NCBI GenBank assembly: GCA_002791545.1
Contig: PFXG01000065.1
Coordinates: 1 to 59,256, forward strand
DNA: 59,256 bases
DNA from: Zetaproteobacteria bacterium CG_4_9_14_3_um_filter_49_83
Lineage (GTDB): Bacteria; Pseudomonadota; Zetaproteobacteria; Mariprofundales; Mariprofundaceae
Direction: 5' to 3'
Shown: positions 1-59,256 of the stretch, one piece after another
How positions within the stretch are numbered: position 1 is the stretch's first letter
How the letters are laid out: each line of letters begins with the position of its first letter
The notes under the pieces: model-generated
Databases searched by the model: none
Seen by the model: only the letters and a program-made list of their open reading frames with translations
Told to the model about the DNA's origin: nothing
Made by a program: the position numbers and the translations under genes

Positions 1-36
1 GTACAGTTTCGATCGATTCATTGAGGGAGGAAGATT

Positions 37-594
37 ATGATCAGATTTATATTTATTGCGATGCTGTTACTGGCGGCACCAGCCTGGGCGTTGGACGTGG
101 AAGGTGTCGTTTTGCCGGATTCGGTGGTGGTGGATGGCAAAGAGTTGATGCTTAACGGTGCCGGGGTACGCACAAAATTCTTTTTTGATATCTATGTGGG
201 GGCGCTTTATTTGTCGGCACCGGCTACAAACGCCGAGGCCGCGATTGCCGGGAATCCTCCCAAACGTGTCACGATGGACATTCTCTATGGTGAACTGGAG
301 CGTCGGAAACTTACCGATGGCTGGTCGGAAGGCTTTGAAAAGAATCAGTCGGAAAAAGCATTTGCTGATTTGCAAGCGCGCCTGAAATTATTCAATGCCA
401 TGTTTTCAGATACCCATCAAGGGGATCAGTTTGTGTTCGACTTTCTTGCTGATGGCTCCACACGGGTGACCCTGAAGGGGCAACAGGCAGGTGTGATCGA
501 AGGGGTAGATTTCCAGCAGGCGCTGCTGGCTGTATGGCTGGGTAAAAAGCCTGCCGATAAGGATTTGAAAAGCGCTATGTTACAGGAGCACTGA
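37..594 (+). CDS. Chalcone isomerase-like periplasmic protein
   Basis: A 185-residue protein with a clear N-terminal signal peptide (hydrophobic core at about residues 3-16, cleavage likely after AWA). The mature part, including the stretch GVRTKFFFDIYVGALYL, matches the bacterial chalcone-isomerase-like family (Chalcone_3 type). Bacterial members are exported proteins of uncertain role and are not expected to have plant chalcone isomerase activity. The ATG start is supported by GGGAGGAAG just upstream. The gene stands alone, about 110 bp before the metal-resistance genes, and may be unrelated to them. The family call rests on fold-level resemblance, so function is unknown. Confidence 0.7.
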   Translation: MIRFIFIAMLLLAAPAWALDVEGVVLPDSVVVDGKELMLNGAGVRTKFFFDIYVGALYLSAPATNAEAAIAGNPPKRVTMDILYGELERRKLTDGWSEGFEKNQSEKAFADLQARLKLFNAMFSDTHQGDQFVFDFLADGSTRVTLKGQQAGVIEGVDFQQALLAVWLGKKPADKDLKSAMLQEH

Positions 595-702
595 TCGTTG
601 GTGAGTCTGAATGCTCGAAACTATTGCGGATCAACAGGTAAGAGCAAACCGACAGATAGCCCGTTCATTGAACTTTCACACGGCGGCTTATAAGGTGTGC
701 AC

Positions 703-1179
703 ATGCGGTACTATCTTAAAAAACGACATGCTCTGGTAAAAGCCATGGTTGGCCTGTTTGCGGTGCAAATGGTGTTGACCGGTTTTTGTATGCTTTCACC
801 CAATGCGCATGCGGCGATGCCAATAACGAATATGACGTCGACCACAATGTCGAACACAACGTCGACTACAACGTCGAACATGATGGCGCAACAGGGCGAT
901 ACGATGGCTGGCCATTGCAGTCAAACGCTTTCGCACGCTCCGCATCAGGCGAATGACGCGCATTCCAAAGCATGCTTCCATTGCGATGATTCGGATATGT
1001 TTGTGAAGGCTGCTGTCGCCGATGTGCCCGTATTTTCTCCCGTACTTGTGTTTGTCAGCGTGATGCCGGAAGTATCCGTATGGCATGCTGAGCAAGCTGT
1101 CTCTATGGCTGTGATGCCCACCGGACCGCCGCGCTCAGATTCACTACTTTTTTCAACGACCCGGCGCATTCGTATTTGA
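703..1179 (+). CDS. Small Met/Thr/Ser-rich exported protein, DUF2946-like, leading the Cus operon
   Basis: A 158-residue protein starting at the ATG after AAGG; a GTG two codons upstream is possible. It has a basic start, one hydrophobic segment (about residues 14-33) and an Ala-X-Ala cleavage-like site. A low-complexity stretch of repeated Thr-Ser-Asn-Met follows, then a His/Cys part containing CFHCDD. The C-terminus is Pro/Arg-rich. This layout recalls DUF2946-type proteins often found at the head of copper-efflux operons. The Met, His and Cys content fits periplasmic copper binding, which is inference. It is followed by the CusC-like gene on the same strand. Confidence 0.55.
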   Translation: MRYYLKKRHALVKAMVGLFAVQMVLTGFCMLSPNAHAAMPITNMTSTTMSNTTSTTTSNMMAQQGDTMAGHCSQTLSHAPHQANDAHSKACFHCDDSDMFVKAAVADVPVFSPVLVFVSVMPEVSVWHAEQAVSMAVMPTGPPRSDSLLFSTTRRIRI

Positions 1180-1263
1180 TTGACCCCTTCTGCTGATACC
1201 ACGGCTTGATTGAGCCGGGGTGTGCGCCGCTTTTGCCGCGCACGAATCTCAGACAGGAGGCGT

Positions 1264-2616
1264 ATGTTTATGCTTATCCTTACCAAAGTCCGGCATTGGC
1301 TGGCAATTCTTTTCATCTCAGTAACTGGCTGTGCTGTTCCAATTCATGCACAAACCCAGGCACAAGACCGACAGGCAGCCGGAACAGTGCTGACGCTGGC
1401 GCAGGCCGAAGCACTGGCAATTCGACACAATCCGGCACTGGCGGCGGCAGGGAAACGCGCTGAAGCCATGGCGGCTGTGCCAGCGCAGGCTGGTAGTCTT
1501 GCAGATCCGACGCTTTCGCTGAATGCGCTGAATCTGCCGCTGCATAGCTTTTCCACCACGCAGGAAAATATGACCCAGATACAGCTGGGCATCGCGCAGG
1601 CGATTCCTTTCCCAGGCAAGCTGGCACTGGAGGCTGAGGCGGCCGCTTATCTTGCCGACATGGCGGCGCAGGACAGGCAGGAGTTTCGTCTGCTGCTTTT
1701 GCGTAACACCCGTATCCACTGGTGGAATCTGGCTTATCTGGACAAAGCACTGTCCATTATTCGGCAGAATCAGGATTTGCTGCGCAATCTGGTGCGTATT
1801 GCTGAAACCAAATACAAGACGGGCAAGGGTTTGCAACAGGATGTGCTGCTGGCGCAACTGGAGCTTTCCAATCTGCTGGAGCGGGAACTGAATTTAAGCT
1901 CTGCCCGTCAGACTGAAGCAGCGGCACTCAATGCGCTGTTGGGCAGACCGACGAATACCGGCATCGAACTGCCGCATCAGGATAAGCCCGATTTACAGGC
2001 TTTTGATGCTGATGCGGAGACGCTCAAACAACAGGCACGACAACATCGGCCGATGCTGCTGGCCGGAAGTTTGAATATGCAACTGGCCGATGTACGGCTG
2101 GCGCGCGCCGCTAAAGATTATTACCCGGATTTCACGCTGGGAGCAGCCTATGGCTTCAGGCAGGGGATCAACCCGGCCAGCGGGCAGACGCGGCAAGATC
2201 TGGCATCGATCATGTTCAGCATGAGCCTGCCGATCTATAGCAGCAGCAAGCAGGACAGGGCGGTAGATCAGCGGGCGGCAGAAAAAGCATCGGCAGCGTT
2301 TTCATGGCAGGACGCGGCCAATCAGGTGGATGCCGATATCGATGCGGCAGTCTCGGAGCTGAGAATTGCACATGATCGTGTGCGCTTGTTCGAGCAGGGG
2401 ATTCTGCCACAGGCACGGCAGACCACGGCCTCGATGCAGGCCGGTTATCAGGTGAACAAGGTGGATTTTCTGAATCTGGTGCATGCCAGACTCAATGAGT
2501 TCAATACGGATGTTCAGTATTGGCAACAGATATCGCTGGCGCATCAGGCCGAAGCACGACTGGCCGCCGCCGCAGGCCTGGACGATTTGCAGCAAGAGGT
2601 GACCCATCATGAATAA
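1264..2616 (+). CDS. cusC: CusC-like outer-membrane efflux lipoprotein (TolC family)
   Basis: A 450-residue TolC/OEP-family protein, the outer-membrane channel of a heavy-metal RND pump. I chose the ATG at 1264 because AGGAGG lies just before it; a TTG further upstream would spoil the signal peptide. The N-terminus has a hydrophobic stretch ending in a lipobox-like V-T-G-C (near residue 22), so the protein is probably a lipoprotein. Two OEP-type repeats rich in long amphipathic helices follow, for example around LTLAQAEALAIRHNPAL. The stop overlaps the start of the CusB-like gene by 8 bp. The metal assignment comes from the following CusBA genes and copper genes. Confidence 0.85.
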   Translation: MFMLILTKVRHWLAILFISVTGCAVPIHAQTQAQDRQAAGTVLTLAQAEALAIRHNPALAAAGKRAEAMAAVPAQAGSLADPTLSLNALNLPLHSFSTTQENMTQIQLGIAQAIPFPGKLALEAEAAAYLADMAAQDRQEFRLLLLRNTRIHWWNLAYLDKALSIIRQNQDLLRNLVRIAETKYKTGKGLQQDVLLAQLELSNLLERELNLSSARQTEAAALNALLGRPTNTGIELPHQDKPDLQAFDADAETLKQQARQHRPMLLAGSLNMQLADVRLARAAKDYYPDFTLGAAYGFRQGINPASGQTRQDLASIMFSMSLPIYSSSKQDRAVDQRAAEKASAAFSWQDAANQVDADIDAAVSELRIAHDRVRLFEQGILPQARQTTASMQAGYQVNKVDFLNLVHARLNEFNTDVQYWQQISLAHQAEARLAAAAGLDDLQQEVTHHE

Positions 2617-4702
2617 AACAAACCTGTTATGGATTGTTCTCGCCCTGATTTCCGGTTTGGCTGGCGGCTATGTGTTGAATGCGCCCGATGAATCAAAAGA
2701 AGCGGCTAAAGAGGCTGATATAAGCATGTCTGCTGCCAATGGCCCATGCGCCGATGGCGCGCAGCCTCTGATGTGGCGTAATCCGATGAATCCCGAAGTG
2801 ACCAGTACAAGCTTCCAGAAAGATTCCATGGGTATGGATTATGTGCCGGTATGTGCAGATCCTGCTGAACAAGGTCATGCACCGGCAGGTGCGGTGCGAA
2901 TCGATGCGGCAACGACACAGAATATGGGGGTGCGCCTGACCACGGCCGTGCAGCGGACGCTGTCGCGCAATATCAACACGGTCGGTCGTATCACCTTCGA
3001 TGAAACAAAGCTGGTGACTCTGCACCCGAAAGTGGATGGCTGGGTGGATAAGCTGTTAGTCGATAAAACCGGTGAAAGCGTGCACAACGATACGATGTTA
3101 CTGGCATTTTATTCACCTGATCTGGTGGCGACGCAGGAGGAGTATTTGTTGGCGCTGAGCAACTGGCAGCAACTCAAGAGCAGCCCCTATGCAGATATTC
3201 GTGATAGTGCGAAACGGATGCTTGATTCAGCACTGGATCGGCTACGCTTCTTTGATGTGGCCGAACATCAGATTGTTGAACTGCAACGTACGCACAAGGT
3301 ACGCAAGAATATGCATATCCATGCTCCGGCGGCCGGTGTGGTGACCAGCATCGGCGTGCGCGAAGGGGCGCGTGTGACGCCAGCCTCCGAGCTTTATCAG
3401 ATTGCCGATCTGTCGCGCGTCTGGGTTTTGGCCGATTTGTATGAGTATGAGATTTCCTGGGTGCATGTCGGGGATACGGCTACACTGCGTATCGGCTCGC
3501 TGCCGGGTCGCGATTTTGTCGGTCTTATCACCTACATCTATCCCTATCTGGATGCCAAAACACGCACCAATAAAGTGCGCATTGAGTTTGATAATGCCGA
3601 GGGTCTGCTCAAACCGGATATGTTCGGTGATGTCGAAATTGTCGCCAGCACCAGCAAGGCAGGGGTGTTTGTGCCGCGTGAGGCGGTGCTGATTACCGGT
3701 AAGCAGGCGCATGTGTTTGTGCAGAGTCAGGCGGGCCACTTTGAGCCGCGCACGGTGCGCACAGGTATCACGGCCGATGGTTTGATCGAAATCATCGAGG
3801 GCGTGCAAGCCGGTGAAACGGTGGTGAGCAGCGGGCAGTTTCTGATTGATTCTGAATCATCTATTCGCGAGGCGGCAGCTAAGATGGTTAAGCCTGAAAC
3901 AGGCATAGAAACCACAAAGGCACCAAGGCACAAAGAAATACAATATATAGAGATGAAGGGTATGGATGGTATGCAGGTGGAGTTACCCGAAACGCAGGAT
4001 GATTTACCACGAAGGCACGAAGACACGAAGCAAAGCATGGATGGGGAAGTGCAGCAGGGGATGGCACCGGCGATGCATCATGCCGGGCACGTGATGCCGG
4101 AAGCGGACGGTATGAAAGGGATGAATATGGGTGGTATGCAGACGGGTTCCTCTGCAATGCAGGATGATTTACCACGAAGGCACGAAGACACGAAGCAAAG
4201 CATGGATGGGGAAGTGCAGCAGGGGATGGCACCAAGCATGCATCATGCCGGGCACGTGATGCCGGAAGTGGACGGTATGAAAGGAATGGATATGGGTGGT
4301 ATGCAGGTGGAGTTACCCGAAACGCAGGATGATTTACCACGAAGGCACGAAGGCACGAAGCAAAGCATGGATGGGGAAGTGGTGCAGCAGGGGATGGCAC
4401 CAAGCATGCATCATGCCGGGCACGTGATGCCGGAAGCGGACGGTATGAAAGGGATGGATATGGGTGGTATGCAGGTGGAGTTACCCGAAACGCAGGATGA
4501 TTTACCACGAAGGCACGAAGCAAAGCATGGATGGGGAAGTGCAGCAGGGGATGGCACCAAGCATGCATCATGCCGGGCATGTGATGCCGGAAGCAGGCGG
4601 TATGAAGGGTATGGACATGCAGCATATGCACGGGGGTCAATGATGAACTCTTGTATTGCTTTGTGCCTTCGTGTCTTTGTGGTTCAAAGGGTTTCGTCAT
4701 GA
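2609..4702 (+). CDS. cusB: CusB-like periplasmic adaptor with a repeat-expanded, frame-shifted C-terminus
   Basis: Membrane-fusion adaptor of a heavy-metal RND pump. Residues 1-25 form a signal/anchor segment. About residues 45-90 form a heavy-metal-binding domain (motif MWRNPMNP then DSMGMDYVPVC). Barrel-sandwich and beta-barrel domains follow to about residue 430. Normal CusB proteins end near there; this one continues for about 260 residues of Met/His-rich repeat encoded by a tandem DNA array. In the last unit one octamer is missing, so the frame shifts and the protein ends at 4702, overlapping the CusA start as ATGA. Without the loss, the frame would end at 4643 in a Met/His tail (MQHMHGGQ). 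The adaptor call is firm; what the tail does is unknown. Confidence 0.85.
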   Translation: MNKTNLLWIVLALISGLAGGYVLNAPDESKEAAKEADISMSAANGPCADGAQPLMWRNPMNPEVTSTSFQKDSMGMDYVPVCADPAEQGHAPAGAVRIDAATTQNMGVRLTTAVQRTLSRNINTVGRITFDETKLVTLHPKVDGWVDKLLVDKTGESVHNDTMLLAFYSPDLVATQEEYLLALSNWQQLKSSPYADIRDSAKRMLDSALDRLRFFDVAEHQIVELQRTHKVRKNMHIHAPAAGVVTSIGVREGARVTPASELYQIADLSRVWVLADLYEYEISWVHVGDTATLRIGSLPGRDFVGLITYIYPYLDAKTRTNKVRIEFDNAEGLLKPDMFGDVEIVASTSKAGVFVPREAVLITGKQAHVFVQSQAGHFEPRTVRTGITADGLIEIIEGVQAGETVVSSGQFLIDSESSIREAAAKMVKPETGIETTKAPRHKEIQYIEMKGMDGMQVELPETQDDLPRRHEDTKQSMDGEVQQGMAPAMHHAGHVMPEADGMKGMNMGGMQTGSSAMQDDLPRRHEDTKQSMDGEVQQGMAPSMHHAGHVMPEVDGMKGMDMGGMQVELPETQDDLPRRHEGTKQSMDGEVVQQGMAPSMHHAGHVMPEADGMKGMDMGGMQVELPETQDDLPRRHEAKHGWGSAAGDGTKHASCRACDAGSRRYEGYGHAAYARGSMMNSCIALCLRVFVVQRVSS
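3908..3940 (+). repeat. Dispersed ACCACAAAGGCAC-type repeat, forward copy
   Basis: The sequence runs as steps of CACAAAGG/CACCAAGG after GAA. It resembles the octamer-rich core repeated in the tandem array (ACCACGAAGGCACGAAG) and, inverted, the copy at 4654-4685. This octamer-step sequence looks like a dispersed low-complexity repeat that entered the gene and was translated. Confidence 0.6.
3958..4625 (+). repeat. In-frame tandem array of about 165-bp units inside the CusB-like gene
   Basis: Four copies of a unit of about 165 bp. The marker GATTTACCACGAAGGCACGA begins at 4001, 4166 and 4331; the fourth copy starts at 4499 with the same first bases. Spacings are 165, 165 and 168 bp, all multiples of three, so the first three copies keep frame. 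Each unit encodes an Arg/Asp-rich part (DDLPRRHE), a Gln/Met/His part (MHHAGHVMPE) and a Met/Gly part (GMKGMDMGGMQ). The fourth copy has two instead of three octamer steps (4505-4520) and changes frame. High identity between units suggests recent amplification. Confidence 0.9.
4654..4685 (-). repeat. Inverted copy of the ACCACRAAGRCAC-type repeat before cusA
   Basis: Read on the minus strand this gives GAACCACAAAGACACGAAGG followed by CACAAAGC, the same family as the copy at 3908-3940 but in opposite orientation. It lies between the ancestral CusB stop (4643) and the cusA ATG. It is now translated as the end of the frame-shifted CusB-like protein. The two copies bracket the tandem array as inverted repeats. 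Confidence 0.6.
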
Positions 4703-7700
4703 TCGCCAATATCATCGAAGCCAGCCTGCGTAATAAGCTGATCGTATTGCTGTTCACGGCGCTGATTATCGTGGGCGGAAGTATTGCTGTGAAAAACATT
4801 TCGCTCGATGCAATTCCCGACCTGTCCGATGTGCAGGTGATTGTTTTTACCAAGTATGCCGGTCAGGCACCGCAGGTGGTTGAGGATCAGGTGACCTATC
4901 CGTTAACCACGGCAATGCTGGCGGTGCCGCATGCCAAGGTGGTGCGTGGTTATTCATTCTTCGGTTTTTCTTTTGTCTACATCATTTTCGAGGATGGTAC
5001 GGATATGTACTGGGCACGCTCGCGTGTGCTCGAATATCTGAACTACGTCGCCGGTCGTTTGCCAGATGGCGTTACCCCGACGCTCGGGCCTGATGCGACG
5101 GGCGTCGGCTGGATCTATGAATACGCGCTGGTGGATAAAACGGGTAAACATGATCTGGCGGAACTGCGCTCAATTCAGGACTGGTATCTGCGTTATGCCC
5201 TGCAAACGGTCAGCGGTGTATCCGAGGTGGCCTCCATCGGCGGCTTTGTGAAGCAGTATCAGGTGGAGGTTGACCCCAACGCGCTGGCTGAATTCGGCAT
5301 TGCGCTGAACAAGGTGAAAGATGCCATTGGCCGCAGCAACAACGATGTGGGCGGCAGTGTCATTGAAATGGGTGAAACTGAATTCATGGTGCGCGGTAAG
5401 GGATATCTGAAGGGCATCGCCGATCTGGAATCCATTCCGGTGGGTGTGGATGCCCATGGCACTCCCATCCTGATTCGTGATGTGGCGCATGTGCACCTCG
5501 GTCCGGAATTACGACGTGGTATAGCGGAACTGGACGGTAAGGGCGAAGTGGCCGGTGGCGTGATCATCATGCGCTACGGCCAGAATGCCCTGACCACGAT
5601 CAAGGCGGTACGCCAGAAGCTGGAGGCTTTGAAACCGGGTCTTCCTGCCGGTGTGGAGATCGTGACGACGTATGACCGGGGGCAGTTGATTGAACGGGCG
5701 GTCGGTAACCTCAAACAGAAGCTGCTTGAGGAATCCATTGTGGTGGCGTTGATATGCTTGCTGTTTCTGATGCATGTGCGCAGCGCACTGGTGGCGATCA
5801 TCAGTCTGCCGGTCGGCATCCTGCTGGCCTTCGTGATCATGCAATGGCAGGGCATTTCGGCCAATATCATGAGTCTTGGTGGTATCGCCATCGCTATTGG
5901 TGCGATGATCGATGCGGCGATTGTGATGATTGAAAATGCGCACAAACATCTTGAGCGGTTAGGTAAAGATTCGGATGGCGAAGTGTCGGCGACGGCGCGC
6001 CGCGATGCTATTCTGGCAGCGACCCGCGAGGTCGGTCCGGCACTGTTTTTCAGTCTGCTGATTATCACCGTGTCGTTCCTGCCGGTGTTCACCCTGCAAG
6101 CGCAGGAAGGGCGTTTGTTTTCACCGCTGGCCTTCACCAAGACCTTCGCCATGGCGGCAGCGGCTTTGCTGGCGGTGACGCTGGTGCCGGTACTGATGGG
6201 TATGTTCATTCGCGGGCGAATCCCCTTGGAAAAGAGCAATCCGCTGAATCGCATGCTGACACGCCTGCATACGCTGCTGCTGAAGCTGGCTTTGCGGGCA
6301 CAGGTATTGACGCTGCTGCTGGCGTTTATGCTGCTGGCGGCGACAGCTTATCCGATCATAAAAACGGGCTCGGAATTTATGCCGCCGCTGGATGAGGGGG
6401 ATATCCTGTATATGCCGACGACATTCCCCGGCATTTCCATCACCAAGGCGCGCGAGTTGCTGCAACAAACCGACAGCATCCTGAAAACCTTTCCCGAAGT
6501 GGCATCGGTGTTCGGTAAGGTGGGGCGTGCTGATACGGCGACGGACCCCGCACCGCTGTCGATGCTGGAAACGATTATCCGCCTGAAACCGAAATCGGCA
6601 TGGCCTGATCCACACAAAAGCACGCAACAACTGATGCAGGAGATGGATCGGTCGATTCGTTTTCCGGGTCTGGCCAATGCCTGGACTTACCCGATCAAGA
6701 CACGCATCGATATGCTTTCAACCGGCATCAAAACGCCTGTGGGTATCAAAGTGTCCGGACCTGATCTGAATGTGTTGCAGCAGGTTGGCATGCAGATCGA
6801 GCGGGCTATCAAGACCCTGCCGGAAACGACCTCCGCTTTCAGTGACCGTTCAGCCGGTGGTTATTATCTGGATATCGATATTCAGCGCGATAAAGCGGCA
6901 CGTTATGGTCTGACGGTGGGTGACATCGAGGACGTGATTCAGTCGGCTATCGGCGGCATGAATGTGACGCAGACGGTGGAAGGGCTGGAGCGTTATCCGG
7001 TGAATTTGCGCTATCCGCGTGATTATCGCAGCGATCCCGAGGCGCTCAAGCGGGTACTGATTCCGACGCCGACCGGCGCACAGATTCCATTGGCGGCGGT
7101 GGCCGAAATTCACCCGATGCGCGGGCCGCCATCGATCAAGAGCGAGAATGCGCGTCCCAATGCCTGGGTGTATGTGGATATCAATTCGCGTGATATCGGT
7201 GGATTTGTCGAAAAGGCTAAGCAGGTTATTGATGCGCAAGTGACGATGCCGACTGGCTATACGCTGGAGTGGTCGGGTCAGTTCGAATATATGCAGCGCG
7301 CAGCGGCGCGGATGCAGCTTGTTATTCCGGCAACGTTATTGCTTATTTTTCTGCTGCTGTATTTTAATTTCGGTAATCTGATGGCACCGCTTGTGGTGAT
7401 GTTATCGGTGCCCTTTGGGCTGATCGGCGGTTTCTGGCTGGTCTGGTGGCTCGGCTTTCACCTGAGTGTGGCGGTGGCTGTCGGTTTTATTGCGCTGGCC
7501 GGTGTGGCGGCGGAAATCGGCGTGCTGGTGATTACCTTCATCGACCATGAAGTCAAAAACAGGCGGGAAGCAGCGGCAGGAGCGTTGACGCCGCAAGCCT
7601 TGCGCGCTGCGGTGCAGGCTGGCGTGGCACAGCGCGTTCGTCCGATTGCCATGACAGCCACGGCAGTGATTGCCGGTTTGATTCCGATTATGCTGGGTGA

Positions 7701-7863
7701 TGGTGCCGGTTCAGATGTGATGCAGCGCATTGCCGCCCCGATGATCGGCGGCATGATCAGTACCACCGTACTGTCGCTGATTGTATTGCCGGTCGTTTAC
7801 GGCATGTTGTTAAATATCAGAGAACATAGGATAATTGCCAAAAGCAAGGAGAGCACACAATGA
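4699..7863 (+). CDS. cusA: CusA-like heavy-metal RND efflux pump
   Basis: A 1054-residue inner-membrane RND transporter of the heavy-metal-efflux class. It exports a metal, likely Cu(I)/Ag(I), using the proton gradient, with the CusB- and CusC-like partners. The start is the ATG preceded by AAAGGG; the open frame upstream lies in repeat DNA. The usual architecture is visible: TM1 near residues 13-33, a large periplasmic loop, a TM bundle at about 340-540 with GAMIDAAIVMIENAH (proton-relay acidic residues), a second loop, and a C-terminal TM bundle with GVAAEIGVLV. The preceding gene ends at 4702 (ATGA overlap) and the next starts at 7860 (ATGA overlap), indicating translational coupling. Confidence 0.93.
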   Translation: MIANIIEASLRNKLIVLLFTALIIVGGSIAVKNISLDAIPDLSDVQVIVFTKYAGQAPQVVEDQVTYPLTTAMLAVPHAKVVRGYSFFGFSFVYIIFEDGTDMYWARSRVLEYLNYVAGRLPDGVTPTLGPDATGVGWIYEYALVDKTGKHDLAELRSIQDWYLRYALQTVSGVSEVASIGGFVKQYQVEVDPNALAEFGIALNKVKDAIGRSNNDVGGSVIEMGETEFMVRGKGYLKGIADLESIPVGVDAHGTPILIRDVAHVHLGPELRRGIAELDGKGEVAGGVIIMRYGQNALTTIKAVRQKLEALKPGLPAGVEIVTTYDRGQLIERAVGNLKQKLLEESIVVALICLLFLMHVRSALVAIISLPVGILLAFVIMQWQGISANIMSLGGIAIAIGAMIDAAIVMIENAHKHLERLGKDSDGEVSATARRDAILAATREVGPALFFSLLIITVSFLPVFTLQAQEGRLFSPLAFTKTFAMAAAALLAVTLVPVLMGMFIRGRIPLEKSNPLNRMLTRLHTLLLKLALRAQVLTLLLAFMLLAATAYPIIKTGSEFMPPLDEGDILYMPTTFPGISITKARELLQQTDSILKTFPEVASVFGKVGRADTATDPAPLSMLETIIRLKPKSAWPDPHKSTQQLMQEMDRSIRFPGLANAWTYPIKTRIDMLSTGIKTPVGIKVSGPDLNVLQQVGMQIERAIKTLPETTSAFSDRSAGGYYLDIDIQRDKAARYGLTVGDIEDVIQSAIGGMNVTQTVEGLERYPVNLRYPRDYRSDPEALKRVLIPTPTGAQIPLAAVAEIHPMRGPPSIKSENARPNAWVYVDINSRDIGGFVEKAKQVIDAQVTMPTGYTLEWSGQFEYMQRAAARMQLVIPATLLLIFLLLYFNFGNLMAPLVVMLSVPFGLIGGFWLVWWLGFHLSVAVAVGFIALAGVAAEIGVLVITFIDHEVKNRREAAAGALTPQALRAAVQAGVAQRVRPIAMTATAVIAGLIPIMLGDGAGSDVMQRIAAPMIGGMISTTVLSLIVLPVVYGMLLNIREHRIIAKSKESTQ

Positions 7864-8426
7864 GTCAGAAGAAATCGACACGCCAGAAGAAATCAACACG
7901 CCAGAAGAAATCAACACGTTTTCTATCACTGTTTTTTGCCGGTGTGATGGTTGCAGCGTGTAATGCGTCGACCGGAACGGCGGATAACGCCACGGCACCG
8001 GAAGTGACAGTTAAGGAAACCACAGCCCCAATATCAAAGCCGGCAACTTCGTCAAAAGATATTATTATGTATAAATCGCCGGGATGTGAATGTTGCACCG
8101 GCTGGGCCGATCATATGCGCCAGGCAGGCTTTTCTGTGGTTGAAGAAAAGCGCGATGATATGGAAAGCATCAAAGAAAAATATGGCGTGACGCATAAGCT
8201 GGGTTCATGCCATACGGCGATTGTTGATGGTTATGTGATTGAAGGGCATGTGCCCGCAGCTGATGTTCAGCGTCTGTTGACGGAGCGTCCCAACGTGGTC
8301 GGTCTGACAGCGCCGGGCATGCCGATGCAATCACCGGGTATGCAGGGAGCCGGTCTGAAGCCCAAAGGCTATGATGTGCTGAGCTTTGATGAGCATGGTA
8401 CTTCAAAAGTATTTACCCATTATTGA
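7860..8426 (+). CDS. DUF411 metal-binding lipoprotein with KKSTRQ repeats at the N-terminus
   Basis: A 188-residue DUF411-family protein. The family motif is visible as KSPGCECCTGW followed by a conserved GSCHTA; these cysteines and histidine are likely copper ligands. Residues 3-20 are three tandem KKSTRQ-type hexapeptides encoded by an 18-bp repeat (from 7866), giving a strongly basic n-region. A hydrophobic stretch and lipobox-like V-A-A-C follow, so it is probably exported as a lipoprotein. The start overlaps the CusA stop. The position between pump and ATPase supports a role as periplasmic copper binder or shuttle, which is inference. Confidence 0.85.
   Translation: MSQKKSTRQKKSTRQKKSTRFLSLFFAGVMVAACNASTGTADNATAPEVTVKETTAPISKPATSSKDIIMYKSPGCECCTGWADHMRQAGFSVVEEKRDDMESIKEKYGVTHKLGSCHTAIVDGYVIEGHVPAADVQRLLTERPNVVGLTAPGMPMQSPGMQGAGLKPKGYDVLSFDEHGTSKVFTHY
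7866..7919 (+). repeat. 18-bp x 3 tandem repeat in the DUF411 signal peptide region
   Basis: Three adjacent copies of CAGAAGAAATCAACACGC, the first and last with single-base changes. Each encodes Gln-Lys-Lys-Ser-Thr-Arg. The repeat sits in the basic region before the hydrophobic core of the signal peptide, so changes in copy number would keep the reading frame. Confidence 0.9.
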
Positions 8427-8447
8427 TTACCATTTGGCTTAACCGAA

Positions 8448-10682
8448 ATGGCTGAAGTACAAACCCGCCGTTTAGCCATTGATGGCATGCGCTGTGCCGG
8501 ATGTGTCAGCAAGGTCGAAGCGGCTTTGGCTGGCGTGCCCGGCGTTCAGCAGGCCAGTGTGAATCTGGCTGATCGTACGGCTACGGTGGTGATGCCGTTA
8601 GCGATGCAGGACAAAGCCCTGATCGCGGCGGTGCAGGCTGTTGGCTTTGATGCGCAGCCGCTTTCGGGTATCGAAAATGTCGGTGATATGCAACGCGCCG
8701 AGGCGGCGCATGTGCGCGCGCTGGGCTTGCGTTTTGTCGTGGCTGCGCTGGCCGGCTTGCCGTTATTTCTCGATATGTTTTTGCATTTTCTGCCGGAGCT
8801 GGTTGAGGCACAGGCTGTTTGGTTGCTGATCGGGCTTGGCACGCTGGCGGTGATGGTATTTTCCGGGCGGCATTTCTATATCGGGGCATGGCGCGCCTTT
8901 ATCCACCATTCCGCCAGTATGGATACATTGATTGCAAGCGGTACCGGCACGGCGTGGCTGTATTCGATGATCATCACGATCCATCCGGAGATTGTGCCTG
9001 CGCTGGGGCGACATGCGTATTTTGATGCGGCGCTGACGATTATTGCCCTGATTAATCTCGGTCAGGCTTTGGAGGTGCGGGCACGCGGCAAGACCTCCGA
9101 AGCCATCCGCAGGTTGATTGGCTTGCAGCCGGATACGGCCCGAGTGGTGCGCGGTGGCGTTGAGATCGATGTGCCTGTTGCCGAAGTTGTGGCCGGTGAC
9201 GTCATCCGTGTGCGACCCGGTGAAAAGATTCCGGTCGATGGTGAGCTCAGCGAAGGGCATTCGACGGTGGATGAATCGATGTTGACGGGCGAACCTATGG
9301 CTGTGACTAAAAAAATCGGTGATTCGCTGGTTGGCGGCACTATCAACGGTTCCGGTAGTTTCCTGTATCGGGCGACGCATGTGGGTGCTGATATGGTGCT
9401 GGCACGCATCATCGACATGGTTAAAAATGCTCAGGCATCCAAGCCGCGCATTGGCCGCATTGTCGATAAGGTTGCCGGGGTATTTGTGCCGACGATTTTG
9501 ATTCTTGCCATCATCACGGCGCTGGTATGGCTGAATTTCGGGCCGGAACCGCGCCTGAGTTTTGCCCTGGTGACGACGATGACGGTGCTGATTATCGCCT
9601 GCCCGTGTGCGCTGGGGCTGGCGACACCGATTTCATTGATTGTCGGCATCGGTAAGGCGGCCGAGTACGGCATTCTGATTCGCAAAGGCGAGTCGCTGGA
9701 GCGTGCCTCCCAATTAACCACGATTGTGCTTGATAAAACGGGCACGGTGACAGAAGGGCGACCGGCCGTGACGGATATGGTCGAGCGCCATGCAAGTGAG
9801 TTCGACATTCTGGCGCTGGCCGCAGCACTGGAGCGGCACAGTGAGCACCCACTGGCGGCGGCGGTGTTGCAACTGGCTGATGCGCGCAAGTTGGATGTAC
9901 CTGCATGTGAACATTTTTCTGCCGTGTCCGGGCAGGGTGTGACGGGCATGGTCAGTGGCCGCCAGATGTATCTGGGCAATGAGAAACTGATGCAGGCCTT
10001 TGGGGTGACATTGTCCGATGATGATCGGCAACTGGTGCGGGAACTGGCACTGGCGGCAAAAACTCCGATGTTACTGGCCGATGCGAAAGCGCTGCTTGGT
10101 ATCCTCGCCATTGCCGATCCGGTGAAGCAGGATTCCAGACAGGCGATTGCACGCATGCAGGCGATGGGCCTGCGCGTGGTGATGTTGACCGGCGACAGAC
10201 GCGAAACAGCCGAGGCGGTGGCTGCTCAGGTCGGAATTTCCGAGGTGTTATCGGAAGTGATGCCGGAAGATAAAGATCAGCAGGTGGCCCGCTTGCAGGC
10301 TTCGGGTGAAGTCGTTGGCATGGTCGGTGACGGTATCAACGACGCACCGGCGTTATCACGTGCCGACGTTGGCTTTGCCATCGGGGCGGGTACAGATATC
10401 GCCATTGAAGCGGCTGATATGACACTGATGCGTTCATCGCTGGACGGGGTGGTGATTGCTATAGAGATATCCAAGGCAACACTGGGCAATATCAAACAGA
10501 ATCTATTCGGTGCCTTTGTCTACAACTCGCTCGGTATCCCCGTGGCGGCCGGTGTGTTGTATCCGCTGCTGGGAATTTTGCTTAATCCGATGATTGCAGG
10601 CGCTGCCATGGCGATGTCATCGGTTACGGTGGTGACCAATGCGAATCGTTTGCGAAGGTTCAAACCGGGAGGTATCAAATGA
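8448..10682 (+). CDS. copA: Copper-translocating P1B-type ATPase
   Basis: A 744-residue Cu+ exporting P-type ATPase. There is one N-terminal heavy-metal-associated domain (GMRCAGC, residues 1-70), then membrane helices. The TGEPM actuator motif, the CPC metal-site motif (IACPCALG, about residue 385), the phosphorylation motif DKTGT (about 428), the SEHPLAAA motif and the hinge GDGINDAP (about 627) are all present in order. CPC plus the HMA domain points to monovalent copper/silver. No strong ribosome site precedes the ATG. It follows the DUF411 gene by 21 bp and its stop overlaps the next start (ATGA), so it belongs to the copper operon. Confidence 0.95.
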
Positions 10683-11047
10683 TGCTGGTCAATGCACTGG
10701 GGCTGGCGCTCATCGGCTTTATCATCTGGTGGTTCTGGTTGTATCGACCAATGACCAGCGTCATGGCAGAGCCGGGGAAAGTGATCGAAGTGCTGGTGCG
10801 TGATGGTGTGTATGAGCCATCGCTCATTCATGCGGTTGCGGGCAAGGGAATTTCGCTGAAATTTCTGCGTCAGGATGAAGCCGCCTGTGCCGAGCAGGTG
10901 ATATTTCCCGAACTTGCTATTCAAAAGGACTTGCCGCTGGGCCGCGCCGTGGTGATTCGTCTGCTGCCCGAGCAAGCCGGGGATTATTCGTTCCAGTGTC
11001 AGATGGGGATGTATCGCGGTGTGCTGCGAGTGAAGTCAATTGAGTGA
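10679..11047 (+). CDS. Membrane-anchored cupredoxin-like protein
   Basis: A 122-residue protein with one N-terminal transmembrane segment (about residues 3-24) and a cupredoxin-like domain. The C-terminal part carries [13 protein letters not shown], resembling a type-1 copper loop (Cys and Met ligands), although the second histidine is not obvious. It overlaps the CopA stop by 4 bp and closes the copper operon. By family analogy it is a membrane-bound periplasmic copper-binding domain, perhaps receiving copper from the ATPase; that role is inference. Confidence 0.75.
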
Positions 11048-11078
11048 CTGGAAGGGATATTATTTAAGTTCCGGGGAA

Positions 11079-11151
11079 GGCGGATGCTTCTCTTTATCGC
11101 TATTGTGGGATTAAAAGGTTGCGATAGTTCAAGATAAAAATGCCATCCGCC
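11079..11151. other. Nested stem-loop after the copper operon
   Basis: An outer 8-bp stem GGCGGATG (11079-11086) pairs with CATCCGCC (11144-11151). Inside it, TATCGC (11095-11100) pairs with GCGATA (11121-11126). It lies just past the last copper gene in a gap of about 300 bp. No long T-run follows, so it may be an RNA structure rather than a plain terminator. Confidence 0.4.
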
Positions 11152-11163
11152 AGACTGACTAAT

Positions 11164-11189
11164 CCTCGCCATCACTCGAGCTGGCGAGG
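11164..11189. other. 8-bp hairpin in the copper-operon/tRNA gap
   Basis: CCTCGCCA pairs with TGGCGAGG around a 10-base loop. There is no T-tract after it. It could help transcription stop before the tRNA gene. Apart from this and the larger stem-loop, the 11048-11347 gap shows no credible gene. Confidence 0.35.
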
Positions 11190-11347
11190 CTGTCTGTCAC
11201 TCCACTTCGTTCCGGACACAAATTTCAAAAGCTTCACGGCCTGAAATGCCTGATGCCTCCACACTTACACACGTCTTTCGGCTTCTTGTTTTCCGGATTG
11301 GTTGCGGGTGCGATGATTGATGCTGTAGTATGCAGGACGCTGGTTTT

Positions 11348-11422
11348 GCGGATATCGTATAATGGCTATTACCCGAGCTTCCCAAGCTCGTGATGCGGGT
11401 TCGATTCCCGCTATCCGCTCCA
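11348..11422 (+). tRNA. tRNA-Gly (anticodon CCC)
   Basis: A 75-base cloverleaf. The acceptor stem is GCGGATA with TATCCGC, the anticodon stem CGAGC/GCTCG encloses the loop TTCCCAA (anticodon CCC, glycine), and the T stem GCGGG/CCCGC encloses TTCGATT. The discriminator is T and the 3' CCA is encoded. It stands alone between the copper operon and the PopZ-like gene. Confidence 0.95.
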
Positions 11423-11494
11423 TTTCTTGTGCCATAGCTATTCAGTCGCCATCCAATCTTTGCTCTGTCGTGTTTGCTGACTTACTATTGGCGC

Positions 11495-12253
11495 ATGGAA
11501 AAAGAACGCGATATTGACGAAATTTTAGCCAGTCTGGATCAACTGTTGCGTGAAAGCGAAAGTCGCAATGATGATGTCGAAGACGATGTTCCTGTTGCGA
11601 AGGCACCTGTTCGTCCGATTGAATCAGAAAAGAAAAAACCAATGATAACCATTCAGGAAGATACACTTTCTGATGATTTCCTCGATGATATAGATGATAT
11701 GTCAGATGAAATTTCTGATCAGTTGATGGCTGAGTTCGATATTTCTAATGATGAAGCCGAATCTGAATTCGACTTCGATTCGTTCGATGCGGATGACGTG
11801 ATCGATGATGAGTCTGAACCATTGCTTGCTATGGATTCTATTCGTAAGCCTCGGGTTGTACTGACGGAGGATATGCTGGTCGATTTTAGCCAGACCTCTT
11901 TACCGCTGAGCATACCAGGTGCGGTTAAGCCCGCTGAGGCCTCAGTGCCCACTGTTCCTGCTGAGTCATCCGTAAAACAGGCGAATCCGGGTAGCGTGAT
12001 TCTTGTACCACAATTTTTAAAGCATCACCAGTCGCAGCCCTTGTCGTATATGGATGAAGAAATTGAATCATGCCATGAAGATTGGGATATCGATGCTTTG
12101 ACACAGAAGATTTCCGAGGCTGTACGTGATGAGCTGCTGACGCTGGTGCAAGTACAACTCGATGAAGCAATACCAAAAGTCGTTCGCCATGTATTGATGC
12201 AGCAACTGGAAGCAGAGACACAGGATGGCAGCAGTTCTCACCTCGACAACTAA
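11495..12253 (+). CDS. Acidic PopZ-like (DUF2497-like) protein upstream of valS
   Basis: A 252-residue soluble protein. The N-terminus reads MEKERDIDEILASLDQLL, a short helix. A long Asp/Glu/Ser-rich, probably disordered region follows to about residue 170. The C-terminus is predicted helical (QKISEAVRDELLTLVQVQL, then DEAIPKVVRHVL). Short N-terminal EILASL helix, acidic linker and C-terminal oligomerisation helices are the layout of PopZ/DUF2497 polar-organising proteins, whose gene often lies directly before valS in Alphaproteobacteria. Here it is 31 bp before valS. Sequence similarity is weak, so this is a structural and synteny argument. I chose the ATG that begins the DIDEIL helix; a start 7 codons upstream is possible. 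Confidence 0.5.
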   Translation: MEKERDIDEILASLDQLLRESESRNDDVEDDVPVAKAPVRPIESEKKKPMITIQEDTLSDDFLDDIDDMSDEISDQLMAEFDISNDEAESEFDFDSFDADDVIDDESEPLLAMDSIRKPRVVLTEDMLVDFSQTSLPLSIPGAVKPAEASVPTVPAESSVKQANPGSVILVPQFLKHHQSQPLSYMDEEIESCHEDWDIDALTQKISEAVRDELLTLVQVQLDEAIPKVVRHVLMQQLEAETQDGSSSHLDN

Positions 12254-12284
12254 GCGAAAATAATTTAAAACACAGGATAACAGC

Positions 12285-14930
12285 ATGAACGAAGCTTTAG
12301 AGCCGAAGAAAACCTATGACCCGAGCGAAATCGAACAAACAGTTTCCGCCCAGTGGCTGGCGTCGGATGCCTTTAAGCCCCGCGTTGATGGTCATGGTGC
12401 TTACAGTATTACGCTGCCCCCACCGAATGTGACGGGTAGTTTGCATATGGGGCATGCGTTTTCCGATACGATTCAGGATATTCTGATTCGCTGGCAGCGT
12501 ATGCAAGGTAAGTCGGTGCTGTGGCAGTTGGGGCTGGATCATGCCGGTATTGCCACCCAGATGGTGGTGGAACGTCAACTGGATGCTAAAGGTATTCATC
12601 GTCGCGATCTGGGGCGTGATACGTTTGTCGAAAAAGTGTGGGAATGGAAAGCTGAATCCGGTGGCATGATTTTAGGTCAGATGAAACGTCTCGGTTTGTC
12701 GCTCGACTGGTCGCGTGAGCGTTTTACGATGGATGAGCATTCATCCCATGCGGTGCAGGAAGTGTTTATCCGCCTGTTCGAAGAAGGGCTGATTTATCGT
12801 GGCAAGCGTCTGGTGAACTGGGATCCGGTGCTGGAAACCGCTGTTTCCGATCTGGAAGTGCAGCATGAAGAGGAAGAGGGTCACTTCTGGCATATTCAGT
12901 ATCCTTATGCGGATGATCCTTCCAAACACATGGTTGTGGCCACAACACGTCCGGAAACCCTGCTCGGTGATGGTGCCGTGGCGGTGCATCCGGATGATGA
13001 ACGTTACAGGGATCTGATTGGCAGGGAGCTGATTTTGCCATTGTGCAATCGGACCATCCCGGTGATTGCCGATGCATATGTGGATCCCGAGTTTGGAACC
13101 GGTTGTGTGAAAATCACACCGGCCCACGATTTTAATGACTATGAAGTGGGCAAGCGTCACAACTTGCCGATGCGTAATATTTTCACCAACACGGCGCATA
13201 TCAACACCGAGGATTTTATTCCCGAGCAATATCAGGGGCTGGACCGTTACGAAGCGCGTGAGCGCATGATTGCCGATCTGGAAGCTGAAGGTCTGCTTTA
13301 CAAGGTTGAAGCGCATACGCACAAGGTCGGTCGCGGTGACCGTTCCCATGCTGTGATTGAGCCGTATCTGACCGATCAGTGGTATGTGGCGATTAAAGAG
13401 CTGGCTGAGCCGGCGATTGAGGCGGTGGAGAGTGGTGATATCCGCTTTGTGCCACAGCATTGGGAAAAAACCTATTTCGAGTGGATGCGCAATATTCAGG
13501 ACTGGTGTATTTCCCGCCAGTTGTGGTGGGGTCATCGCATTCCGGCATGGTATTGCGCCGATTGCGATCATATCACGGTGAGCCGTGATACGCCGGCTTG
13601 TTGCGGCGGCTGCGGTGGAACATCGATCAGGCAGGATGAGGATGTACTCGATACCTGGTTCTCATCAGGTTTGTGGCCATTTTCGACCCTCGGCTGGCCG
13701 GAAAACAGTGAGGAAATGGAAAAGTTTTATTCCACCAATGTGCTGGTGACCGGCTTTGACATCATCTTCTTCTGGGTTGCCCGCATGATTATGATGGGCA
13801 AGAAATTCACCGGTAAAGTTCCGTTTAAAGATGTCTACATCCATGCCCTGATCCGCGATGCGCAGGGGCAGAAGATGTCCAAATCCAAGGGTAATGTGGT
13901 TGATCCGCTGGAAATGATCGATCTGTACGGTGCCGATGCTCTGCGCTTTACGCTGGCGCATATGGCGACACCGGGGCGCGATGTGAAATTGGATGTTAAA
14001 CGCATCGAGTCCAATCGAAACTTTATGAACAAGGTGTGGAATGCTTCGCGTTTTGTTTTTATGAACCGTGGCGACGCCAGGCCGGATGCTACAATTCAAC
14101 CTGTTAACGATGTGAATCGCTGGATTCTGGCTGCCTTGAACGATTGTGCACGCGGCACCCACAAGGCGCTGGAAGAATACCGTTTCAACGAGGCGGCCGG
14201 ATTGCTCTATAACTTTATCTGGGCAAGTTATTGCGACTGGTATGTTGAAGCTGCCAAGGTGGCACTGTACGGTGATGATGAAGCGGCGAAAGAAGAAACC
14301 CGTGTGGTGATGCTGACCACGCTCGATGGCTGGTTGCGTTTGCTGCATCCGATTTGCCCGTTTATCACCGAAACGCTGTTTCAGGAGTTGCATGGCAATG
14401 AGGCGCGTCTGGTTTCGGCTGACTGGGTGGGTGACTATGCCAGTGATGATCAGGCGGTATCGCGCATGAATCGCGTCATGGATGTGGTCTCTGCCATTCG
14501 TTCTATTCGTGGTGAAATGAATGTGGCACCGGGTAAGCGGATCGAGGCGCAGATTGCTGCCGATGATGCCGTGAAAGCCGAACTGGCCTCGCAGGAAAAG
14601 GTTCTGATGAGTCTGGCAAAACTGGAATCGCTGGAATGGCTGGCATCGGATGCGGAAGTGGAAAGTGCGGCAGTGGCACCACTGGCTGATGCGCGGGTGT
14701 TCCTGCCGCTGGCCGGATTGGTGAATGTGGCGGAAGAGCTGGCACGTATCGAGAAAAATCTGCTTCGTGCCGAGGCTGACGTGATTAAACTTAAAGCGCG
14801 CCTGAGCAATCCGAAGTTTGTTGATAGTGCGCCGGAAGCTGTGGTGGCCAAAGTGCGGGGCGAACTGGACGAGCATAAAGCGAAATACGAAGAATTACTT
14901 GTGGCGCAAACAAAATTAAAAGCGCTGTAA
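12285..14930 (+). CDS. valS: Valyl-tRNA synthetase
   Basis: An 881-residue class I aminoacyl-tRNA synthetase that charges tRNA-Val. The HIGH-type motif is in PPPNVTGSLHMGH (about residues 44-57) and the KMSKS loop in GQKMSKSKGN (about 530). Between them lies the editing domain, followed by the anticodon-binding domain and a C-terminal coiled-coil arm (about 800-881) typical of ValRS. The length is normal. Translation starts at ATG after CAGGA. It is followed 12 bp later by yajQ, so the two may be co-transcribed. Confidence 0.97.
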   Translation: MNEALEPKKTYDPSEIEQTVSAQWLASDAFKPRVDGHGAYSITLPPPNVTGSLHMGHAFSDTIQDILIRWQRMQGKSVLWQLGLDHAGIATQMVVERQLDAKGIHRRDLGRDTFVEKVWEWKAESGGMILGQMKRLGLSLDWSRERFTMDEHSSHAVQEVFIRLFEEGLIYRGKRLVNWDPVLETAVSDLEVQHEEEEGHFWHIQYPYADDPSKHMVVATTRPETLLGDGAVAVHPDDERYRDLIGRELILPLCNRTIPVIADAYVDPEFGTGCVKITPAHDFNDYEVGKRHNLPMRNIFTNTAHINTEDFIPEQYQGLDRYEARERMIADLEAEGLLYKVEAHTHKVGRGDRSHAVIEPYLTDQWYVAIKELAEPAIEAVESGDIRFVPQHWEKTYFEWMRNIQDWCISRQLWWGHRIPAWYCADCDHITVSRDTPACCGGCGGTSIRQDEDVLDTWFSSGLWPFSTLGWPENSEEMEKFYSTNVLVTGFDIIFFWVARMIMMGKKFTGKVPFKDVYIHALIRDAQGQKMSKSKGNVVDPLEMIDLYGADALRFTLAHMATPGRDVKLDVKRIESNRNFMNKVWNASRFVFMNRGDARPDATIQPVNDVNRWILAALNDCARGTHKALEEYRFNEAAGLLYNFIWASYCDWYVEAAKVALYGDDEAAKEETRVVMLTTLDGWLRLLHPICPFITETLFQELHGNEARLVSADWVGDYASDDQAVSRMNRVMDVVSAIRSIRGEMNVAPGKRIEAQIAADDAVKAELASQEKVLMSLAKLESLEWLASDAEVESAAVAPLADARVFLPLAGLVNVAEELARIEKNLLRAEADVIKLKARLSNPKFVDSAPEAVVAKVRGELDEHKAKYEELLVAQTKLKAL

Positions 14931-14942
14931 CCGGAGGTCAGA

Positions 14943-15428
14943 ATGCCAAGTTTTGATGTGGTCTGTGAAGTTGATATGCAGGAAATGGATAACGCCGTGA
15001 ATCAGGTGAAAAAAGAAATCGCCACGCGTTTCGATTTCAAGGGAAGTAATGCATCGATTGAACTGGAGGATGCAGCTATCGTAGTGCTCGGAGATTCGGT
15101 TAACCGGGTCAATACGATCACAGAAATTCTGCGTGCCAAAATGGTGAAACGCTCACTGGACTCGAAGTTGCTGGATTATGCGGACATGGAAGATGCCAGT
15201 GGCAACAGCAAGCGTCAGCGCATTTCCATCAAGCAGGGTGTCAGCACTGAACTGGCCAAGAAAGTTGTTAAATACATCAAGCAGGAAAAGATGAAGGTGC
15301 AAGCCGCCATTCAGGGTGAACAGGTGCGCGTGACCGGCAAAAAGCGCGATGACCTGCAGGAAGCTATCGCTCTGATTCGAAAAATGGATGCGGACAGGCC
15401 ATTGCATTTCACCAATTTCAGGGACTGA
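14943..15428 (+). CDS. yajQ: YajQ-family nucleotide-binding protein (DUF520)
   Basis: A 161-residue protein matching the YajQ family end to end: MPSFDVVCEVDMQEMDNA at the start and the ending ADRPLHFTNFRD are typical. Members bind nucleotides, in some bacteria cyclic di-GMP, and have been tied to regulation. GGAGG lies 5 bp before the ATG. It sits between valS and thiL, with thiL following by about 50 bp. Confidence 0.95.
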   Translation: MPSFDVVCEVDMQEMDNAVNQVKKEIATRFDFKGSNASIELEDAAIVVLGDSVNRVNTITEILRAKMVKRSLDSKLLDYADMEDASGNSKRQRISIKQGVSTELAKKVVKYIKQEKMKVQAAIQGEQVRVTGKKRDDLQEAIALIRKMDADRPLHFTNFRD

Positions 15429-15476
15429 TTGCAGTGCGCAGGTTCATTGTTGCATTTATTTCACGCCATACGTGAT

Positions 15477-16415
15477 ATGGGCGCTGGTGAGTTTCAACTT
15501 ATACAATCTTGCTTTGGCGGTAAAAGTGAACATCTGAATGCTGCGACGACGCTGGGAATCGGCGATGATGCTTCTATACATAAACTTGAGCCGGGCATGC
15601 AATGGGTGGTCAGCACTGATTCGTCCATTGAGTCGGTGCATTGGCCATCCGATCTGCCGCTGGCTGTAGCTGCCGATCGGGCTATTTGCTCGGCCTTGTC
15701 GGATCTGGCGGCAATGGGCGCACAGCCTTTGATGGTCTGGCAAAATGTTATGGCCAAAAATAGTCAGGCTGTCAGAGAGATGGCGCAGGGATCGCTTGCT
15801 GCCCTGAATCGGCATCAGGTGCAATTGGTTGGTGGTGATACATGTCGATCACCGGTAAATGCTTTGTCAGTGACCGTCGCCGGTCAGTTGCCTGAGGGTA
15901 CGGCAATGCTGCGCAGTGCCGCACGGGCAGGTGATGCGATCTGGCTGGTTGGCACACTCGGGTTTCATGCTCTGGGTTTGCAGCAATGGATGGATGGCCA
16001 TCAAACAGGCTGTTTTGTGGCCGATTTCACAAGGATTGAGCCAAAACTTGCGCAAGGTCAACGCTTGCGCCAGGCCGGTGTGCGCTGCTGTATCGATATC
16101 AGTGATGGTTTGTTGCAGGACACCGGACACGTGGCGAACGCATCGGCTGTGCGTATGGATATCGATCTGCAATACATTCCGGGCTGGGAAAAAATAATTC
16201 GTGAAGCAGGCAGGGATCGTGCCATTCAGGCTGTCACCAGCGGCGGTGAAGACTACGCTTTGTTATTCACTGCTGCGGATTCTGTGCAGTTACCTGTTGA
16301 TCTGGCGGTAAAAATCGGCCATTGCTCACAGGGTGAAGGCGTTTATTTGAGTGTGGATAAAGAAGAGCTTGTAATGCAGTCGTTGCGGACGGGAGGTTAT
16401 GATCATTTCTCCTGA
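15477..16415 (+). CDS. thiL: Thiamine-monophosphate kinase
   Basis: A 312-residue ThiL (PurM-like fold) that phosphorylates thiamine monophosphate to thiamine diphosphate. I start it at the ATG beginning MGAGEFQLIQ, where ThiL proteins normally begin; a TTG 16 codons upstream is in frame but unlikely. Conserved parts include GIGDDAS, the Mg/ATP-binding VGGDTCRS and SDGLLQD. There is no obvious strong ribosome site. The end overlaps pgpA by 17 bp, so the two are coupled. Confidence 0.93.
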   Translation: MGAGEFQLIQSCFGGKSEHLNAATTLGIGDDASIHKLEPGMQWVVSTDSSIESVHWPSDLPLAVAADRAICSALSDLAAMGAQPLMVWQNVMAKNSQAVREMAQGSLAALNRHQVQLVGGDTCRSPVNALSVTVAGQLPEGTAMLRSAARAGDAIWLVGTLGFHALGLQQWMDGHQTGCFVADFTRIEPKLAQGQRLRQAGVRCCIDISDGLLQDTGHVANASAVRMDIDLQYIPGWEKIIREAGRDRAIQAVTSGGEDYALLFTAADSVQLPVDLAVKIGHCSQGEGVYLSVDKEELVMQSLRTGGYDHFS

Positions 16416-16923
16416 GGTGATAACGGAAAAGTTTGCAAGCTACGATCCCAAACGTAAGATCGCGGGCTGGATTGCCGCCGGTTTCGGTAGCGGCTGGTTG
16501 CCGAAAGCGCCGGGTACCTGGGGTAGTCTGGTGTCGTTGCCGCCGGTATGGTGGTTGGGTGATCTCTACGGGGTTGAGGCTGTGTTGTGGGGGACTCTCT
16601 GTTGTACCCTGATCGGATGTCTGGTTTGTGCGCGCGTTTTACCGCATTTACAGTCGGATGATCCCGGCTGGATCGTTATTGATGAATGGGCCGGGCAATG
16701 GCTGGCATTCGGCCTGATCGGGCTATTCTATGAACTGTCATGGTTAAATCTGTTGCTGGCTTTTGTTGCTTTTCGCTTGTTTGATATCAGTAAACCTTTT
16801 CCGATTCGGCAAATTGAGCATGTCGGGCCTGCCTGGTGGGCGATTATGGCCGACGATCTGCTGGCGGGTATATTTGCCGGAGCCTTGGTTCTGGCTGGAT
16901 TTTTCATGGTTTCGGGGCTTTAG
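16399..16923 (+). CDS. pgpA: Phosphatidylglycerophosphatase A
   Basis: A 174-residue inner-membrane enzyme that dephosphorylates phosphatidylglycerophosphate to phosphatidylglycerol. Family motifs visible are GSGWLPKAPGTWGS and WIVIDEWAGQW, then FDISKPFPIRQ. Three or four hydrophobic segments are present. GGGAGG lies just before the ATG. It overlaps thiL and is followed by pncC after 5 bp, the common thiL-pgpA-cinA order. Confidence 0.95.
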   Translation: MIISPEVITEKFASYDPKRKIAGWIAAGFGSGWLPKAPGTWGSLVSLPPVWWLGDLYGVEAVLWGTLCCTLIGCLVCARVLPHLQSDDPGWIVIDEWAGQWLAFGLIGLFYELSWLNLLLAFVAFRLFDISKPFPIRQIEHVGPAWWAIMADDLLAGIFAGALVLAGFFMVSGL

Positions 16924-16928
16924 TCTTC

Positions 16929-17411
16929 ATGCGTGAAGCCATTAATCTTAATGTTTATCAGCTGCTGGATGTTTGCAGAGCGCGGCAGATCAGGCTGCGT
17001 ACAGCCGAATCCTGTACGGCTGGTGCGATAGCTGCACTGATAGCTTCAGTGCCGGGGGCTTCGGACGTTCTTGATCGCGGATGGGTGGTATATAGTAATC
17101 AGGCTAAACAAGAAGAGCTTGGCGTGGATGAAAGGCTTATCCAAACTTATGGGGCCGTTAGCCAGCAGGTTGTTGAAGCGATGGCGCTTGGTGGAGCTAC
17201 AGAGCAAGCGGCCTGTGTGGCGGTGAGTGGTATTGCCGGGCCATCCGGTGGATCACCGGATAAACCGGTAGGAACAGTCTGGATTGCCGTTGCCAGGGGA
17301 AAAGCGATAAGCAATTGTCGCTGCTGCCACTTTGTGGGTGACCGCCCACAGGTTCAGTTGGCGACTGTCTTGGCAGCTGTCGAAATGTTGTTGGAGAGTG
17401 TCTCCTCTTGA
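16929..17411 (+). CDS. pncC: CinA C-terminal domain protein, nicotinamide-nucleotide amidase
   Basis: A 160-residue stand-alone CinA C-terminal domain, which deamidates NMN to nicotinate mononucleotide in pyridine nucleotide recycling. The active-site motif TAESCTAG is at about residues 25-32 and GIAGPSGGSPDKPVGTV lies further on. The ATG is chosen because residues before it belong to another frame inside pgpA. The gene closes the yajQ-thiL-pgpA-pncC run. Its 3' end overlaps the convergent regulator gene by 58 bp, which is unusual. Confidence 0.93.
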   Translation: MREAINLNVYQLLDVCRARQIRLRTAESCTAGAIAALIASVPGASDVLDRGWVVYSNQAKQEELGVDERLIQTYGAVSQQVVEAMALGGATEQAACVAVSGIAGPSGGSPDKPVGTVWIAVARGKAISNCRCCHFVGDRPQVQLATVLAAVEMLLESVSS

Positions 17412-17857
17412 TACAGAAACAGATTGGCATCGAGAATTTCAATCATCACTTGTGAGTCATGACCCAGTGCATCGGCCAGTGTGTACTGCTTGAGTACATC
17501 TACAAAAGCCTTTCTAGCCTGATAAAAAACACGCTTCAAGGCACATCCCGGGCTGATGGCACAGGTATTACTGTCGGCATCAAAACATTCCAGAATATTC
17601 ATGTGGGGCTCTGTTTGCAGAACTATTGTGCCCAGATTGATCTGAGCTGGTGGAACGGCAAGGACGATGCCGCCACTTCTGCCGCGTGTGGTAGTGATCC
17701 AGCCAAGCTTGGAGAGTTGATGAACAACTTTCACAAGATGGTTGCGTGAAATGCCGTAGGCCTGATGAATTTCAGTGATGGTAACACTTTGTTCGGGGCG
17801 AAGGGCCAGATAAAGCAGCACACGTAGTGAATAATCTGAATAGGAAGTAAGTTGCAT
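17354..17857 (-). CDS. nsrR: Rrf2-family NsrR-like nitric-oxide-sensing repressor
   Basis: A 167-residue Rrf2-family winged-helix regulator (start MQLTSYSDYSLRVLLYL, helix-turn-helix at about 26-50). Cysteines C91, C99 and C105 in ECFDADSNTCAISPGC match the Fe-S ligand pattern of NsrR (C-X7-C-X5-C). NsrR represses NO-detoxification genes until its cluster reacts with NO. The gene is divergent from two truncated hemoglobins, and a sequence very like the NsrR site lies in the gap. The last 40 or so residues extend beyond the usual NsrR end and overlap the convergent pncC. Family and sensing role are well supported; NO as ligand is inference from cysteines and context. Confidence 0.85.
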   Translation of the reverse strand: MQLTSYSDYSLRVLLYLALRPEQSVTITEIHQAYGISRNHLVKVVHQLSKLGWITTTRGRSGGIVLAVPPAQINLGTIVLQTEPHMNILECFDADSNTCAISPGCALKRVFYQARKAFVDVLKQYTLADALGHDSQVMIEILDANLFLYQEETLSNNISTAAKTVAN

Positions 17858-17876
17858 GAACAAATGGTATATTCAC

Positions 17877-17905
17877 TTGACATCTTTTGTCTATAACAAT
17901 TTAAT
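17877..17905 (+). promoter_or_regulatory. Sigma70-type promoter for the truncated hemoglobin genes
   Basis: TTGACA at 17877-17882 and TTTAAT at 17900-17905 with a 17-bp spacer. It lies 65 bp ahead of the first hemoglobin ATG. The -35 box matches consensus exactly and the -10 matches at four to five positions. Confidence 0.7.
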
Positions 17906-17925
17906 ATGCATTCTAAATCTACCTT
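17903..17925 (+). promoter_or_regulatory. Predicted NsrR operator
   Basis: The 23-bp stretch from 17903, whose first bases are AATATGCATTCTAAATC, agrees at 17 of 23 positions with the enterobacterial NsrR palindrome (AAGATGCATTT-A-AAATGCATCTT). It overlaps the -10 box and the likely transcription start, an ideal place for repression, and sits beside the NsrR-like gene. Confidence 0.7.
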
Positions 17926-17970
17926 TTATAAAAAGGGGGAAGATTTAATTATCCTTGGAGGAATCATATT

Positions 17971-18336
17971 ATGAGTAGTGTTTATGAGCAGTTAGGTGGC
18001 GAAGCCGCGATTAATGCCGCAGTGGAAGTTTTTTATCGTAAAGTATTGGGTGATCACTATGTCAATCGCTTTTTTGAAGGCGTGGATATGGAAAAACAGG
18101 CTGGTAAACAAAAAGGCTTCCTGACTATGGTGACGGGTGGTCCGAACAACTACACAGGTAAAGATATGCGTGAAGGTCATAAACACCTGGTTAAAATGGG
18201 TCTGAATGATGCACACTTTGATCATATTCTCTGCCATTTGCGCTCGACGCTGGCTGAGCTGGGTGTATCTCAGGATTTGATTGATACAGTGATCAGCGTT
18301 GCAGAAAGCACGCGTGCCGACGTGCTGGATCGTTGA
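17971..18336 (+). CDS. Group I truncated hemoglobin
   Basis: A 121-residue globin of the trHbN/GlbN type. The proximal heme histidine is H70 in MREGHKHL, with a Tyr at the B10-like position (FYRKV, Y22). Such proteins bind O2 and NO, and many convert NO to nitrate when reduced. TTGGAGG lies before the ATG. The predicted NsrR-controlled promoter reads into it. A second, closely similar globin begins 1 bp after its stop. The presence of an associated reductase gene supports an NO-dioxygenase or O2/NO-sensing role, which is inference. Confidence 0.93.
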   Translation: MSSVYEQLGGEAAINAAVEVFYRKVLGDHYVNRFFEGVDMEKQAGKQKGFLTMVTGGPNNYTGKDMREGHKHLVKMGLNDAHFDHILCHLRSTLAELGVSQDLIDTVISVAESTRADVLDR

Positions 18337-18337
18337 T

Positions 18338-18838
18338 ATGCATTTAGAAACATTTATTCCGGCATTCCTGATGTTTGCTGTGTTGGGCCTGGTTCTTCCA
18401 ATTATTTTGTCTGATATGGCAGAAAAGGGTCGCAATTACACAGTGGAGCCGAAAGCTGAACCGGCTGCAAGCCCTGCCAGTGTTTATAAGCAAATTGGTG
18501 GAGAGGCAGCGGTGAATGCTGCTGTTGATGTGTTCTATCGCCGTGTTTTGGCGGACGCTTATGTGAATCGCTTTTTCGCAGGCGTGGATATGGATAAGCA
18601 GGCTGGCAAGCAGAAGGCATTTTTGACGATGGTGATGGGTGGTCCGCACAATTATACCGGTAAGGATATGCGTGAAGGTCACAAACATCTGATCAGGATG
18701 GGTTTAAATGATTCACATTTCGACCATATTTTGATGCATTTGCGTGCTACCTTGGCGCAACTGGGTGTGCCTGAAAATTTGATTCAGACGATTATCGGTG
18801 TGGCAGAAAGCACACGGGCAGATGTACTTGATCGTTAA
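18338..18838 (+). CDS. Membrane-anchored truncated hemoglobin
   Basis: A 166-residue protein: an N-terminal hydrophobic helix (about residues 5-25) and a short Pro/Ala/Glu linker, then a globin domain (about 47-166) very like the preceding one (about 75 percent identical by eye). The proximal histidine motif MREGHKHL is kept. The anchor suggests one of the pair works at the membrane. Which side of the membrane the globin faces cannot be read from this. It starts 1 bp after the first globin's stop, so it is coupled to it, and probably arose by tandem duplication plus a new N-terminus. Confidence 0.9.
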   Translation: MHLETFIPAFLMFAVLGLVLPIILSDMAEKGRNYTVEPKAEPAASPASVYKQIGGEAAVNAAVDVFYRRVLADAYVNRFFAGVDMDKQAGKQKAFLTMVMGGPHNYTGKDMREGHKHLIRMGLNDSHFDHILMHLRATLAQLGVPENLIQTIIGVAESTRADVLDR

Positions 18839-18863
18839 AATGTAATTTGTGCGTTGTAAGTGT

Positions 18864-18899
18864 AGGGCATCCGGACTGGTTCGGGTGCCCTGTTTGTTT
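18864..18899 (+). terminator. Terminator after the truncated hemoglobins
   Basis: AGGGCATCCGG pairs with TCGGGTGCCCT (one G-T pair and one mismatch) around a short loop, followed by TGTTTGTTT. It lies 25 bp past the second globin stop. Confidence 0.75.
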
Positions 18900-18956
18900 A
18901 GTATGGGCTTTTCAGGAAGCAGGAAAACTTTTTTTATTTAACAAGGGGAGATCAGC

Positions 18957-19922
18957 ATGCCAATGATTCATTTTGAAGGTCGGGATTACTTTTGCGCAGA
19001 GGATGAAACCATTCTTGAGAGTATGACGCGACATGGGGTGTTGATTCCATCATCGTGCCAGAGTGGCGCTTGCCAGACGTGTATGATTCGTGCGCTGCAA
19101 GGGACGCCGTCTGCGGAGTCACAAAAAGGCCTCAAGGCTACGCTGAAGGCGCAGAATTATTTTCTCGCCTGTGTATGTAAGCCTGTTGAAGATATGTCGA
19201 TTGGTCTTTCGAAGGTGTCGCCTCAGTTCACCACCACGGTTGTGAAAAAAGAACTGCTCAATGAAAGTGTCGTGCGGATTTGTTTGCAAAAACCGTCGGG
19301 TTTTAAATATATGGCGGGACAATTTATCAATGTTCAGCGTGCTTATGATGAGCTGACCCGCAGTTATTCACTGGCCAGTATTCCGGCCGACGATGTGCTT
19401 GAATTACACATCAAGCGCATCCCGGATGGAAAAATGAGCAATTGGATATTTGATGAACTGAAAGTGGATGATGAAGTGTCATTTTTCGGACCGGCGGGAG
19501 ATTGTTTCTATGTCTCCGGGCAAGCAGAGCACCCGCTATTGCTGATCGGCACCGGCACCGGCCTTGCTCCTTTGTATGGTATTTTGCGCGATGTTCTGGC
19601 GCAAGAGCATCAAGGTACGATTCATCTGTTTCACGCATCATTAACCGCAGAAGGGTTGTATCTGGAGCAGGAATTACGCGAGCTGGCCGCAAAACATGCG
19701 CATCTGAACTATGTTCCGTGTGTGATGCATGGCGATGTTCCCGAAGGTGGGCAGCAGGGTAATATTGCCGATATTCCGGCACGCCTTATCGACTCGCTTA
19801 GCGGTTATCGGGTCTTCTTATGTGGCGATCCGATGATTGTGAATAAATTGCGCCAGATGAGTTTTCTTTCGGGTGCCTCGATGCAGGATATTTATTCCGA
19901 TCCGTTTGTGTTTTCGGAGTAG
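18957..19922 (+). CDS. 2Fe-2S/FAD/NAD(P)H oxidoreductase
   Basis: A 321-residue flavin reductase of the phenol-hydroxylase-reductase or CDP-glucoseen-reductase type. Residues 1-85 form a plant-type 2Fe-2S ferredoxin (cysteines C34, C39, C42 and C72/C74). An FAD-binding domain with RSYSLAS follows (about 143), then a NAD(P)H domain with LIGTGTGLAP. It transfers electrons from NAD(P)H to a partner. Its position right after two truncated hemoglobins makes it a candidate reductase for them, though a terminator lies between. GGGGAG precedes the ATG. Confidence 0.88.
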   Translation: MPMIHFEGRDYFCAEDETILESMTRHGVLIPSSCQSGACQTCMIRALQGTPSAESQKGLKATLKAQNYFLACVCKPVEDMSIGLSKVSPQFTTTVVKKELLNESVVRICLQKPSGFKYMAGQFINVQRAYDELTRSYSLASIPADDVLELHIKRIPDGKMSNWIFDELKVDDEVSFFGPAGDCFYVSGQAEHPLLLIGTGTGLAPLYGILRDVLAQEHQGTIHLFHASLTAEGLYLEQELRELAAKHAHLNYVPCVMHGDVPEGGQQGNIADIPARLIDSLSGYRVFLCGDPMIVNKLRQMSFLSGASMQDIYSDPFVFSE

Positions 19923-19961
19923 TAATAGTCAGGCTACCATACATAAATTAGAACTTGATAA

Positions 19962-19967
19962 TATAAT
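19962..19967 (+). promoter_or_regulatory. Probable -10 box before the ArsR-type regulator
   Basis: TATAAT lies 23 bp before the regulator's ATG, in an AT-rich region with loose inverted symmetry (ATACATAAATTA against TTTAATACGTAT). No convincing -35 is visible. The symmetric AT-rich region is a possible autoregulatory operator. Confidence 0.45.
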
Positions 19968-19990
19968 GTTTAATACGTATAGTTCGGCCT

Positions 19991-20314
19991 ATGCATACAA
20001 TACCAGAATCAAACATTAAAGATGCGGCGCAGGGCTTGCGGGCGATTGCTCATGAGCTTCGGCTTGGTGTGTTGTGTCATTTATTGAACGGCCCGATGTG
20101 TGTCAACGAGTTAATCGAGGCCACGGGCGCATCACAATCCAATTTATCCCAGCATTTATCCAAAATGCGTCTGATGGGAATTATCAACAACGAAAAGCGG
20201 GGGCAACAGGTTTATTATGAGATTGCCAACCCCGAGTTTTTCAATCTGGTACATGTTTTGAAGCAAATTTACTGTCCTGAAATGTGTCAGGCTGTGACAG
20301 AAGCGGAGCATTAA
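19991..20314 (+). CDS. ArsR-family regulator, BigR/SqrR-like
   Basis: A 107-residue ArsR/SmtB-type winged-helix repressor. The DNA-recognition helix is GASQSNLSQHLSKMRLMGII. Cysteines occur at C29 and C37 and near the end at C95 and C99. BigR/SqrR-type regulators sense reactive sulfur through two such cysteines, one in the first helix region and one near the C-terminus. The metal-type ArsR ligand motif is absent. It is followed without a gap by the TolC, adaptor and RND genes and then rhodaneses, so a reactive-sulfur response is a reasonable inference. Confidence 0.75.
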   Translation: MHTIPESNIKDAAQGLRAIAHELRLGVLCHLLNGPMCVNELIEATGASQSNLSQHLSKMRLMGIINNEKRGQQVYYEIANPEFFNLVHVLKQIYCPEMCQAVTEAEH

Positions 20315-21670
20315 GTGTTTTTTTTGCCTAATGCATCAGTAATTCGTTATGTAATAATGTTTAGTGCCATGATGATGGCAACGTCGCTTGCTATGGCGGA
20401 GCAAGCCTGGACGCTGTCGCAGAGTATTCAGTTTGCCTTGCAGCATAATCGTATGCTGGGTGTTTCAGCGTTGAATGTGCAGCAATCCGAAGCTGAAGTG
20501 GAAAGAGCCACCGGACAATTGTTGCCACGCCTTGATTTTTCCAGCGGCGTCAGCAGAACAGACTCACCCTTGCAGGCTTTTGGTGCTAAATTGCAACAAC
20601 AGCGGGTTACGGCGGCCGATTTTGTGCCGGGCAGCCTGAATCACCCCGGCTATGTGAATAACTATCAGACTCGCTTGGGACTCAGTATGCCGATTTTTTC
20701 CGGCGGCGAGCTTTGGGCCGCTCGTCAGCAGGCCAGTTATCAGGCCCAGTCCAGTTCGCTTGAATATAGCTTTGCCAGACAGCGTCTTGTGTTCCAGACC
20801 ATTACGGCTTTTGTGCAGGCCAGACAGGCGCATGCGCAGCTTATCGTGCGTGAGAAAGCAGTCGAAGCGGCAGAGAAACGCTGGAACGATGTTCAGCAAT
20901 TGAAACAACGCGGCATGGCGATTAACAGTGATGTCATGGATGCCAATGTACAGCTTTTGAAAAATCGCGTTGCCCTTGATGCTGCACGTAATGCATGGGA
21001 AGACAGTCTGGATTCACTCAATCAAGTGCTGGGTCGTGAAGAGGATCATCGATTGCTGCTGGCTGAACCGGTGTTGAACTTTCAGAACGATGAGCTGGCC
21101 GGGCTGTTGCAAGAGGCCGAGAGCAAACGGGCGGATCTTCAGTCACTTATAGAACAATCGTATGCGGCCGATGCAGCCCGTAAAGCTTCCCGTTCCGGCT
21201 ATTTGCCATCGGTGAATCTGGTCGCAGCACAGGAATGGAACAGTGATACGGTGGGTATAAAAAACCGTAACACCATGATGGGACTGATGGTGGATATGAA
21301 CCTTTTCGCCGGTGGCAGTGATCGCGCCCGAATCAGAGTGGCTGAAGCTCAGGCGGCATCCATCGATATGATGATACACGACAAACGTCAGCAGATTGGC
21401 AATGAAGTGCGACAGGCATGGCGTGCAGTGCAAACTGCCGAAATGCGTGCACATAGTGAAGCAGAAGCCTTGTCGCAAAGTGAAGAGTCTGTGCGTATCA
21501 AAACACTCAGGTACCAGCAGGGCTTGGAAAAAACATCGGATTTACTGGCTTCCGGCGTGGCTTTGGATGCGGCCAGAGAGTCAGAAATCAGAGCGCGTCA
21601 CGATCTGATTCTGGCCAGAGCAGCATTAATGCTGGCAGCAGGACAATTACATGAAGGGGCGGTTCAATGA
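20315..21670 (+). CDS. TolC-family outer-membrane efflux channel
   Basis: A 451-residue OEP-family protein starting at GTG directly after the ArsR stop; an ATG at 20357 is an alternative start and gives a cleaner signal peptide. A hydrophobic export signal precedes AMAEQAW, and long helical repeats follow, for example AEVERATGQLLPRLDFS. It overlaps the adaptor gene by 4 bp. With the next two genes it forms a tripartite pump. The substrate is unknown; the neighbouring sulfur genes raise reactive sulfur compounds as a possibility. Confidence 0.9.
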   Translation: MFFLPNASVIRYVIMFSAMMMATSLAMAEQAWTLSQSIQFALQHNRMLGVSALNVQQSEAEVERATGQLLPRLDFSSGVSRTDSPLQAFGAKLQQQRVTAADFVPGSLNHPGYVNNYQTRLGLSMPIFSGGELWAARQQASYQAQSSSLEYSFARQRLVFQTITAFVQARQAHAQLIVREKAVEAAEKRWNDVQQLKQRGMAINSDVMDANVQLLKNRVALDAARNAWEDSLDSLNQVLGREEDHRLLLAEPVLNFQNDELAGLLQEAESKRADLQSLIEQSYAADAARKASRSGYLPSVNLVAAQEWNSDTVGIKNRNTMMGLMVDMNLFAGGSDRARIRVAEAQAASIDMMIHDKRQQIGNEVRQAWRAVQTAEMRAHSEAEALSQSEESVRIKTLRYQQGLEKTSDLLASGVALDAARESEIRARHDLILARAALMLAAGQLHEGAVQ

Positions 21671-22719
21671 GACACGGGAAAATGATGCATGCCATGCTTG
21701 TAACAGGATTGATACTTGTTCTGGCTGCGTGTTCCGGGCCGAAAGAGCCCGCTGTTAACAGTGCGACGCCACAGCAGGTGCAGGCACATATGATAACCGT
21801 GAACGAAATTGAATTGCCTGAACATTACGTGACCAGTGGTACCGTGACATCGGACCATAGTGTGGCCATCAGTTCGCGAATTTCAGGTTATATCCGCAAA
21901 TTATCGGTGCGCGAGGGCGATCGGGTTGAAGCCGGTCAGGTGCTGGTGCAGGTCGATCCGGTCGATGCCAGGCAGGCGTTTATTCAGGCGAAAGCTGAAA
22001 TGGTGGATGCCGAGGCGGATTTTCAGCGCTACAGCGAATTGATGAAAGTGGAAGCCGTGACCAGACAGCAGCTGGCCAGAGTGGAGCTGCGCTACAAACA
22101 GGCCAAGTCAAAAGTCGAGCAGGCCCGCAATCAGCTAAGTTATGCTGAGGTGCGCTCGCCCGTGGCCGGTGTGGTGGTTGATAAACGATTAAGCGAAGGC
22201 GACCTGGCTTCACCGGGATTAACCATTGTGGTGATTGAAGACCCTTCCAGTTTGCTGGTTGAGACCTATGTTTCCGAACAGTACGTACGGACCTTGCATG
22301 AGGAAGATGTCGTCGATGTGAATATTCCGGCGCTGAACCAGACATTCAATGGCCATGTGCGGCAGATCGTGCAGGCGGCTGATCCGGTGACCCATCAGTT
22401 TTTTATTAAAGTGGCTCTGCCATCGGATAAAGATGTACATCCGGGCATGTATGCCCAGACAGGATTCCGCATCGGTGTGAGAAACAGTGTTATGGTTCCC
22501 GAGGCCGCACTGGTCACGCAGGCCGGCTTACATGCGGTGTATGTTCTGGATGCGCAACAGGTAGCGCATTATCGACAGATTCGACTGGGTGCGCCCGTTG
22601 ATGGTCAGCTCGAAGTATTGGCGGGTCTGCATGCCGGTGATGTGATTGCATGGAAGGAGGCAGGGGCAACGCCGTTGCAAAGCGGTATGAAAGTATTACC
22701 TGTTGCAGCAGGTCAATAA
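21667..22719 (+). CDS. RND periplasmic adaptor lipoprotein
   Basis: A 350-residue membrane-fusion protein. The N-terminus has a lipobox (L-A-A-C at about residue 22) and the barrel-sandwich and beta-barrel parts are readable (SGYIRKLSVREGDRVEAGQV; YAEVRSPVAGVVVDK). It starts inside the TolC-like gene's end and its 3' end reaches the RND pump gene. Family is clear; substrate unknown. Confidence 0.9.
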   Translation: MRHGKMMHAMLVTGLILVLAACSGPKEPAVNSATPQQVQAHMITVNEIELPEHYVTSGTVTSDHSVAISSRISGYIRKLSVREGDRVEAGQVLVQVDPVDARQAFIQAKAEMVDAEADFQRYSELMKVEAVTRQQLARVELRYKQAKSKVEQARNQLSYAEVRSPVAGVVVDKRLSEGDLASPGLTIVVIEDPSSLLVETYVSEQYVRTLHEEDVVDVNIPALNQTFNGHVRQIVQAADPVTHQFFIKVALPSDKDVHPGMYAQTGFRIGVRNSVMVPEAALVTQAGLHAVYVLDAQQVAHYRQIRLGAPVDGQLEVLAGLHAGDVIAWKEAGATPLQSGMKVLPVAAGQ

Positions 22720-22738
22720 GGTGCAGGAAAACAAATCC

Positions 22739-25700
22739 ATGGCAGGCATGTCACTGAATATTGCAGGGAAACTCGGCCGTGCGGCGATGCACAGTAATTT
22801 AACGCCGATTGTCAGCATACTGATATTTCTGATTGGTCTGGTGGCGCTTTCTGTAACGCCGCGTGAGGAAAATCCGCAAATCGATGTACCTGCCGCTAAT
22901 GTAATCGTGCAGATGCAGGGGGCGAGTCCTGAGGAAGTGCAGAATCTGATTGTCCGGCCGATGGAAATGGTGCTGCGCGAAATGACCGGGGTAGATCACA
23001 CCTTTGGTACGGCGATGGATTCACTGGGTGTGGTGACGGTGATGTTCAAGGTTGGTGAGGATAAAGAAGCCAGTCTGGTTAAATTATACGATCGTATCAT
23101 GCACAACCTGAACCGAATTCCGTCAGGTGCTTCGCAACCACTGATCAAACCGATGGATGTGGACGATGTGCCGGTTTCGGTGATTACCTTGTCATCCAAT
23201 GATATGGATGGGCTGGCACTGAAACGTCTGGCAGAACGTGTGCGTGAGCAACTGGCACCGCTGAAAGGCGTCTCCGTGGCTGACATTATCGGTGGCCGTA
23301 ATCATGAAATTCGTGTGGAACTCGATCCGACACGACTGGCGGCTTATCAGATTACACTGGATCAGTTGCGCGCCGTATTTAAAGCGGCCAATGCCGGTGG
23401 TCCGATGGGCGTTCTGGTCGGTGGTAATCGGGTGACCAAGGTTTGGCTTGAAGGCTATCTGCAAAGTGCGTCGGATGTAGGTATGCTGATTGTCGGTGAT
23501 AGTCAGGGCAAACCGATTTATTTACGTGATGTCGCAGATGTCACCGATGGCCCTTCAGAAATAGATCAATTGCATAGAATCGGTTTTGGTCCGGCGGCGA
23601 ATGTAGCCATGACCGGTGAAGCGGAAACGCCTGCTGTCTCGATTGAGTTATCGAAGAAGCGCGGCACCAATGCAGTGGTGGTTACGAGTCTGATCCGGGA
23701 AAAGCTGGAATCATTAAAGGGTGATTTTATTCCGGATAATGTGCGTGTGGATATCACGCGTGATTCGGGTGAGCGCGCCGATGCAGCTGTGAATATGCTG
23801 GTTGAGCATTTGGGTATTGCGATTGCTACGGTGATTCTGATTTTACTGCTGTTCCTCGGCTGGCGCGAAGCGGCAATTGTAACGCTGAATATTCCGCTGA
23901 TTTTGTTTGTAGTGCTGGCGATTGGATTGTTTGCAGACCAGACAATTAATCGCATAACGCTGTTTGCGCTGATTCTTGCGCTGGGACTGTTGGTCGATGA
24001 TGCAATTGTCGTCATCGAAAATATTCACCGGCACTTACATCAGGGAGTTAAAACCCTGGGTGATAAGGCTAAATTAATTATCACAGCCACCAATGAGACC
24101 GGTAAACCCACCATAATTGCGACAATAGCTGTGATTCTGGCATTTATCCCGATGGCTTTTGTCACCGGTATGATGGGCCCGTACATGGGACCGATTCCAT
24201 TTAATGCCCCGCTGGCGATGGCGGCATCCCTGATTATTGCCTATGCCTTCACGCCGTGGATCGCTTTGCGCTGGATGCCATGCAAGGTTGTTGAACCGAC
24301 GATGGAAGAAAAAGATCAGCTGCCAAAGGACTGGGTGCATCGCACATATATGCGGATAGCCGTTCCGTTGATCGAAAAGCCACTGGTTCGTCGTATATTC
24401 TGGCTGATTGTGCTGGTGCTGTTTGTGGGCGCCATGTTGCAACCGGGTTGGCAGTTTATCCGTCCGGCCGGTATTAATGGTCCGATGACGCCGGGTACGG
24501 TTGAGCTGAAGATGTTACCCAAGGGCAATCAGAATACGTTCAATATCACGCTTGATTTGGCGGAAGGCTCAACGCTTGAGGATACAGATCAACTGGCACG
24601 CGAAATTGGCGATGTGCTGCGTCAGCATCCGATGGTACTGGATTACGAAACATTTGCCGGACGTGCGGGCCCTATCGATTTTAATGGCATGCTGCGCGGT
24701 GCAGCGCTGTTTCGCGAAGCGCCACATCTGGGTGAAATTCGTGTCAATCTGCTGGATAAGCATCTGCGATCTATCCGCTCGGCTGAAATCGTCTTGCAGA
24801 TTCGCGACATGCTGGAGCCCGTGATACAGGCTAACCCGAAAGTTTCGATCAAGCTGGTTGAAGATCCACCGGGACCGCCGGTCCGTGCGACGTTGCTGGC
24901 TGAAATCTACGGGCCGGATTATGACACGCAGCGAAAAATCGCCGGTCAGGTCAGGGACGTTTTCTCAAGCACCTATGACGTGACAGACGTGGATGATTCT
25001 GTTGGTGAAGACCAGCACCAGTTCAATGTCCGCATCGATAAGGAAAAAGCTTCCAGGCTGGGGATTTCCACCCGGCAGGTTGAAGGCGCACTGCGTGATT
25101 TTCTCGGCGGCTACAACTTTGGCAATGTGCATATGGCACAGGAACGTCATGCTGTTCACTTGCATGTGCAGCTGCCCAAACGTCTGCGGGCGCAAGTGCA
25201 GGACCTGAACCGGATTCACGTCAGCTCAGCCAATGGGCCTGTTCCGTTATCTGTCATTGCAACAGTTGAACAGTCTGTAGCGGCTAAACCGGTGCTCAGT
25301 AAAGACGGGCATCCGGTGGTGTATGTGACGGCCGAGCCAAAACAGGGATCGCAGGTTTATTCTTTGCTGGAAATGGACTGGCAGCTCGATGGCAGTGAGG
25401 TGCAGCCGGGAACTCAGCTTAAAACCGGTGGTATGCGTTTTACCGATACGGCACCGCAAGACACCTTTGGCTATCACATGTTGTGGGATGGTGAAATGCG
25501 TCTGACGCTTGATGTGTTCCGTGATCTGGGCGCTGCATTCATTGTAGCACTGGTGCTGATTTATCTGTTGATGGTGGGTTACTATGGCCAGTTTATTTTG
25601 CCGATGCTGGTGATGGCCCCAACGGCACTGACTATGATCGGCATTTTCCCCGGCCACTGGATCACCGGCCAGCCTTTTACCGCCACTTCAATGATCGGCA

Positions 25701-26029
25701 TGATTGCGCTGGCTGGTATTGTTGTGCGTAACTCCACCCTGTTGATTGATTTTATTCTGGATTACCGGAAACAGGGGCACGATGTGAAAACCGCCGTGCT
25801 TGAGGCCGGTGCCGTGCGTGCAAGGCCGATTCTGCTCACCGCGCTGGCGGTGATTGCCGGTACTTCCATTATGATCAGCGATCCGGTGTTCGGTGGACTG
25901 GGTGTCTCGATGGCTTTCGGTACATTGGCAGCGACGATACTGACGCTGTTTATCACGCCGTTGATGTATTACTTATGGCAACGCAATAAACTTGATACGG
26001 CTGAGCCTTGCCCAACTTCAAATTCATAA
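22739..26029 (+). CDS. RND efflux pump, inner-membrane component
   Basis: About 1096 residues. Typical RND features: TM1 near residues 20-40, two periplasmic loops, TM bundles, and the proton-relay motif LGLLVDDAIVVIENIHR with two adjacent Asp residues. The early sequence VTPREENPQIDVPAANV marks a subclass different from AcrB and from CusA-type pumps. The ATG is chosen over in-frame TTG/GTG starts upstream. The gene follows its adaptor closely. Substrate is unknown; association with a BigR-like regulator and sulfur genes suggests a sulfur-linked export role. Confidence 0.9.
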   Translation: MAGMSLNIAGKLGRAAMHSNLTPIVSILIFLIGLVALSVTPREENPQIDVPAANVIVQMQGASPEEVQNLIVRPMEMVLREMTGVDHTFGTAMDSLGVVTVMFKVGEDKEASLVKLYDRIMHNLNRIPSGASQPLIKPMDVDDVPVSVITLSSNDMDGLALKRLAERVREQLAPLKGVSVADIIGGRNHEIRVELDPTRLAAYQITLDQLRAVFKAANAGGPMGVLVGGNRVTKVWLEGYLQSASDVGMLIVGDSQGKPIYLRDVADVTDGPSEIDQLHRIGFGPAANVAMTGEAETPAVSIELSKKRGTNAVVVTSLIREKLESLKGDFIPDNVRVDITRDSGERADAAVNMLVEHLGIAIATVILILLLFLGWREAAIVTLNIPLILFVVLAIGLFADQTINRITLFALILALGLLVDDAIVVIENIHRHLHQGVKTLGDKAKLIITATNETGKPTIIATIAVILAFIPMAFVTGMMGPYMGPIPFNAPLAMAASLIIAYAFTPWIALRWMPCKVVEPTMEEKDQLPKDWVHRTYMRIAVPLIEKPLVRRIFWLIVLVLFVGAMLQPGWQFIRPAGINGPMTPGTVELKMLPKGNQNTFNITLDLAEGSTLEDTDQLAREIGDVLRQHPMVLDYETFAGRAGPIDFNGMLRGAALFREAPHLGEIRVNLLDKHLRSIRSAEIVLQIRDMLEPVIQANPKVSIKLVEDPPGPPVRATLLAEIYGPDYDTQRKIAGQVRDVFSSTYDVTDVDDSVGEDQHQFNVRIDKEKASRLGISTRQVEGALRDFLGGYNFGNVHMAQERHAVHLHVQLPKRLRAQVQDLNRIHVSSANGPVPLSVIATVEQSVAAKPVLSKDGHPVVYVTAEPKQGSQVYSLLEMDWQLDGSEVQPGTQLKTGGMRFTDTAPQDTFGYHMLWDGEMRLTLDVFRDLGAAFIVALVLIYLLMVGYYGQFILPMLVMAPTALTMIGIFPGHWITGQPFTATSMIGMIALAGIVVRNSTLLIDFILDYRKQGHDVKTAVLEAGAVRARPILLTALAVIAGTSIMISDPVFGGLGVSMAFGTLAATILTLFITPLMYYLWQRNKLDTAEPCPTSNS

Positions 26030-26049
26030 AAAAACCAAAGGAGATATTT

Positions 26050-26259
26050 ATGACTATACCCCGCGCTATTCGCATTATTGCCGGAACATTTATTCTATTA
26101 AGCTTATACCTTGCATTCCGCTATAACGGTGTCGCTCTGGGTGAGCCGACATGGCTCTGGTTCACCGCTTTTGTTGGTGCCAATCTGCTACAGTCCGGTT
26201 TCACGCAGTGGTGCTTGATGGAAAAGATTTTAGCCAGGCTGGGAATGAAATACGCTTGA
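26050..26259 (+). CDS. DUF2892 small membrane protein
   Basis: A 69-residue protein with two hydrophobic helices, matching the DUF2892 family (motif RAIRIIAGTF and GANLLQSGFTQWC). DUF2892 domains occur alone or joined to rhodanese (YgaP) and are common beside sulfur-transfer genes. AAAGGAG lies just before the chosen ATG. It ends the pump operon and is followed by a strong terminator. Confidence 0.85.
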   Translation: MTIPRAIRIIAGTFILLSLYLAFRYNGVALGEPTWLWFTAFVGANLLQSGFTQWCLMEKILARLGMKYA

Positions 26260-26270
26260 GCTAAACCGCT

Positions 26271-26333
26271 AGCAGGTGCGGGCGGGTTCCAACTCCCCTC
26301 CCCTTGTGCAGACCCGTTCGCGCCTGCTTTTTT
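26271..26333 (+). terminator. Rho-independent terminator after the RND/DUF2892 genes
   Basis: AGCAGGTGCGGGCGGGTT pairs with GACCCGTTCGCGCCTGCT with few mismatches, and the stem is followed by six T bases. It separates the pump operon from the rhodanese genes. Confidence 0.85.
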
Positions 26334-26365
26334 ATTTGAAAAACAGTGACAGGAGTTCCACTTAG

Positions 26366-26773
26366 ATGGATATGATTCAGCAAAACCTTGGCTATATTCT
26401 GATGACGGCGTTCATTTTCTGGATGTTATGGCGCAGGCTGATTGCACCGAAATTATCCGGCGTCAAAACCATGTCGGCCAGCGATTATATGAGTTTCCGG
26501 CACGAGCCACATGTGTTGATTGATGTGCGCAGTGATGGTGAGTGGCGTTCCGGCCATGCATCGATAGCGATGCATATCCCACTGGGTGAGATTACCAGGC
26601 ATCTGTATCAGGTGCCGGTGGACAGGGCGGTTGTGGTGATCTGTGCCTCGGGTAACCGCTCGGCAGTTGCTGCGACCACACTGGCTAAAGCCGGGATCGA
26701 AAATGTCTATAATTTCTCCGGTGGCATGGGCTCATGGAAGGGTGCCGGCTTACCCGTCAAGACTGGTGCCTGA
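26366..26773 (+). CDS. Membrane-anchored rhodanese
   Basis: A 135-residue single-domain rhodanese (sulfurtransferase) with one N-terminal transmembrane helix (about residues 7-26). The active-site loop is CASGNRS, with the persulfide-carrying Cys first. It is the first of three rhodaneses within 2 kb. AGGAG precedes the ATG. It is followed by a TSUP permease. Confidence 0.9.
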   Translation: MDMIQQNLGYILMTAFIFWMLWRRLIAPKLSGVKTMSASDYMSFRHEPHVLIDVRSDGEWRSGHASIAMHIPLGEITRHLYQVPVDRAVVVICASGNRSAVAATTLAKAGIENVYNFSGGMGSWKGAGLPVKTGA

Positions 26774-26818
26774 TGCAATCTGAGGAAACTCTTGAATAAT
26801 CAGGATTAGGGTCAGGGC

Positions 26819-27571
26819 ATGAGTATTTCCTTGTGGCTGGCTGCGCCATTAATCGGTTTGCTGCTTTCGTTGTTTGCAGCAGGAGGCGGCATGATTGCGG
26901 TGCCGCTTTTAAGCTATGGCCTGGGGATGCCGTTTAAACAGGCGGTGGCGACCAGTCTGGTGATTGTTGCAACGGTCAGCCTGATTTCGTTGATTCAGAT
27001 GAAGGGATGGAAGCTGATAGACTGGCGTTTACATCGGTTTTTTGCACTTGGTGGACTGATTGGCGGCGTCACAGGGGCGAATATCGGGCTGGGTATTTCC
27101 GATCAGGCTCAGTCCATTCTGTTTGCTTCTCTGGTGCTGCTGGTGGCCTGGTGGACGAGTACTGATCATATGAAGCTGATCTGCGCGCTGGCCGGTCGCA
27201 AGCCATGCCATTGCAGTAAAGCCATGTTGGCCGGCATCGCGACAGGCCTGGTGACAGGTCTTCTGGGCGTCGGTGCCGGGTTTCTCATTGTTCCTCTGCT
27301 TTTGCTGCTCGGTGTTGGCAGTTACCAGTCGGCTATTGCACATTCGCTGGTGCTGATTATCTCCAACTCGCTGGTCGCCACCCTGAGTTATGCGGACAGC
27401 CTCAGATTTGACTGGTATCCGGTTGTGCTGATTGTCGGACTGGCCACTCTGGGTTCATGGGCCGGTAGCGTGATTGCTAAAAAATACTCATCGACGCATT
27501 TGCAGAAGGTGTTCAGTGTGGTTTTGACACTGATATCGGTGCTCATGTTGATAAAGGCTTTCAGTTACTGA
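26819..27571 (+). CDS. TSUP/TauE/SafE-family membrane permease
   Basis: A 250-residue membrane protein with about 8 hydrophobic helices and the repeated Gly-rich starts of the TSUP family (FAAGGGMIAVPLL; GLLGVGAGFLIVPLL). Members move sulfur-containing anions such as sulfite, sulfoacetate or thiosulfate. Its neighbours are rhodaneses. Direction and exact substrate are inference. Confidence 0.88.
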   Translation: MSISLWLAAPLIGLLLSLFAAGGGMIAVPLLSYGLGMPFKQAVATSLVIVATVSLISLIQMKGWKLIDWRLHRFFALGGLIGGVTGANIGLGISDQAQSILFASLVLLVAWWTSTDHMKLICALAGRKPCHCSKAMLAGIATGLVTGLLGVGAGFLIVPLLLLLGVGSYQSAIAHSLVLIISNSLVATLSYADSLRFDWYPVVLIVGLATLGSWAGSVIAKKYSSTHLQKVFSVVLTLISVLMLIKAFSY

Positions 27572-27630
27572 TACGTAAAGAATTGAACATAAATAGTGAT
27601 TTATAAAATATACAAAACAGGAGAAATGAT

Positions 27631-28044
27631 ATGAAGAAATTCTTATTGGGTCTCATGCTCATCGCCGGTTTTCCATGGATGGTATCAGCTTGCGGTGTGG
27701 GTGAGAAGACGGCTGACGGATATGAAGATACGCCTGTGCAACACGCTTATGAACATTGGACGCAAGGCGAAAAATCATTTATTCCATTTGTTTTTATAGA
27801 TGTGCGAACCCTTGATGAATATGACGCAGGACATATTCAGGGCGCGATGCATATACCGCTTCAGGATTTATCGGCACATATCGCCGAGATTCCGCATAAC
27901 AAACAGGTCTACGTGTATTGCCATTCCGGTCGCCGATCAGCCAGCGCAGCAAAATTACTGGCCGGAAAAGGTTTCACAAATATTGAAAATGTTGTTGGTG
28001 GCTTCAGCGCCTGGAAGGCAGCTGAGTATCCGGTGGTGCCATGA
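27631..28044 (+). CDS. Rhodanese lipoprotein
   Basis: A 137-residue rhodanese with a signal peptide ending in a lipobox (V-S-A-C), so probably attached to a membrane on the periplasmic side. The active-site loop is CHSGRRS. The 4-bp overlap with the next rhodanese gene indicates coupling. CAGGAGAAA precedes the ATG. Confidence 0.9.
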   Translation: MKKFLLGLMLIAGFPWMVSACGVGEKTADGYEDTPVQHAYEHWTQGEKSFIPFVFIDVRTLDEYDAGHIQGAMHIPLQDLSAHIAEIPHNKQVYVYCHSGRRSASAAKLLAGKGFTNIENVVGGFSAWKAAEYPVVP

Positions 28045-28385
28045 TGGTGAAATCAACCGATGTAAAAACGTTATATCCGCTCTGGCTGGCCGGGCATGAG
28101 AAGAGTGCTCCGCCATGTATCATGATCGACGTGCGTTCGCCGGAGGAATATGCTCAGGGTCATGTTCCGGGTGTTGCCCTGATTCCGCTGAATGCATTGG
28201 CCGCACGTGCGCATGAGGTGCCAAAGCAGGGAGATGTATATTTCATCTGTCACTCTGGCGGCAGATCGGCACAGGCTGTGATGTTTCTGCAACGCGAATG
28301 CGGACATGCTAATCTGATCAATGTCAGCGGCGGTACGATGGCCTGGTCACAAGCTGGCTTTGAGATTGAAAAAGGGAGAAACTAA
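28041..28385 (+). CDS. Cytoplasmic rhodanese
   Basis: A 114-residue single rhodanese domain without signal peptide. The active-site loop is CHSGGRS. It overlaps the preceding rhodanese and shares one base with the next start (TAATG). Sulfur could be relayed between the periplasmic and cytoplasmic rhodaneses, which is inference. Confidence 0.9.
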   Translation: MMVKSTDVKTLYPLWLAGHEKSAPPCIMIDVRSPEEYAQGHVPGVALIPLNALAARAHEVPKQGDVYFICHSGGRSAQAVMFLQRECGHANLINVSGGTMAWSQAGFEIEKGRN

Positions 28386-28786
28386 TGCGTGAAGATTATG
28401 GCATGAGAGTGGTTTATAACGGATCAGCTGAAGCCGCCGAAGTGGCAGTTACCGAGGCGTTGAAGCAGGTCGGTTTTGGTATCCTGACGCGTATCGATGT
28501 GGCAGAAACACTGAAAAAGAAGATCGATGTGGATCGTTCTGCCTACGTGATACTTGGAGCGTGTAATCCGAAGCTGGCTAATCATGGACTCAACCTTGAG
28601 CCGGAACTGGGATTGTTGCTGCCATGCAATGTGATCGTCTATGAAAATGAGGCGGGCGAAACCGTGATTTCAATTATCGATCCATTGGCTATGGTTGGTA
28701 TGATCGATAACCCACAACTCAGTTGTCTGGTTGAAGAAGCAAGACCCTTGCTGCAATCAGCGCTAAAGGCTGTATCTGATATTTGA
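28385..28786 (+). CDS. DUF302-family protein
   Basis: A 133-residue protein matching DUF302 (FGILTRIDVAETLKKK; YVILGACNPKLA; LGLLLPCNVIVYE). Cysteines lie in GACNP and LLPCN. The family is often found near rhodaneses and sulfur oxidation genes, but its biochemical role is unsettled. It begins on the last base of the preceding stop codon and its stop overlaps the next start (TGATG). Confidence 0.9.
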   Translation: MREDYGMRVVYNGSAEAAEVAVTEALKQVGFGILTRIDVAETLKKKIDVDRSAYVILGACNPKLANHGLNLEPELGLLLPCNVIVYENEAGETVISIIDPLAMVGMIDNPQLSCLVEEARPLLQSALKAVSDI

Positions 28787-29460
28787 TGGCCATGTCGAGC
28801 TGGATTGAACTTTTTCCTTTGCTGGCTTCAATCAAAGATGAAGCCCTTTGCAGAGATTTAAGCAACATCAAAGTGATGACGTTCTCCAGAGGCGATTTCC
28901 TGTTCAGGGAAGGTGACGATTGCCGTGGCTATGTGCTGGTGATTTCCGGTTCAATCTGCGTGCATAAAATTGATTCTGAAGGTCGTGAAATTCTGCTTTA
29001 TCGTGTGGAAGGCGGTCAGAACTGTATGTTGACGACAACCTGTCTGATGGGGCATCAACCGTATCCGGCAGAAGCTGTGGTGGAAAAAGATGTGCAACTG
29101 GTGTTGCTACCGCCAGCGCTGTTCGAACGGCTGTTGATTACTTCGGATGCATTTCGTGTTCAGGCCATGGCCAGCATCGGTCAGCGCATTTGCGATATGA
29201 TGCTGTTGATCGGGAATGTGGCTTTTGGCCGCATCAATGCCCGGGTTGCCGATATTTTGTTGCGCCGTGATGAGGATGAAACAGGTACCGTAAATTGCAC
29301 GCATCAGGTGCTGGCTTCGGAGCTTGGAACGGCACGCGAAGTCGTTAGCCGTATGCTTAAAAACTTTGAATCCGATGGCATGGTCGCTCTGAGTCGAGGC
29401 GAAATTCGTATTCTGAATAGAAAGCAACTTCACTTATTAGCGGATTCATTGTCTGTGTGA
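28786..29460 (+). CDS. Crp/Fnr-family transcriptional regulator
   Basis: A 224-residue regulator: cyclic-nucleotide-binding-like fold at about 15-125, dimer helix, and a C-terminal winged helix with TREVVSRML-type recognition (ELGTAREVVSRMLKNFES). It lacks the N-terminal cysteine cluster of O2-sensing FNR. It closes the rhodanese-DUF302 set and probably controls some of it. The ATG at 28786 overlaps the DUF302 stop; an ATG two codons later is possible. Confidence 0.87.
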   Translation: MAMSSWIELFPLLASIKDEALCRDLSNIKVMTFSRGDFLFREGDDCRGYVLVISGSICVHKIDSEGREILLYRVEGGQNCMLTTTCLMGHQPYPAEAVVEKDVQLVLLPPALFERLLITSDAFRVQAMASIGQRICDMMLLIGNVAFGRINARVADILLRRDEDETGTVNCTHQVLASELGTAREVVSRMLKNFESDGMVALSRGEIRILNRKQLHLLADSLSV

Positions 29461-29541
29461 CTTTGTTACAGACATTAAATAATTAGGGTATTATTATTCG
29501 CTAATATTAAAATCTCTGCACGGGGATTATGGAGGAGAATT

Positions 29542-29745
29542 ATGAAAGCAAACGTAGGTGGCATAGATCGAATTTTAAGAGGTGTGGTTGGCGCAGCGCT
29601 CATTCTTGCCGGACTGTTGGCCGGAATTGCTGAACCCTGGAATTGGGTGGCGGTGGGTGCAGGCGCGGTGTTTGTACTGACATCCTTGATTAAGTTCTGC
29701 CCGTTGTACCCCCTGCTGGGTTTCAATACATGCGGCAAGCAATAA
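29542..29745 (+). CDS. DUF2892 small membrane protein (second copy)
   Basis: A 67-residue two-helix protein typical of DUF2892: NVGGIDRILRGVVGAALI at the start and KFCPLYPLLGFNTC at the end, with cysteines before and after the last helix. GGAGGAG precedes the ATG. It sits between the Crp/Fnr gene and SQR, followed by a terminator. Confidence 0.88.
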   Translation: MKANVGGIDRILRGVVGAALILAGLLAGIAEPWNWVAVGAGAVFVLTSLIKFCPLYPLLGFNTCGKQ

Positions 29746-29760
29746 CAGATAACGATTTCT

Positions 29761-29800
29761 GACAGGCGTCCGGCAATCACCGGGCGCCTGTCTTGTTTTT
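29761..29800 (+). terminator. Rho-independent terminator after DUF2892
   Basis: GACAGGCGTCCGG pairs with CCGGGCGCCTGTC around a 6-base loop, followed by TTGTTTTT. Confidence 0.85.
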
Positions 29801-29944
29801 CACATAGCCTTTTTATCAAAACACCCGGATGGTTATGTGGATGGGTAGGGCGAGGGAGACCTCGCCCTTTCCGACAGACTGTTTCCTTGAACAAGGGCAG
29901 GCAATAATAATCAGGGCAAGATGCCCCGGAAGGAGACCAATAAT

Positions 29945-31222
29945 ATGGCACATGTAGTCATTATGGGAGCAGGAATCGGTGGCATGCCTGCTGCTTATGA
30001 AATGAAAGATGCCCTGAAAAAATTCGGTGGTGAGCACGAAGTCACGGTGGTATCGAATGTGGATTATTTCCACTTTACCCCATCCAACCCGTGGGTCGCT
30101 GTTGGCTGGCGTGACAAGGAACAGATTAGTTTTCAGTGCTCGCCTTATCTGAATAAAAAAGGCATCAACTTCCTCTCCGTTGACGTGGATGAGATTTTAG
30201 CCGATGAGAGCCGACTTCGCCTGGGTAATGGCCAGATGCTGGATTATGACTACCTGATTGTGGCCACAGGCCCGCGTTTAGCTTTCGAGCTTATTGAGGG
30301 CATGGGACCTGAAGGTCACACCCATTCAATTTGCCATGTCGACCATGCCGTCAAGGCGCATGAAGCCTTTGAAGCATTCTGCAAAAATCCCGGCCCGATT
30401 GTTGTCGGTGCTGTGCAGGGCGTGTCCTGTTTTGGGCCAGCTTATGAGTATGCCTGTATTCTGGATACAGAACTACGCCGACGGAAAATCCGCAATAAAG
30501 TACCTATGACCTTTATTACGCCTGAACCGTACATCGGTCATCTGGGACTTGGTGGTGTTGAAGATTCCAAAGCATTGCTTGAATCGGAATTCAGAAAGCG
30601 TGATATTAAATTTATCACCAACTGTAAAACTCTGGCCGTGCACGAACATACGCTTGATTATGAAGAAGTGGACCGGCATGGCGCGGTGGTCAATTCAGGT
30701 TCACTGGAGCATACATTTGCCATGCTGATGCCACCGTTCCGTGGTGTTGGTCCGGTTGCCAATTGTGAAGGTCTGGTGAATCCGATGGGCTTTGTGATGA
30801 TCAACGATTTTCAGCAAAACCCGAACTTCAAGAATATTTTCGGTACGGGTGTGATCGTGGCGATTCCGCCGGTAGAATCCACGCCATTGCCGGTGGGTAC
30901 GCCGAAAACGGGCTTCATGATTGAAACCATGACAACAGCTATTGTGCATAACATTATCCATGATCTGAAGAGTGAAGCACCTGAGAAGAGTGGCACATGG
31001 GGGGCAATTTGTTTGGCCGATTTTGGTGATGGCGGCGTTGCACTGGTGGCTTATCCACAGATTCCACCACGTAATATGGTCTGGGCCAAAGGTGGAGCCT
31101 GGGTTCATGTGGCCAAGGTTGGATTTGAAAAATATTTTATGCGCAAAATGAAAACAGGTGTTTCAGAACCCTTTATTGAGAAGGCATTTCTCAAGCGTAT
31201 GGGTATTGAACGTTTGAAATAA
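29945..31222 (+). CDS. sqr: Sulfide:quinone oxidoreductase-type flavoprotein
   Basis: A 425-residue FAD-dependent pyridine-nucleotide-disulfide-like protein. The N-terminal FAD motif is VVIMGAGIGGMPAAYEM. C130 (SICHVDHA), C162 (GVSCFGPAYEYA) and a C-terminal Cys in GAICLADFGDG fit the redox cysteines of SQR. SQR oxidises sulfide to polysulfide or persulfide at the membrane and passes electrons to quinone. The C-terminus carries amphipathic helices (about 380-425) suited to membrane attachment. I start at the ATG after AAGGAG rather than 8 codons upstream. Electrons could reach the downstream cytochromes. Sub-type not assigned. Confidence 0.88.
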   Translation: MAHVVIMGAGIGGMPAAYEMKDALKKFGGEHEVTVVSNVDYFHFTPSNPWVAVGWRDKEQISFQCSPYLNKKGINFLSVDVDEILADESRLRLGNGQMLDYDYLIVATGPRLAFELIEGMGPEGHTHSICHVDHAVKAHEAFEAFCKNPGPIVVGAVQGVSCFGPAYEYACILDTELRRRKIRNKVPMTFITPEPYIGHLGLGGVEDSKALLESEFRKRDIKFITNCKTLAVHEHTLDYEEVDRHGAVVNSGSLEHTFAMLMPPFRGVGPVANCEGLVNPMGFVMINDFQQNPNFKNIFGTGVIVAIPPVESTPLPVGTPKTGFMIETMTTAIVHNIIHDLKSEAPEKSGTWGAICLADFGDGGVALVAYPQIPPRNMVWAKGGAWVHVAKVGFEKYFMRKMKTGVSEPFIEKAFLKRMGIERLK

Positions 31223-31231
31223 GTTCTCCCT

Positions 31232-31258
31232 CCCTGAGTGGGGTCATTCCTGCTCAGG
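31232..31258. other. Hairpin in the SQR/AhpD-like gap
   Basis: CCCTGAG and CTCAGGG form a 7-bp stem around a 13-base loop. No T-run follows, so it may lower downstream expression or protect RNA ends rather than terminate fully. Confidence 0.4.
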
Positions 31259-31292
31259 GGGTCCCCTAGAAAAAGATCGTGGAGGATAAGCA

Positions 31293-31640
31293 ATGAGTGA
31301 TTCTTACAAAAAACTAACCAGTGAATTATCTTCAACTATTGGTGATATCCGCAAGGAAATCCCGGACGTGATGAAAGGCTTTTCGGCGATGGCCGGAGCT
31401 GCCCTGGAAGATGGGGCACTGTCCAAGAAAACCAAGGAAATGATAGCCTTGGCCATCGGTGTATCCGGCCAGTGCAAGGGCTGTATCGGATTTCATGTGA
31501 AGGCTTTGATTGCGCTAGGTGTAACACGTCAGGAATTAATGGAAGTGCTGGGCATGGCCATTTATATGGGTGGTGGACCATCCCTGATGTATGCAGCTGA
31601 GGCATTGCAGGCATACGAGGAATTTACCGGAACATGTTAG
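31293..31640 (+). CDS. Carboxymuconolactone decarboxylase/AhpD-like protein
   Basis: A 115-residue AhpD-fold protein. The thiol motif CKGCIGFHVKA (C61, C64, H68) matches the redox-active AhpD pattern. Such proteins act as thiol-dependent peroxidase partners or related redox enzymes. GGAGGATAAGC precedes the ATG. It is 70 bp after SQR and overlaps the next gene by 7 bp, so it belongs to the SQR group. Confidence 0.88.
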   Translation: MSDSYKKLTSELSSTIGDIRKEIPDVMKGFSAMAGAALEDGALSKKTKEMIALAIGVSGQCKGCIGFHVKALIALGVTRQELMEVLGMAIYMGGGPSLMYAAEALQAYEEFTGTC

Positions 31641-31876
31641 CCCGTATGTTGTATTGCCCGTCCATGCATATGCTGGTGGTGGCAGCCCTGTTGTTGGGGC
31701 TGGCGCCGTTTACGCCGGAACCGCATCTGGTCGAGAAAGCACGCATGCTGATGCAGGGCGAATTAACACGCCCTCTGGATATCTTCGATGTATTCTGGCA
31801 CAGCTGGCCGTTATTGTGGATTGTTCTGCGCCTGCTGACGCCACCGACCGTTTGTGAGATCCCGAACAAGTCATGA
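31634..31876 (+). CDS. Small membrane protein, unknown
   Basis: An 80-residue protein with two hydrophobic segments (about 8-26 and 50-68) and the sequence RPLDIFDVFWHSWPLLW between them. No known family recognised. It overlaps the AhpD-like gene upstream by 7 bp and the next gene by 4 bp (ATGA), so it is part of the same operon with SQR. Likely inner membrane. Confidence 0.65.
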   Translation: MLARMLYCPSMHMLVVAALLLGLAPFTPEPHLVEKARMLMQGELTRPLDIFDVFWHSWPLLWIVLRLLTPPTVCEIPNKS

Positions 31877-32187
31877 TGCTGCTGGATATACTGCTTCTTT
31901 TGGCTGTCACTGCTGGATGCTGGTATAGCTATCAAAGAAAATTAAGCTGGTTGCAGCAGGTCAATTTTTTACTGCTGCGCCTGTTTGCCGGATACGGTTT
32001 TCTTCGCCAGTTGCTGACATTTTCCCCGCTGCTGGTTGGCTATCTGCTGAGCTGCCACTGGCTGAATACGCACGGCTGGCATGCAACAGCAGCAGGCGGC
32101 ATGGTGCTGGCTATGACCATAGGCTTAAATGCCATGCGTTCATTTGAAGAACAGCAAAAACTGGAGATAACTTCATGCGAAGGATGA
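31873..32187 (+). CDS. Small membrane protein, unknown
   Basis: A 104-residue protein with about three hydrophobic segments. No family recognised. It starts on ATGA with the preceding gene and overlaps the next by 13 bp, indicating tight coupling within the SQR-cytochrome group. The His and Trp in LLSCHWLNTHGWHATAAGG may matter but no known heme motif is visible. Confidence 0.65.
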   Translation: MMLLDILLLLAVTAGCWYSYQRKLSWLQQVNFLLLRLFAGYGFLRQLLTFSPLLVGYLLSCHWLNTHGWHATAAGGMVLAMTIGLNAMRSFEEQQKLEITSCEG

Positions 32188-32675
32188 AAAGCGCCGGAGT
32201 AGTTGTGTTTAAATTCGCATGGGTATTTGGCTTTCTACCTTCGCTGGCCTTCGCTGATCCGCTGGATAAAGGTGAAGCTTATACCGAGCGGCAAGAGCCG
32301 CCGGACTGGATGGATGGTATCGATTTTACCTGGCTGATTGTCGATTACGGACTGTTTGCGCTGGCGGTTATCGGATTGGGATGGTTGCTGTTGAAGCGCG
32401 CTGCCTGGTTTACTGCTTTTGAGAGGGTGTTGTTCTCACCGTTTCGTTTTTTGCTTCGTCTGGCCTCTCGCCTACCCGTTATTGCGCGGGAATTGTTACA
32501 GGGTATCACCGGCCTGCTGGTGCTTTTGTTGATTGTTGCCTGGGTATTTCTTTGCCAATGGCTCAGCCACCATGAGCTTGGTGCGATAGCGATGGCCGGA
32601 CTGGCGCTGGAAGCAGTCATTTTAGTTCGTTTGATCAAGGGAACGGAAAGAGCACGGCCGGTGTTGCCGGAATAA
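32175..32675 (+). CDS. Membrane protein with signal peptide, unknown
   Basis: A 166-residue protein with an N-terminal signal peptide (ending near SLAFA) and two to three further hydrophobic helices. The segment GEAYTERQEPPDWMDGIDFT lies just after the signal. No family recognised. Overlaps the previous gene; 19 bp before the cytochrome-c'-like gene. The three small membrane genes may form a membrane complex around the SQR or cytochrome, which is inference. Confidence 0.65.
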   Translation: MRRMKSAGVVVFKFAWVFGFLPSLAFADPLDKGEAYTERQEPPDWMDGIDFTWLIVDYGLFALAVIGLGWLLLKRAAWFTAFERVLFSPFRFLLRLASRLPVIARELLQGITGLLVLLLIVAWVFLCQWLSHHELGAIAMAGLALEAVILVRLIKGTERARPVLPE

Positions 32676-32694
32676 GCTGGAAAAGGAGACGAAT

Positions 32695-33282
32695 ATGAAA
32701 TTTTTGGCGCTAGTGATTGCACTGGGTTTAACTGCATTCTCAGGGAATACTTTTGCAGCGGATGCACAGACTGGCCCGGGTATGGGGCAGGGGATGGGCA
32801 AGGGTAAAATGATGGGGAACAACATGGGGAACAACATGGGGAACAACATGGGGAACAACATGGGGAACAACATGGCCCCAATGTTGGATGAACGGGAATC
32901 AGCAGGTATTCCCGAACAGATGAAATCAACACATCTGGCACGTATGCGCTCCCATCTTGAGGCTATCAACGACATCATTGCAGCTATGGCAGAAGGTGAA
33001 TTTGATAAGGCATCACAAGTTGCGGAAAATGAACTTTCCATGCGTCAGGGTATGGGTGGTGGACAGGGCGCTGGGCGTGGTATGGGCTTAGGTAAAGGTG
33101 CCGGGATGGGCATGTGCAAAGGTATGAATAATGAGCAATTCATGGAGTTGGGTACGGCTTTCCATGCAAGTGCCGGTGAACTTGCTGAGGTGCTGGAAAG
33201 CGGTGACGAAAAGAAATCCTTGCGCGCACTGAATAAAACGATGAATTATTGTATCCAGTGCCACGCGGCGTATCGTCAGTAA
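32695..33282 (+). CDS. Cytochrome c'-like protein with GNNM repeat
   Basis: A 195-residue exported protein. After a signal peptide (about residues 1-21), residues 41-60 are five GNNM repeats, then a helical part and a Gly/Met-rich segment (GMGGGQGAGRGMGLG). The C-terminus holds the heme motif CIQCH (C186, C189, H190) followed by AAYR, the placement seen in cytochrome c'-type proteins. Such proteins bind NO or serve electron transfer. The low-complexity inserts are unusual for the family. AAAGGAGACG precedes the ATG. Confidence 0.75.
   Translation: MKFLALVIALGLTAFSGNTFAADAQTGPGMGQGMGKGKMMGNNMGNNMGNNMGNNMGNNMAPMLDERESAGIPEQMKSTHLARMRSHLEAINDIIAAMAEGEFDKASQVAENELSMRQGMGGGQGAGRGMGLGKGAGMGMCKGMNNEQFMELGTAFHASAGELAEVLESGDEKKSLRALNKTMNYCIQCHAAYRQ
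32812..32874 (+). repeat. 12-bp x 5 tandem repeat ATGGGGAACAAC
   Basis: Five perfect copies encode Met-Gly-Asn-Asn. Because the unit is a multiple of three, copy-number change would lengthen or shorten the linker without frameshift. Confidence 0.95.
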
Positions 33283-33315
33283 TAGTTAAAGACGCAAGCG
33301 GCAGCGGGAGGATCC

Positions 33316-33888
33316 ATGAATGATTGGGAAAAACGCTATCAACAGGGTGAAACAGGCTGGGATCGAGGCGGCGCCAGTCCGGCAATCGATCACTGGCTGA
33401 GCGCGCTGCTTACAGCACCGGCCAGGGTGCTGATTCCCGGCTGCGGCCGTGGTCACGAAGCGGTGTATCTGGTCGGTCACGGATTTTCAGTGGCGGGCAT
33501 TGATATCGCGCCTTCGGCCGTGTCACATCTTAAGCAGCAATTGGCACAAGAAGGTCTCGAAGGTGAGGTGATTCTTGGCGATCTGTTTACCTATCAGCCT
33601 GAAGCATTGTTTGATGTGGTGTATGAACAAACCTGTTTATGCGCCATCCAGCCCGATGAGCGACAGCCCTATGAAGCAAAACTTTATGAATGGCTGAAAC
33701 CGGGTGGTCACCTGCTGGCTTTGTTTATGCAAACCGGTGCCGAGGGTGGGCCACCGTTTCACTGTGATCTTTTGGCTATGCGAAAACTTTTTCCGGCAGT
33801 GCGTTGGCAGTGGCCAGCCGATGAGCCGCTTTTTGTGCCGCATCGCAATGGCCGTTTTGAACTGGGATATCAGCTGATCAGGAAATAA
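33316..33888 (+). CDS. Thiopurine S-methyltransferase-like SAM methyltransferase
   Basis: A 190-residue class I methyltransferase. The SAM-binding motif VLIPGCGRGHEAVYL and the early MNDWEKRYQQGETGW match the TPMT family. Bacterial members act on small thiols, selenium or tellurium compounds. GGGAGGA precedes the ATG. The next gene follows 3 bp later. Exact substrate unknown. Confidence 0.85.
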   Translation: MNDWEKRYQQGETGWDRGGASPAIDHWLSALLTAPARVLIPGCGRGHEAVYLVGHGFSVAGIDIAPSAVSHLKQQLAQEGLEGEVILGDLFTYQPEALFDVVYEQTCLCAIQPDERQPYEAKLYEWLKPGGHLLALFMQTGAEGGPPFHCDLLAMRKLFPAVRWQWPADEPLFVPHRNGRFELGYQLIRK

Positions 33889-33891
33889 GCC

Positions 33892-34611
33892 ATGGCTCTC
33901 TATGAAAAATTCCTCGATGGTGTGCCATGGTATCTGGCGCGTCATTATTGGTGGGCTTATTTGTGGAAGCGAAGTATATGGTTTTTTGATCACCAGCCGA
34001 TTATCAATGCGATTTTGTTCGGCCAGTATCAGAAGTTAATGGATGCCACACTGGCCCGTTATCAGCCGCAAGATGGAGAGAGCGCGCTGCAACTGACCTG
34101 TGTTTACGGCAAGCTGACACCGTCGCTTGCACGGCAGACTAAGCATGGCCTGCATATTATGGATGCTTCACTGGATCAGCTGGCACTGGCACGCCGGAAA
34201 TGCGTCGATACGCCACTCTTTGCCGCACGCATGGATGCCGAGTGTCTGGCTTATGCCAGTGATGTGTTTGATCACGTCGTTCTTTTTTTTCTTCTGCACG
34301 AAATGCCGTCCGAAGCCAGAGAGCATACCCTGTCTGAAATGCTGCGAGTCATCCGTTCCGGCGGACATTTTATGATCACGGAATACGGCCCGCTTCCCAA
34401 CCGACACTGGCTGTATCGTTTTATGCCTTTTCGTTGCTTGCTCGGCAGGCTGGAACCATTTCTGCCGGGCTTTTGGCATGAAGATCTCGATGAGAAGCTG
34501 AACCTGGCAGCAGCAAGACATGGTAAGTCTGTTCATCGTATTGAGCCATCAGCGTCGATATTTTCAGGCTTTTACCGCGTGGTGGAATATCACGTTAGCG
34601 ACAGCGATTGA
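33892..34611 (+). CDS. RquA-like methyltransferase-fold protein
   Basis: A 239-residue protein with a class I methyltransferase fold. The opening VPWYLARHYWWAYLWKRS and the SAM-motif equivalent ALQLTCVYGKLTPSLA resemble RquA, the enzyme that turns ubiquinone into rhodoquinone in some bacteria. The later LFFLLHEMPSEARE and EMLRVIRSGG also fit. In RquA the usual acidic methyltransferase residue is replaced, which agrees with CVYG here. Rhodoquinone would support fumarate-type or low-potential quinone respiration. The fit is by eye; related methyltransferases are possible. It is 3 bp after the TPMT-like gene. Confidence 0.6.
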   Translation: MALYEKFLDGVPWYLARHYWWAYLWKRSIWFFDHQPIINAILFGQYQKLMDATLARYQPQDGESALQLTCVYGKLTPSLARQTKHGLHIMDASLDQLALARRKCVDTPLFAARMDAECLAYASDVFDHVVLFFLLHEMPSEAREHTLSEMLRVIRSGGHFMITEYGPLPNRHWLYRFMPFRCLLGRLEPFLPGFWHEDLDEKLNLAAARHGKSVHRIEPSASIFSGFYRVVEYHVSDSD

Positions 34612-34625
34612 ATGAGCAGCCAGGA

Positions 34626-34656
34626 GGCTGTCCGAGAATAGAAGAATCTACTGCGG
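34626..34656 (+). repeat. Solo inverted-repeat end matching the small element at 48.5 kb
   Basis: GGCTGTCCGAGAATAG begins here and the match with the right arm (inverted) of the element at 48531-48691 runs on for about 30 bases, including CTACTGCG. No second end is found before 34880, so this appears to be a remnant. The rest of the 34612-34880 gap shows no gene. Confidence 0.6.
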
Positions 34657-34880
34657 AAAAGCGGACATTCGAAAAAATTGATGGCTGTTCTGAGATCGTT
34701 TGTTGGATAGAATTTGTGCTCAGAAAATGTAGGTGTGCTTTCACATTGAAAATATGTTGATTCATGAGAGGCATAAATATGAAAGTAAAGTACATTCAGC
34801 GGCATTCAGCGGATAATGCTGCCGGACTGTAAGTGGGTGTGCGGGAGCGGTTTATATCACTGACTTGCAGGGGGGGCTGG

Positions 34881-35648
34881 TTACGCTTTGTGCAGATTGT
34901 CCGGATGGTAATCACGGCGTACAAAAGCGAAGATCGTACGCAGCGGAACGCGGGATATGATTTCCCGCCCGTTGCAACGGATGAAATAGCCAAAGCTTTT
35001 TAGCGTGGCAAAGATGCTGTGCCCGCTTCTGCGATAGAGAATCCATGGCAGTGAAACTGCGACGTAGATGCCACCAACCATGAGAATGGATAGCAACACG
35101 ATCATTCGACTGAGCAGGCCTGTTGCGCCACGGCTGAACCAGAGGTCAAACACCACCGAGCAATGGTCCAACTCTTCGCGTGCGTGCATCGCAAACATGT
35201 CACGTGCGTATGCCGAACTCATATTGAGATGTTGCTCTGTCTCGACATAGACCTGCGACATCACCGCCGCAAAATGCTCAAGGGCTGCCGCAAGCAGCAG
35301 TTGTGAAGAGAGCGAGAGATGTTTGCGTACGTATTGAAGCAGTGATTCGACCATCGCCAGACCGGGCGGATTGCTGCCCAGATGCACTAACAGGGCCTTG
35401 TTAAAAGCCCTGTGTGCCCGTGAATGATTGGCTTCTTCACGGATGAAATCGAGGCAGCGCTGAGAAAGTTCATCGGCCTGATAAGGGCGTGTTAAGGCAT
35501 CAGCAACAGTGCGCATAAAAAACGCTTCCAGTACCGGCGTAACCAGGCTGATCGCTTCCATCTGGCTGGTCGCTACAGCTTCGCCATGACACCAGTTGCC
35601 GGATAAATCCTCTTCAACCCGGAATGCCATTGCTCTGCGCTTACTCAT
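34881..35648 (-). CDS. Ferritin-like predicted metal-dependent hydrolase (PF10118-like)
   Basis: A 255-residue protein with repeated Glu/His helix motifs: DFIREEANHSRAH, LAAALEHFAAV and HAREELDHCSVVFD. These fit the PF10118 family, a ferritin-like di-iron fold of unknown chemistry. A hydrophobic region at about 180-205 may dip into the membrane. It is the last gene of a four-gene minus-strand operon, overlapping the LolA-like gene by 4 bp (ATGA). Confidence 0.75.
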   Translation of the reverse strand: MSKRRAMAFRVEEDLSGNWCHGEAVATSQMEAISLVTPVLEAFFMRTVADALTRPYQADELSQRCLDFIREEANHSRAHRAFNKALLVHLGSNPPGLAMVESLLQYVRKHLSLSSQLLLAAALEHFAAVMSQVYVETEQHLNMSSAYARDMFAMHAREELDHCSVVFDLWFSRGATGLLSRMIVLLSILMVGGIYVAVSLPWILYRRSGHSIFATLKSFGYFIRCNGREIISRVPLRTIFAFVRRDYHPDNLHKA

Positions 35649-36412
35649 TGCTCAGCCTCCGGGGCTGATTCAAGTATGGAAAATGTATCGGGCTTAATCT
35701 GGTAGTGCTCATCACCAGCATAAACAGTGATGATGGTGTTACTGATGCCGGGCACCTCAACGGTTAGTGCTCTGGCAACCAGCATACCGGACTCGCTACG
35801 CATGGCTAAGTTGACCGTGATAGTGCGCAACAGCGTGTGTTGCTTGTCGAATAATTGTGTGCGCCAGGCCAGAGCGGTTGTTGTATCGACGCAACTGATG
35901 ACTTCGCTAATCGGGTTTTCAGTTTGAGATGTACGTGAACGAATCAGGCTGCATGGGTGATCATCAAACGTATCACTCCCGATCACAGATTGCTCTGCCC
36001 AGCCCCACCAGGGTGCCAGTAAATCCCAAAGTATCAGGCCGGAGTCGAAGAGGGGAGAATACGGGTCAGCAGCGCTATGTTTATCTTGTGTCGATTTTAT
36101 CACTCTGGCGGGTGCATCGGCTGTAGCTAAGATAGCAAATGTTTGCTCACGTACCTTGCGTGGGGAGATACCACGCAACAGCAGACGTTGCTTTTCCAAT
36201 GTGATTTCTCCGATGACGGCCACCTTGAATGGTAGATGCATACGCTTGTCTGCATCGTTTACTTCAACCTGCATGCGTGCTTCAAATCCGCTGGATTGAT
36301 GAAGTTTGACCATCTGTCTGGCCAAGGCTACGGCATCGACTGATTCTTCAGCATGCATAGTGCTTGTGCTGCTCATGCAGAGCAGTAGGGAAATTAAAAG
36401 AGAAGTAATCAC
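35645..36412 (-). CDS. LolA-like outer-membrane lipoprotein-sorting protein
   Basis: A 255-residue protein with a signal peptide (about residues 1-21, ending THMHAEE-like; cleavage near MHA). The rest is beta-rich and resembles LolA-like proteins of the PF17131 type that occur with MacB/FtsX ABC transporters. It overlaps the permease upstream and the ferritin-like gene downstream by 4 bp each. Probably a periplasmic carrier working with the ABC transporter; cargo unknown. Confidence 0.7.
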   Translation of the reverse strand: MITSLLISLLLCMSSTSTMHAEESVDAVALARQMVKLHQSSGFEARMQVEVNDADKRMHLPFKVAVIGEITLEKQRLLLRGISPRKVREQTFAILATADAPARVIKSTQDKHSAADPYSPLFDSGLILWDLLAPWWGWAEQSVIGSDTFDDHPCSLIRSRTSQTENPISEVISCVDTTTALAWRTQLFDKQHTLLRTITVNLAMRSESGMLVARALTVEVPGISNTIITVYAGDEHYQIKPDTFSILESAPEAEQ

Positions 36413-37536
36413 TCTTGCCTTAATGCCTGTGAAGGACGTGTGCGAGCAGCCTTGATGGCAGGATAGAGGCCACCGAAAATACCGAGGACGATGGATAGCG
36501 CGAGTACGCCAAGCAGGAAGGGAAAAGAGAAGACTGCATCAATTTTTCCGCGCATCAATTCGATATGTTCTAATCCTCGGGTGAGTAAAACACCCAGAAT
36601 AATGCCGATGATTCCACCAGCGAAAGTCAGCATGGCGGACTCACTGACGATCAGCTTTATGACGGTGCGTGGATGCCAGCCAAGCGCCAGCAACAATCCG
36701 ATTTCGCGTGTGCGTTCACTGATGCTCATCAGCATGGTGTTGAATACCACCAGAGCGCCTACGAGACTGGCAATCAGGATGGTAGCATTACTCATTGCTT
36801 TGGAGATACGAACTACAGCATTTTGGCTGACCAGTTCACCTGAGGTTATTGCTGTATAACCGGGTAGGGTATCTCTTACCTGTTGTTTGATATTTGCAAT
36901 ATCGGAATCTGAAGCGGAGCTGTCGAGCTGTAAGTTCAGCACATTGACTTTGCCGGTCTTATCAGTGATTTGTTGTACCAATTGCAAGGTTAAAATCAGT
37001 GCTCCATTTTCTACCAGAGCGGAACTCTGAAAGATGCCGACAACAGGCATCTCAACGCCCTCGATTTCAATCATGTCACCGGTTTTTTTATGCAACAGCT
37101 CTGCCGCCAGTGTACCGATCACAATCACTGGTTCATTTCGGCTTTCCGGCCAGCGCCCCTCCAGTAATTGCAGGTGTTCCCATAGATAACTATTAAATTC
37201 CCAGCCGAAAACAAACATTGGCGGAGCATCGTAGCTAACGGTTAGCATTTCACTGAGCAAGCCAACGACTTGTCGCACATGTGGTAAATTGACCAGGGCC
37301 GGTCTGACTTTTTCCGCGATAAACGGGGATGGCATGGTATTTTCACTGGCGAGCCGGGTCACAATCAGATCAGTACCACGAGCATCGTTAGCCTTTTGCC
37401 AGCTAGCCTCAAAGCCCCAGGCAATCGCCGTGAGTGCGACGATGGCAGCGATACCAAGTGAAATGGCAGTCATGGTCAGGGTGGTTCGCGCAGGGCGGCG
37501 GGTCAGATTATCGTAAGCAAAACGTAACAGGTTCAT
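36409..37536 (-). CDS. ABC transporter permease, FtsX/MacB type
   Basis: A 375-residue permease. TM1 is near residues 20-40, a periplasmic MacB-like domain follows, and three C-terminal TM helices carry the FtsX motif SERTREIGLLLALGWHPRTV. Such transporters do mechanotransmission or lipoprotein release rather than classical transport. It overlaps the ATPase gene upstream (ATGA) and the LolA-like gene downstream. Confidence 0.88.
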   Translation of the reverse strand: MNLLRFAYDNLTRRPARTTLTMTAISLGIAAIVALTAIAWGFEASWQKANDARGTDLIVTRLASENTMPSPFIAEKVRPALVNLPHVRQVVGLLSEMLTVSYDAPPMFVFGWEFNSYLWEHLQLLEGRWPESRNEPVIVIGTLAAELLHKKTGDMIEIEGVEMPVVGIFQSSALVENGALILTLQLVQQITDKTGKVNVLNLQLDSSASDSDIANIKQQVRDTLPGYTAITSGELVSQNAVVRISKAMSNATILIASLVGALVVFNTMLMSISERTREIGLLLALGWHPRTVIKLIVSESAMLTFAGGIIGIILGVLLTRGLEHIELMRGKIDAVFSFPFLLGVLALSIVLGIFGGLYPAIKAARTRPSQALRQE

Positions 37537-38246
37537 GGGTTTCTCCTGCTACCGGATATAACTTTACCGTCGCACATACAGATTTCACGATCGGCTTTGG
37601 CGGCAACGACCGGGTCATGCGTTACCATGACGATGGTCAGTGATTTTTTTAGCCGCATATTGGCAATCACATCGAGTACATGCGTAGCATTGGTTGAGTC
37701 CAGGCTGCCGGTGGGTTCATCCGCCAGAATAAAGGCCGGATCGTTGATCAGTGCCCGGGCAATAGCCACGCGCTGGCGCTCACCGCCGGAAAGCTGGCCG
37801 GGAAAGTGATTCAAGCGGGATTCCAGCCCCATCAGTTTCAACAGATCACTGGCACGGTCTATGGCATTGTGATCACTGCTGCGGCCGATGGTGGGTACCA
37901 GTACATTGCCCAGTGTGGTTAGTGTCGGGATTAGATGAAAAGACTGAAAAACGAAACCGATTTGCTCACGACGGAATTCTGAAAGGTCTTGCAATGCTGA
38001 ATAGGGTTGATTGCAGAAAAAAAGCTCACCTTTCGTGGGGTTGTCGAGTGTTCCGATCAGATTAAGCAGGCTCGATTTGCCACAGCCACTCGGGCCGGTA
38101 ATAGCAACAAACTCACCTTCGAATATTTCTATATCCACACCATCCAGAGCTTTGGTGCGACCTTCATCAAAATGGAGGGCAAGATTGTGGGTGCGCAACA
38201 CCGGTGCTGTCCCGGAGTCGTTAGTTTCAGAAGTTTTCCGGTTCAT
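37533..38246 (-). CDS. ABC transporter ATPase, LolD/MacB type
   Basis: A 237-residue ATPase: Walker A GPSGCGKSS, signature LSGGERQRVAIARAL, Walker B ILADEPTGSLDS. It is the first gene of the minus-strand operon, paired with the FtsX-type permease. No clear promoter was identified in the 237-bp gap to the divergent cytochrome b561 gene. Confidence 0.93.
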   Translation of the reverse strand: MNRKTSETNDSGTAPVLRTHNLALHFDEGRTKALDGVDIEIFEGEFVAITGPSGCGKSSLLNLIGTLDNPTKGELFFCNQPYSALQDLSEFRREQIGFVFQSFHLIPTLTTLGNVLVPTIGRSSDHNAIDRASDLLKLMGLESRLNHFPGQLSGGERQRVAIARALINDPAFILADEPTGSLDSTNATHVLDVIANMRLKKSLTIVMVTHDPVVAAKADREICMCDGKVISGSRRNP

Positions 38247-38516
38247 TATCGTTCAGCCAACAGTAAGAAGGATTGGATGAGGCAGTGGCCATGGCAGATC
38301 ATCATAGTGTGCAGCATTGGGCAAGATAGTAGTGTTACCCCTAAAGTTAGACAACCGTAATAACTGCGCCATTCCGCCTCGGTTTTACACAAGCTTGTTT
38401 TGACAAGCCGTTACTGGGCGGAATAATCCGCCGCATTCTTGAGCTGCTGAGATTTGGTATTTCATTGGAACAGTGCCTGATTCATGCAGGAGCTTATTAA
38501 TCCTGATGAGGAAGGT

Positions 38517-39092
38517 ATGATGAAAGGGTCAACGCCTATGAAGTGGGATTTGTTTGTCAGGATTTTTCACTGGAGTCTGGTGGTGATGGTGACTCTGGCT
38601 TACCTCTCGGGTGATTTCGATATTGAAGCTCTGCATAGTTGGTTTGGCTATGTAGTTATGGGCTTGATCACAGCCCGATTTATATGGGGTTTTATTGGAA
38701 GCATTAATGCCCGGTTCAGAACATTTATCTACTCACCGACCGAGACGATGGCTTATTTCGCAAGCATGTTTCGTAATGCCCCAAAACATTATGTCAGCCA
38801 TAATCCGGCTGGCGCACTGATGGTTTTTATGCTGCTGATATTACTTGCTATGATAACCCTTTCAGGACTGGTTTATGAAGGGTGGGGAGAATATGAGGGG
38901 CCACTCTGGCAAATGCATGTGATGATCAGTGACCAGGTCGGCTTGCTGGCTAAAGGCATTCACAGGCAGCTACCGGAGATGTTGCTGTTTGCTGTGGCGA
39001 TGCATGTGCTAGGTGTAATTATTGCTACGATTCAGCATAAGGAGAACTTTTTACGCTCTATGTGGTATGGACATGATAAATTGAAAATATGA
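38517..39092 (+). CDS. Cytochrome b561-type membrane protein
   Basis: A 191-residue four-helix di-heme cytochrome b. Candidate heme histidines lie in RIFHWSLV, ALHSWFGYVV, WQMHVMISD and VAMHVLGVI. GAGGAAGG precedes the ATG-ATG; I prefer this over a start 11 codons upstream. It heads a group with the SHP-like and diheme cytochromes, the same trio known from other proteobacteria. It likely moves electrons from quinone to the periplasmic cytochromes. Confidence 0.87.
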   Translation: MMKGSTPMKWDLFVRIFHWSLVVMVTLAYLSGDFDIEALHSWFGYVVMGLITARFIWGFIGSINARFRTFIYSPTETMAYFASMFRNAPKHYVSHNPAGALMVFMLLILLAMITLSGLVYEGWGEYEGPLWQMHVMISDQVGLLAKGIHRQLPEMLLFAVAMHVLGVIIATIQHKENFLRSMWYGHDKLKI

Positions 39093-39129
39093 GCGTTAAC
39101 CATCATAAGCAAAAAAAGGAAGCGTGAAT

Positions 39130-39732
39130 ATGAGATGGATACAGATTGCAGCTGCCATCATTGCAGCTGCCATCATTGCGACTACTCAGGCAACAGCCGG
39201 GGAGATCACCCTGCGTGACCTTGATCTTTACCCGCAAATTGATTACAGCAAAACGATTCAGCTTGCACATAACGATGCTGGTGAGCATTCGGCTGCTGTC
39301 GGAGCTATGGCTGCTTCAACGGAGGAACCCTTTGAAGAGCCCTTTATGGATGGCGACAAATTGCACGGCTATCTCGGAGCTGCCTCATTGTTAACGGCAT
39401 TATTGACGGCGGCGACTGCTCCTGATAGCGAAAATCCGGCATTGCGTGGTCAGCCGATCAAGAAAGGATTTCATCACTATGCGGGCCTCACAGCGGCTGC
39501 ACTTGGTGGTGCGGCTGTGCTTTCAGGTTTTATTCAACATACGGAAGATCTTGAACCAAGTCTGCTTGATCCGGATACGGCGCATATGCTGCTCGGGGTT
39601 CTGGCGACTTCCGCCTATGCTTATGCCGTATCCAAGGGGCCGAAGAAATATGGTATGGGTAGTGGCGGTCACGCGGCTGCCGGCATAGCCGGTGCAAGCA
39701 TGATGGGTATGGCCATCTATCTGGAGTTTTAA
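39130..39732 (+). CDS. Membrane protein with several His-bearing helices, possibly heme-binding
   Basis: A 200-residue protein. A signal-like start (AAIIAAAIIATTQATAG) is built on two 15-bp repeats. About four later hydrophobic helices have His near their ends: DKLHGYLG, KGFHHYAG, DTAHMLLG and GGHAAAGI. Two His pairs of this kind suggest a b-type di-heme membrane protein. No family is recognised with certainty. It sits between cytochrome b561 and the SHP-like gene, so it probably joins that electron-transfer chain. Confidence 0.6.
   Translation: MRWIQIAAAIIAAAIIATTQATAGEITLRDLDLYPQIDYSKTIQLAHNDAGEHSAAVGAMAASTEEPFEEPFMDGDKLHGYLGAASLLTALLTAATAPDSENPALRGQPIKKGFHHYAGLTAAALGGAAVLSGFIQHTEDLEPSLLDPDTAHMLLGVLATSAYAYAVSKGPKKYGMGSGGHAAAGIAGASMMGMAIYLEF
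39145..39174 (+). repeat. 15-bp x 2 repeat in a signal peptide
   Basis: ATTGCAGCTGCCATC twice in tandem, encoding Ile-Ala-Ala-Ala-Ile. In frame, lengthening the hydrophobic core of the export signal. Confidence 0.9.
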
Positions 39733-39733
39733 T

Positions 39734-40147
39734 ATGCGTAACTTAAAACTTTTGCTCTTGTGTGCTGCAATTGTTGGTTGTGCTGCTGTTGCCGTCTATG
39801 CTGATAATAGTGTGCTGTCAAAAGTATTGGAGCGTTATCAGGCTGAAGGTGCGGCAAGTTTCTCAGCTGAGAATGGCGAAAAAATGTGGACACAGAAATT
39901 CAACTCGGATGAGGAGCCGCTCATCCGCTCCTGTACCACGTGTCATGGCACTGACCTGAGTAAGCAGGGTAGCCATGCAAAAACCGGGAAAATTATTGAG
40001 GCATTGGCACCATCTGCAAATCCTGAACGCTTTACTGATGAAGAGAAGATCGAAAAGTGGTTTAACCGTAACTGTAAATGGACACTGGGACGCGAGTGTA
40101 CGGTTCAGGAGAAAGGTGATTTCCTCTCCTTTCTTAGCAGTAAATAA
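39734..40147 (+). CDS. shp: SHP-type oxygen-binding cytochrome c (DUF1924)
   Basis: A 137-residue exported cytochrome. Heme motif C67-T-T-C70-H71. Asn96 in APSANPERF is at the place of the unusual Asn heme ligand of sphaeroides heme protein. WFNRNCKWTLGREC and EKGDFLSFL are characteristic of the DUF1924/SHP family. SHP can bind O2 and small molecules and takes electrons from diheme cytochrome DHC. It lies between the b-type genes and DHC, matching the known gene set. Its physiological role is unsettled. Confidence 0.9.
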   Translation: MRNLKLLLLCAAIVGCAAVAVYADNSVLSKVLERYQAEGAASFSAENGEKMWTQKFNSDEEPLIRSCTTCHGTDLSKQGSHAKTGKIIEALAPSANPERFTDEEKIEKWFNRNCKWTLGRECTVQEKGDFLSFLSSK

Positions 40148-40181
40148 CGCTGGTCGTATGGACATACAACAGGAGAACACA

Positions 40182-40730
40182 TTGAAAAAGATAATTCTGC
40201 TTGTTGCTCTATGGGCAATTCCCGCCACAGCGATGGCTCATGATATTCTGGGTTTTCCCCGTCATAAAGGTGTCGAGCCCGTTGTGAATAAAAAATACAG
40301 TTCGAGCTGCGGCGAGTGTCATTATGCTTATCATCCCGGGTTGCTGCCTTCGCGTTCCTGGAAGAAGTTACTTGAACCCAAATCGCTCGAAAATCATTTT
40401 GGCGATAACGCCGAGCTTTCCGAGAAAGATCGTCTGGAAGTGCTGGCATTCCTGACCGAGAACGCTTCTGAGACCACTTGGCACTTCAAGCGCTCAGTCA
40501 AGATTACCCAATCGATACCTGAAGATGTTACACCTTTGCGTATTTCTGAAGTGCCTTATATCAAGAAGAAGCACATGGAGATTCCACGCGAGATGGTGAA
40601 AGATAATCCAAAAGTTCGTTCGCTGGCGCAATGCAATAAGTGTCATACCGAGGCTGTTGAGAAGGGTCAGTTCAGCAGAACAAATGTTGATATTCCTAAT
40701 TTCCGCAACTGGGCCGATTTAATCGACTAA
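40182..40730 (+). CDS. dhc: Diheme cytochrome c (DHC type)
   Basis: A 182-residue exported cytochrome with a signal peptide ending AMA and two heme motifs: SCGECHYAYH and QCNKCHTE. The end NFRNWADLID fits the DHC family. Start: TTG at 40182 with AGGAGA five bases upstream; an ATG at 40158 is in frame but would add residues before the signal. DHC is the usual electron partner of SHP. The set here (b561, unknown membrane protein, SHP, DHC) is one cluster. Confidence 0.88.
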   Translation: MKKIILLVALWAIPATAMAHDILGFPRHKGVEPVVNKKYSSSCGECHYAYHPGLLPSRSWKKLLEPKSLENHFGDNAELSEKDRLEVLAFLTENASETTWHFKRSVKITQSIPEDVTPLRISEVPYIKKKHMEIPREMVKDNPKVRSLAQCNKCHTEAVEKGQFSRTNVDIPNFRNWADLID

Positions 40731-40743
40731 AGCATCATACGCT

Positions 40744-40794
40744 TCCTCCGATATCTATCACGGTTCAATAGCCCCGTTGTTCGGTATCGGAGGA
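40744..40794 (+). terminator. Stem-loop after the cytochrome cluster
   Basis: TCCTCCGATA (40744-40753) pairs perfectly with TATCGGAGGA (40785-40794), with CGG/CCG inside. The following bases (CGCTTTCTT) are only moderately T-rich. Probably a terminator. Confidence 0.55.
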
Positions 40795-40999
40795 CGCTTT
40801 CTTATTCGTTGTTCGGTGTTGTTCTCTTGGCACGTGTTTCTTTGTTGAGCTTCTGATTTTGACTCGAAAATGTACTCAGTTTTTCTGTGAGAAAGTTTTT
40901 TATTTGAAATAATAACATATGACTGTTAGCTAGATGTATTAAACAACAGTTGCGCCATGCAATTTTGTTGATTGTATTGCTGCCGAATTAAAGTTTGTC

Positions 41000-41422
41000 G
41001 TGTTAGGAAACACTGAAAAGGGCGACGATGGTCGCACTGCGGTTATTCTGGGGTCGGCTGAACGGCAAATGGTGTTGAATGAAATGAGACTGTTACTGGA
41101 AACGAGTCGAACCATTGTTGAAGCACTGGCTAATGAAGATTTGGCAGCGGTCGAGGCAGCGGCACGACCCATCGGCAGTGCAGCTATTGCCACTGTTGAT
41201 TTTAGCTTGCGTGCCAAGTTACCTCTGGAATTCAAGAAGCTTGGTTTTGGCACCCACTATGCCATGGATGATATCACTGACATGGCAGGGCAAGGTCAAC
41301 CTGTCAAAGCCATTCAGCTGAAACTGGCAGAAACCATGAATAACTGCATTGTTTGCCATGCAACCTTTCAGTTGCCGGAGATGAAAAATAAGCAGGTGGT
41401 TAATTCCGCAGGTGTTTTTTAA
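41000..41422 (+). pseudogene. Cytochrome c'-like protein lacking its signal peptide start
   Basis: The readable part encodes about 140 residues ending in a cytochrome c'-type heme motif, CIVCHATFQLP (C116, C119, H120). In frame the coding sequence can be traced back to about 40943, where a stop occurs, but there is no ATG, no signal peptide and no ribosome site; only a GTG at 41000. A cytochrome without an export signal would not get its heme, so the 5' end is probably lost or shifted. NnrS follows. NO binding would be the family role if functional. Confidence 0.6.
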
Positions 41423-41467
41423 TGCATGGTTATAATCTGTTTTCGCAAGGCGAGAGGATGATTTGAC

Positions 41468-42670
41468 ATGATTAAAAGTAATAGCGCAGAGCCGCAGCAG
41501 GATGTCAGTGGTGTTGCATTGTTTCGGTTAGGCTTTCGCCCGTTCTTTCTGGCAGCGACATGTTTTGCCATTGTCAGTATGGCGTTCTGGATGGCTGAGT
41601 CAGTATTCGCACTCCGACTGTTTGGCGGCAAGTCTCCCTCGCTTTGGCATGCGCACGAAATGATTTACGGTTATGGGCTGGCCATTGTTGCCGGTTTCTT
41701 ACTCACAGCAGTGAGAAACTGGACGCACATCCGGACACCGCATGGGAAATCGCTGCAAGGCTTGTTGTTTGTTTGGGTGCTGGCGCGGATGGCGGCATTG
41801 ATTCCGGGCCAACAGGCACTATTAGCGGGGGCTATGCTGGATAGTTTGTTTATCGTGCTTGTATCGATTGCTCTGACCGTGCCGATTGTGCAGGCGAAGC
41901 TTTGGTCAAATATGGGCGTGGTGTCCATGCTCTACTTTTTCCTGCCGGGTCAGCTGTTGTATTCACTGGATGCTTTCGGGTTATTTCAGGACGGGCAACG
42001 CATTGGTAATGCTATCGGATTGTACATGATACTTTCGCTGGTTCTGGTGTTTTCACGCAGGGTGATGCCAATGTTTATTGATCGCGGAGTCGGTTATGCC
42101 GTGACGCTGAGGAATCATGCGTGGGTGGATATGGCATGTTTTGGGTTGTTCATGGTATTTGCCATTGCCGACATTTTCTTCGTGGTTCCCGAAGTGACGG
42201 GGGGATTGGCGGCGGTACTGGTCGTGCTGCATACGCTTCGCTTATCCGGCTGGTATACGCATGGCATCTGGAAGAAGCCTTTGTTATGGGTGCTGTATGT
42301 CGCATATGTGTGGATCATTGTCGGCTTTACGCTTAAGTCGCTGGTGCTTGTGTTTGCTGTTCCAGCATCGCTGGCGATACATGCGTTTGCGGTCGGTGGT
42401 GTCGGTATGATGACGCTGGGAATGATGTCACGAATATCGTTGGGACACACCGGACGGAATGTCGCTCACCCACCGACGGGAGTCTCGCTGATGTTTCTGC
42501 TGCTGTGTCTGGGCGCATGCGTCCGGGTGATACTGCCACTGCTTGCCAGTGACTATTATCAGATTTTGGTGGCGGTAGCGCAACTTTTATGGGTCGCGTC
42601 ATTCATGCAATTCCTCTATCTTTATGCCTTGATCTTGATTCGTCCACGGGTGGATGGACAATGGGGTTAG
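41468..42670 (+). CDS. nnrS: NnrS-family heme/copper membrane protein
   Basis: A 400-residue protein with about 12 hydrophobic helices. The start FRLGFRPFFLAATCFAIV and SLWHAHEMIYGYG are hallmarks of NnrS, a protein linked to resistance to nitric oxide stress. Later RRVMPMFIDRGVG and HAFAVGGVGMMTLGMMSR also match. It follows a cytochrome-c'-like gene. No NsrR-like site was clearly seen before it. Confidence 0.92.
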   Translation: MIKSNSAEPQQDVSGVALFRLGFRPFFLAATCFAIVSMAFWMAESVFALRLFGGKSPSLWHAHEMIYGYGLAIVAGFLLTAVRNWTHIRTPHGKSLQGLLFVWVLARMAALIPGQQALLAGAMLDSLFIVLVSIALTVPIVQAKLWSNMGVVSMLYFFLPGQLLYSLDAFGLFQDGQRIGNAIGLYMILSLVLVFSRRVMPMFIDRGVGYAVTLRNHAWVDMACFGLFMVFAIADIFFVVPEVTGGLAAVLVVLHTLRLSGWYTHGIWKKPLLWVLYVAYVWIIVGFTLKSLVLVFAVPASLAIHAFAVGGVGMMTLGMMSRISLGHTGRNVAHPPTGVSLMFLLLCLGACVRVILPLLASDYYQILVAVAQLLWVASFMQFLYLYALILIRPRVDGQWG

Positions 42671-42729
42671 AGTAAAAGAAATAACCGATCTATGATATGG
42701 GTCGTGGACAGGTTAAATCGGAGGAGTCT

Positions 42730-43053
42730 ATGTCGGTGAATGGTACGGGTTCGAAGCAAGCAGGTTACCGCGAACAGGCGCTGAAGTTGTTTCCCTGGGT
42801 GTGTGGTCGATGCGGTCGTGATTTTGCAGGAAAGCAATTGAGAGAGCTTACCGTGCACCATAAAGACCATAATCATCACAATAATCCGGTCGATGGCAGC
42901 AATTGGGAGTTGCTTTGCATTTATTGCCATGACAATGAACATCAACGGCAGCTGGAAGCCGATGCGCACGGATCAATCAAACGCGACGAGCACGTGAGTT
43001 CAACTTATAACGCCTTTGCCGATCTGGCGAAATTGCTAGAGCAAAAAAAGTGA
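42730..43053 (+). CDS. yajD: YajD-like HNH nuclease-domain protein
   Basis: A 107-residue protein. Zinc-binding pair CGRCGRDF and later CIYCHDNEH, with LTVHHKDHNHHNNPVDG in the middle, form an HNH endonuclease domain matching the YajD family. The start is the ATG preceded by GGAGGAG; an upstream in-frame ATG lacks such a site. Cellular role unknown. Confidence 0.88.
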   Translation: MSVNGTGSKQAGYREQALKLFPWVCGRCGRDFAGKQLRELTVHHKDHNHHNNPVDGSNWELLCIYCHDNEHQRQLEADAHGSIKRDEHVSSTYNAFADLAKLLEQKK

Positions 43054-43084
43054 ATTTATTCCAATTAGGCCAAAGTTCTGTTTG

Positions 43085-43693
43085 ATGATTTGTGTTCGGG
43101 TATTGTCTCTGTTAATTGTGATGCTGGCGGTCGGGTGTGCCAAACAACCACCGGGTAATCTTGATGATGGCTGCGCGATTTTTAAGGAAAAAAGCGGCTG
43201 GTATGATGACGCCAATGATTCGTTTAAAAAATGGGGGGTACCGATCCATGTGCAACTCGCAATTATCCATCAGGAGTCACACTTTCAAGCCAAAGCTAAA
43301 GCCCCGAAAGACTATCTGCTATGGGTGATTCCATGGGGGCGAAAATCTTCTGCTTTCGGCTATGCGCAGGTTAAAGACGATACCTGGGACTGGTACATCG
43401 ATAAAACCGGTAATTGGGGAGCTGATCGCGATGATTTCGGCGATGTAACCGATTTTATCGGGTGGTATGGGAATTATACTTATCGAACGCTGGGTGTTTC
43501 TAAATGGGATGCATACAATCAATATTTAGCCTATCATGAAGGTCATGGTGGCTATAAACGAAAAACCTATCTGAAAAAGTCATGGCTTGTTCAGGTGGCA
43601 CGCAAGGTTAAAGCCAGATCAGCACGTTACCAGGCACAGATTGCGCGCTGTAAAAGTGATCTGGAAAAGCGTGGAAGTTTATGGCCGTTCTGA
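43085..43693 (+). CDS. Lysozyme-like (SLT-type) lipoprotein
   Basis: A 202-residue protein with a lipoprotein signal (lipobox A-V-G-C near residue 18). IIHQESHFQAKAKAP and SSAFGYAQVKDDTWDWY fit a transglycosylase/lysozyme-like domain, with the catalytic Glu in QES. Near the end is YLAYHEGHGGY, also typical. Probably a periplasmic peptidoglycan-cleaving enzyme. Confidence 0.8.
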   Translation: MICVRVLSLLIVMLAVGCAKQPPGNLDDGCAIFKEKSGWYDDANDSFKKWGVPIHVQLAIIHQESHFQAKAKAPKDYLLWVIPWGRKSSAFGYAQVKDDTWDWYIDKTGNWGADRDDFGDVTDFIGWYGNYTYRTLGVSKWDAYNQYLAYHEGHGGYKRKTYLKKSWLVQVARKVKARSARYQAQIARCKSDLEKRGSLWPF

Positions 43694-43814
43694 TGCATAA
43701 TTCAAGCTAAGGGTTTAACCGAGATGTGGTGAAGGGTTGATCAGTACGTCTTGCAACATAATATTGGTTCGATTCGCTATAGATTGAATGTAGATCGATA
43801 AAAAGGAGATACTA

Positions 43815-44807
43815 ATGAAAGTACGTTTATCAATAATGTGTGCATTGATGGTGTTTACATCTTCCAATGCCATGGCGAGTTCAGCGGTTGCTATTCCGGA
43901 AGGTATGGGCCCTTTGCCGGAGAAGGTGGATGTGCCGGCGAATAATTCGATGTCAGCCGCAAAAATCGAGCTGGGTAAGCAATTGTATTTTGACCCTGCA
44001 TTGTCCAAGAGTGGAAATATTTCCTGTAATTCCTGTCATAATCTGGGTTCCTGGGGTGTGGATAATCAGATGCGCTCGATCGGTCACCAATGGCAGCGGG
44101 GTGGTCGTAATGCGCCAACTTCATTTAATGCGGCATTCTGGTCAGCGCAATTCTGGGATGGACGAGCTCCTTTGCTGGAAGATCAGGCCAAAGGCCCGCC
44201 AATGAATCCGGTTGAAATGGCCGATGATGATGCGGATATGCTGGTTGCTCGTTTACAGCAAGCCGGATATGGCCCATTGTTTGATAAGGTGTTTGGCAAG
44301 AAAGGTTTGAATTTTGATAATATGGCTAAAGCAATTGCTGCTTTTGAACGGATACTGCTGACGCCGAATGCACCCTTTGACAAGTTTGCACGTGGCGAAG
44401 GTGACATATCACCGGCAGCCAAACGGGGTATGGAAAAAGTCGCAGAGATTGGATGTACGTCTTGTCACAGCGGACCTTTATTTACCAACAATACCTATCA
44501 GCAATTCAATTATGGTGTGGATGCAGGTCGGAAGGAAGTAACCGGCAACGATGGTGATGACCACTATTTCCGTGTTCAGTCATGGCGTAATGTAGCGATG
44601 ACGGCGCCATACTTTCACGATGGTGCGGTTGAATCTTTGGATGAAGCAGTGCGTATCATGGCCAAAGCTCAGCTGGATGTAACGCTTTCGAAAGCTGAAA
44701 TAGCCGACATTGTAGCATTTTTGAAGACGCTGACCGGTGAAGTACCTTCGGTGACTTATCCGGTGTTTCCAAGGCCTGCGGGTAAGGCCTTAGATTTCCG
44801 CGACTGA
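43815..44807 (+). CDS. ccpA: Di-heme cytochrome c peroxidase
   Basis: A 330-residue exported protein: signal peptide to about residue 22, heme motifs CNSCHNLG and CTSCHSGP, and the loop PTSFNAAFWSAQFWDGRA of CcpA/MauG-type peroxidases. It reduces H2O2 with electrons from small cytochromes. AAAGGAGATACT precedes the ATG. Its 3' end overlaps the convergent metallophosphoesterase remnant by 18 bp. Confidence 0.92.
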   Translation: MKVRLSIMCALMVFTSSNAMASSAVAIPEGMGPLPEKVDVPANNSMSAAKIELGKQLYFDPALSKSGNISCNSCHNLGSWGVDNQMRSIGHQWQRGGRNAPTSFNAAFWSAQFWDGRAPLLEDQAKGPPMNPVEMADDDADMLVARLQQAGYGPLFDKVFGKKGLNFDNMAKAIAAFERILLTPNAPFDKFARGEGDISPAAKRGMEKVAEIGCTSCHSGPLFTNNTYQQFNYGVDAGRKEVTGNDGDDHYFRVQSWRNVAMTAPYFHDGAVESLDEAVRIMAKAQLDVTLSKAEIADIVAFLKTLTGEVPSVTYPVFPRPAGKALDFRD

Positions 44808-45979
44808 TTTAAACTTGAACAGGGTGATCTCCGGTTCCGTGCCAATGCGGACCGGAGGTCCCCAGTAACCAGTTCCAGCGCTGACATAAATCCATGTTTT
44901 TTGCTGTAAATTATTTTCATGCAGATATAAGCCATTCAAATAAGGATTCGCCATATTGGCGATGATGTTCCAGGGGTAATACTGACCACCATGTGTGTGG
45001 CCGGAGATTTGCAGATTAAATCCAGCTTTGGTTGAGGCTTCGATACTTTTCGGCTGATGGGCCAGAATGATTTTCAGCGCCACACTCGGTGCGCCGTGAA
45101 TGGCTTTGGCCGGATCGGATTGATGTGCCGGAAATAGCGTTCGGCGTGGTAGTCAGGTACGCCTGCCAGCAGCCACGGTTCTCCCTGAAAGCTAAACAGG
45201 CGATGCTCATTCAATAATATGATGAATCCCAGATCCCTGATTTTATCCATCCATGCTTCAACCCCTGAATGATATTCATGATTGCCGGTAATAAAGAACT
45301 TTCCTGACGCTGCGGTGAGATTGCGAAGTGGTTCAACGTCGTTTTCCAGATGTTTCACAGAGCCATCGACGAGGTCGCCTGTCATAACAATAACGTCAGG
45401 TCGCAGTGACTGGATGCGTGCTACTACTTCTTCGACATAATCTATTTTAATGGTCGGGCCGACGTGTAAATCCGTAAACTGAACGATACGCAAGGATTCC
45501 AGTGCTTTTGGCAAGTTTGCTATGGGTATGGTCACTGTTTTATCAATCAGACCTTGCGTGGCTTGTTTAACACCACTATGTGTGAGTGTGCCGGAAATGC
45601 CGATGATACCAGCGTTAAGTGAGTATTTGAAAAGTTCGCGTCGATCAGGGTTGGCGATGTTTTTCCGGGGGTGTTTTATGGCTCGATGCAAAAGCATGAG
45701 CAAAAAGCTGGCGAGGTCTTTTACGATTGCGCCCACAAACACCAGAGAGAAAAATCCCAGATTGAGGTATATCAACCAGCTGAGCGCATCAGTAAGCTGC
45801 GATGCCCAGTTGTTGCGTAAAAATAAGGGCATGAGGCTTGTGCTCCAGCTTGTGAAAACAATACCGGCAACGATGATTCTGAGTGCTTTGGTGGTTGCCA
45901 GCGAACGGAGGACACTGCGCCAAATGTATAGGTACATAACGGCCAGTATAAGTTGGGTAACGACAGAGAATGCGATCAT
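44790..45979 (-). pseudogene. Frameshifted membrane metallophosphoesterase
   Basis: Two overlapping frames on the minus strand are parts of one gene. The N-terminal part (45979 down to about 45140) has three or four membrane helices and metallophosphatase motifs QFTDLHVG, GDLVDG and GNHEY. The C-terminal part (to 44790) has ISGHTHGGQ. The best join is a missing base near 45140-45146, after which the correct reading is TLFPAHQSDPAKAI. As it stands the first frame stops about 30 residues after the lesion. Could be a recent mutation or a sequencing error. YkuE/YaeI-like. Confidence 0.8.
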
Positions 45980-46365
45980 AACGTAGCTGAGCTTACCTGT
46001 CGCCAGAGATGATTCCAGTTGAATTTGGAGTGTTGGTTATAAGTTGAAGTTATTGCATGCATTACATGTGACAGGTTTTGGGATTTGATGTTTTTTTTGC
46101 AGATTTGTATTGTCTGGTGTGGCATGTAAGTGTGGTGGTCGAAGGCTTGCTCAACATCACTATAATGTTTGCGGCTTGTGATTATAGTCACGTGATGATT
46201 GGAAGTGTTTGCTAGGGTTCTGCTTCGTCATTTTTGACGATGTTTCAATATTTGGTGCTTATTATTGGTTGTTGTAACCGCTTTTTAAAGCAAATGAAAT
46301 CATATACTGTGCGGGCTCTTTTTTCTGGTGTAGGTGCGTTTGCTGCTGTGATGGGGGAGAACATA
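45980..46365. other. Intergenic region before the sugar locus
   Basis: About 390 bp between the divergent metallophosphoesterase remnant and manC. An in-frame extension of manC reaches 46234 but has no ribosome site. AT-rich; no RNA gene, terminator or mobile element is recognised. It should contain the promoter of the sugar locus. Confidence 0.4.
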
Positions 46366-47766
46366 ATGACAATAAAAGGCGTGATTTTGGCGGGTGGCTC
46401 AGGTAGTCGCTTATGGCCGGTGTCTCGGCAGCAGTTACCAAAGCAGTTTTTGTCGCTGGACGGTAATAGCACTTTACTGGATGCGACAATCGAGCGTCTG
46501 AGTCCATTGATTTCCAAAGATGATGTTTGGGTTGTCACCAGTGAAGCGCACGCAACAGGTGAAGCTTTTGCCGATCTGGCTGCTCTAAATACTATTTTAG
46601 AGCCATGCGGGCGCAATACAGCGCCGGCTATTGCGGTTGCAGCAAGTCTGTTGCTTCATTTGAATGATGAAGACCCTATTATGGTGGTGCTGCCCGCAGA
46701 TCATATGATTCAGGATGTCTCTGCTTTTCAGGCTTGTTTGCATACAGCTATTGAAGCTGCAGGTCAAAATCGATTGGTGACTTTTGGTATAATCCCGGAA
46801 TTTCCTGAAACCGGTTTTGGATATATTCAGGCTGAAAAAGAGGGTTCCTCTTCAACTTTACAAGTTTTGCGCTTTGTTGAAAAGCCAAGCCTTGATGTGG
46901 CCAAAGCGATGCTGGCTGAAGGTGGGTATTTCTGGAATTCAGGTATGTTTGTGTGGAAGGCATCCACTTTGCTGGAAGAAGTGAAGGCTTATTTGCCGGA
47001 AGTATGGCAAGTGATTGAGCGCATGCAAAAGCGATGGATTTCTGAGCCATGGCAGGAAGTGGTTCGCTATGAATTTGAATCTATGCCGAATATTTCAATT
47101 GATTATGGTGTGATGGAGCGCTCATCCCGGGTGTCATTGGTTCCAGCAAGTATCGGTTGGTCTGATGTGGGAAGTTGGGATGCGGTATACGATATCTCAG
47201 AAAAAGATGCGCATGGTAATGCGACAAGTGGCGATGTTCTGGCGCTGAATTGTCAGAATTCATTGTTGCGTAGTCAGTCACGACTGATCGCTGCGGCTGG
47301 CTTGGAGGATGTGGTTGCTGTGGAGACAGCTGATGCTATTTTACTGGTCAAGCGTGGCGAGTCTCAGCAGGTGCGCGAATTGGTGGATGCTATTAAGCAG
47401 CGTAAGGATGAATTGCACCTGGCGCATGCGACGGTGCGCCGCCCCTGGGGTAGTTATACGGTGTTAGAAAATGCGGTTGGCTATAAAATGAAGCGTATAG
47501 AGGTGAATCCTGGGGCTCGCCTGAGTTTGCAGGCCCATCAGCATCGCTCGGAACACTGGATTGTAGTCTCTGGCACGGCAACGGTAACACGTGGAGACGA
47601 TGTATATACGGTCAGCAAGAATGAGAGTACCTATATTCGAATTGGCGAAAAACATCGTCTGGAAAATCGAGGGAAATTATCATTGCAAATGATTGAAGTG
47701 CAGGTTGGGGAATATCTGGGTGAAGACGACATTGAGCGATTTGAAGACTATTATGGGAGGTCCTGA
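46366..47766 (+). CDS. manC: Mannose-1-phosphate guanylyltransferase/mannose-6-phosphate isomerase
   Basis: A 466-residue bifunctional type II enzyme. The N-terminal GDP-mannose pyrophosphorylase has ILAGGSGSRLWPVSR (residues 7-21) and the C-terminal cupin (about 370-466) has RPWGSYTVLE, both expected. It makes GDP-mannose for the Gmd/Fcl steps. The ATG is preceded by GGGGGAG; an open frame upstream is not part of the family. Its last base is the first base of the following MNT gene's ATG. Confidence 0.95.
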   Translation: MTIKGVILAGGSGSRLWPVSRQQLPKQFLSLDGNSTLLDATIERLSPLISKDDVWVVTSEAHATGEAFADLAALNTILEPCGRNTAPAIAVAASLLLHLNDEDPIMVVLPADHMIQDVSAFQACLHTAIEAAGQNRLVTFGIIPEFPETGFGYIQAEKEGSSSTLQVLRFVEKPSLDVAKAMLAEGGYFWNSGMFVWKASTLLEEVKAYLPEVWQVIERMQKRWISEPWQEVVRYEFESMPNISIDYGVMERSSRVSLVPASIGWSDVGSWDAVYDISEKDAHGNATSGDVLALNCQNSLLRSQSRLIAAAGLEDVVAVETADAILLVKRGESQQVRELVDAIKQRKDELHLAHATVRRPWGSYTVLENAVGYKMKRIEVNPGARLSLQAHQHRSEHWIVVSGTATVTRGDDVYTVSKNESTYIRIGEKHRLENRGKLSLQMIEVQVGEYLGEDDIERFEDYYGRS

Positions 47767-48064
47767 TGCGGTTGTCTGAGTTTCAGGGAGATACAATTCG
47801 TGAGGTGTTTAAGCAATGTGTTGGTGAACATGATGAATTGTATTTGTTTGGATCGAGAGTGGATAATCATGCGAAAGGCAGCGATATTGATCTGTTTTTG
47901 CAGACATCTCTATCGCAGGATGCTGCATTTAGAGCTAAGTTGAAAATGCAGGGCTTACTACAGAGGTAATTGGGTGAGAGAAAAGTAGATTTGGTTGTTG
48001 AGACGCAGGGCGGCGAACACACTGAAATATTCGCAGTTGCTAGACGGACGGGAGTGCCTTTGTG
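47766..48064 (+). pseudogene. MNT nucleotidyltransferase (MntA-type) with in-frame stop
   Basis: Starts MRLSEFQGDTIREVF, with the MNT motif LFGSRVDNHAKGSDIDLF (G-S-X9-D-X-D). Residue 68 is a TAA stop (47967-47969), after which the same frame continues through LGERKVDLVVETQGG to a stop at 48064. The complete frame would be 98 residues, the length of the paralogs at 53413 and 56049. No HEPN partner gene follows. Probably an inactivated antitoxin gene. Confidence 0.8.
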
Positions 48065-48101
48065 AATCAGGTCTCGTTGAGCGAGCGGTTTTATGTAAGA
48101 A

Positions 48102-48185
48102 GACTCGCATCGTTTGTTTAATGTGGGCTCAGGAATGGCTGTTACGATCAAAGAGCTGAGTTGGTTCCGTGTGTTGTTGGATTAA
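48102..48185 (+). pseudogene. Fragment of fcl (GDP-fucose synthase)
   Basis: The reading DSHRLFNVGSGMAVTIKEL matches DSHRLFNVGSGIDITIKEL of the fcl gene at 50020-51057 (DNA about 85 percent alike by eye over 65 bp). Flanking DNA does not match fcl. It is a piece of a second fcl copy left by recombination or replacement. Confidence 0.8.
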
Positions 48186-48225
48186 ATGGTGTGGTTCAAA
48201 GCCCGATGTAGAAGTGGTTCAGGGA

Positions 48226-48447
48226 ATTCAGATGGTTATTTTGATCGTAGAGAAGGTAATCATAATCGATATTGCTGCAGTTTACATGCATGGTTCATTT
48301 GGTACATCGGATATGTACAGTGAAAGCGATATGGATATCTCAATCTTAACCGCGTCTCCTATCAATGCGGCACAATCGTTTGTGGTGTCCTCTTCATTTT
48401 ACAGGGCTTGCAAACTCGTTGATTTGGAGTGGTCGATTGATGCATAG
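48226..48447 (+). pseudogene. Degenerate MNT nucleotidyltransferase gene
   Basis: Contains the motif AVYMHGSFGTSDMYSESDMD (G-S-X10-D-X-D), typical of MntA antitoxins of the HepT type. The N-terminal part is poorly conserved and the reading ends at a TAG (48445-48447) before the usual C-terminus. The HEPN fragment follows in the same frame. Confidence 0.65.
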
Positions 48448-48528
48448 GATGTTGTTGTGCTTAATTTGCAAAGAGTATGTGAGGCAGCGATTGATTTGGC
48501 TATGTATGTGATAAAAAAAACATGGGCT
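48448..48528 (+). pseudogene. HepT (HEPN) fragment cut by a small inverted-repeat element
   Basis: The reading VVLNLQRVCEAAIDLAMYVI closely matches IILNLQRACEASIDAAMHVV of the HepT protein at 55599-56021. It stops after about 27 residues where the inverted-repeat element begins. The catalytic C-terminal motif is absent. Confidence 0.75.
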
Positions 48529-48530
48529 GG

Positions 48531-48691
48531 GAGGCTGTCTGAGAATAGGGGCCGTAGCGAGAGATTGCCATTTCGAGTCACATTTATTGGTCATTTGAGG
48601 CGAATGGTTGGGCCTGTTTAACGAAAATGAGTGGTAAATGTGGCCGGAATGGTGGTTTCGCAGTAGGTCTTTCTATTCTCGGACAGATTCC
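48531..48691. mobile_element. MITE-like element with long imperfect inverted repeats
   Basis: About 160 bp. Left end GAGGCTGTCTGAGAATAG; right end, inverted, GGAATCTGTCCGAGAATAG. The pairing continues inward (CACATTTA with TAAATGTG), so most of the element is one imperfect palindrome. It encodes nothing. A similar end is at 34626. The parent insertion sequence is not in the window and was not identified. It interrupts the HepT fragment. Confidence 0.7.
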
Positions 48692-48824
48692 TGGGCTTGC
48701 CCAGAGACAGTAAGTCAGCATTTGATTTATTGGCTGGGCAAAATGGTGCGCTCTCAATGAATATATGAAGGATGAGTTTCAGGGTGATTATAGTTGGATG
48801 GTTTAGATGTTAGAAGTGGGAATA

Positions 48825-48870
48825 TCTCACGTCTTACCTCTCGCGTCTCACATTTCACCTCACACACTCA
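48825..48870 (+). repeat. CTCAC-rich low-complexity repeat before gmd
   Basis: TCTCACGTCTTACCTCTCGC and then GTCTCACATTTCACCTCACA: an irregular series of CTCAC/CTCGC steps 20 bp before the gmd ATG. Could be a dispersed repeat. The 48692-48824 stretch shows nothing else recognisable. Confidence 0.5.
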
Positions 48871-48891
48871 AAAAAAGGAATGAAATAAGAA

Positions 48892-50013
48892 ATGAGAAAA
48901 GTTGCTTTGATTACAGGTGTGACCGGCCAGGATGGCTCATATTTGGCAGAGTTCTTGCTGGAGAAAGGGTATGAAGTTCATGGTATCAAACGACGCGCGT
49001 CTTCATTCAATACGCAGCGAGTTGATCATATCTATCAGGATCCACATGTCGAAAATAAAAACTTTGTTCTGCATTATGGTGATTTGACTGATTCATTGAA
49101 TCTCACCCGTATATTGCAGGAAGTTCAACCGGATGAAGTCTATAATTTGGGAGCTCAATCTCATGTGGCGGTAAGTTTTGAGTCGCCTGAATATACTGCC
49201 GATGTTGATGCAATAGGGACGCTTCGATTGCTGGAAGCAATTCGTCTGCTCGGGCTTGAAAAGAAAACAAAATTTTATCAGGCATCGACATCTGAATTAT
49301 TTGGAGAGGTTCAGGAAATTCCTCAAAAAGAGACCACCCCCTTTTATCCGCGATCTCCTTATGCTGTAGCGAAAATGTATGCTTACTGGATCGTCATAAA
49401 TTACCGTGAATCGTATGGTATGTATGCCTGTAATGGTATTTTGTTTAATCACGAGTCGCCTCGCCGGGGTGAAACCTTTGTGACCCGCAAGATTACCCGA
49501 GGTTTAGCTAATATCGCCCAGGGATTGGAGAAGTGCCTGTTTATGGGGAATATTGATGCTCTACGTGATTGGGGGCATGCCAAGGATTATGTTCGCATGC
49601 AGTGGATGATGTTGCAGCAAGATAAGCCGGATGACTTTGTGATTGCTACAGGCGTGCAATATTCAGTGCGACAATTTATTGAATGGTCAGCAAAGGAGCT
49701 TGGAATCACCATTCGTTTCGAAGGTGTGGGTGTTGATGAGCGTGGTCTTGTTGAAGCTATTGAAGGTGACAATGCACCGGCGTTGAAGGTTGGCGATGAA
49801 ATAGTGAAAATTGATTCGCGTTATTTCAGGCCTGCTGAAGTTGAAACTTTGCTCGGTGACCCAGGTAAGGCAAAAGCTATACTTGGTTGGGCACCGGAAA
49901 TTACTGTGCAGGAAATGTGCGCTGAAATGGTTGCTACGGATTTGAAAATTGCTCAGAGGCATGCGCTTTTAATAGCGCATGGTCATAACATCCCTGTTAC
50001 AGTTGAAGGCTAA
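48892..50013 (+). CDS. gmd: GDP-mannose 4,6-dehydratase
   Basis: A 373-residue extended SDR enzyme that turns GDP-mannose into GDP-4-keto-6-deoxymannose. [16 protein letters not shown] is the NADP-binding start, [11 protein letters not shown] the catalytic segment and [15 protein letters not shown] the YXXXK part. The ribosome site is weak. fcl starts 6 bp after its stop. Confidence 0.96.
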
Positions 50014-50019
50014 TTGTCT

Positions 50020-51057
50020 ATGAAAAAAGATTCCCGAATATATATTGCCGGACACAGAGGGTTGGTGGGTTCTGCGCTGGTTCGTAAACTTCAGGCTGAA
50101 GGCTATGATAATCTTGTGATGCGCACATCGGCCGAAGTTGATTTGTGTAATCAGGCGGCAGTAGATGCTTTCTTTGCCGAAGAGCGCCCTGACTATGTGT
50201 TTCTGGCGGCTGCAAAAGTCGGAGGAATCTACGCTAATGATACTTATCCGGCTGACTTTATTCGTGAAAATATTCTGATTCAAACCAATGTGATTGATGC
50301 TGCTTACAGGAATGGTGTAAAGCGATTTTTATTTCTGGGGTCTTCTTGTATTTATCCAAAATATGCACCGCAGCCTATGTCAGAGTCCTGTTTGCTGACA
50401 GGCGAGCTGGAATCAACCAACCAGTGGTATGCCATTGCTAAAATTGCAGGTATCAAAATGTGTCAGGCTTACCATAAGCAATATGGTTTTGATGCGATTT
50501 CTGCCATGCCGACTAATCTCTATGGGCCTAATGATAATTTTGACTTGGAGAGGTCACATGTGTTGCCAGCCTTGATTCGTAAGTTTCATTTGGCCAAGCT
50601 GGCTCAATCAGGGCGTGTTGATGCGATTGACGCAGATGAGAGGCGTTATGGTAAAATTCCTGATGATATTAAGGCTAATTTAAATCTTGTGGGTGGGCCA
50701 AAGGTGGTGTTATGGGGTAGTGGGTCACCATTCAGAGAGTTTCTGCATGTTGATGATATGGCTGATGCTTGTTTGTTTTTAATGCGCCATGAGGGTTTGA
50801 AGGAAGATTCACATCGTTTGTTTAATGTGGGTTCGGGAATAGATATTACGATTAAAGAGCTGGCCGAGTTGGTTCGGGAGATTGTTGGGTTTAATGGTGA
50901 AGTGGTCTGGGATGCTTCAAAGCCTGATGGTACTCCAAGAAAGTTGATGGATGTTAGTCAGATGTCTGAATTGGGTTGGCGAGCATCGACGCCTTTGAGT
51001 GATGGTGTTTTTTCTGTTTATCATGAACTGTGTGATTTATCAAATGCTTCAAGGTAG
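50020..51057 (+). CDS. fcl: GDP-L-fucose synthase
   Basis: A 345-residue SDR epimerase/reductase that completes GDP-L-fucose. IYIAGHRGLVGSALV (about 8-22), LGSSCIYPKYAPQPM and YAIAKIAGIKMCQAY are typical. I take the ATG rather than the TTG two codons earlier. It directly follows gmd. A related fragment lies at 48102-48185. Confidence 0.95.
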   Translation: MKKDSRIYIAGHRGLVGSALVRKLQAEGYDNLVMRTSAEVDLCNQAAVDAFFAEERPDYVFLAAAKVGGIYANDTYPADFIRENILIQTNVIDAAYRNGVKRFLFLGSSCIYPKYAPQPMSESCLLTGELESTNQWYAIAKIAGIKMCQAYHKQYGFDAISAMPTNLYGPNDNFDLERSHVLPALIRKFHLAKLAQSGRVDAIDADERRYGKIPDDIKANLNLVGGPKVVLWGSGSPFREFLHVDDMADACLFLMRHEGLKEDSHRLFNVGSGIDITIKELAELVREIVGFNGEVVWDASKPDGTPRKLMDVSQMSELGWRASTPLSDGVFSVYHELCDLSNASR

Positions 51058-51100
51058 AATGTCGGCCAAAATGAAGAATGATTTAAAAGGATAAACGTTT

Positions 51101-51988
51101 ATGAAAGGTATTATATTAGCAGGTGGGTCAGGTACTCGATTGCATCCTTTGACGTTGGCTGTGAGTAAGCAATTAATGCCGGTGTATGACAAGCCGATGA
51201 TATATTATCCATTAGCTACGCTGATGTTATCCGGTATCCGGGAAATTTTAATCATATCAACGCCGCATGATTTGCCTCATTTTCAGAATTTGTTAGGGGA
51301 TGGTTCGCAGTGGGGCATTTCCCTGTCTTACGCAGAACAGCCGAGTCCGGATGGCTTGGCGCAGGCATTTACGATTGGTCGTGATTTTGTTGGTCATGAT
51401 GCCAGCTGTTTGATTCTTGGGGATAATATTTTTTACGGTCAGGGTATGACGAGTCAGCTTCGTCGAGCAGCCACCAGAGTTTCAGAAGGTGAAGGTGGAA
51501 GTACGGTGTTTGCGTATCGGGTACATGATCCTGAGCGTTATGGCGTTGTTGCTTTTGATGCTGAAGGGACAGCATCCTCTATTGAAGAAAAACCGATAAA
51601 ACCTAAATCAAATTATGCTGTGACCGGATTATATTTCTACGATAATCGTGTGGTTGATATTGCTGCTGACTTAAAGCCATCAGCGCGTGGTGAATATGAA
51701 ATTACAGATGTGAATAAGGTGTATTTGGCTGAGAAGAAGCTGCATGTTGAAAAGCTTGGTCGTGGTTCAGCCTGGCTGGATACAGGTACGCATGAATCGC
51801 TGATGGATGCGGCGCGCTATGTGGAAGTGATTGAAAAACGGCAGGGAATGAAGATTGCTTGTCCGGAAGAGATTGCTTGGGAAATGAGCTACATCGATGA
51901 TGAAGCTTTATCGGTGATGGCGGAAGCGCTCAAGAAAAACGGCTATGGCCAATATCTAAGCCGCCGACTTCTCGAAGGTAGATCATGA
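51101..51988 (+). CDS. rmlA: Glucose-1-phosphate thymidylyltransferase
   Basis: A 295-residue enzyme that makes dTDP-glucose. [18 protein letters not shown] at the start and [10 protein letters not shown] are characteristic. AAAAGGATA precedes the ATG. The stop overlaps rmlC by 4 bp. It supplies both dTDP-sugar branches in this locus. Confidence 0.96.
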
Positions 51989-52542
51989 ATATTATTGAGA
52001 CTAAGTTGCCTGGAGTTCTGATTGTTGAACCGAAGGTGTTTGGTGATGCGCGTGGTTTTTTTCTGGAGACGTTCCACAAGCAGCGCTATCAGGAAGCAGG
52101 TATTCCGGGCGAAGGTTTGGAATTTGTACAGGATAATCATTCTCGCTCGAGTAAGGGCGTTTTGCGTGGCTTGCATTTTCAGCTTGAGAACCCGCAAGGG
52201 AAACTGGTGTCGGCTGGTACGGGTGTAGTGTTTGATGTTGCTGCGGATGTGAATCCTGATTCATCAACCTATGGGCAATGGGTTGGTGTTGAACTCAGTG
52301 AAGAGAATCATCGGCAGCTATGGATTCCGCCAGGCTATGCGCACGGGTTTTGTGTGTTGTCGGATGTGGCTGATTTTCAATACAAGTGTACAGCGCTATA
52401 CCATCCTGCTTCGGACAGTGGTGTGTTATGGAATGATCCGGACCTTGATATTCAATGGCCGATTGAGGCTCCATTGTTATCAGATAAAGATCGGGCGCTG
52501 CCAGCATTGGCTGCTGCTGCAAGAGACAGGTTACCGCGATGA
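51985..52542 (+). CDS. rmlC: dTDP-4-dehydrorhamnose 3,5-epimerase
   Basis: A 185-residue cupin epimerase. [20 protein letters not shown] holds the active-site His, and [15 protein letters not shown] follows. ATGA overlaps link it to rmlA before and rmlD after. Confidence 0.95.
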
Positions 52543-53423
52543 GAATACTTGTAACCGGATCAAAAGGTCAGCTGGGCACTGAGTTGGTGCGGCAGGCTGG
52601 TGCCCATGAAGTGATTGCTGCTGATTATGGTGAATTGGATATTACAGATGAATTAGCGGTATCTTCATTTATCAGAGATATTCGGCCAGATGTGGTTATC
52701 AATGCGGCTGCCTATACGGCAGTCGATCATGCCGAAGCGGATATAGATGCTGCCTATGCGGTGAATCGGGATGGTCCGGCCAATCTGGCACGGGCTTGTA
52801 GTGAGTCAGATGTTTTTCTGGTGCATGTTTCGACTGATTATGTCTTTGATGGCTCTAAGTGTGGGGCGTACAGTGAAAGTGACCCGATTGCTCCATTGGG
52901 TGTGTATGGTCAAAGCAAAGCTGCGGGAGAGGTAGCAGTACGTGAGTTGTGTCCCAGGCACTTAATATTTCGAACGAGTTGGGTTTTTTCTGCACATGGT
53001 AATAATTTTGTAAAGACGATGCTGCGCCTGGGAGCTGAGCGGGATACGCTGGGAGTGGTTTCAGACCAGTTTGGTAAACCGACTTCGGCGGCTGAGCTGG
53101 CACGTCTGATTTTGGCTATTATTCCTGATGCAAATGGGCTCTGGGGCACTTACCATATTGCGCAGCCTGAGGTGACGAACTGGCATGGTTTTGCGGCTGC
53201 GATTTTTGATGAAGCGCGCACGCAAGGATGGTCATTGAAGTTGAATCAATTGAGTGCGATTAAAACAGAAGATTACCCAACCCCAGCCAGACGACCACAA
53301 AATTCTGAATTGAACTGTGACAAGCTAGAAGCAACATTTGGAATGAAAATAAAACCCTGGTTTGAGTCCCTGTCAGAAGTGATAGGAGAAATCAAAGATG
53401 GGGAAAATATTGATGCGAATTAG
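52539..53423 (+). CDS. rmlD: dTDP-4-dehydrorhamnose reductase
   Basis: A 294-residue SDR that makes dTDP-L-rhamnose. [16 protein letters not shown] is the dinucleotide motif, INAAAYTAVDHAE and STDYVFDG follow, and YGQSKAAGE is the YXXXK site. The start overlaps rmlC. Its last 11 bases overlap the following MNT gene. Confidence 0.95.
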   Translation: MRILVTGSKGQLGTELVRQAGAHEVIAADYGELDITDELAVSSFIRDIRPDVVINAAAYTAVDHAEADIDAAYAVNRDGPANLARACSESDVFLVHVSTDYVFDGSKCGAYSESDPIAPLGVYGQSKAAGEVAVRELCPRHLIFRTSWVFSAHGNNFVKTMLRLGAERDTLGVVSDQFGKPTSAAELARLILAIIPDANGLWGTYHIAQPEVTNWHGFAAAIFDEARTQGWSLKLNQLSAIKTEDYPTPARRPQNSELNCDKLEATFGMKIKPWFESLSEVIGEIKDGENIDAN

Positions 53424-53706
53424 TCTTAGCCAAGCCTCTGAAATTAATAAATTGGTCAAGGCGTCGTTGGGTTCTGCCAGTGAGGTGTGGTTGTTTGGTT
53501 CGCGAGCAGATGACTCTAAACGGGGTGGTGATGTTGATTTGTATATTGAGTCTGCTGAGGATTGTAGCTTAGAGAAGCGTCTAAAGCTGATGACTAAAAT
53601 TCAGTTGTTGATTGGTTTAAGAAAAGTTGATTTGATTGTAAAAACAGCTTCTAGCCCCGATAGAGCTATTGATGCTACCGCAAAATCAGAGGGTGTGCAT
53701 TTATGA
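53413..53706 (+). CDS. MNT nucleotidyltransferase (MntA-type antitoxin)
   Basis: A 97-residue minimal nucleotidyltransferase. The motif LFGSRADDSKRGGDVDLY (G-S-X9-D-X-D) is intact. In HEPN/MNT pairs this protein AMPylates the HEPN toxin to silence it. The ATG at 53413 aligns with paralogs (MRL/MRI start); an ATG at 53398 is also in frame. It overlaps rmlD by 11 bp and the HEPN gene by 4 bp (ATGA). Its partner toxin gene is broken. Confidence 0.85.
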   Translation: MRISLSQASEINKLVKASLGSASEVWLFGSRADDSKRGGDVDLYIESAEDCSLEKRLKLMTKIQLLIGLRKVDLIVKTASSPDRAIDATAKSEGVHL

Positions 53707-54143
53707 TTGAAGAAACATTTCAGACTTTAGATTTACATATAAGTCGTGCTGACAACGCTTATCAAGAGGTGATTCTTTTTTCTGAAGATATGGATGTTCA
53801 TGCGTTGGATGATTTTGATAAAGTGAAAGTGATTGATAGTTTCATTTTCAGGTTTATAAAAATCCAGGACTTGATGGGAAATAAATTATTCAGAGAAGTC
53901 TAAGAAGCTTTGGGAGAATACCAATTCTCTATGAGCATGTTAGATGTGTTGGATCGATTAGAGCAACTTGAGCTGCTGAAAAGTGCTGAATTATGGATGG
54001 ATTACAGAAAACTAAGGAATGTTTTAACCCATGAGTACCCAGATAACAGAGAAGAGATATTAGAGGGTATTCAGGTTGCTTTGAAGGTGTTTCATGAGAT
54101 GAAAGGTGTTCAGAGTAGCATGAGAAAATATGTAAAAAAATAA
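53703..54143 (+). pseudogene. HEPN-domain (HepT-like) toxin with in-frame TAA
   Basis: Two readable parts in the same frame: residues 1-66 end at TAA (53901-53903), then the frame continues through EALGEYQFSMSMLDVLDRL to the stop at 54143. The second part has the HEPN motif RKLRNVLTHEYPD (R-X4-H-X-Y). The intact paralog at 56345 is 157 residues and aligns across the stop. So a single nonsense change disrupts the toxin. A restart from TTG at 53910 would make only the C-terminal part. Confidence 0.85.
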
Positions 54144-54164
54144 GGGACTACTTGAGGATAAGCA

Positions 54165-55199
54165 ATGAGTGAATATAAACCTAAAAATATTCTTGTGACA
54201 GGCGGGGCCGGTTTTATTGGCTGTAATTATGTGCGTTATATGCTGGAAACTGATAAGTCTGTGAACATTATCAATTTGGATGCAATTACTTACGCAGGTT
54301 CATTGGATAATTTGAAGGATTTGCCTGGTGAATCACGCCATACTTTTGTTCAAGGTGATATCTGCGACCGTGAACTTATTGATAAACTTATGCGGCAACA
54401 TGAGATTGATACCATAGTCCATTTTGCAGCAGAATCACATGTCGATAATTCAATTTCAGGCCCAGAGATTTTTGTAAAGACGAATGTGATGGGTACGTTC
54501 ACGCTGCTGGATGTTGCACGTAAGTATTGGCAAGGTGAAAAGAACTGGGGTAAAGAAAACTGTCGTTTCCATCACATTTCAACGGATGAGGTCTATGGTA
54601 CATTAGAAGCAACAGATCCTGCATTCAGTGAAACAACACCGTATGCACCCAACTCTCCCTATTCTGCCTCTAAAGCAGGCTCTGATCATCTTGTCCGTGC
54701 TTATTTCCACACCTATGGCTTGCCTGTAACAACAACCAACTGTTCAAATAATTACGGTTCATATCAGCATGGTGAAAAGTTCATCCCAACCGTCATTCGC
54801 AAATGTTTAGAGCAAGAATCCATTCCTGTTTATGGCGATGGCACCAATATCCGCGATTGGCTTTACGTGACAGATCACTGTTCTGGTATTGATGCTGTTG
54901 TGCGCAAAGGAGAGTTGGGCGAAGTGTATAATATTGGTGGCATTAATGAATGGAAAAATATCGATATTTGCCGCTTGATTTGCCAGTTGATGGATGAGCA
55001 TAAGCCTGAAAATGCACCGCATGAGAAATTGATTACCTTTGTCAAAGATCGCCCTGGCCATGATTGGCGATATGCCATTGATGCCACTAAAATGAATGAT
55101 AAATTGAATTGGCAGCCTGCAGAGACTTTTGAAACTGGCATTCGGAAAACTGTAGCATGGTACCTTGAAAATCAAAGTAATCGGCTATCTCATATCTAA
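54165..55199 (+). CDS. rmlB: dTDP-glucose 4,6-dehydratase with altered C-terminus
   Basis: A 344-residue SDR that makes dTDP-4-keto-6-deoxyglucose, the shared precursor of both dTDP-sugars here. ILVTGGAGFIGCNYVRYM, HISTDEVYGTLE and YSASKAGSDH are typical. The family's usual last residues are missing: after VAWYLENQ the protein ends SNRLSHI instead of the usual [10 protein letters not shown]-type tail, which is found 1.6 kb downstream (56815-56970). Its stop shares a base with the next ATG (TAATG). Probably still active, since the active site is complete. Confidence 0.93.
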   Translation: MSEYKPKNILVTGGAGFIGCNYVRYMLETDKSVNIINLDAITYAGSLDNLKDLPGESRHTFVQGDICDRELIDKLMRQHEIDTIVHFAAESHVDNSISGPEIFVKTNVMGTFTLLDVARKYWQGEKNWGKENCRFHHISTDEVYGTLEATDPAFSETTPYAPNSPYSASKAGSDHLVRAYFHTYGLPVTTTNCSNNYGSYQHGEKFIPTVIRKCLEQESIPVYGDGTNIRDWLYVTDHCSGIDAVVRKGELGEVYNIGGINEWKNIDICRLICQLMDEHKPENAPHEKLITFVKDRPGHDWRYAIDATKMNDKLNWQPAETFETGIRKTVAWYLENQSNRLSHI

Positions 55200-55606
55200 T
55201 GATTGACCAAGGAAAACTAAATCAAATGTCCAATGATATTCATTCAAAACTTTCGGGTGTTTTGGGTATCTACTTGTTTGGATCAGTCGCTAAAGGTGTT
55301 AATCATCCAGCCAGCGATATTGATATGGCAGTACTGAGTGATCATGTTCTGCCAACGATGGATGTTTGGCTGTTGGCTCAGGAATTGGCGAAAAATGCAG
55401 GCGTGGATGTTGATCTTATTGATCTAAGAAGTGCAAATGCGGTGATGCGAATGCAAATTATTGCTCAAGGTAGGCGCTTGCTTTGTATTGATCATGACGC
55501 TTGTGAGCAATTTGAAGACTTTGTCTATACGGATTTTTCTCGATTGAATGAGGAGCGCGCAGCGATTTTAACAGATATTCAGTCACGGGGTACAGTGTAT
55601 GGATGA
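55199..55606 (+). CDS. mntA: MntA-type nucleotidyltransferase antitoxin
   Basis: A 135-residue nucleotidyltransferase of the HepT-linked MntA type. The motif YLFGSVAKGVNHPASDIDMA shows G-S-X10-D-X-D intact. Residues 60-135 form the helical C-terminus (ELAKNAGVDVDLIDLRS). By family it transfers AMP to a Tyr in the partner HepT. It begins on the last base of the rmlB stop and overlaps HepT by 8 bp. Confidence 0.88.
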   Translation: MIDQGKLNQMSNDIHSKLSGVLGIYLFGSVAKGVNHPASDIDMAVLSDHVLPTMDVWLLAQELAKNAGVDVDLIDLRSANAVMRMQIIAQGRRLLCIDHDACEQFEDFVYTDFSRLNEERAAILTDIQSRGTVYG

Positions 55607-56021
55607 CATTCTGCTGAATAAAGTATCCATGATTGAGCGCTGTTTAAAGCGCATTGATGAGGATTATACGGGGCATGAAGATGAGCTTGAATCTAACTTT
55701 ATGCGGCAGGACTCAATCATATTGAACCTCCAGCGTGCATGTGAGGCAAGTATCGATGCTGCAATGCATGTGGTTCGTATCAATAAGCTGGGCATTCCTC
55801 AACAAAGTCGAGATGCTTTTGCCCTGATGCAGGGAGCAATGCTTCTGGATGTGAAACTTGCTGATAAAATGCAAGCTATGGTGGAATTTCGCAACGTGGC
55901 AGTTCAAGATTATCGCAGGCTAAATATGGCTATTTTACGTTCTATACTAGAGGATCACTTGGATGATTTTCGTCAGTTCAGTAGATGTTTAATTGTTTTG
56001 GCGGGTGCAGAAAATGTATAA
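55599..56021 (+). CDS. hepT: HepT-type HEPN protein (DUF86) with His-to-Gln change in the RNase motif
   Basis: A 140-residue DUF86/HepT protein. The family's toxin motif R-X4-H-X-Y appears here as R98-NVAV-Q103-D-Y105: the catalytic His is Gln (codon CAA at 55905-55907), while Arg and the AMPylated Tyr remain. In known HepT the His is needed for RNA cleavage, so this copy is probably non-toxic. IILNLQRACEASIDAAMHVV is typical of the family. It overlaps mntA by 8 bp. Confidence 0.88.
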   Translation: MDDILLNKVSMIERCLKRIDEDYTGHEDELESNFMRQDSIILNLQRACEASIDAAMHVVRINKLGIPQQSRDAFALMQGAMLLDVKLADKMQAMVEFRNVAVQDYRRLNMAILRSILEDHLDDFRQFSRCLIVLAGAENV

Positions 56022-56048
56022 TCTTATTCTTGTTAGTGGTACCGATGA

Positions 56049-56357
56049 ATGGCTAGTATGCGACTGACTCAAGCGCAGGCTGGTGCCATTGAACAAGTTT
56101 TTCAAACGGTGTTTTTACACGGTGAAGTCATACTATTCGGCAGTCGGGCGGACGATCAAAAAAAAGGTGGAGATATTGATCTTTTTATTCAGCCTGCGGA
56201 GCCAATGTCAGATTTATTTGCACGAAAAGTTCGGTTTTTACTGGCGCTAAAAAATAGGATTGGTGAGCAAAAGATTGATCTTGTGCTGGCACCTTTTGCG
56301 CCGGAAGAGTTAAAGTGCGAAATAAAAAAAACAGGGATACTGTTATGTCGAATATAA
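56049..56357 (+). CDS. MNT nucleotidyltransferase antitoxin
   Basis: A 102-residue minimal nucleotidyltransferase with motif LFGSRADDQKKGGDIDLF (G-S-X9-D-X-D) intact. The third ATG-type residue (56058, MRLTQAQAG) aligns better with paralogs at 47766 and 53413 and could be the true start. It overlaps the HEPN gene by 13 bp. Same family as the pairs at 47766 and 53413. Confidence 0.85.
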   Translation: MASMRLTQAQAGAIEQVFQTVFLHGEVILFGSRADDQKKGGDIDLFIQPAEPMSDLFARKVRFLLALKNRIGEQKIDLVLAPFAPEELKCEIKKTGILLCRI

Positions 56358-56818
56358 TTGAGCAGAAGCTGGAAAGGATTTTTCGCGAATGTGATACTCA
56401 CCAGGCTCGAATGATGTCGGCGTATCATAAAATTCAGCATAAATTACCGTTGAAGCCAGCAAGTTATCTTCAGTTTAATGAAGAAGATGTTGAACATATC
56501 GATCAGTTTTTGTTTCGTTATGAAAAACTGCAAGATGCCATGGGTCAGCGCTTATTTAAAGCCATGCTTACCCTGCTTCAAGAGGAAGTGGAGCATGTTC
56601 CTTTTCTGGATATTCTGCATAAACTGGAAAAGCTGAATTTGATTGCATCGGCTGAAAAATGGCAGGAATTAAGAGAAATTCGCAATGCGATTGCCCATGA
56701 ATATGACGATTCTCCAGAACTTATGGTTCAAGCGCTCAATGCTATTTTTTCATCAAATGAAGCACTCATTGATACATACGATGGCCTTAAAGATGCATAT
56801 CAAAAAAGACAATCATGA
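56345..56818 (+). CDS. HEPN-domain toxin, intact
   Basis: A 157-residue HEPN protein starting [13 protein letters not shown]. The motif R113-NAIA-H118-E-Y120 (R-X4-H-X-Y) is complete, so RNase activity and AMPylation by the upstream MNT are expected from the family. The ATG at 56345 aligns with the paralog at 53703. It overlaps the MNT gene. Its stop overlaps the ATG of the rmlB fragment (ATGA). This is the only pair in the locus that looks fully functional. Confidence 0.85.
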
Positions 56819-56970
56819 TAAAAAAGGAGCTAGATTTAATTATGAAATACGCGAAACAAGATCTGCCCCCTACCTTTCGTAAAACAGTTGAATGGTATCT
56901 GGAAAATCAGACATGGTGCCAGCATGTGCAGGATGGTAGCTATCAGCGTGAGCGACTGGGGGTGAAGTAG
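56815..56970 (+). pseudogene. Displaced 3' end of an rmlB gene
   Basis: The frame encodes [12 protein letters not shown] and then the standard RmlB ending [13 protein letters not shown]. It lacks the whole enzyme body. It partly repeats the end of the rmlB gene 1.6 kb upstream (IRKTVAWYLENQ), but the DNA differs at about a fifth of positions, so it comes from another rmlB allele. An ATG at 56815 overlaps the HEPN stop; whether the piece is translated is unknown. Confidence 0.85.
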
Positions 56971-56975
56971 ATACA

Positions 56976-57428
56976 ATGATACACTCTTTAGCGGATGTGC
57001 AATCTGAACATATAGGCAGCGGAACTCGAATTTGGCAGTTTTGTGTTGTTCTTTCTGGTGCTCGAATAGGTGATAATTGCAATATATGTGCACAGGTATT
57101 TATTGAGAATGACGTTGTCATAGGTGACAATGTAACGATCAAGAACGGGGTTCAACTCTGGGATGGGTTGAGGATTGAGGATGGTGTATTCATCGGGCCA
57201 AATGTCTCATTTACGAATGATTTGTATCCGAGGTCAAAACAATATCCGGATGAATTTCCGCGAACAGTCGTTAAGTCTGGAGCGTCTATCGGAGCCAATG
57301 CAACCATACTTCCCGGCATCATCATTCATGAAAATGCGATGGTGGGGGCGGGAGCAGTCGTCACCAGAGATGTGCCCGCAGGTGTTACCGTAGTTGGCAA
57401 CCCAGCTGGAGAAGTGAGTAAGAGATGA
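56976..57428 (+). CDS. Sugar N-acetyltransferase with left-handed beta-helix
   Basis: A 150-residue hexapeptide-repeat acyltransferase ([27 protein letters not shown]). The segment [14 protein letters not shown] fits N-acetyltransferases such as FdtC/WbpD that act on 3-amino-dideoxy sugars. Residues near the middle include a His-poor region but [11 protein letters not shown] is typical. It overlaps the ketoisomerase gene by 4 bp. It should acetylate the amino sugar made by the next two gene products. Confidence 0.83.
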
Positions 57429-57841
57429 GTGTCAAAGATTGTAAAATAATCGAGTTGCCGAAGATATCGGACCCTCGAGGTAACCTTACTTTCGTTGAGG
57501 GTGGGCAGCATATCCCCTTCGATATTAAGCGTGTATATTACCTGTACGATGTTCCCGGTGGGGCTGAGCGTGGAGCTCACGGGCATAAAAAGTTACAACA
57601 GCTCATTATTGCAATGAGCGGAAGCTTTGATGTGGTGCTTGATGATGGTTTTGAGAAGAAATCATTCCATATGAATAGATCATACTATGGTCTTTATGTC
57701 TCCCCTATGATGTGGCGTGATATCACCAATGTTTCATCAGGTGCGGTTTGTATGGTTCTGGCATCTGATTACTATCATGAAGCTGATTATTATCGTGATT
57801 ATAATGCGTTTCTCTGTGACAGCCGAGGTGTCAATAAATGA
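57425..57841 (+). CDS. fdtA: dTDP-4-keto-6-deoxyglucose 3,4-ketoisomerase (FdtA/QdtA-type)
   Basis: A 138-residue cupin. [13 protein letters not shown] carries the two active-site histidines (H52, H54). It shifts the keto group from C4 to C3, giving the substrate for the aminotransferase. FdtA and QdtA differ in C4 stereochemistry (Fuc3N or Qui3N); that cannot be decided here. ATGA overlaps with neighbours. Confidence 0.85.
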
Positions 57842-58938
57842 AAGTTCCATTCATGAACTTAAAGTCGTTTTACGAAGAGTTAAAGCCTGAGATGGACCAA
57901 GCGTACTGTAACGTGATGAGTTCTGGGTGGTATATTCAAGGGCAAGAACTTGCTGCATTTGAACGTGAATTCGCCGATTATAGTGAAACTGATCATTGTA
58001 TAGGCGTAGCAAATGGTTTGGATGCTTTACATTTAATATTGCGTGCTTATGGAATCGGTGCAGGTGATGAAGTCATTGTTCCTTCGAATACTTTTATTGC
58101 AACCTGGCTTGCCGTTTCACATGCGGGAGCAACTCCGGTTCCGGTAGAGCCTGAATCCCGATTCTACAATATAGATCCTGAGCGGATTGAGGCGGCAGTT
58201 ACTCCCAGGACGAAGGCTATTATTGCCGTTCATCTGTATGGGCATCCAGCAGATATGGATCCGATTATGGATATCGCTAAGCGACATAACCTCAAGGTGA
58301 TTGAAGATGCAGCACAGGCACATGGTGCGCGATACAAAGGTCGACGAGTCGGTTGTTTGAGCGATGCTGCGGGGTTTAGTTTTTATCCAGGTAAAAATCT
58401 TGGTGCTTTTGGTGATGGTGGTGCTGTTACAACGAATGATCCGATTCTGGCAGAGAAGGTTCGTGAGTTGGGGAATTATGGTTCGCGTGTCAAGTATCAT
58501 CATGATGCGGTGGGTTTTAACTCCCGCCTGGATGAGCTTCAAGCGGCATTCCTGAGGGTCAAGCTGAAAAAGATGGATGCCTGGAACGAGCAGAGAAACG
58601 CGGTTGCACAGTTTTATTTGCAGGAGTTTTCCCAGTTAAAAGGGATTGATCTTCCTGCTATTAATACTGGAGATGAACACGTTTGGCACCTTTTTGTGAT
58701 TAGGACGAAAGACAGAAAGCTTCTTATGGCGTCGCTCTCTGCCTGTGGTGTTGGAACCTTGGTTCATTATCCTATTCCTTCTCACTTGTCAGGCGCCTAT
58801 TCTGACATGGGGTTCCAGCTCGGAGATTTTCCTATATGTGAGGCGATGGCAGAAGAGGTGCTGAGCATTCCCATTTACCCTGGAATTGATCAAAAGAAAG
58901 TTGTCGATGCAGTTAAACTTTCAATGATTGGAGTATGA
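57838..58938 (+). CDS. fdtB: PLP-dependent 3-keto sugar aminotransferase (FdtB/QdtB-type)
   Basis: A 366-residue DegT/DnrJ/EryC1-family aminotransferase. The PLP-binding Lys is K186 in [15 protein letters not shown], with EDAAQAHGA before it. It makes the 3-amino-3,6-dideoxyhexose. It overlaps the ketoisomerase gene by 4 bp. With the upstream acetyltransferase it completes a dTDP-3-acetamido-sugar path. The rest of the surface-sugar cluster should lie beyond the IS end. Confidence 0.93.
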
Positions 58939-59073
58939 GTGCCTAGTATTCATAAGGTCAAAATTCAATAGTCAGGATTGCTATCACTCTCCAGTCTCCT
59001 GTCGGAATTTTGGTGGTTGTTGATGGGGTAAGGCCCATTACTCTATTGGGTTATATGGCGTGTTTCTAGATTC

Positions 59074-59124
59074 TAGTGTCACGTTCCCTTGAAAAGGGCG
59101 CTAATATGTCTATGCTTTGCGTTC
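59074..59124 (+). repeat. Probable left end of an IS630-family element
   Basis: A TA dinucleotide (59074-59075) is followed by GTGTCACGTTCCCTTGAAAA with a small palindrome CCCTTGAAAAGGG, then the transposase ATG 50 bp on. TA target and short noncoding end fit IS630 elements. The right end is outside the window. Confidence 0.5.
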
Positions 59125-59256
59125 ATGGCCAGAACAGCAAAAGAAATTCCGGTGACAGAAGAGCAAAGGCATGAATTGCTCATGATGAGCCGGTCACAGA
59201 AATTAGATCATCGTTACGTTTTGCGTGCCAGCATCATATTATTATCGATTGAGGGG
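59125..59256 (+). mobile_element. IS630-family transposase, 5' part only
   Basis: The 44 residues visible begin MARTAKEIPVTEEQRHELL and continue with the SRSQKLDHRYVLRASIILL helix-turn-helix start typical of IS630 transposases. The catalytic DDE part is cut off by the window edge, so intactness cannot be judged. Confidence 0.8.

Follow-up and report, generated by a model that had tools for sequence, protein, structure and literature searches.

A tripartite RND pump in a probable reactive-sulfur stress regulon of a Zetaproteobacterium

The genes at positions 19991-31640 of the 59,256-nucleotide stretch of DNA analysed here (the window) probably constitute a reactive-sulfur (sulfane sulfur) stress regulon with a dedicated tripartite RND pump, a judgement that applies jointly to the pump and to the sulfur-stress function. 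At the level of sequence, this reading is supported by the gene content, the clade-wide linkage of the pump to sulfur genes, a cysteine pair in the putative regulator, an operator-like element present in cis and, in Ghiorsea-type genomes, apparently used in trans, and a pump unit that ends at a predicted terminator. Membership of the pump in the regulon is well supported and very likely, and sulfane sulfur itself is our leading, though tentative, guess for its cargo. The host is a marine, iron-oxidising Zetaproteobacterium related to Mariprofundus, with a draft genome of 2.68 Mb and with Mariprofundaceae and other Zetaproteobacteria as its nearest named kin.

Pfam and open reading frame analyses recovered the full set of 14 expected genes, intact, in the same order and all on the forward strand, in agreement with the series from an ArsR through an AhpD-like protein proposed in an earlier, sequence-only reading of this DNA. 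The first five encode an ArsR-family repressor (19991-20314; Pfam HTH_5), a TolC-family outer membrane channel (20315-21670; Pfam OEP, 1.6e-53), an RND periplasmic adaptor with a lipoprotein-type signal (21667-22719; LAAC; HlyD_D23, and TIGR01730 at 191 bits, above its cut-off), the RND permease (22742-26029; ACR_tran, 508 bits) and a DUF2892/YgaP-like transmembrane protein that is the pump's immediate partner (26050-26259; PF11127). An alternative TTG start for the permease is possible at 22703. Junctions among arsR, tolC, adaptor and RND genes touch, overlap or span at most 22 bases, and the DUF2892 gene lies within 20 bases of the RND gene. Because these genes are joined and are directly followed by a strong predicted intrinsic terminator (26271-26333, forward strand; long G+C-rich stem with TTTTTT, -34.9 kcal/mol, z -5.2), arsR-tolC-adaptor-RND-DUF2892 likely forms a single transcription unit.

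Downstream of the terminator lie genes for a membrane-anchored rhodanese with an N-terminal transmembrane segment and a YibN-like layout (26366-26773; PF00581, with the transmembrane segment and loop read from sequence), a TauE/TSUP permease (26819-27571; PF01925), a rhodanese with a lipoprotein-type signal (27631-28044; PF00581), a cytoplasmic rhodanese without signal (28041-28385; PF00581), a DUF302 protein (28385-28786; PF03625), a Crp/Fnr-family regulator (28783-29460; HTH_Crp_2 and cNMP_binding) and a second DUF2892/YgaP-like transmembrane protein (29542-29745; PF11127, 5e-22). The three rhodaneses, read previously as residing in different cell places, do differ as described, through a membrane anchor, a lipoprotein-type signal and no signal, respectively, and all three retain an intact C-x-x-G-x-R loop (CASGNR, CHSGRR and CHSGGR, in gene order, as read from the sequence). 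A second predicted terminator follows the second DUF2892 gene (29761-29792, forward strand; 13-bp stem, -27.8 kcal/mol, z -8.3), and the region closes with an Acidithiobacillus ferrooxidans-like sulfide:quinone oxidoreductase (SQR; 29945-31222; phmmer 7.7e-147 to 3sz0), which aligns over its full length with the A. ferrooxidans SQR and matches all three redox cysteines, and with an AhpD-like CMD protein with a CxxC motif (31293-31640; PF02627, TIGR00778 above cut-off). The two terminators led us to reject a single long operon spanning 19991-31640; the region therefore probably comprises several transcription units, with rhodanese/TSUP/DUF302/Crp and SQR/AhpD probably forming further units.

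Among solved structures, the top relatives of the window ArsR are HlyU, YgaV (PDB 3cuo), other ArsR proteins and BigR. Its Cys29 and Cys95 align with the cysteine pair of persulfide sensors, one lying in the first helices and the other near the C terminus, as expected of a persulfide-type ArsR, and both residues are kept in 64 of the 66 regulators linked to close relatives of the pump. These relatives and the cysteine pair support its assignment to the SqrR/BigR/YgaV/HlyU type, in keeping with the BigR-like label it had received; since its score against the strict NCBIfam BigR model (NF040642) is 58.9 bits, below the cut-off of 155, we call it BigR/SqrR-like rather than BigR.

The RND permease scores too low for assignment to any of the named NCBIfam RND families (bits versus curated cut-off: NF033617, 442.6 versus 1250; NF000282, 329.5 versus 1250; TIGR00915, 294.8 versus 940). 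It combines its ACR_tran match with an AcrB-like fold and a pair of aspartates in TM4, and by sequence it is HAE1-like and not of the HME class. Its predicted structure, a medium-confidence model (mean pLDDT 68.6) used for fold class alone, matches AcrD, OqxB and AcrB at about 20% identity. On the inferred tree, all 103 relatives of the pump fall in one well-supported group, separated from paralogs by a long branch and marked by an invariant Arg997 in a TM10 motif where paralogs have lysine or other residues; in AcrB, a lysine occupies the aligned position. The second TM4 aspartate is replaced by alanine in sixteen betaproteobacterial members and in one further locus (L035). Compared with the HAE1 multidrug pumps AcrB, AcrD and MdtB, the window pump thus shares fold, tripartite layout and the TM4 aspartate pair, but differs in its low identity, in the clade's Arg997 and in its regulator and gene company.

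The class of the pump bears directly on the possibility that it exports metals, or metal-sulfide complexes formed where sulfide meets iron or copper. The host group consists of iron oxidisers, the regulator belongs to the ArsR family and, in Zetaproteobacteria, carries two additional cysteines (Cys37 and Cys99), and metal-sulfide export has been proposed for the RND pumps that H2S induces in Azospira (PMC5358917). Against this, the pump does not resemble HME pumps, scoring 163 bits with TIGR00914, whose cut-off is 701, its two TM4 aspartates are those of HAE1 pumps, and the betaproteobacterial regulators lack Cys37 and Cys99, having only Cys29 and Cys95. The window, moreover, encodes a true CusA-type pump of its own at 4651-7863 (1257 bits to TIGR00914). 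A metal pump was accordingly rejected as the leading idea, and we regard metal or metal-sulfide export as improbable.

To quantify the association of the pump clade with sulfur genes, we scored a locus as linked when at least two of ArsR, DUF2892, rhodanese, SQR, TSUP and DUF302 were encoded within 5 kb of the pump. The sample comprised the pump itself, relatives from named genomes, other relatives, a phylum-wide sample and plasmids, with near-copies removed, and 46 loci of paralogous RND pumps, most of them from the same family, served as controls. Linkage was found in 55 of 71 close members and 9 of 32 distant members, versus none of the 46 controls (Fisher tests against controls, 6e-19 for close members and 1.5e-4 for distant members, the latter value being indicative, as most of its controls come from different genomes). 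Because the neighbour profiles derive from the loci under study, any error for distant loci is more likely an under-count than an over-count. Mapped on the tree, the linked label requires 16 changes, compared with a mean of 38.8 when shuffled.

Gene order at the pump locus is conserved in many Mariprofundaceae, as well as across the order and in other families, and in most close loci DUF2892 directly follows the pump. Betaproteobacterial sulfur oxidisers present an arsR-tolC-adaptor-RND-DUF2892-rhodanese arrangement ahead of glutaredoxin and SecB genes, and gammaproteobacterial loci an adaptor-RND-DUF2892-arsR arrangement. The position of arsR thus varies, first in Zeta- and betaproteobacteria and last, behind DUF2892, in gammaproteobacteria, with its association with the pump maintained. 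In eight of 14 plasmid records, the annotation supplied with the record places two or more sulfur-type genes beside the pump (Paracoccus, Salinivibrio, Azospirillum, Rhizobium, Methylocella, Nitratireductor and two Pseudanabaena). On the Paracoccus pantotrophus plasmid, the pump adjoins genes for ArsR, DUF2892, a YgaP-type transmembrane domain, an MBL hydrolase, a TIGR01244 sulfur transferase and an FAD/NAD(P) oxidoreductase. DUF2892 is the only sulfur-type neighbour in one Vibrio plasmid record, and no sulfur-type neighbours are annotated in the Polaromonas, Roseibium, Sphingopyxis, Flammeovirga and Alloyangia plasmid records.

These distributions also address whether a generic pump has simply come to lie beside sulfur genes in one lineage. 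The clade does include pumps without sulfur neighbours, but linkage spans distant families and exceeds that of the paralog controls, and an operator-like element, described below, is retained where the neighbours have been lost. Since the gene order recurs in many Mariprofundaceae and linkage exceeds that of the 46 paralogous loci, the arrangement is not attributable to chance; on linkage counts and operator conservation we rejected chance adjacency, which we consider extremely unlikely. By the same token, the earlier description of a pump under a sulfur-type regulator as unusual is too strong. The combination is widespread in Zeta-, beta-, gamma- and alphaproteobacteria and on cyanobacterial plasmids, and RND pumps, along with TauE and others, had already been reported as apparent targets of sulfane-sulfur ArsR regulators (Li 2025; PMC12423496).

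Upstream of arsR, comparison with related loci identified a putative operator, ATTAGAACTTGATAATATAAT, on the forward strand at 19947-19967. The element at 19947 reads ATTAGAACTTGATAATATA and constitutes an imperfect dyad, ATTAGMA-CT-TGMTAAT; matching elements precede the arsR or tolC gene of the pump locus in relatives. The pattern was picked after seeing the sites, and the weight of the result rests on genome-wide counts, obtained by searching 12 genomes, six of them from the Ghiorsea group. In the genome that contains the window, the window site is the sole match with at most three mismatches. Some Mariprofundus loci carry a far weaker element, with 4-8 mismatches, and in betaproteobacteria an identical 22-bp sequence, GTATTTTAGTATATTTGAATAC, precedes arsR in eight loci, a ninth having one mismatch. 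The paralog-control loci yielded one exact match, whose likely source is a control locus (L161) overlapping a pump locus (L123). A possible second operator within the window, CTAATATTA at 29501, ahead of the DUF2892 gene at 29542, was not called, as it has about five mismatches to the pump element.

The Ghiorsea-type genomes are the most informative exception to the linkage pattern. They retain tolC-adaptor-RND in surroundings that lack ArsR and sulfur genes, and in all nine of their pump loci ATTAGAACTTGCTAATATA, the same element as at window position 19947, is found upstream of tolC, either exactly or with one or two mismatches, while no other open reading frame in these nine loci has fewer than four mismatches to the element. 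Across whole genomes, five of the six Ghiorsea-group genomes searched contain no exact match other than the one at the pump, the sixth (G101) having a pump site with two mismatches. Two genomes of this group (G123 and G153) harbor extra sites immediately ahead of arsR-DUF2892-rhodanese and ahead of a rhodanese gene, which in G123 is followed by genes for an MBL-fold protein and a TSUP permease. With sites before the pump, arsR-DUF2892-rhodanese and rhodanese-MBL-TSUP, the pump apparently belongs to the regulon even when unlinked, and the Ghiorsea pump appears to be controlled in trans by the same regulon. The sequence-only reading had named the occurrence of the pump without sulfur genes in relatives as something that would refute its proposal. 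Taken to the letter, Ghiorsea and several plasmid lineages do have such pumps, but Ghiorsea keeps the putative operator where sulfur neighbours are absent, and we therefore count it as support. The proposal that the pump is under a sulfur-type regulator is upheld by the shared unit and by operator conservation within the regulon.

Together, these results suggest a working model for the region. SQR would convert sulfide to persulfide or polysulfide, and the resulting build-up of sulfane sulfur would link Cys29 to Cys95 in the ArsR repressor, which would then be released from the putative operator at 19947-19967, allowing expression of arsR-tolC-adaptor-RND-DUF2892. The pump may then capture sulfane sulfur, in the form of polysulfide, organic persulfide or hydrophobic sulfur, in the periplasm or at the inner membrane's outer face and expel it via TolC, while sulfur inside the cell would be handled by the rhodaneses, TSUP and DUF302. 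We hold with slightly greater reserve the broader conjecture that the clade as a whole is devoted to exporting sulfane sulfur from the cell, as polysulfides, organic persulfides or hydrophobic sulfur that DUF2892 and the membrane rhodanese would deliver to the pump.

The usual cargo of HAE1-like pumps is amphiphiles, and the same gene neighbourhood could arise if a general hydrophobic or amphiphilic exporter with a non-sulfur cargo had been recruited by a reactive-sulfur regulator, sulfur stress signalling damage to the envelope or to redox balance. The HAE1-like sequence and the AcrB/AcrD-like predicted fold are consistent with such recruitment, some clade members adjoin TetR regulators or lipid genes instead, and sulfane sulfur is reported to affect regulators of multidrug resistance, MarR and MexR among them. 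DUF2892, rhodanese and SQR, however, recur beside the pump in several independent arrangements, a tighter association than a shared signal needs, and the 46 other RND loci, drug-type ones included, show no linkage. We rank a sulfane-sulfur cargo first, general efflux second as a rather unlikely competitor, and metal or metal-sulfide export behind both.

Several elements of this arrangement have precedents. As in the sulfane-sulfur ArsR regulons of SqrR, SoxR/sHdrR, BigR, YgaV and HlyU, a two-cysteine ArsR lies near SQR, rhodanese, TauE and DUF2892-type genes; here, in contrast, tolC, adaptor and RND genes share a unit with the regulator gene, and pumps relocated from the regulator keep the same element. 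E. coli ygaVP has the same type of regulator together with a YgaP-type transmembrane domain and a rhodanese, whereas the window encodes these two domains as separate genes and includes a tripartite pump in the unit. In Azospira suillum, the RND-SQR-adaptor operon Dsui_3440-3443 is induced under H2S oxidation and has a fitness effect in Bar-seq assays, and its deletion leaves the rate of H2S oxidation unchanged (Mehta-Kolte 2017; PMC5358917), a combination that fits a role in tolerance, although we also weigh the unchanged rate among the points against our reading. We liken this operon to the window by gene content (RND, SQR and adaptor) and not by placement in the RND clade, and no ArsR is reported in it.

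Disposal of excess sulfane sulfur other than by oxidation is poorly known in bacteria, and the literature we found mentions efflux but names no tripartite pump together with what it carries. Hints connecting RND pumps with sulfur regulators are already known, and the pattern described here is clear, broad and testable. It offers a concrete candidate, a distinct RND clade associated with sensors of the persulfide type and spread over Zeta-, beta-, gamma- and alphaproteobacteria as well as cyanobacteria, and its putative conserved operator allows the hypothesis to be tested in a tractable host, for example Paracoccus. The literature searched, which came mostly from outside subscription journals, holds no RND pump with a sulfur cargo; if the proposal is true, sulfane sulfur export would represent a substrate class without an RND assignment in that literature. 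The clade also suggests a sensible starting hypothesis for orphan pumps of the RND type that lack a drug phenotype. One lead, offered as such, is VexLM of Vibrio (PMC10225521), an orphan RND pump encoded on the small chromosome for which no substrate is known; a Vibrio relative of the pump clade adjoins DUF2892. A genome on the same branch of the tree as this Vibrio relative encodes, consecutively, arsR, two YeeE-like genes, adaptor, RND, DUF2892, rhodanese and tolC.

Directly upstream of the sulfur pump, positions 17354-19922 encode an Rrf2-family regulator that faces a pair of truncated globins together with a flavin reductase of ferredoxin type, a group possibly involved in the handling of NO or oxygen. 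On the far side of the sulfur genes, the region at 31634-33282 encodes three small membrane proteins, for which no Pfam match was found, and a cytochrome c'-like protein bearing MGNN repeats; the small membrane proteins were found again close to the pump cluster in relatives. The methyltransferase of TPMT type at 33316-33888, for which sulfide or thiols could be the methyl acceptors, has counterparts adjoining the pump or the sulfur cluster in many zetaproteobacterial loci. The window also harbors a cluster of copper/silver type (697-10682), with a TolC-like channel, a CusB-like adaptor carrying tandem Met/His-rich repeats at its C end, CusA (TIGR00914, 1257 bits), a DUF411-like protein containing CC and a CopA-type ATPase.

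In the betaproteobacterial sulfur oxidiser loci L103, L109, L112 and L097, the pump cassette is flanked on one side by phosphoglycerate mutase/EnvC-like genes and on the other by rhodanese-glutaredoxin-SecB-GpsA genes, as if it had been inserted ahead of a yibN-grxC-secB operon. Substitution of Ala for the second Asp of the TM4 pair, present in the RND genes of 16 betaproteobacterial pumps (L095-L117) and of locus L035, may alter proton coupling.

A weaker version of the operator-like element, with three mismatches, lies immediately ahead of a thioredoxin gene in the Ghiorsea-group locus L251 (1501-1519), where it may be a chance occurrence.
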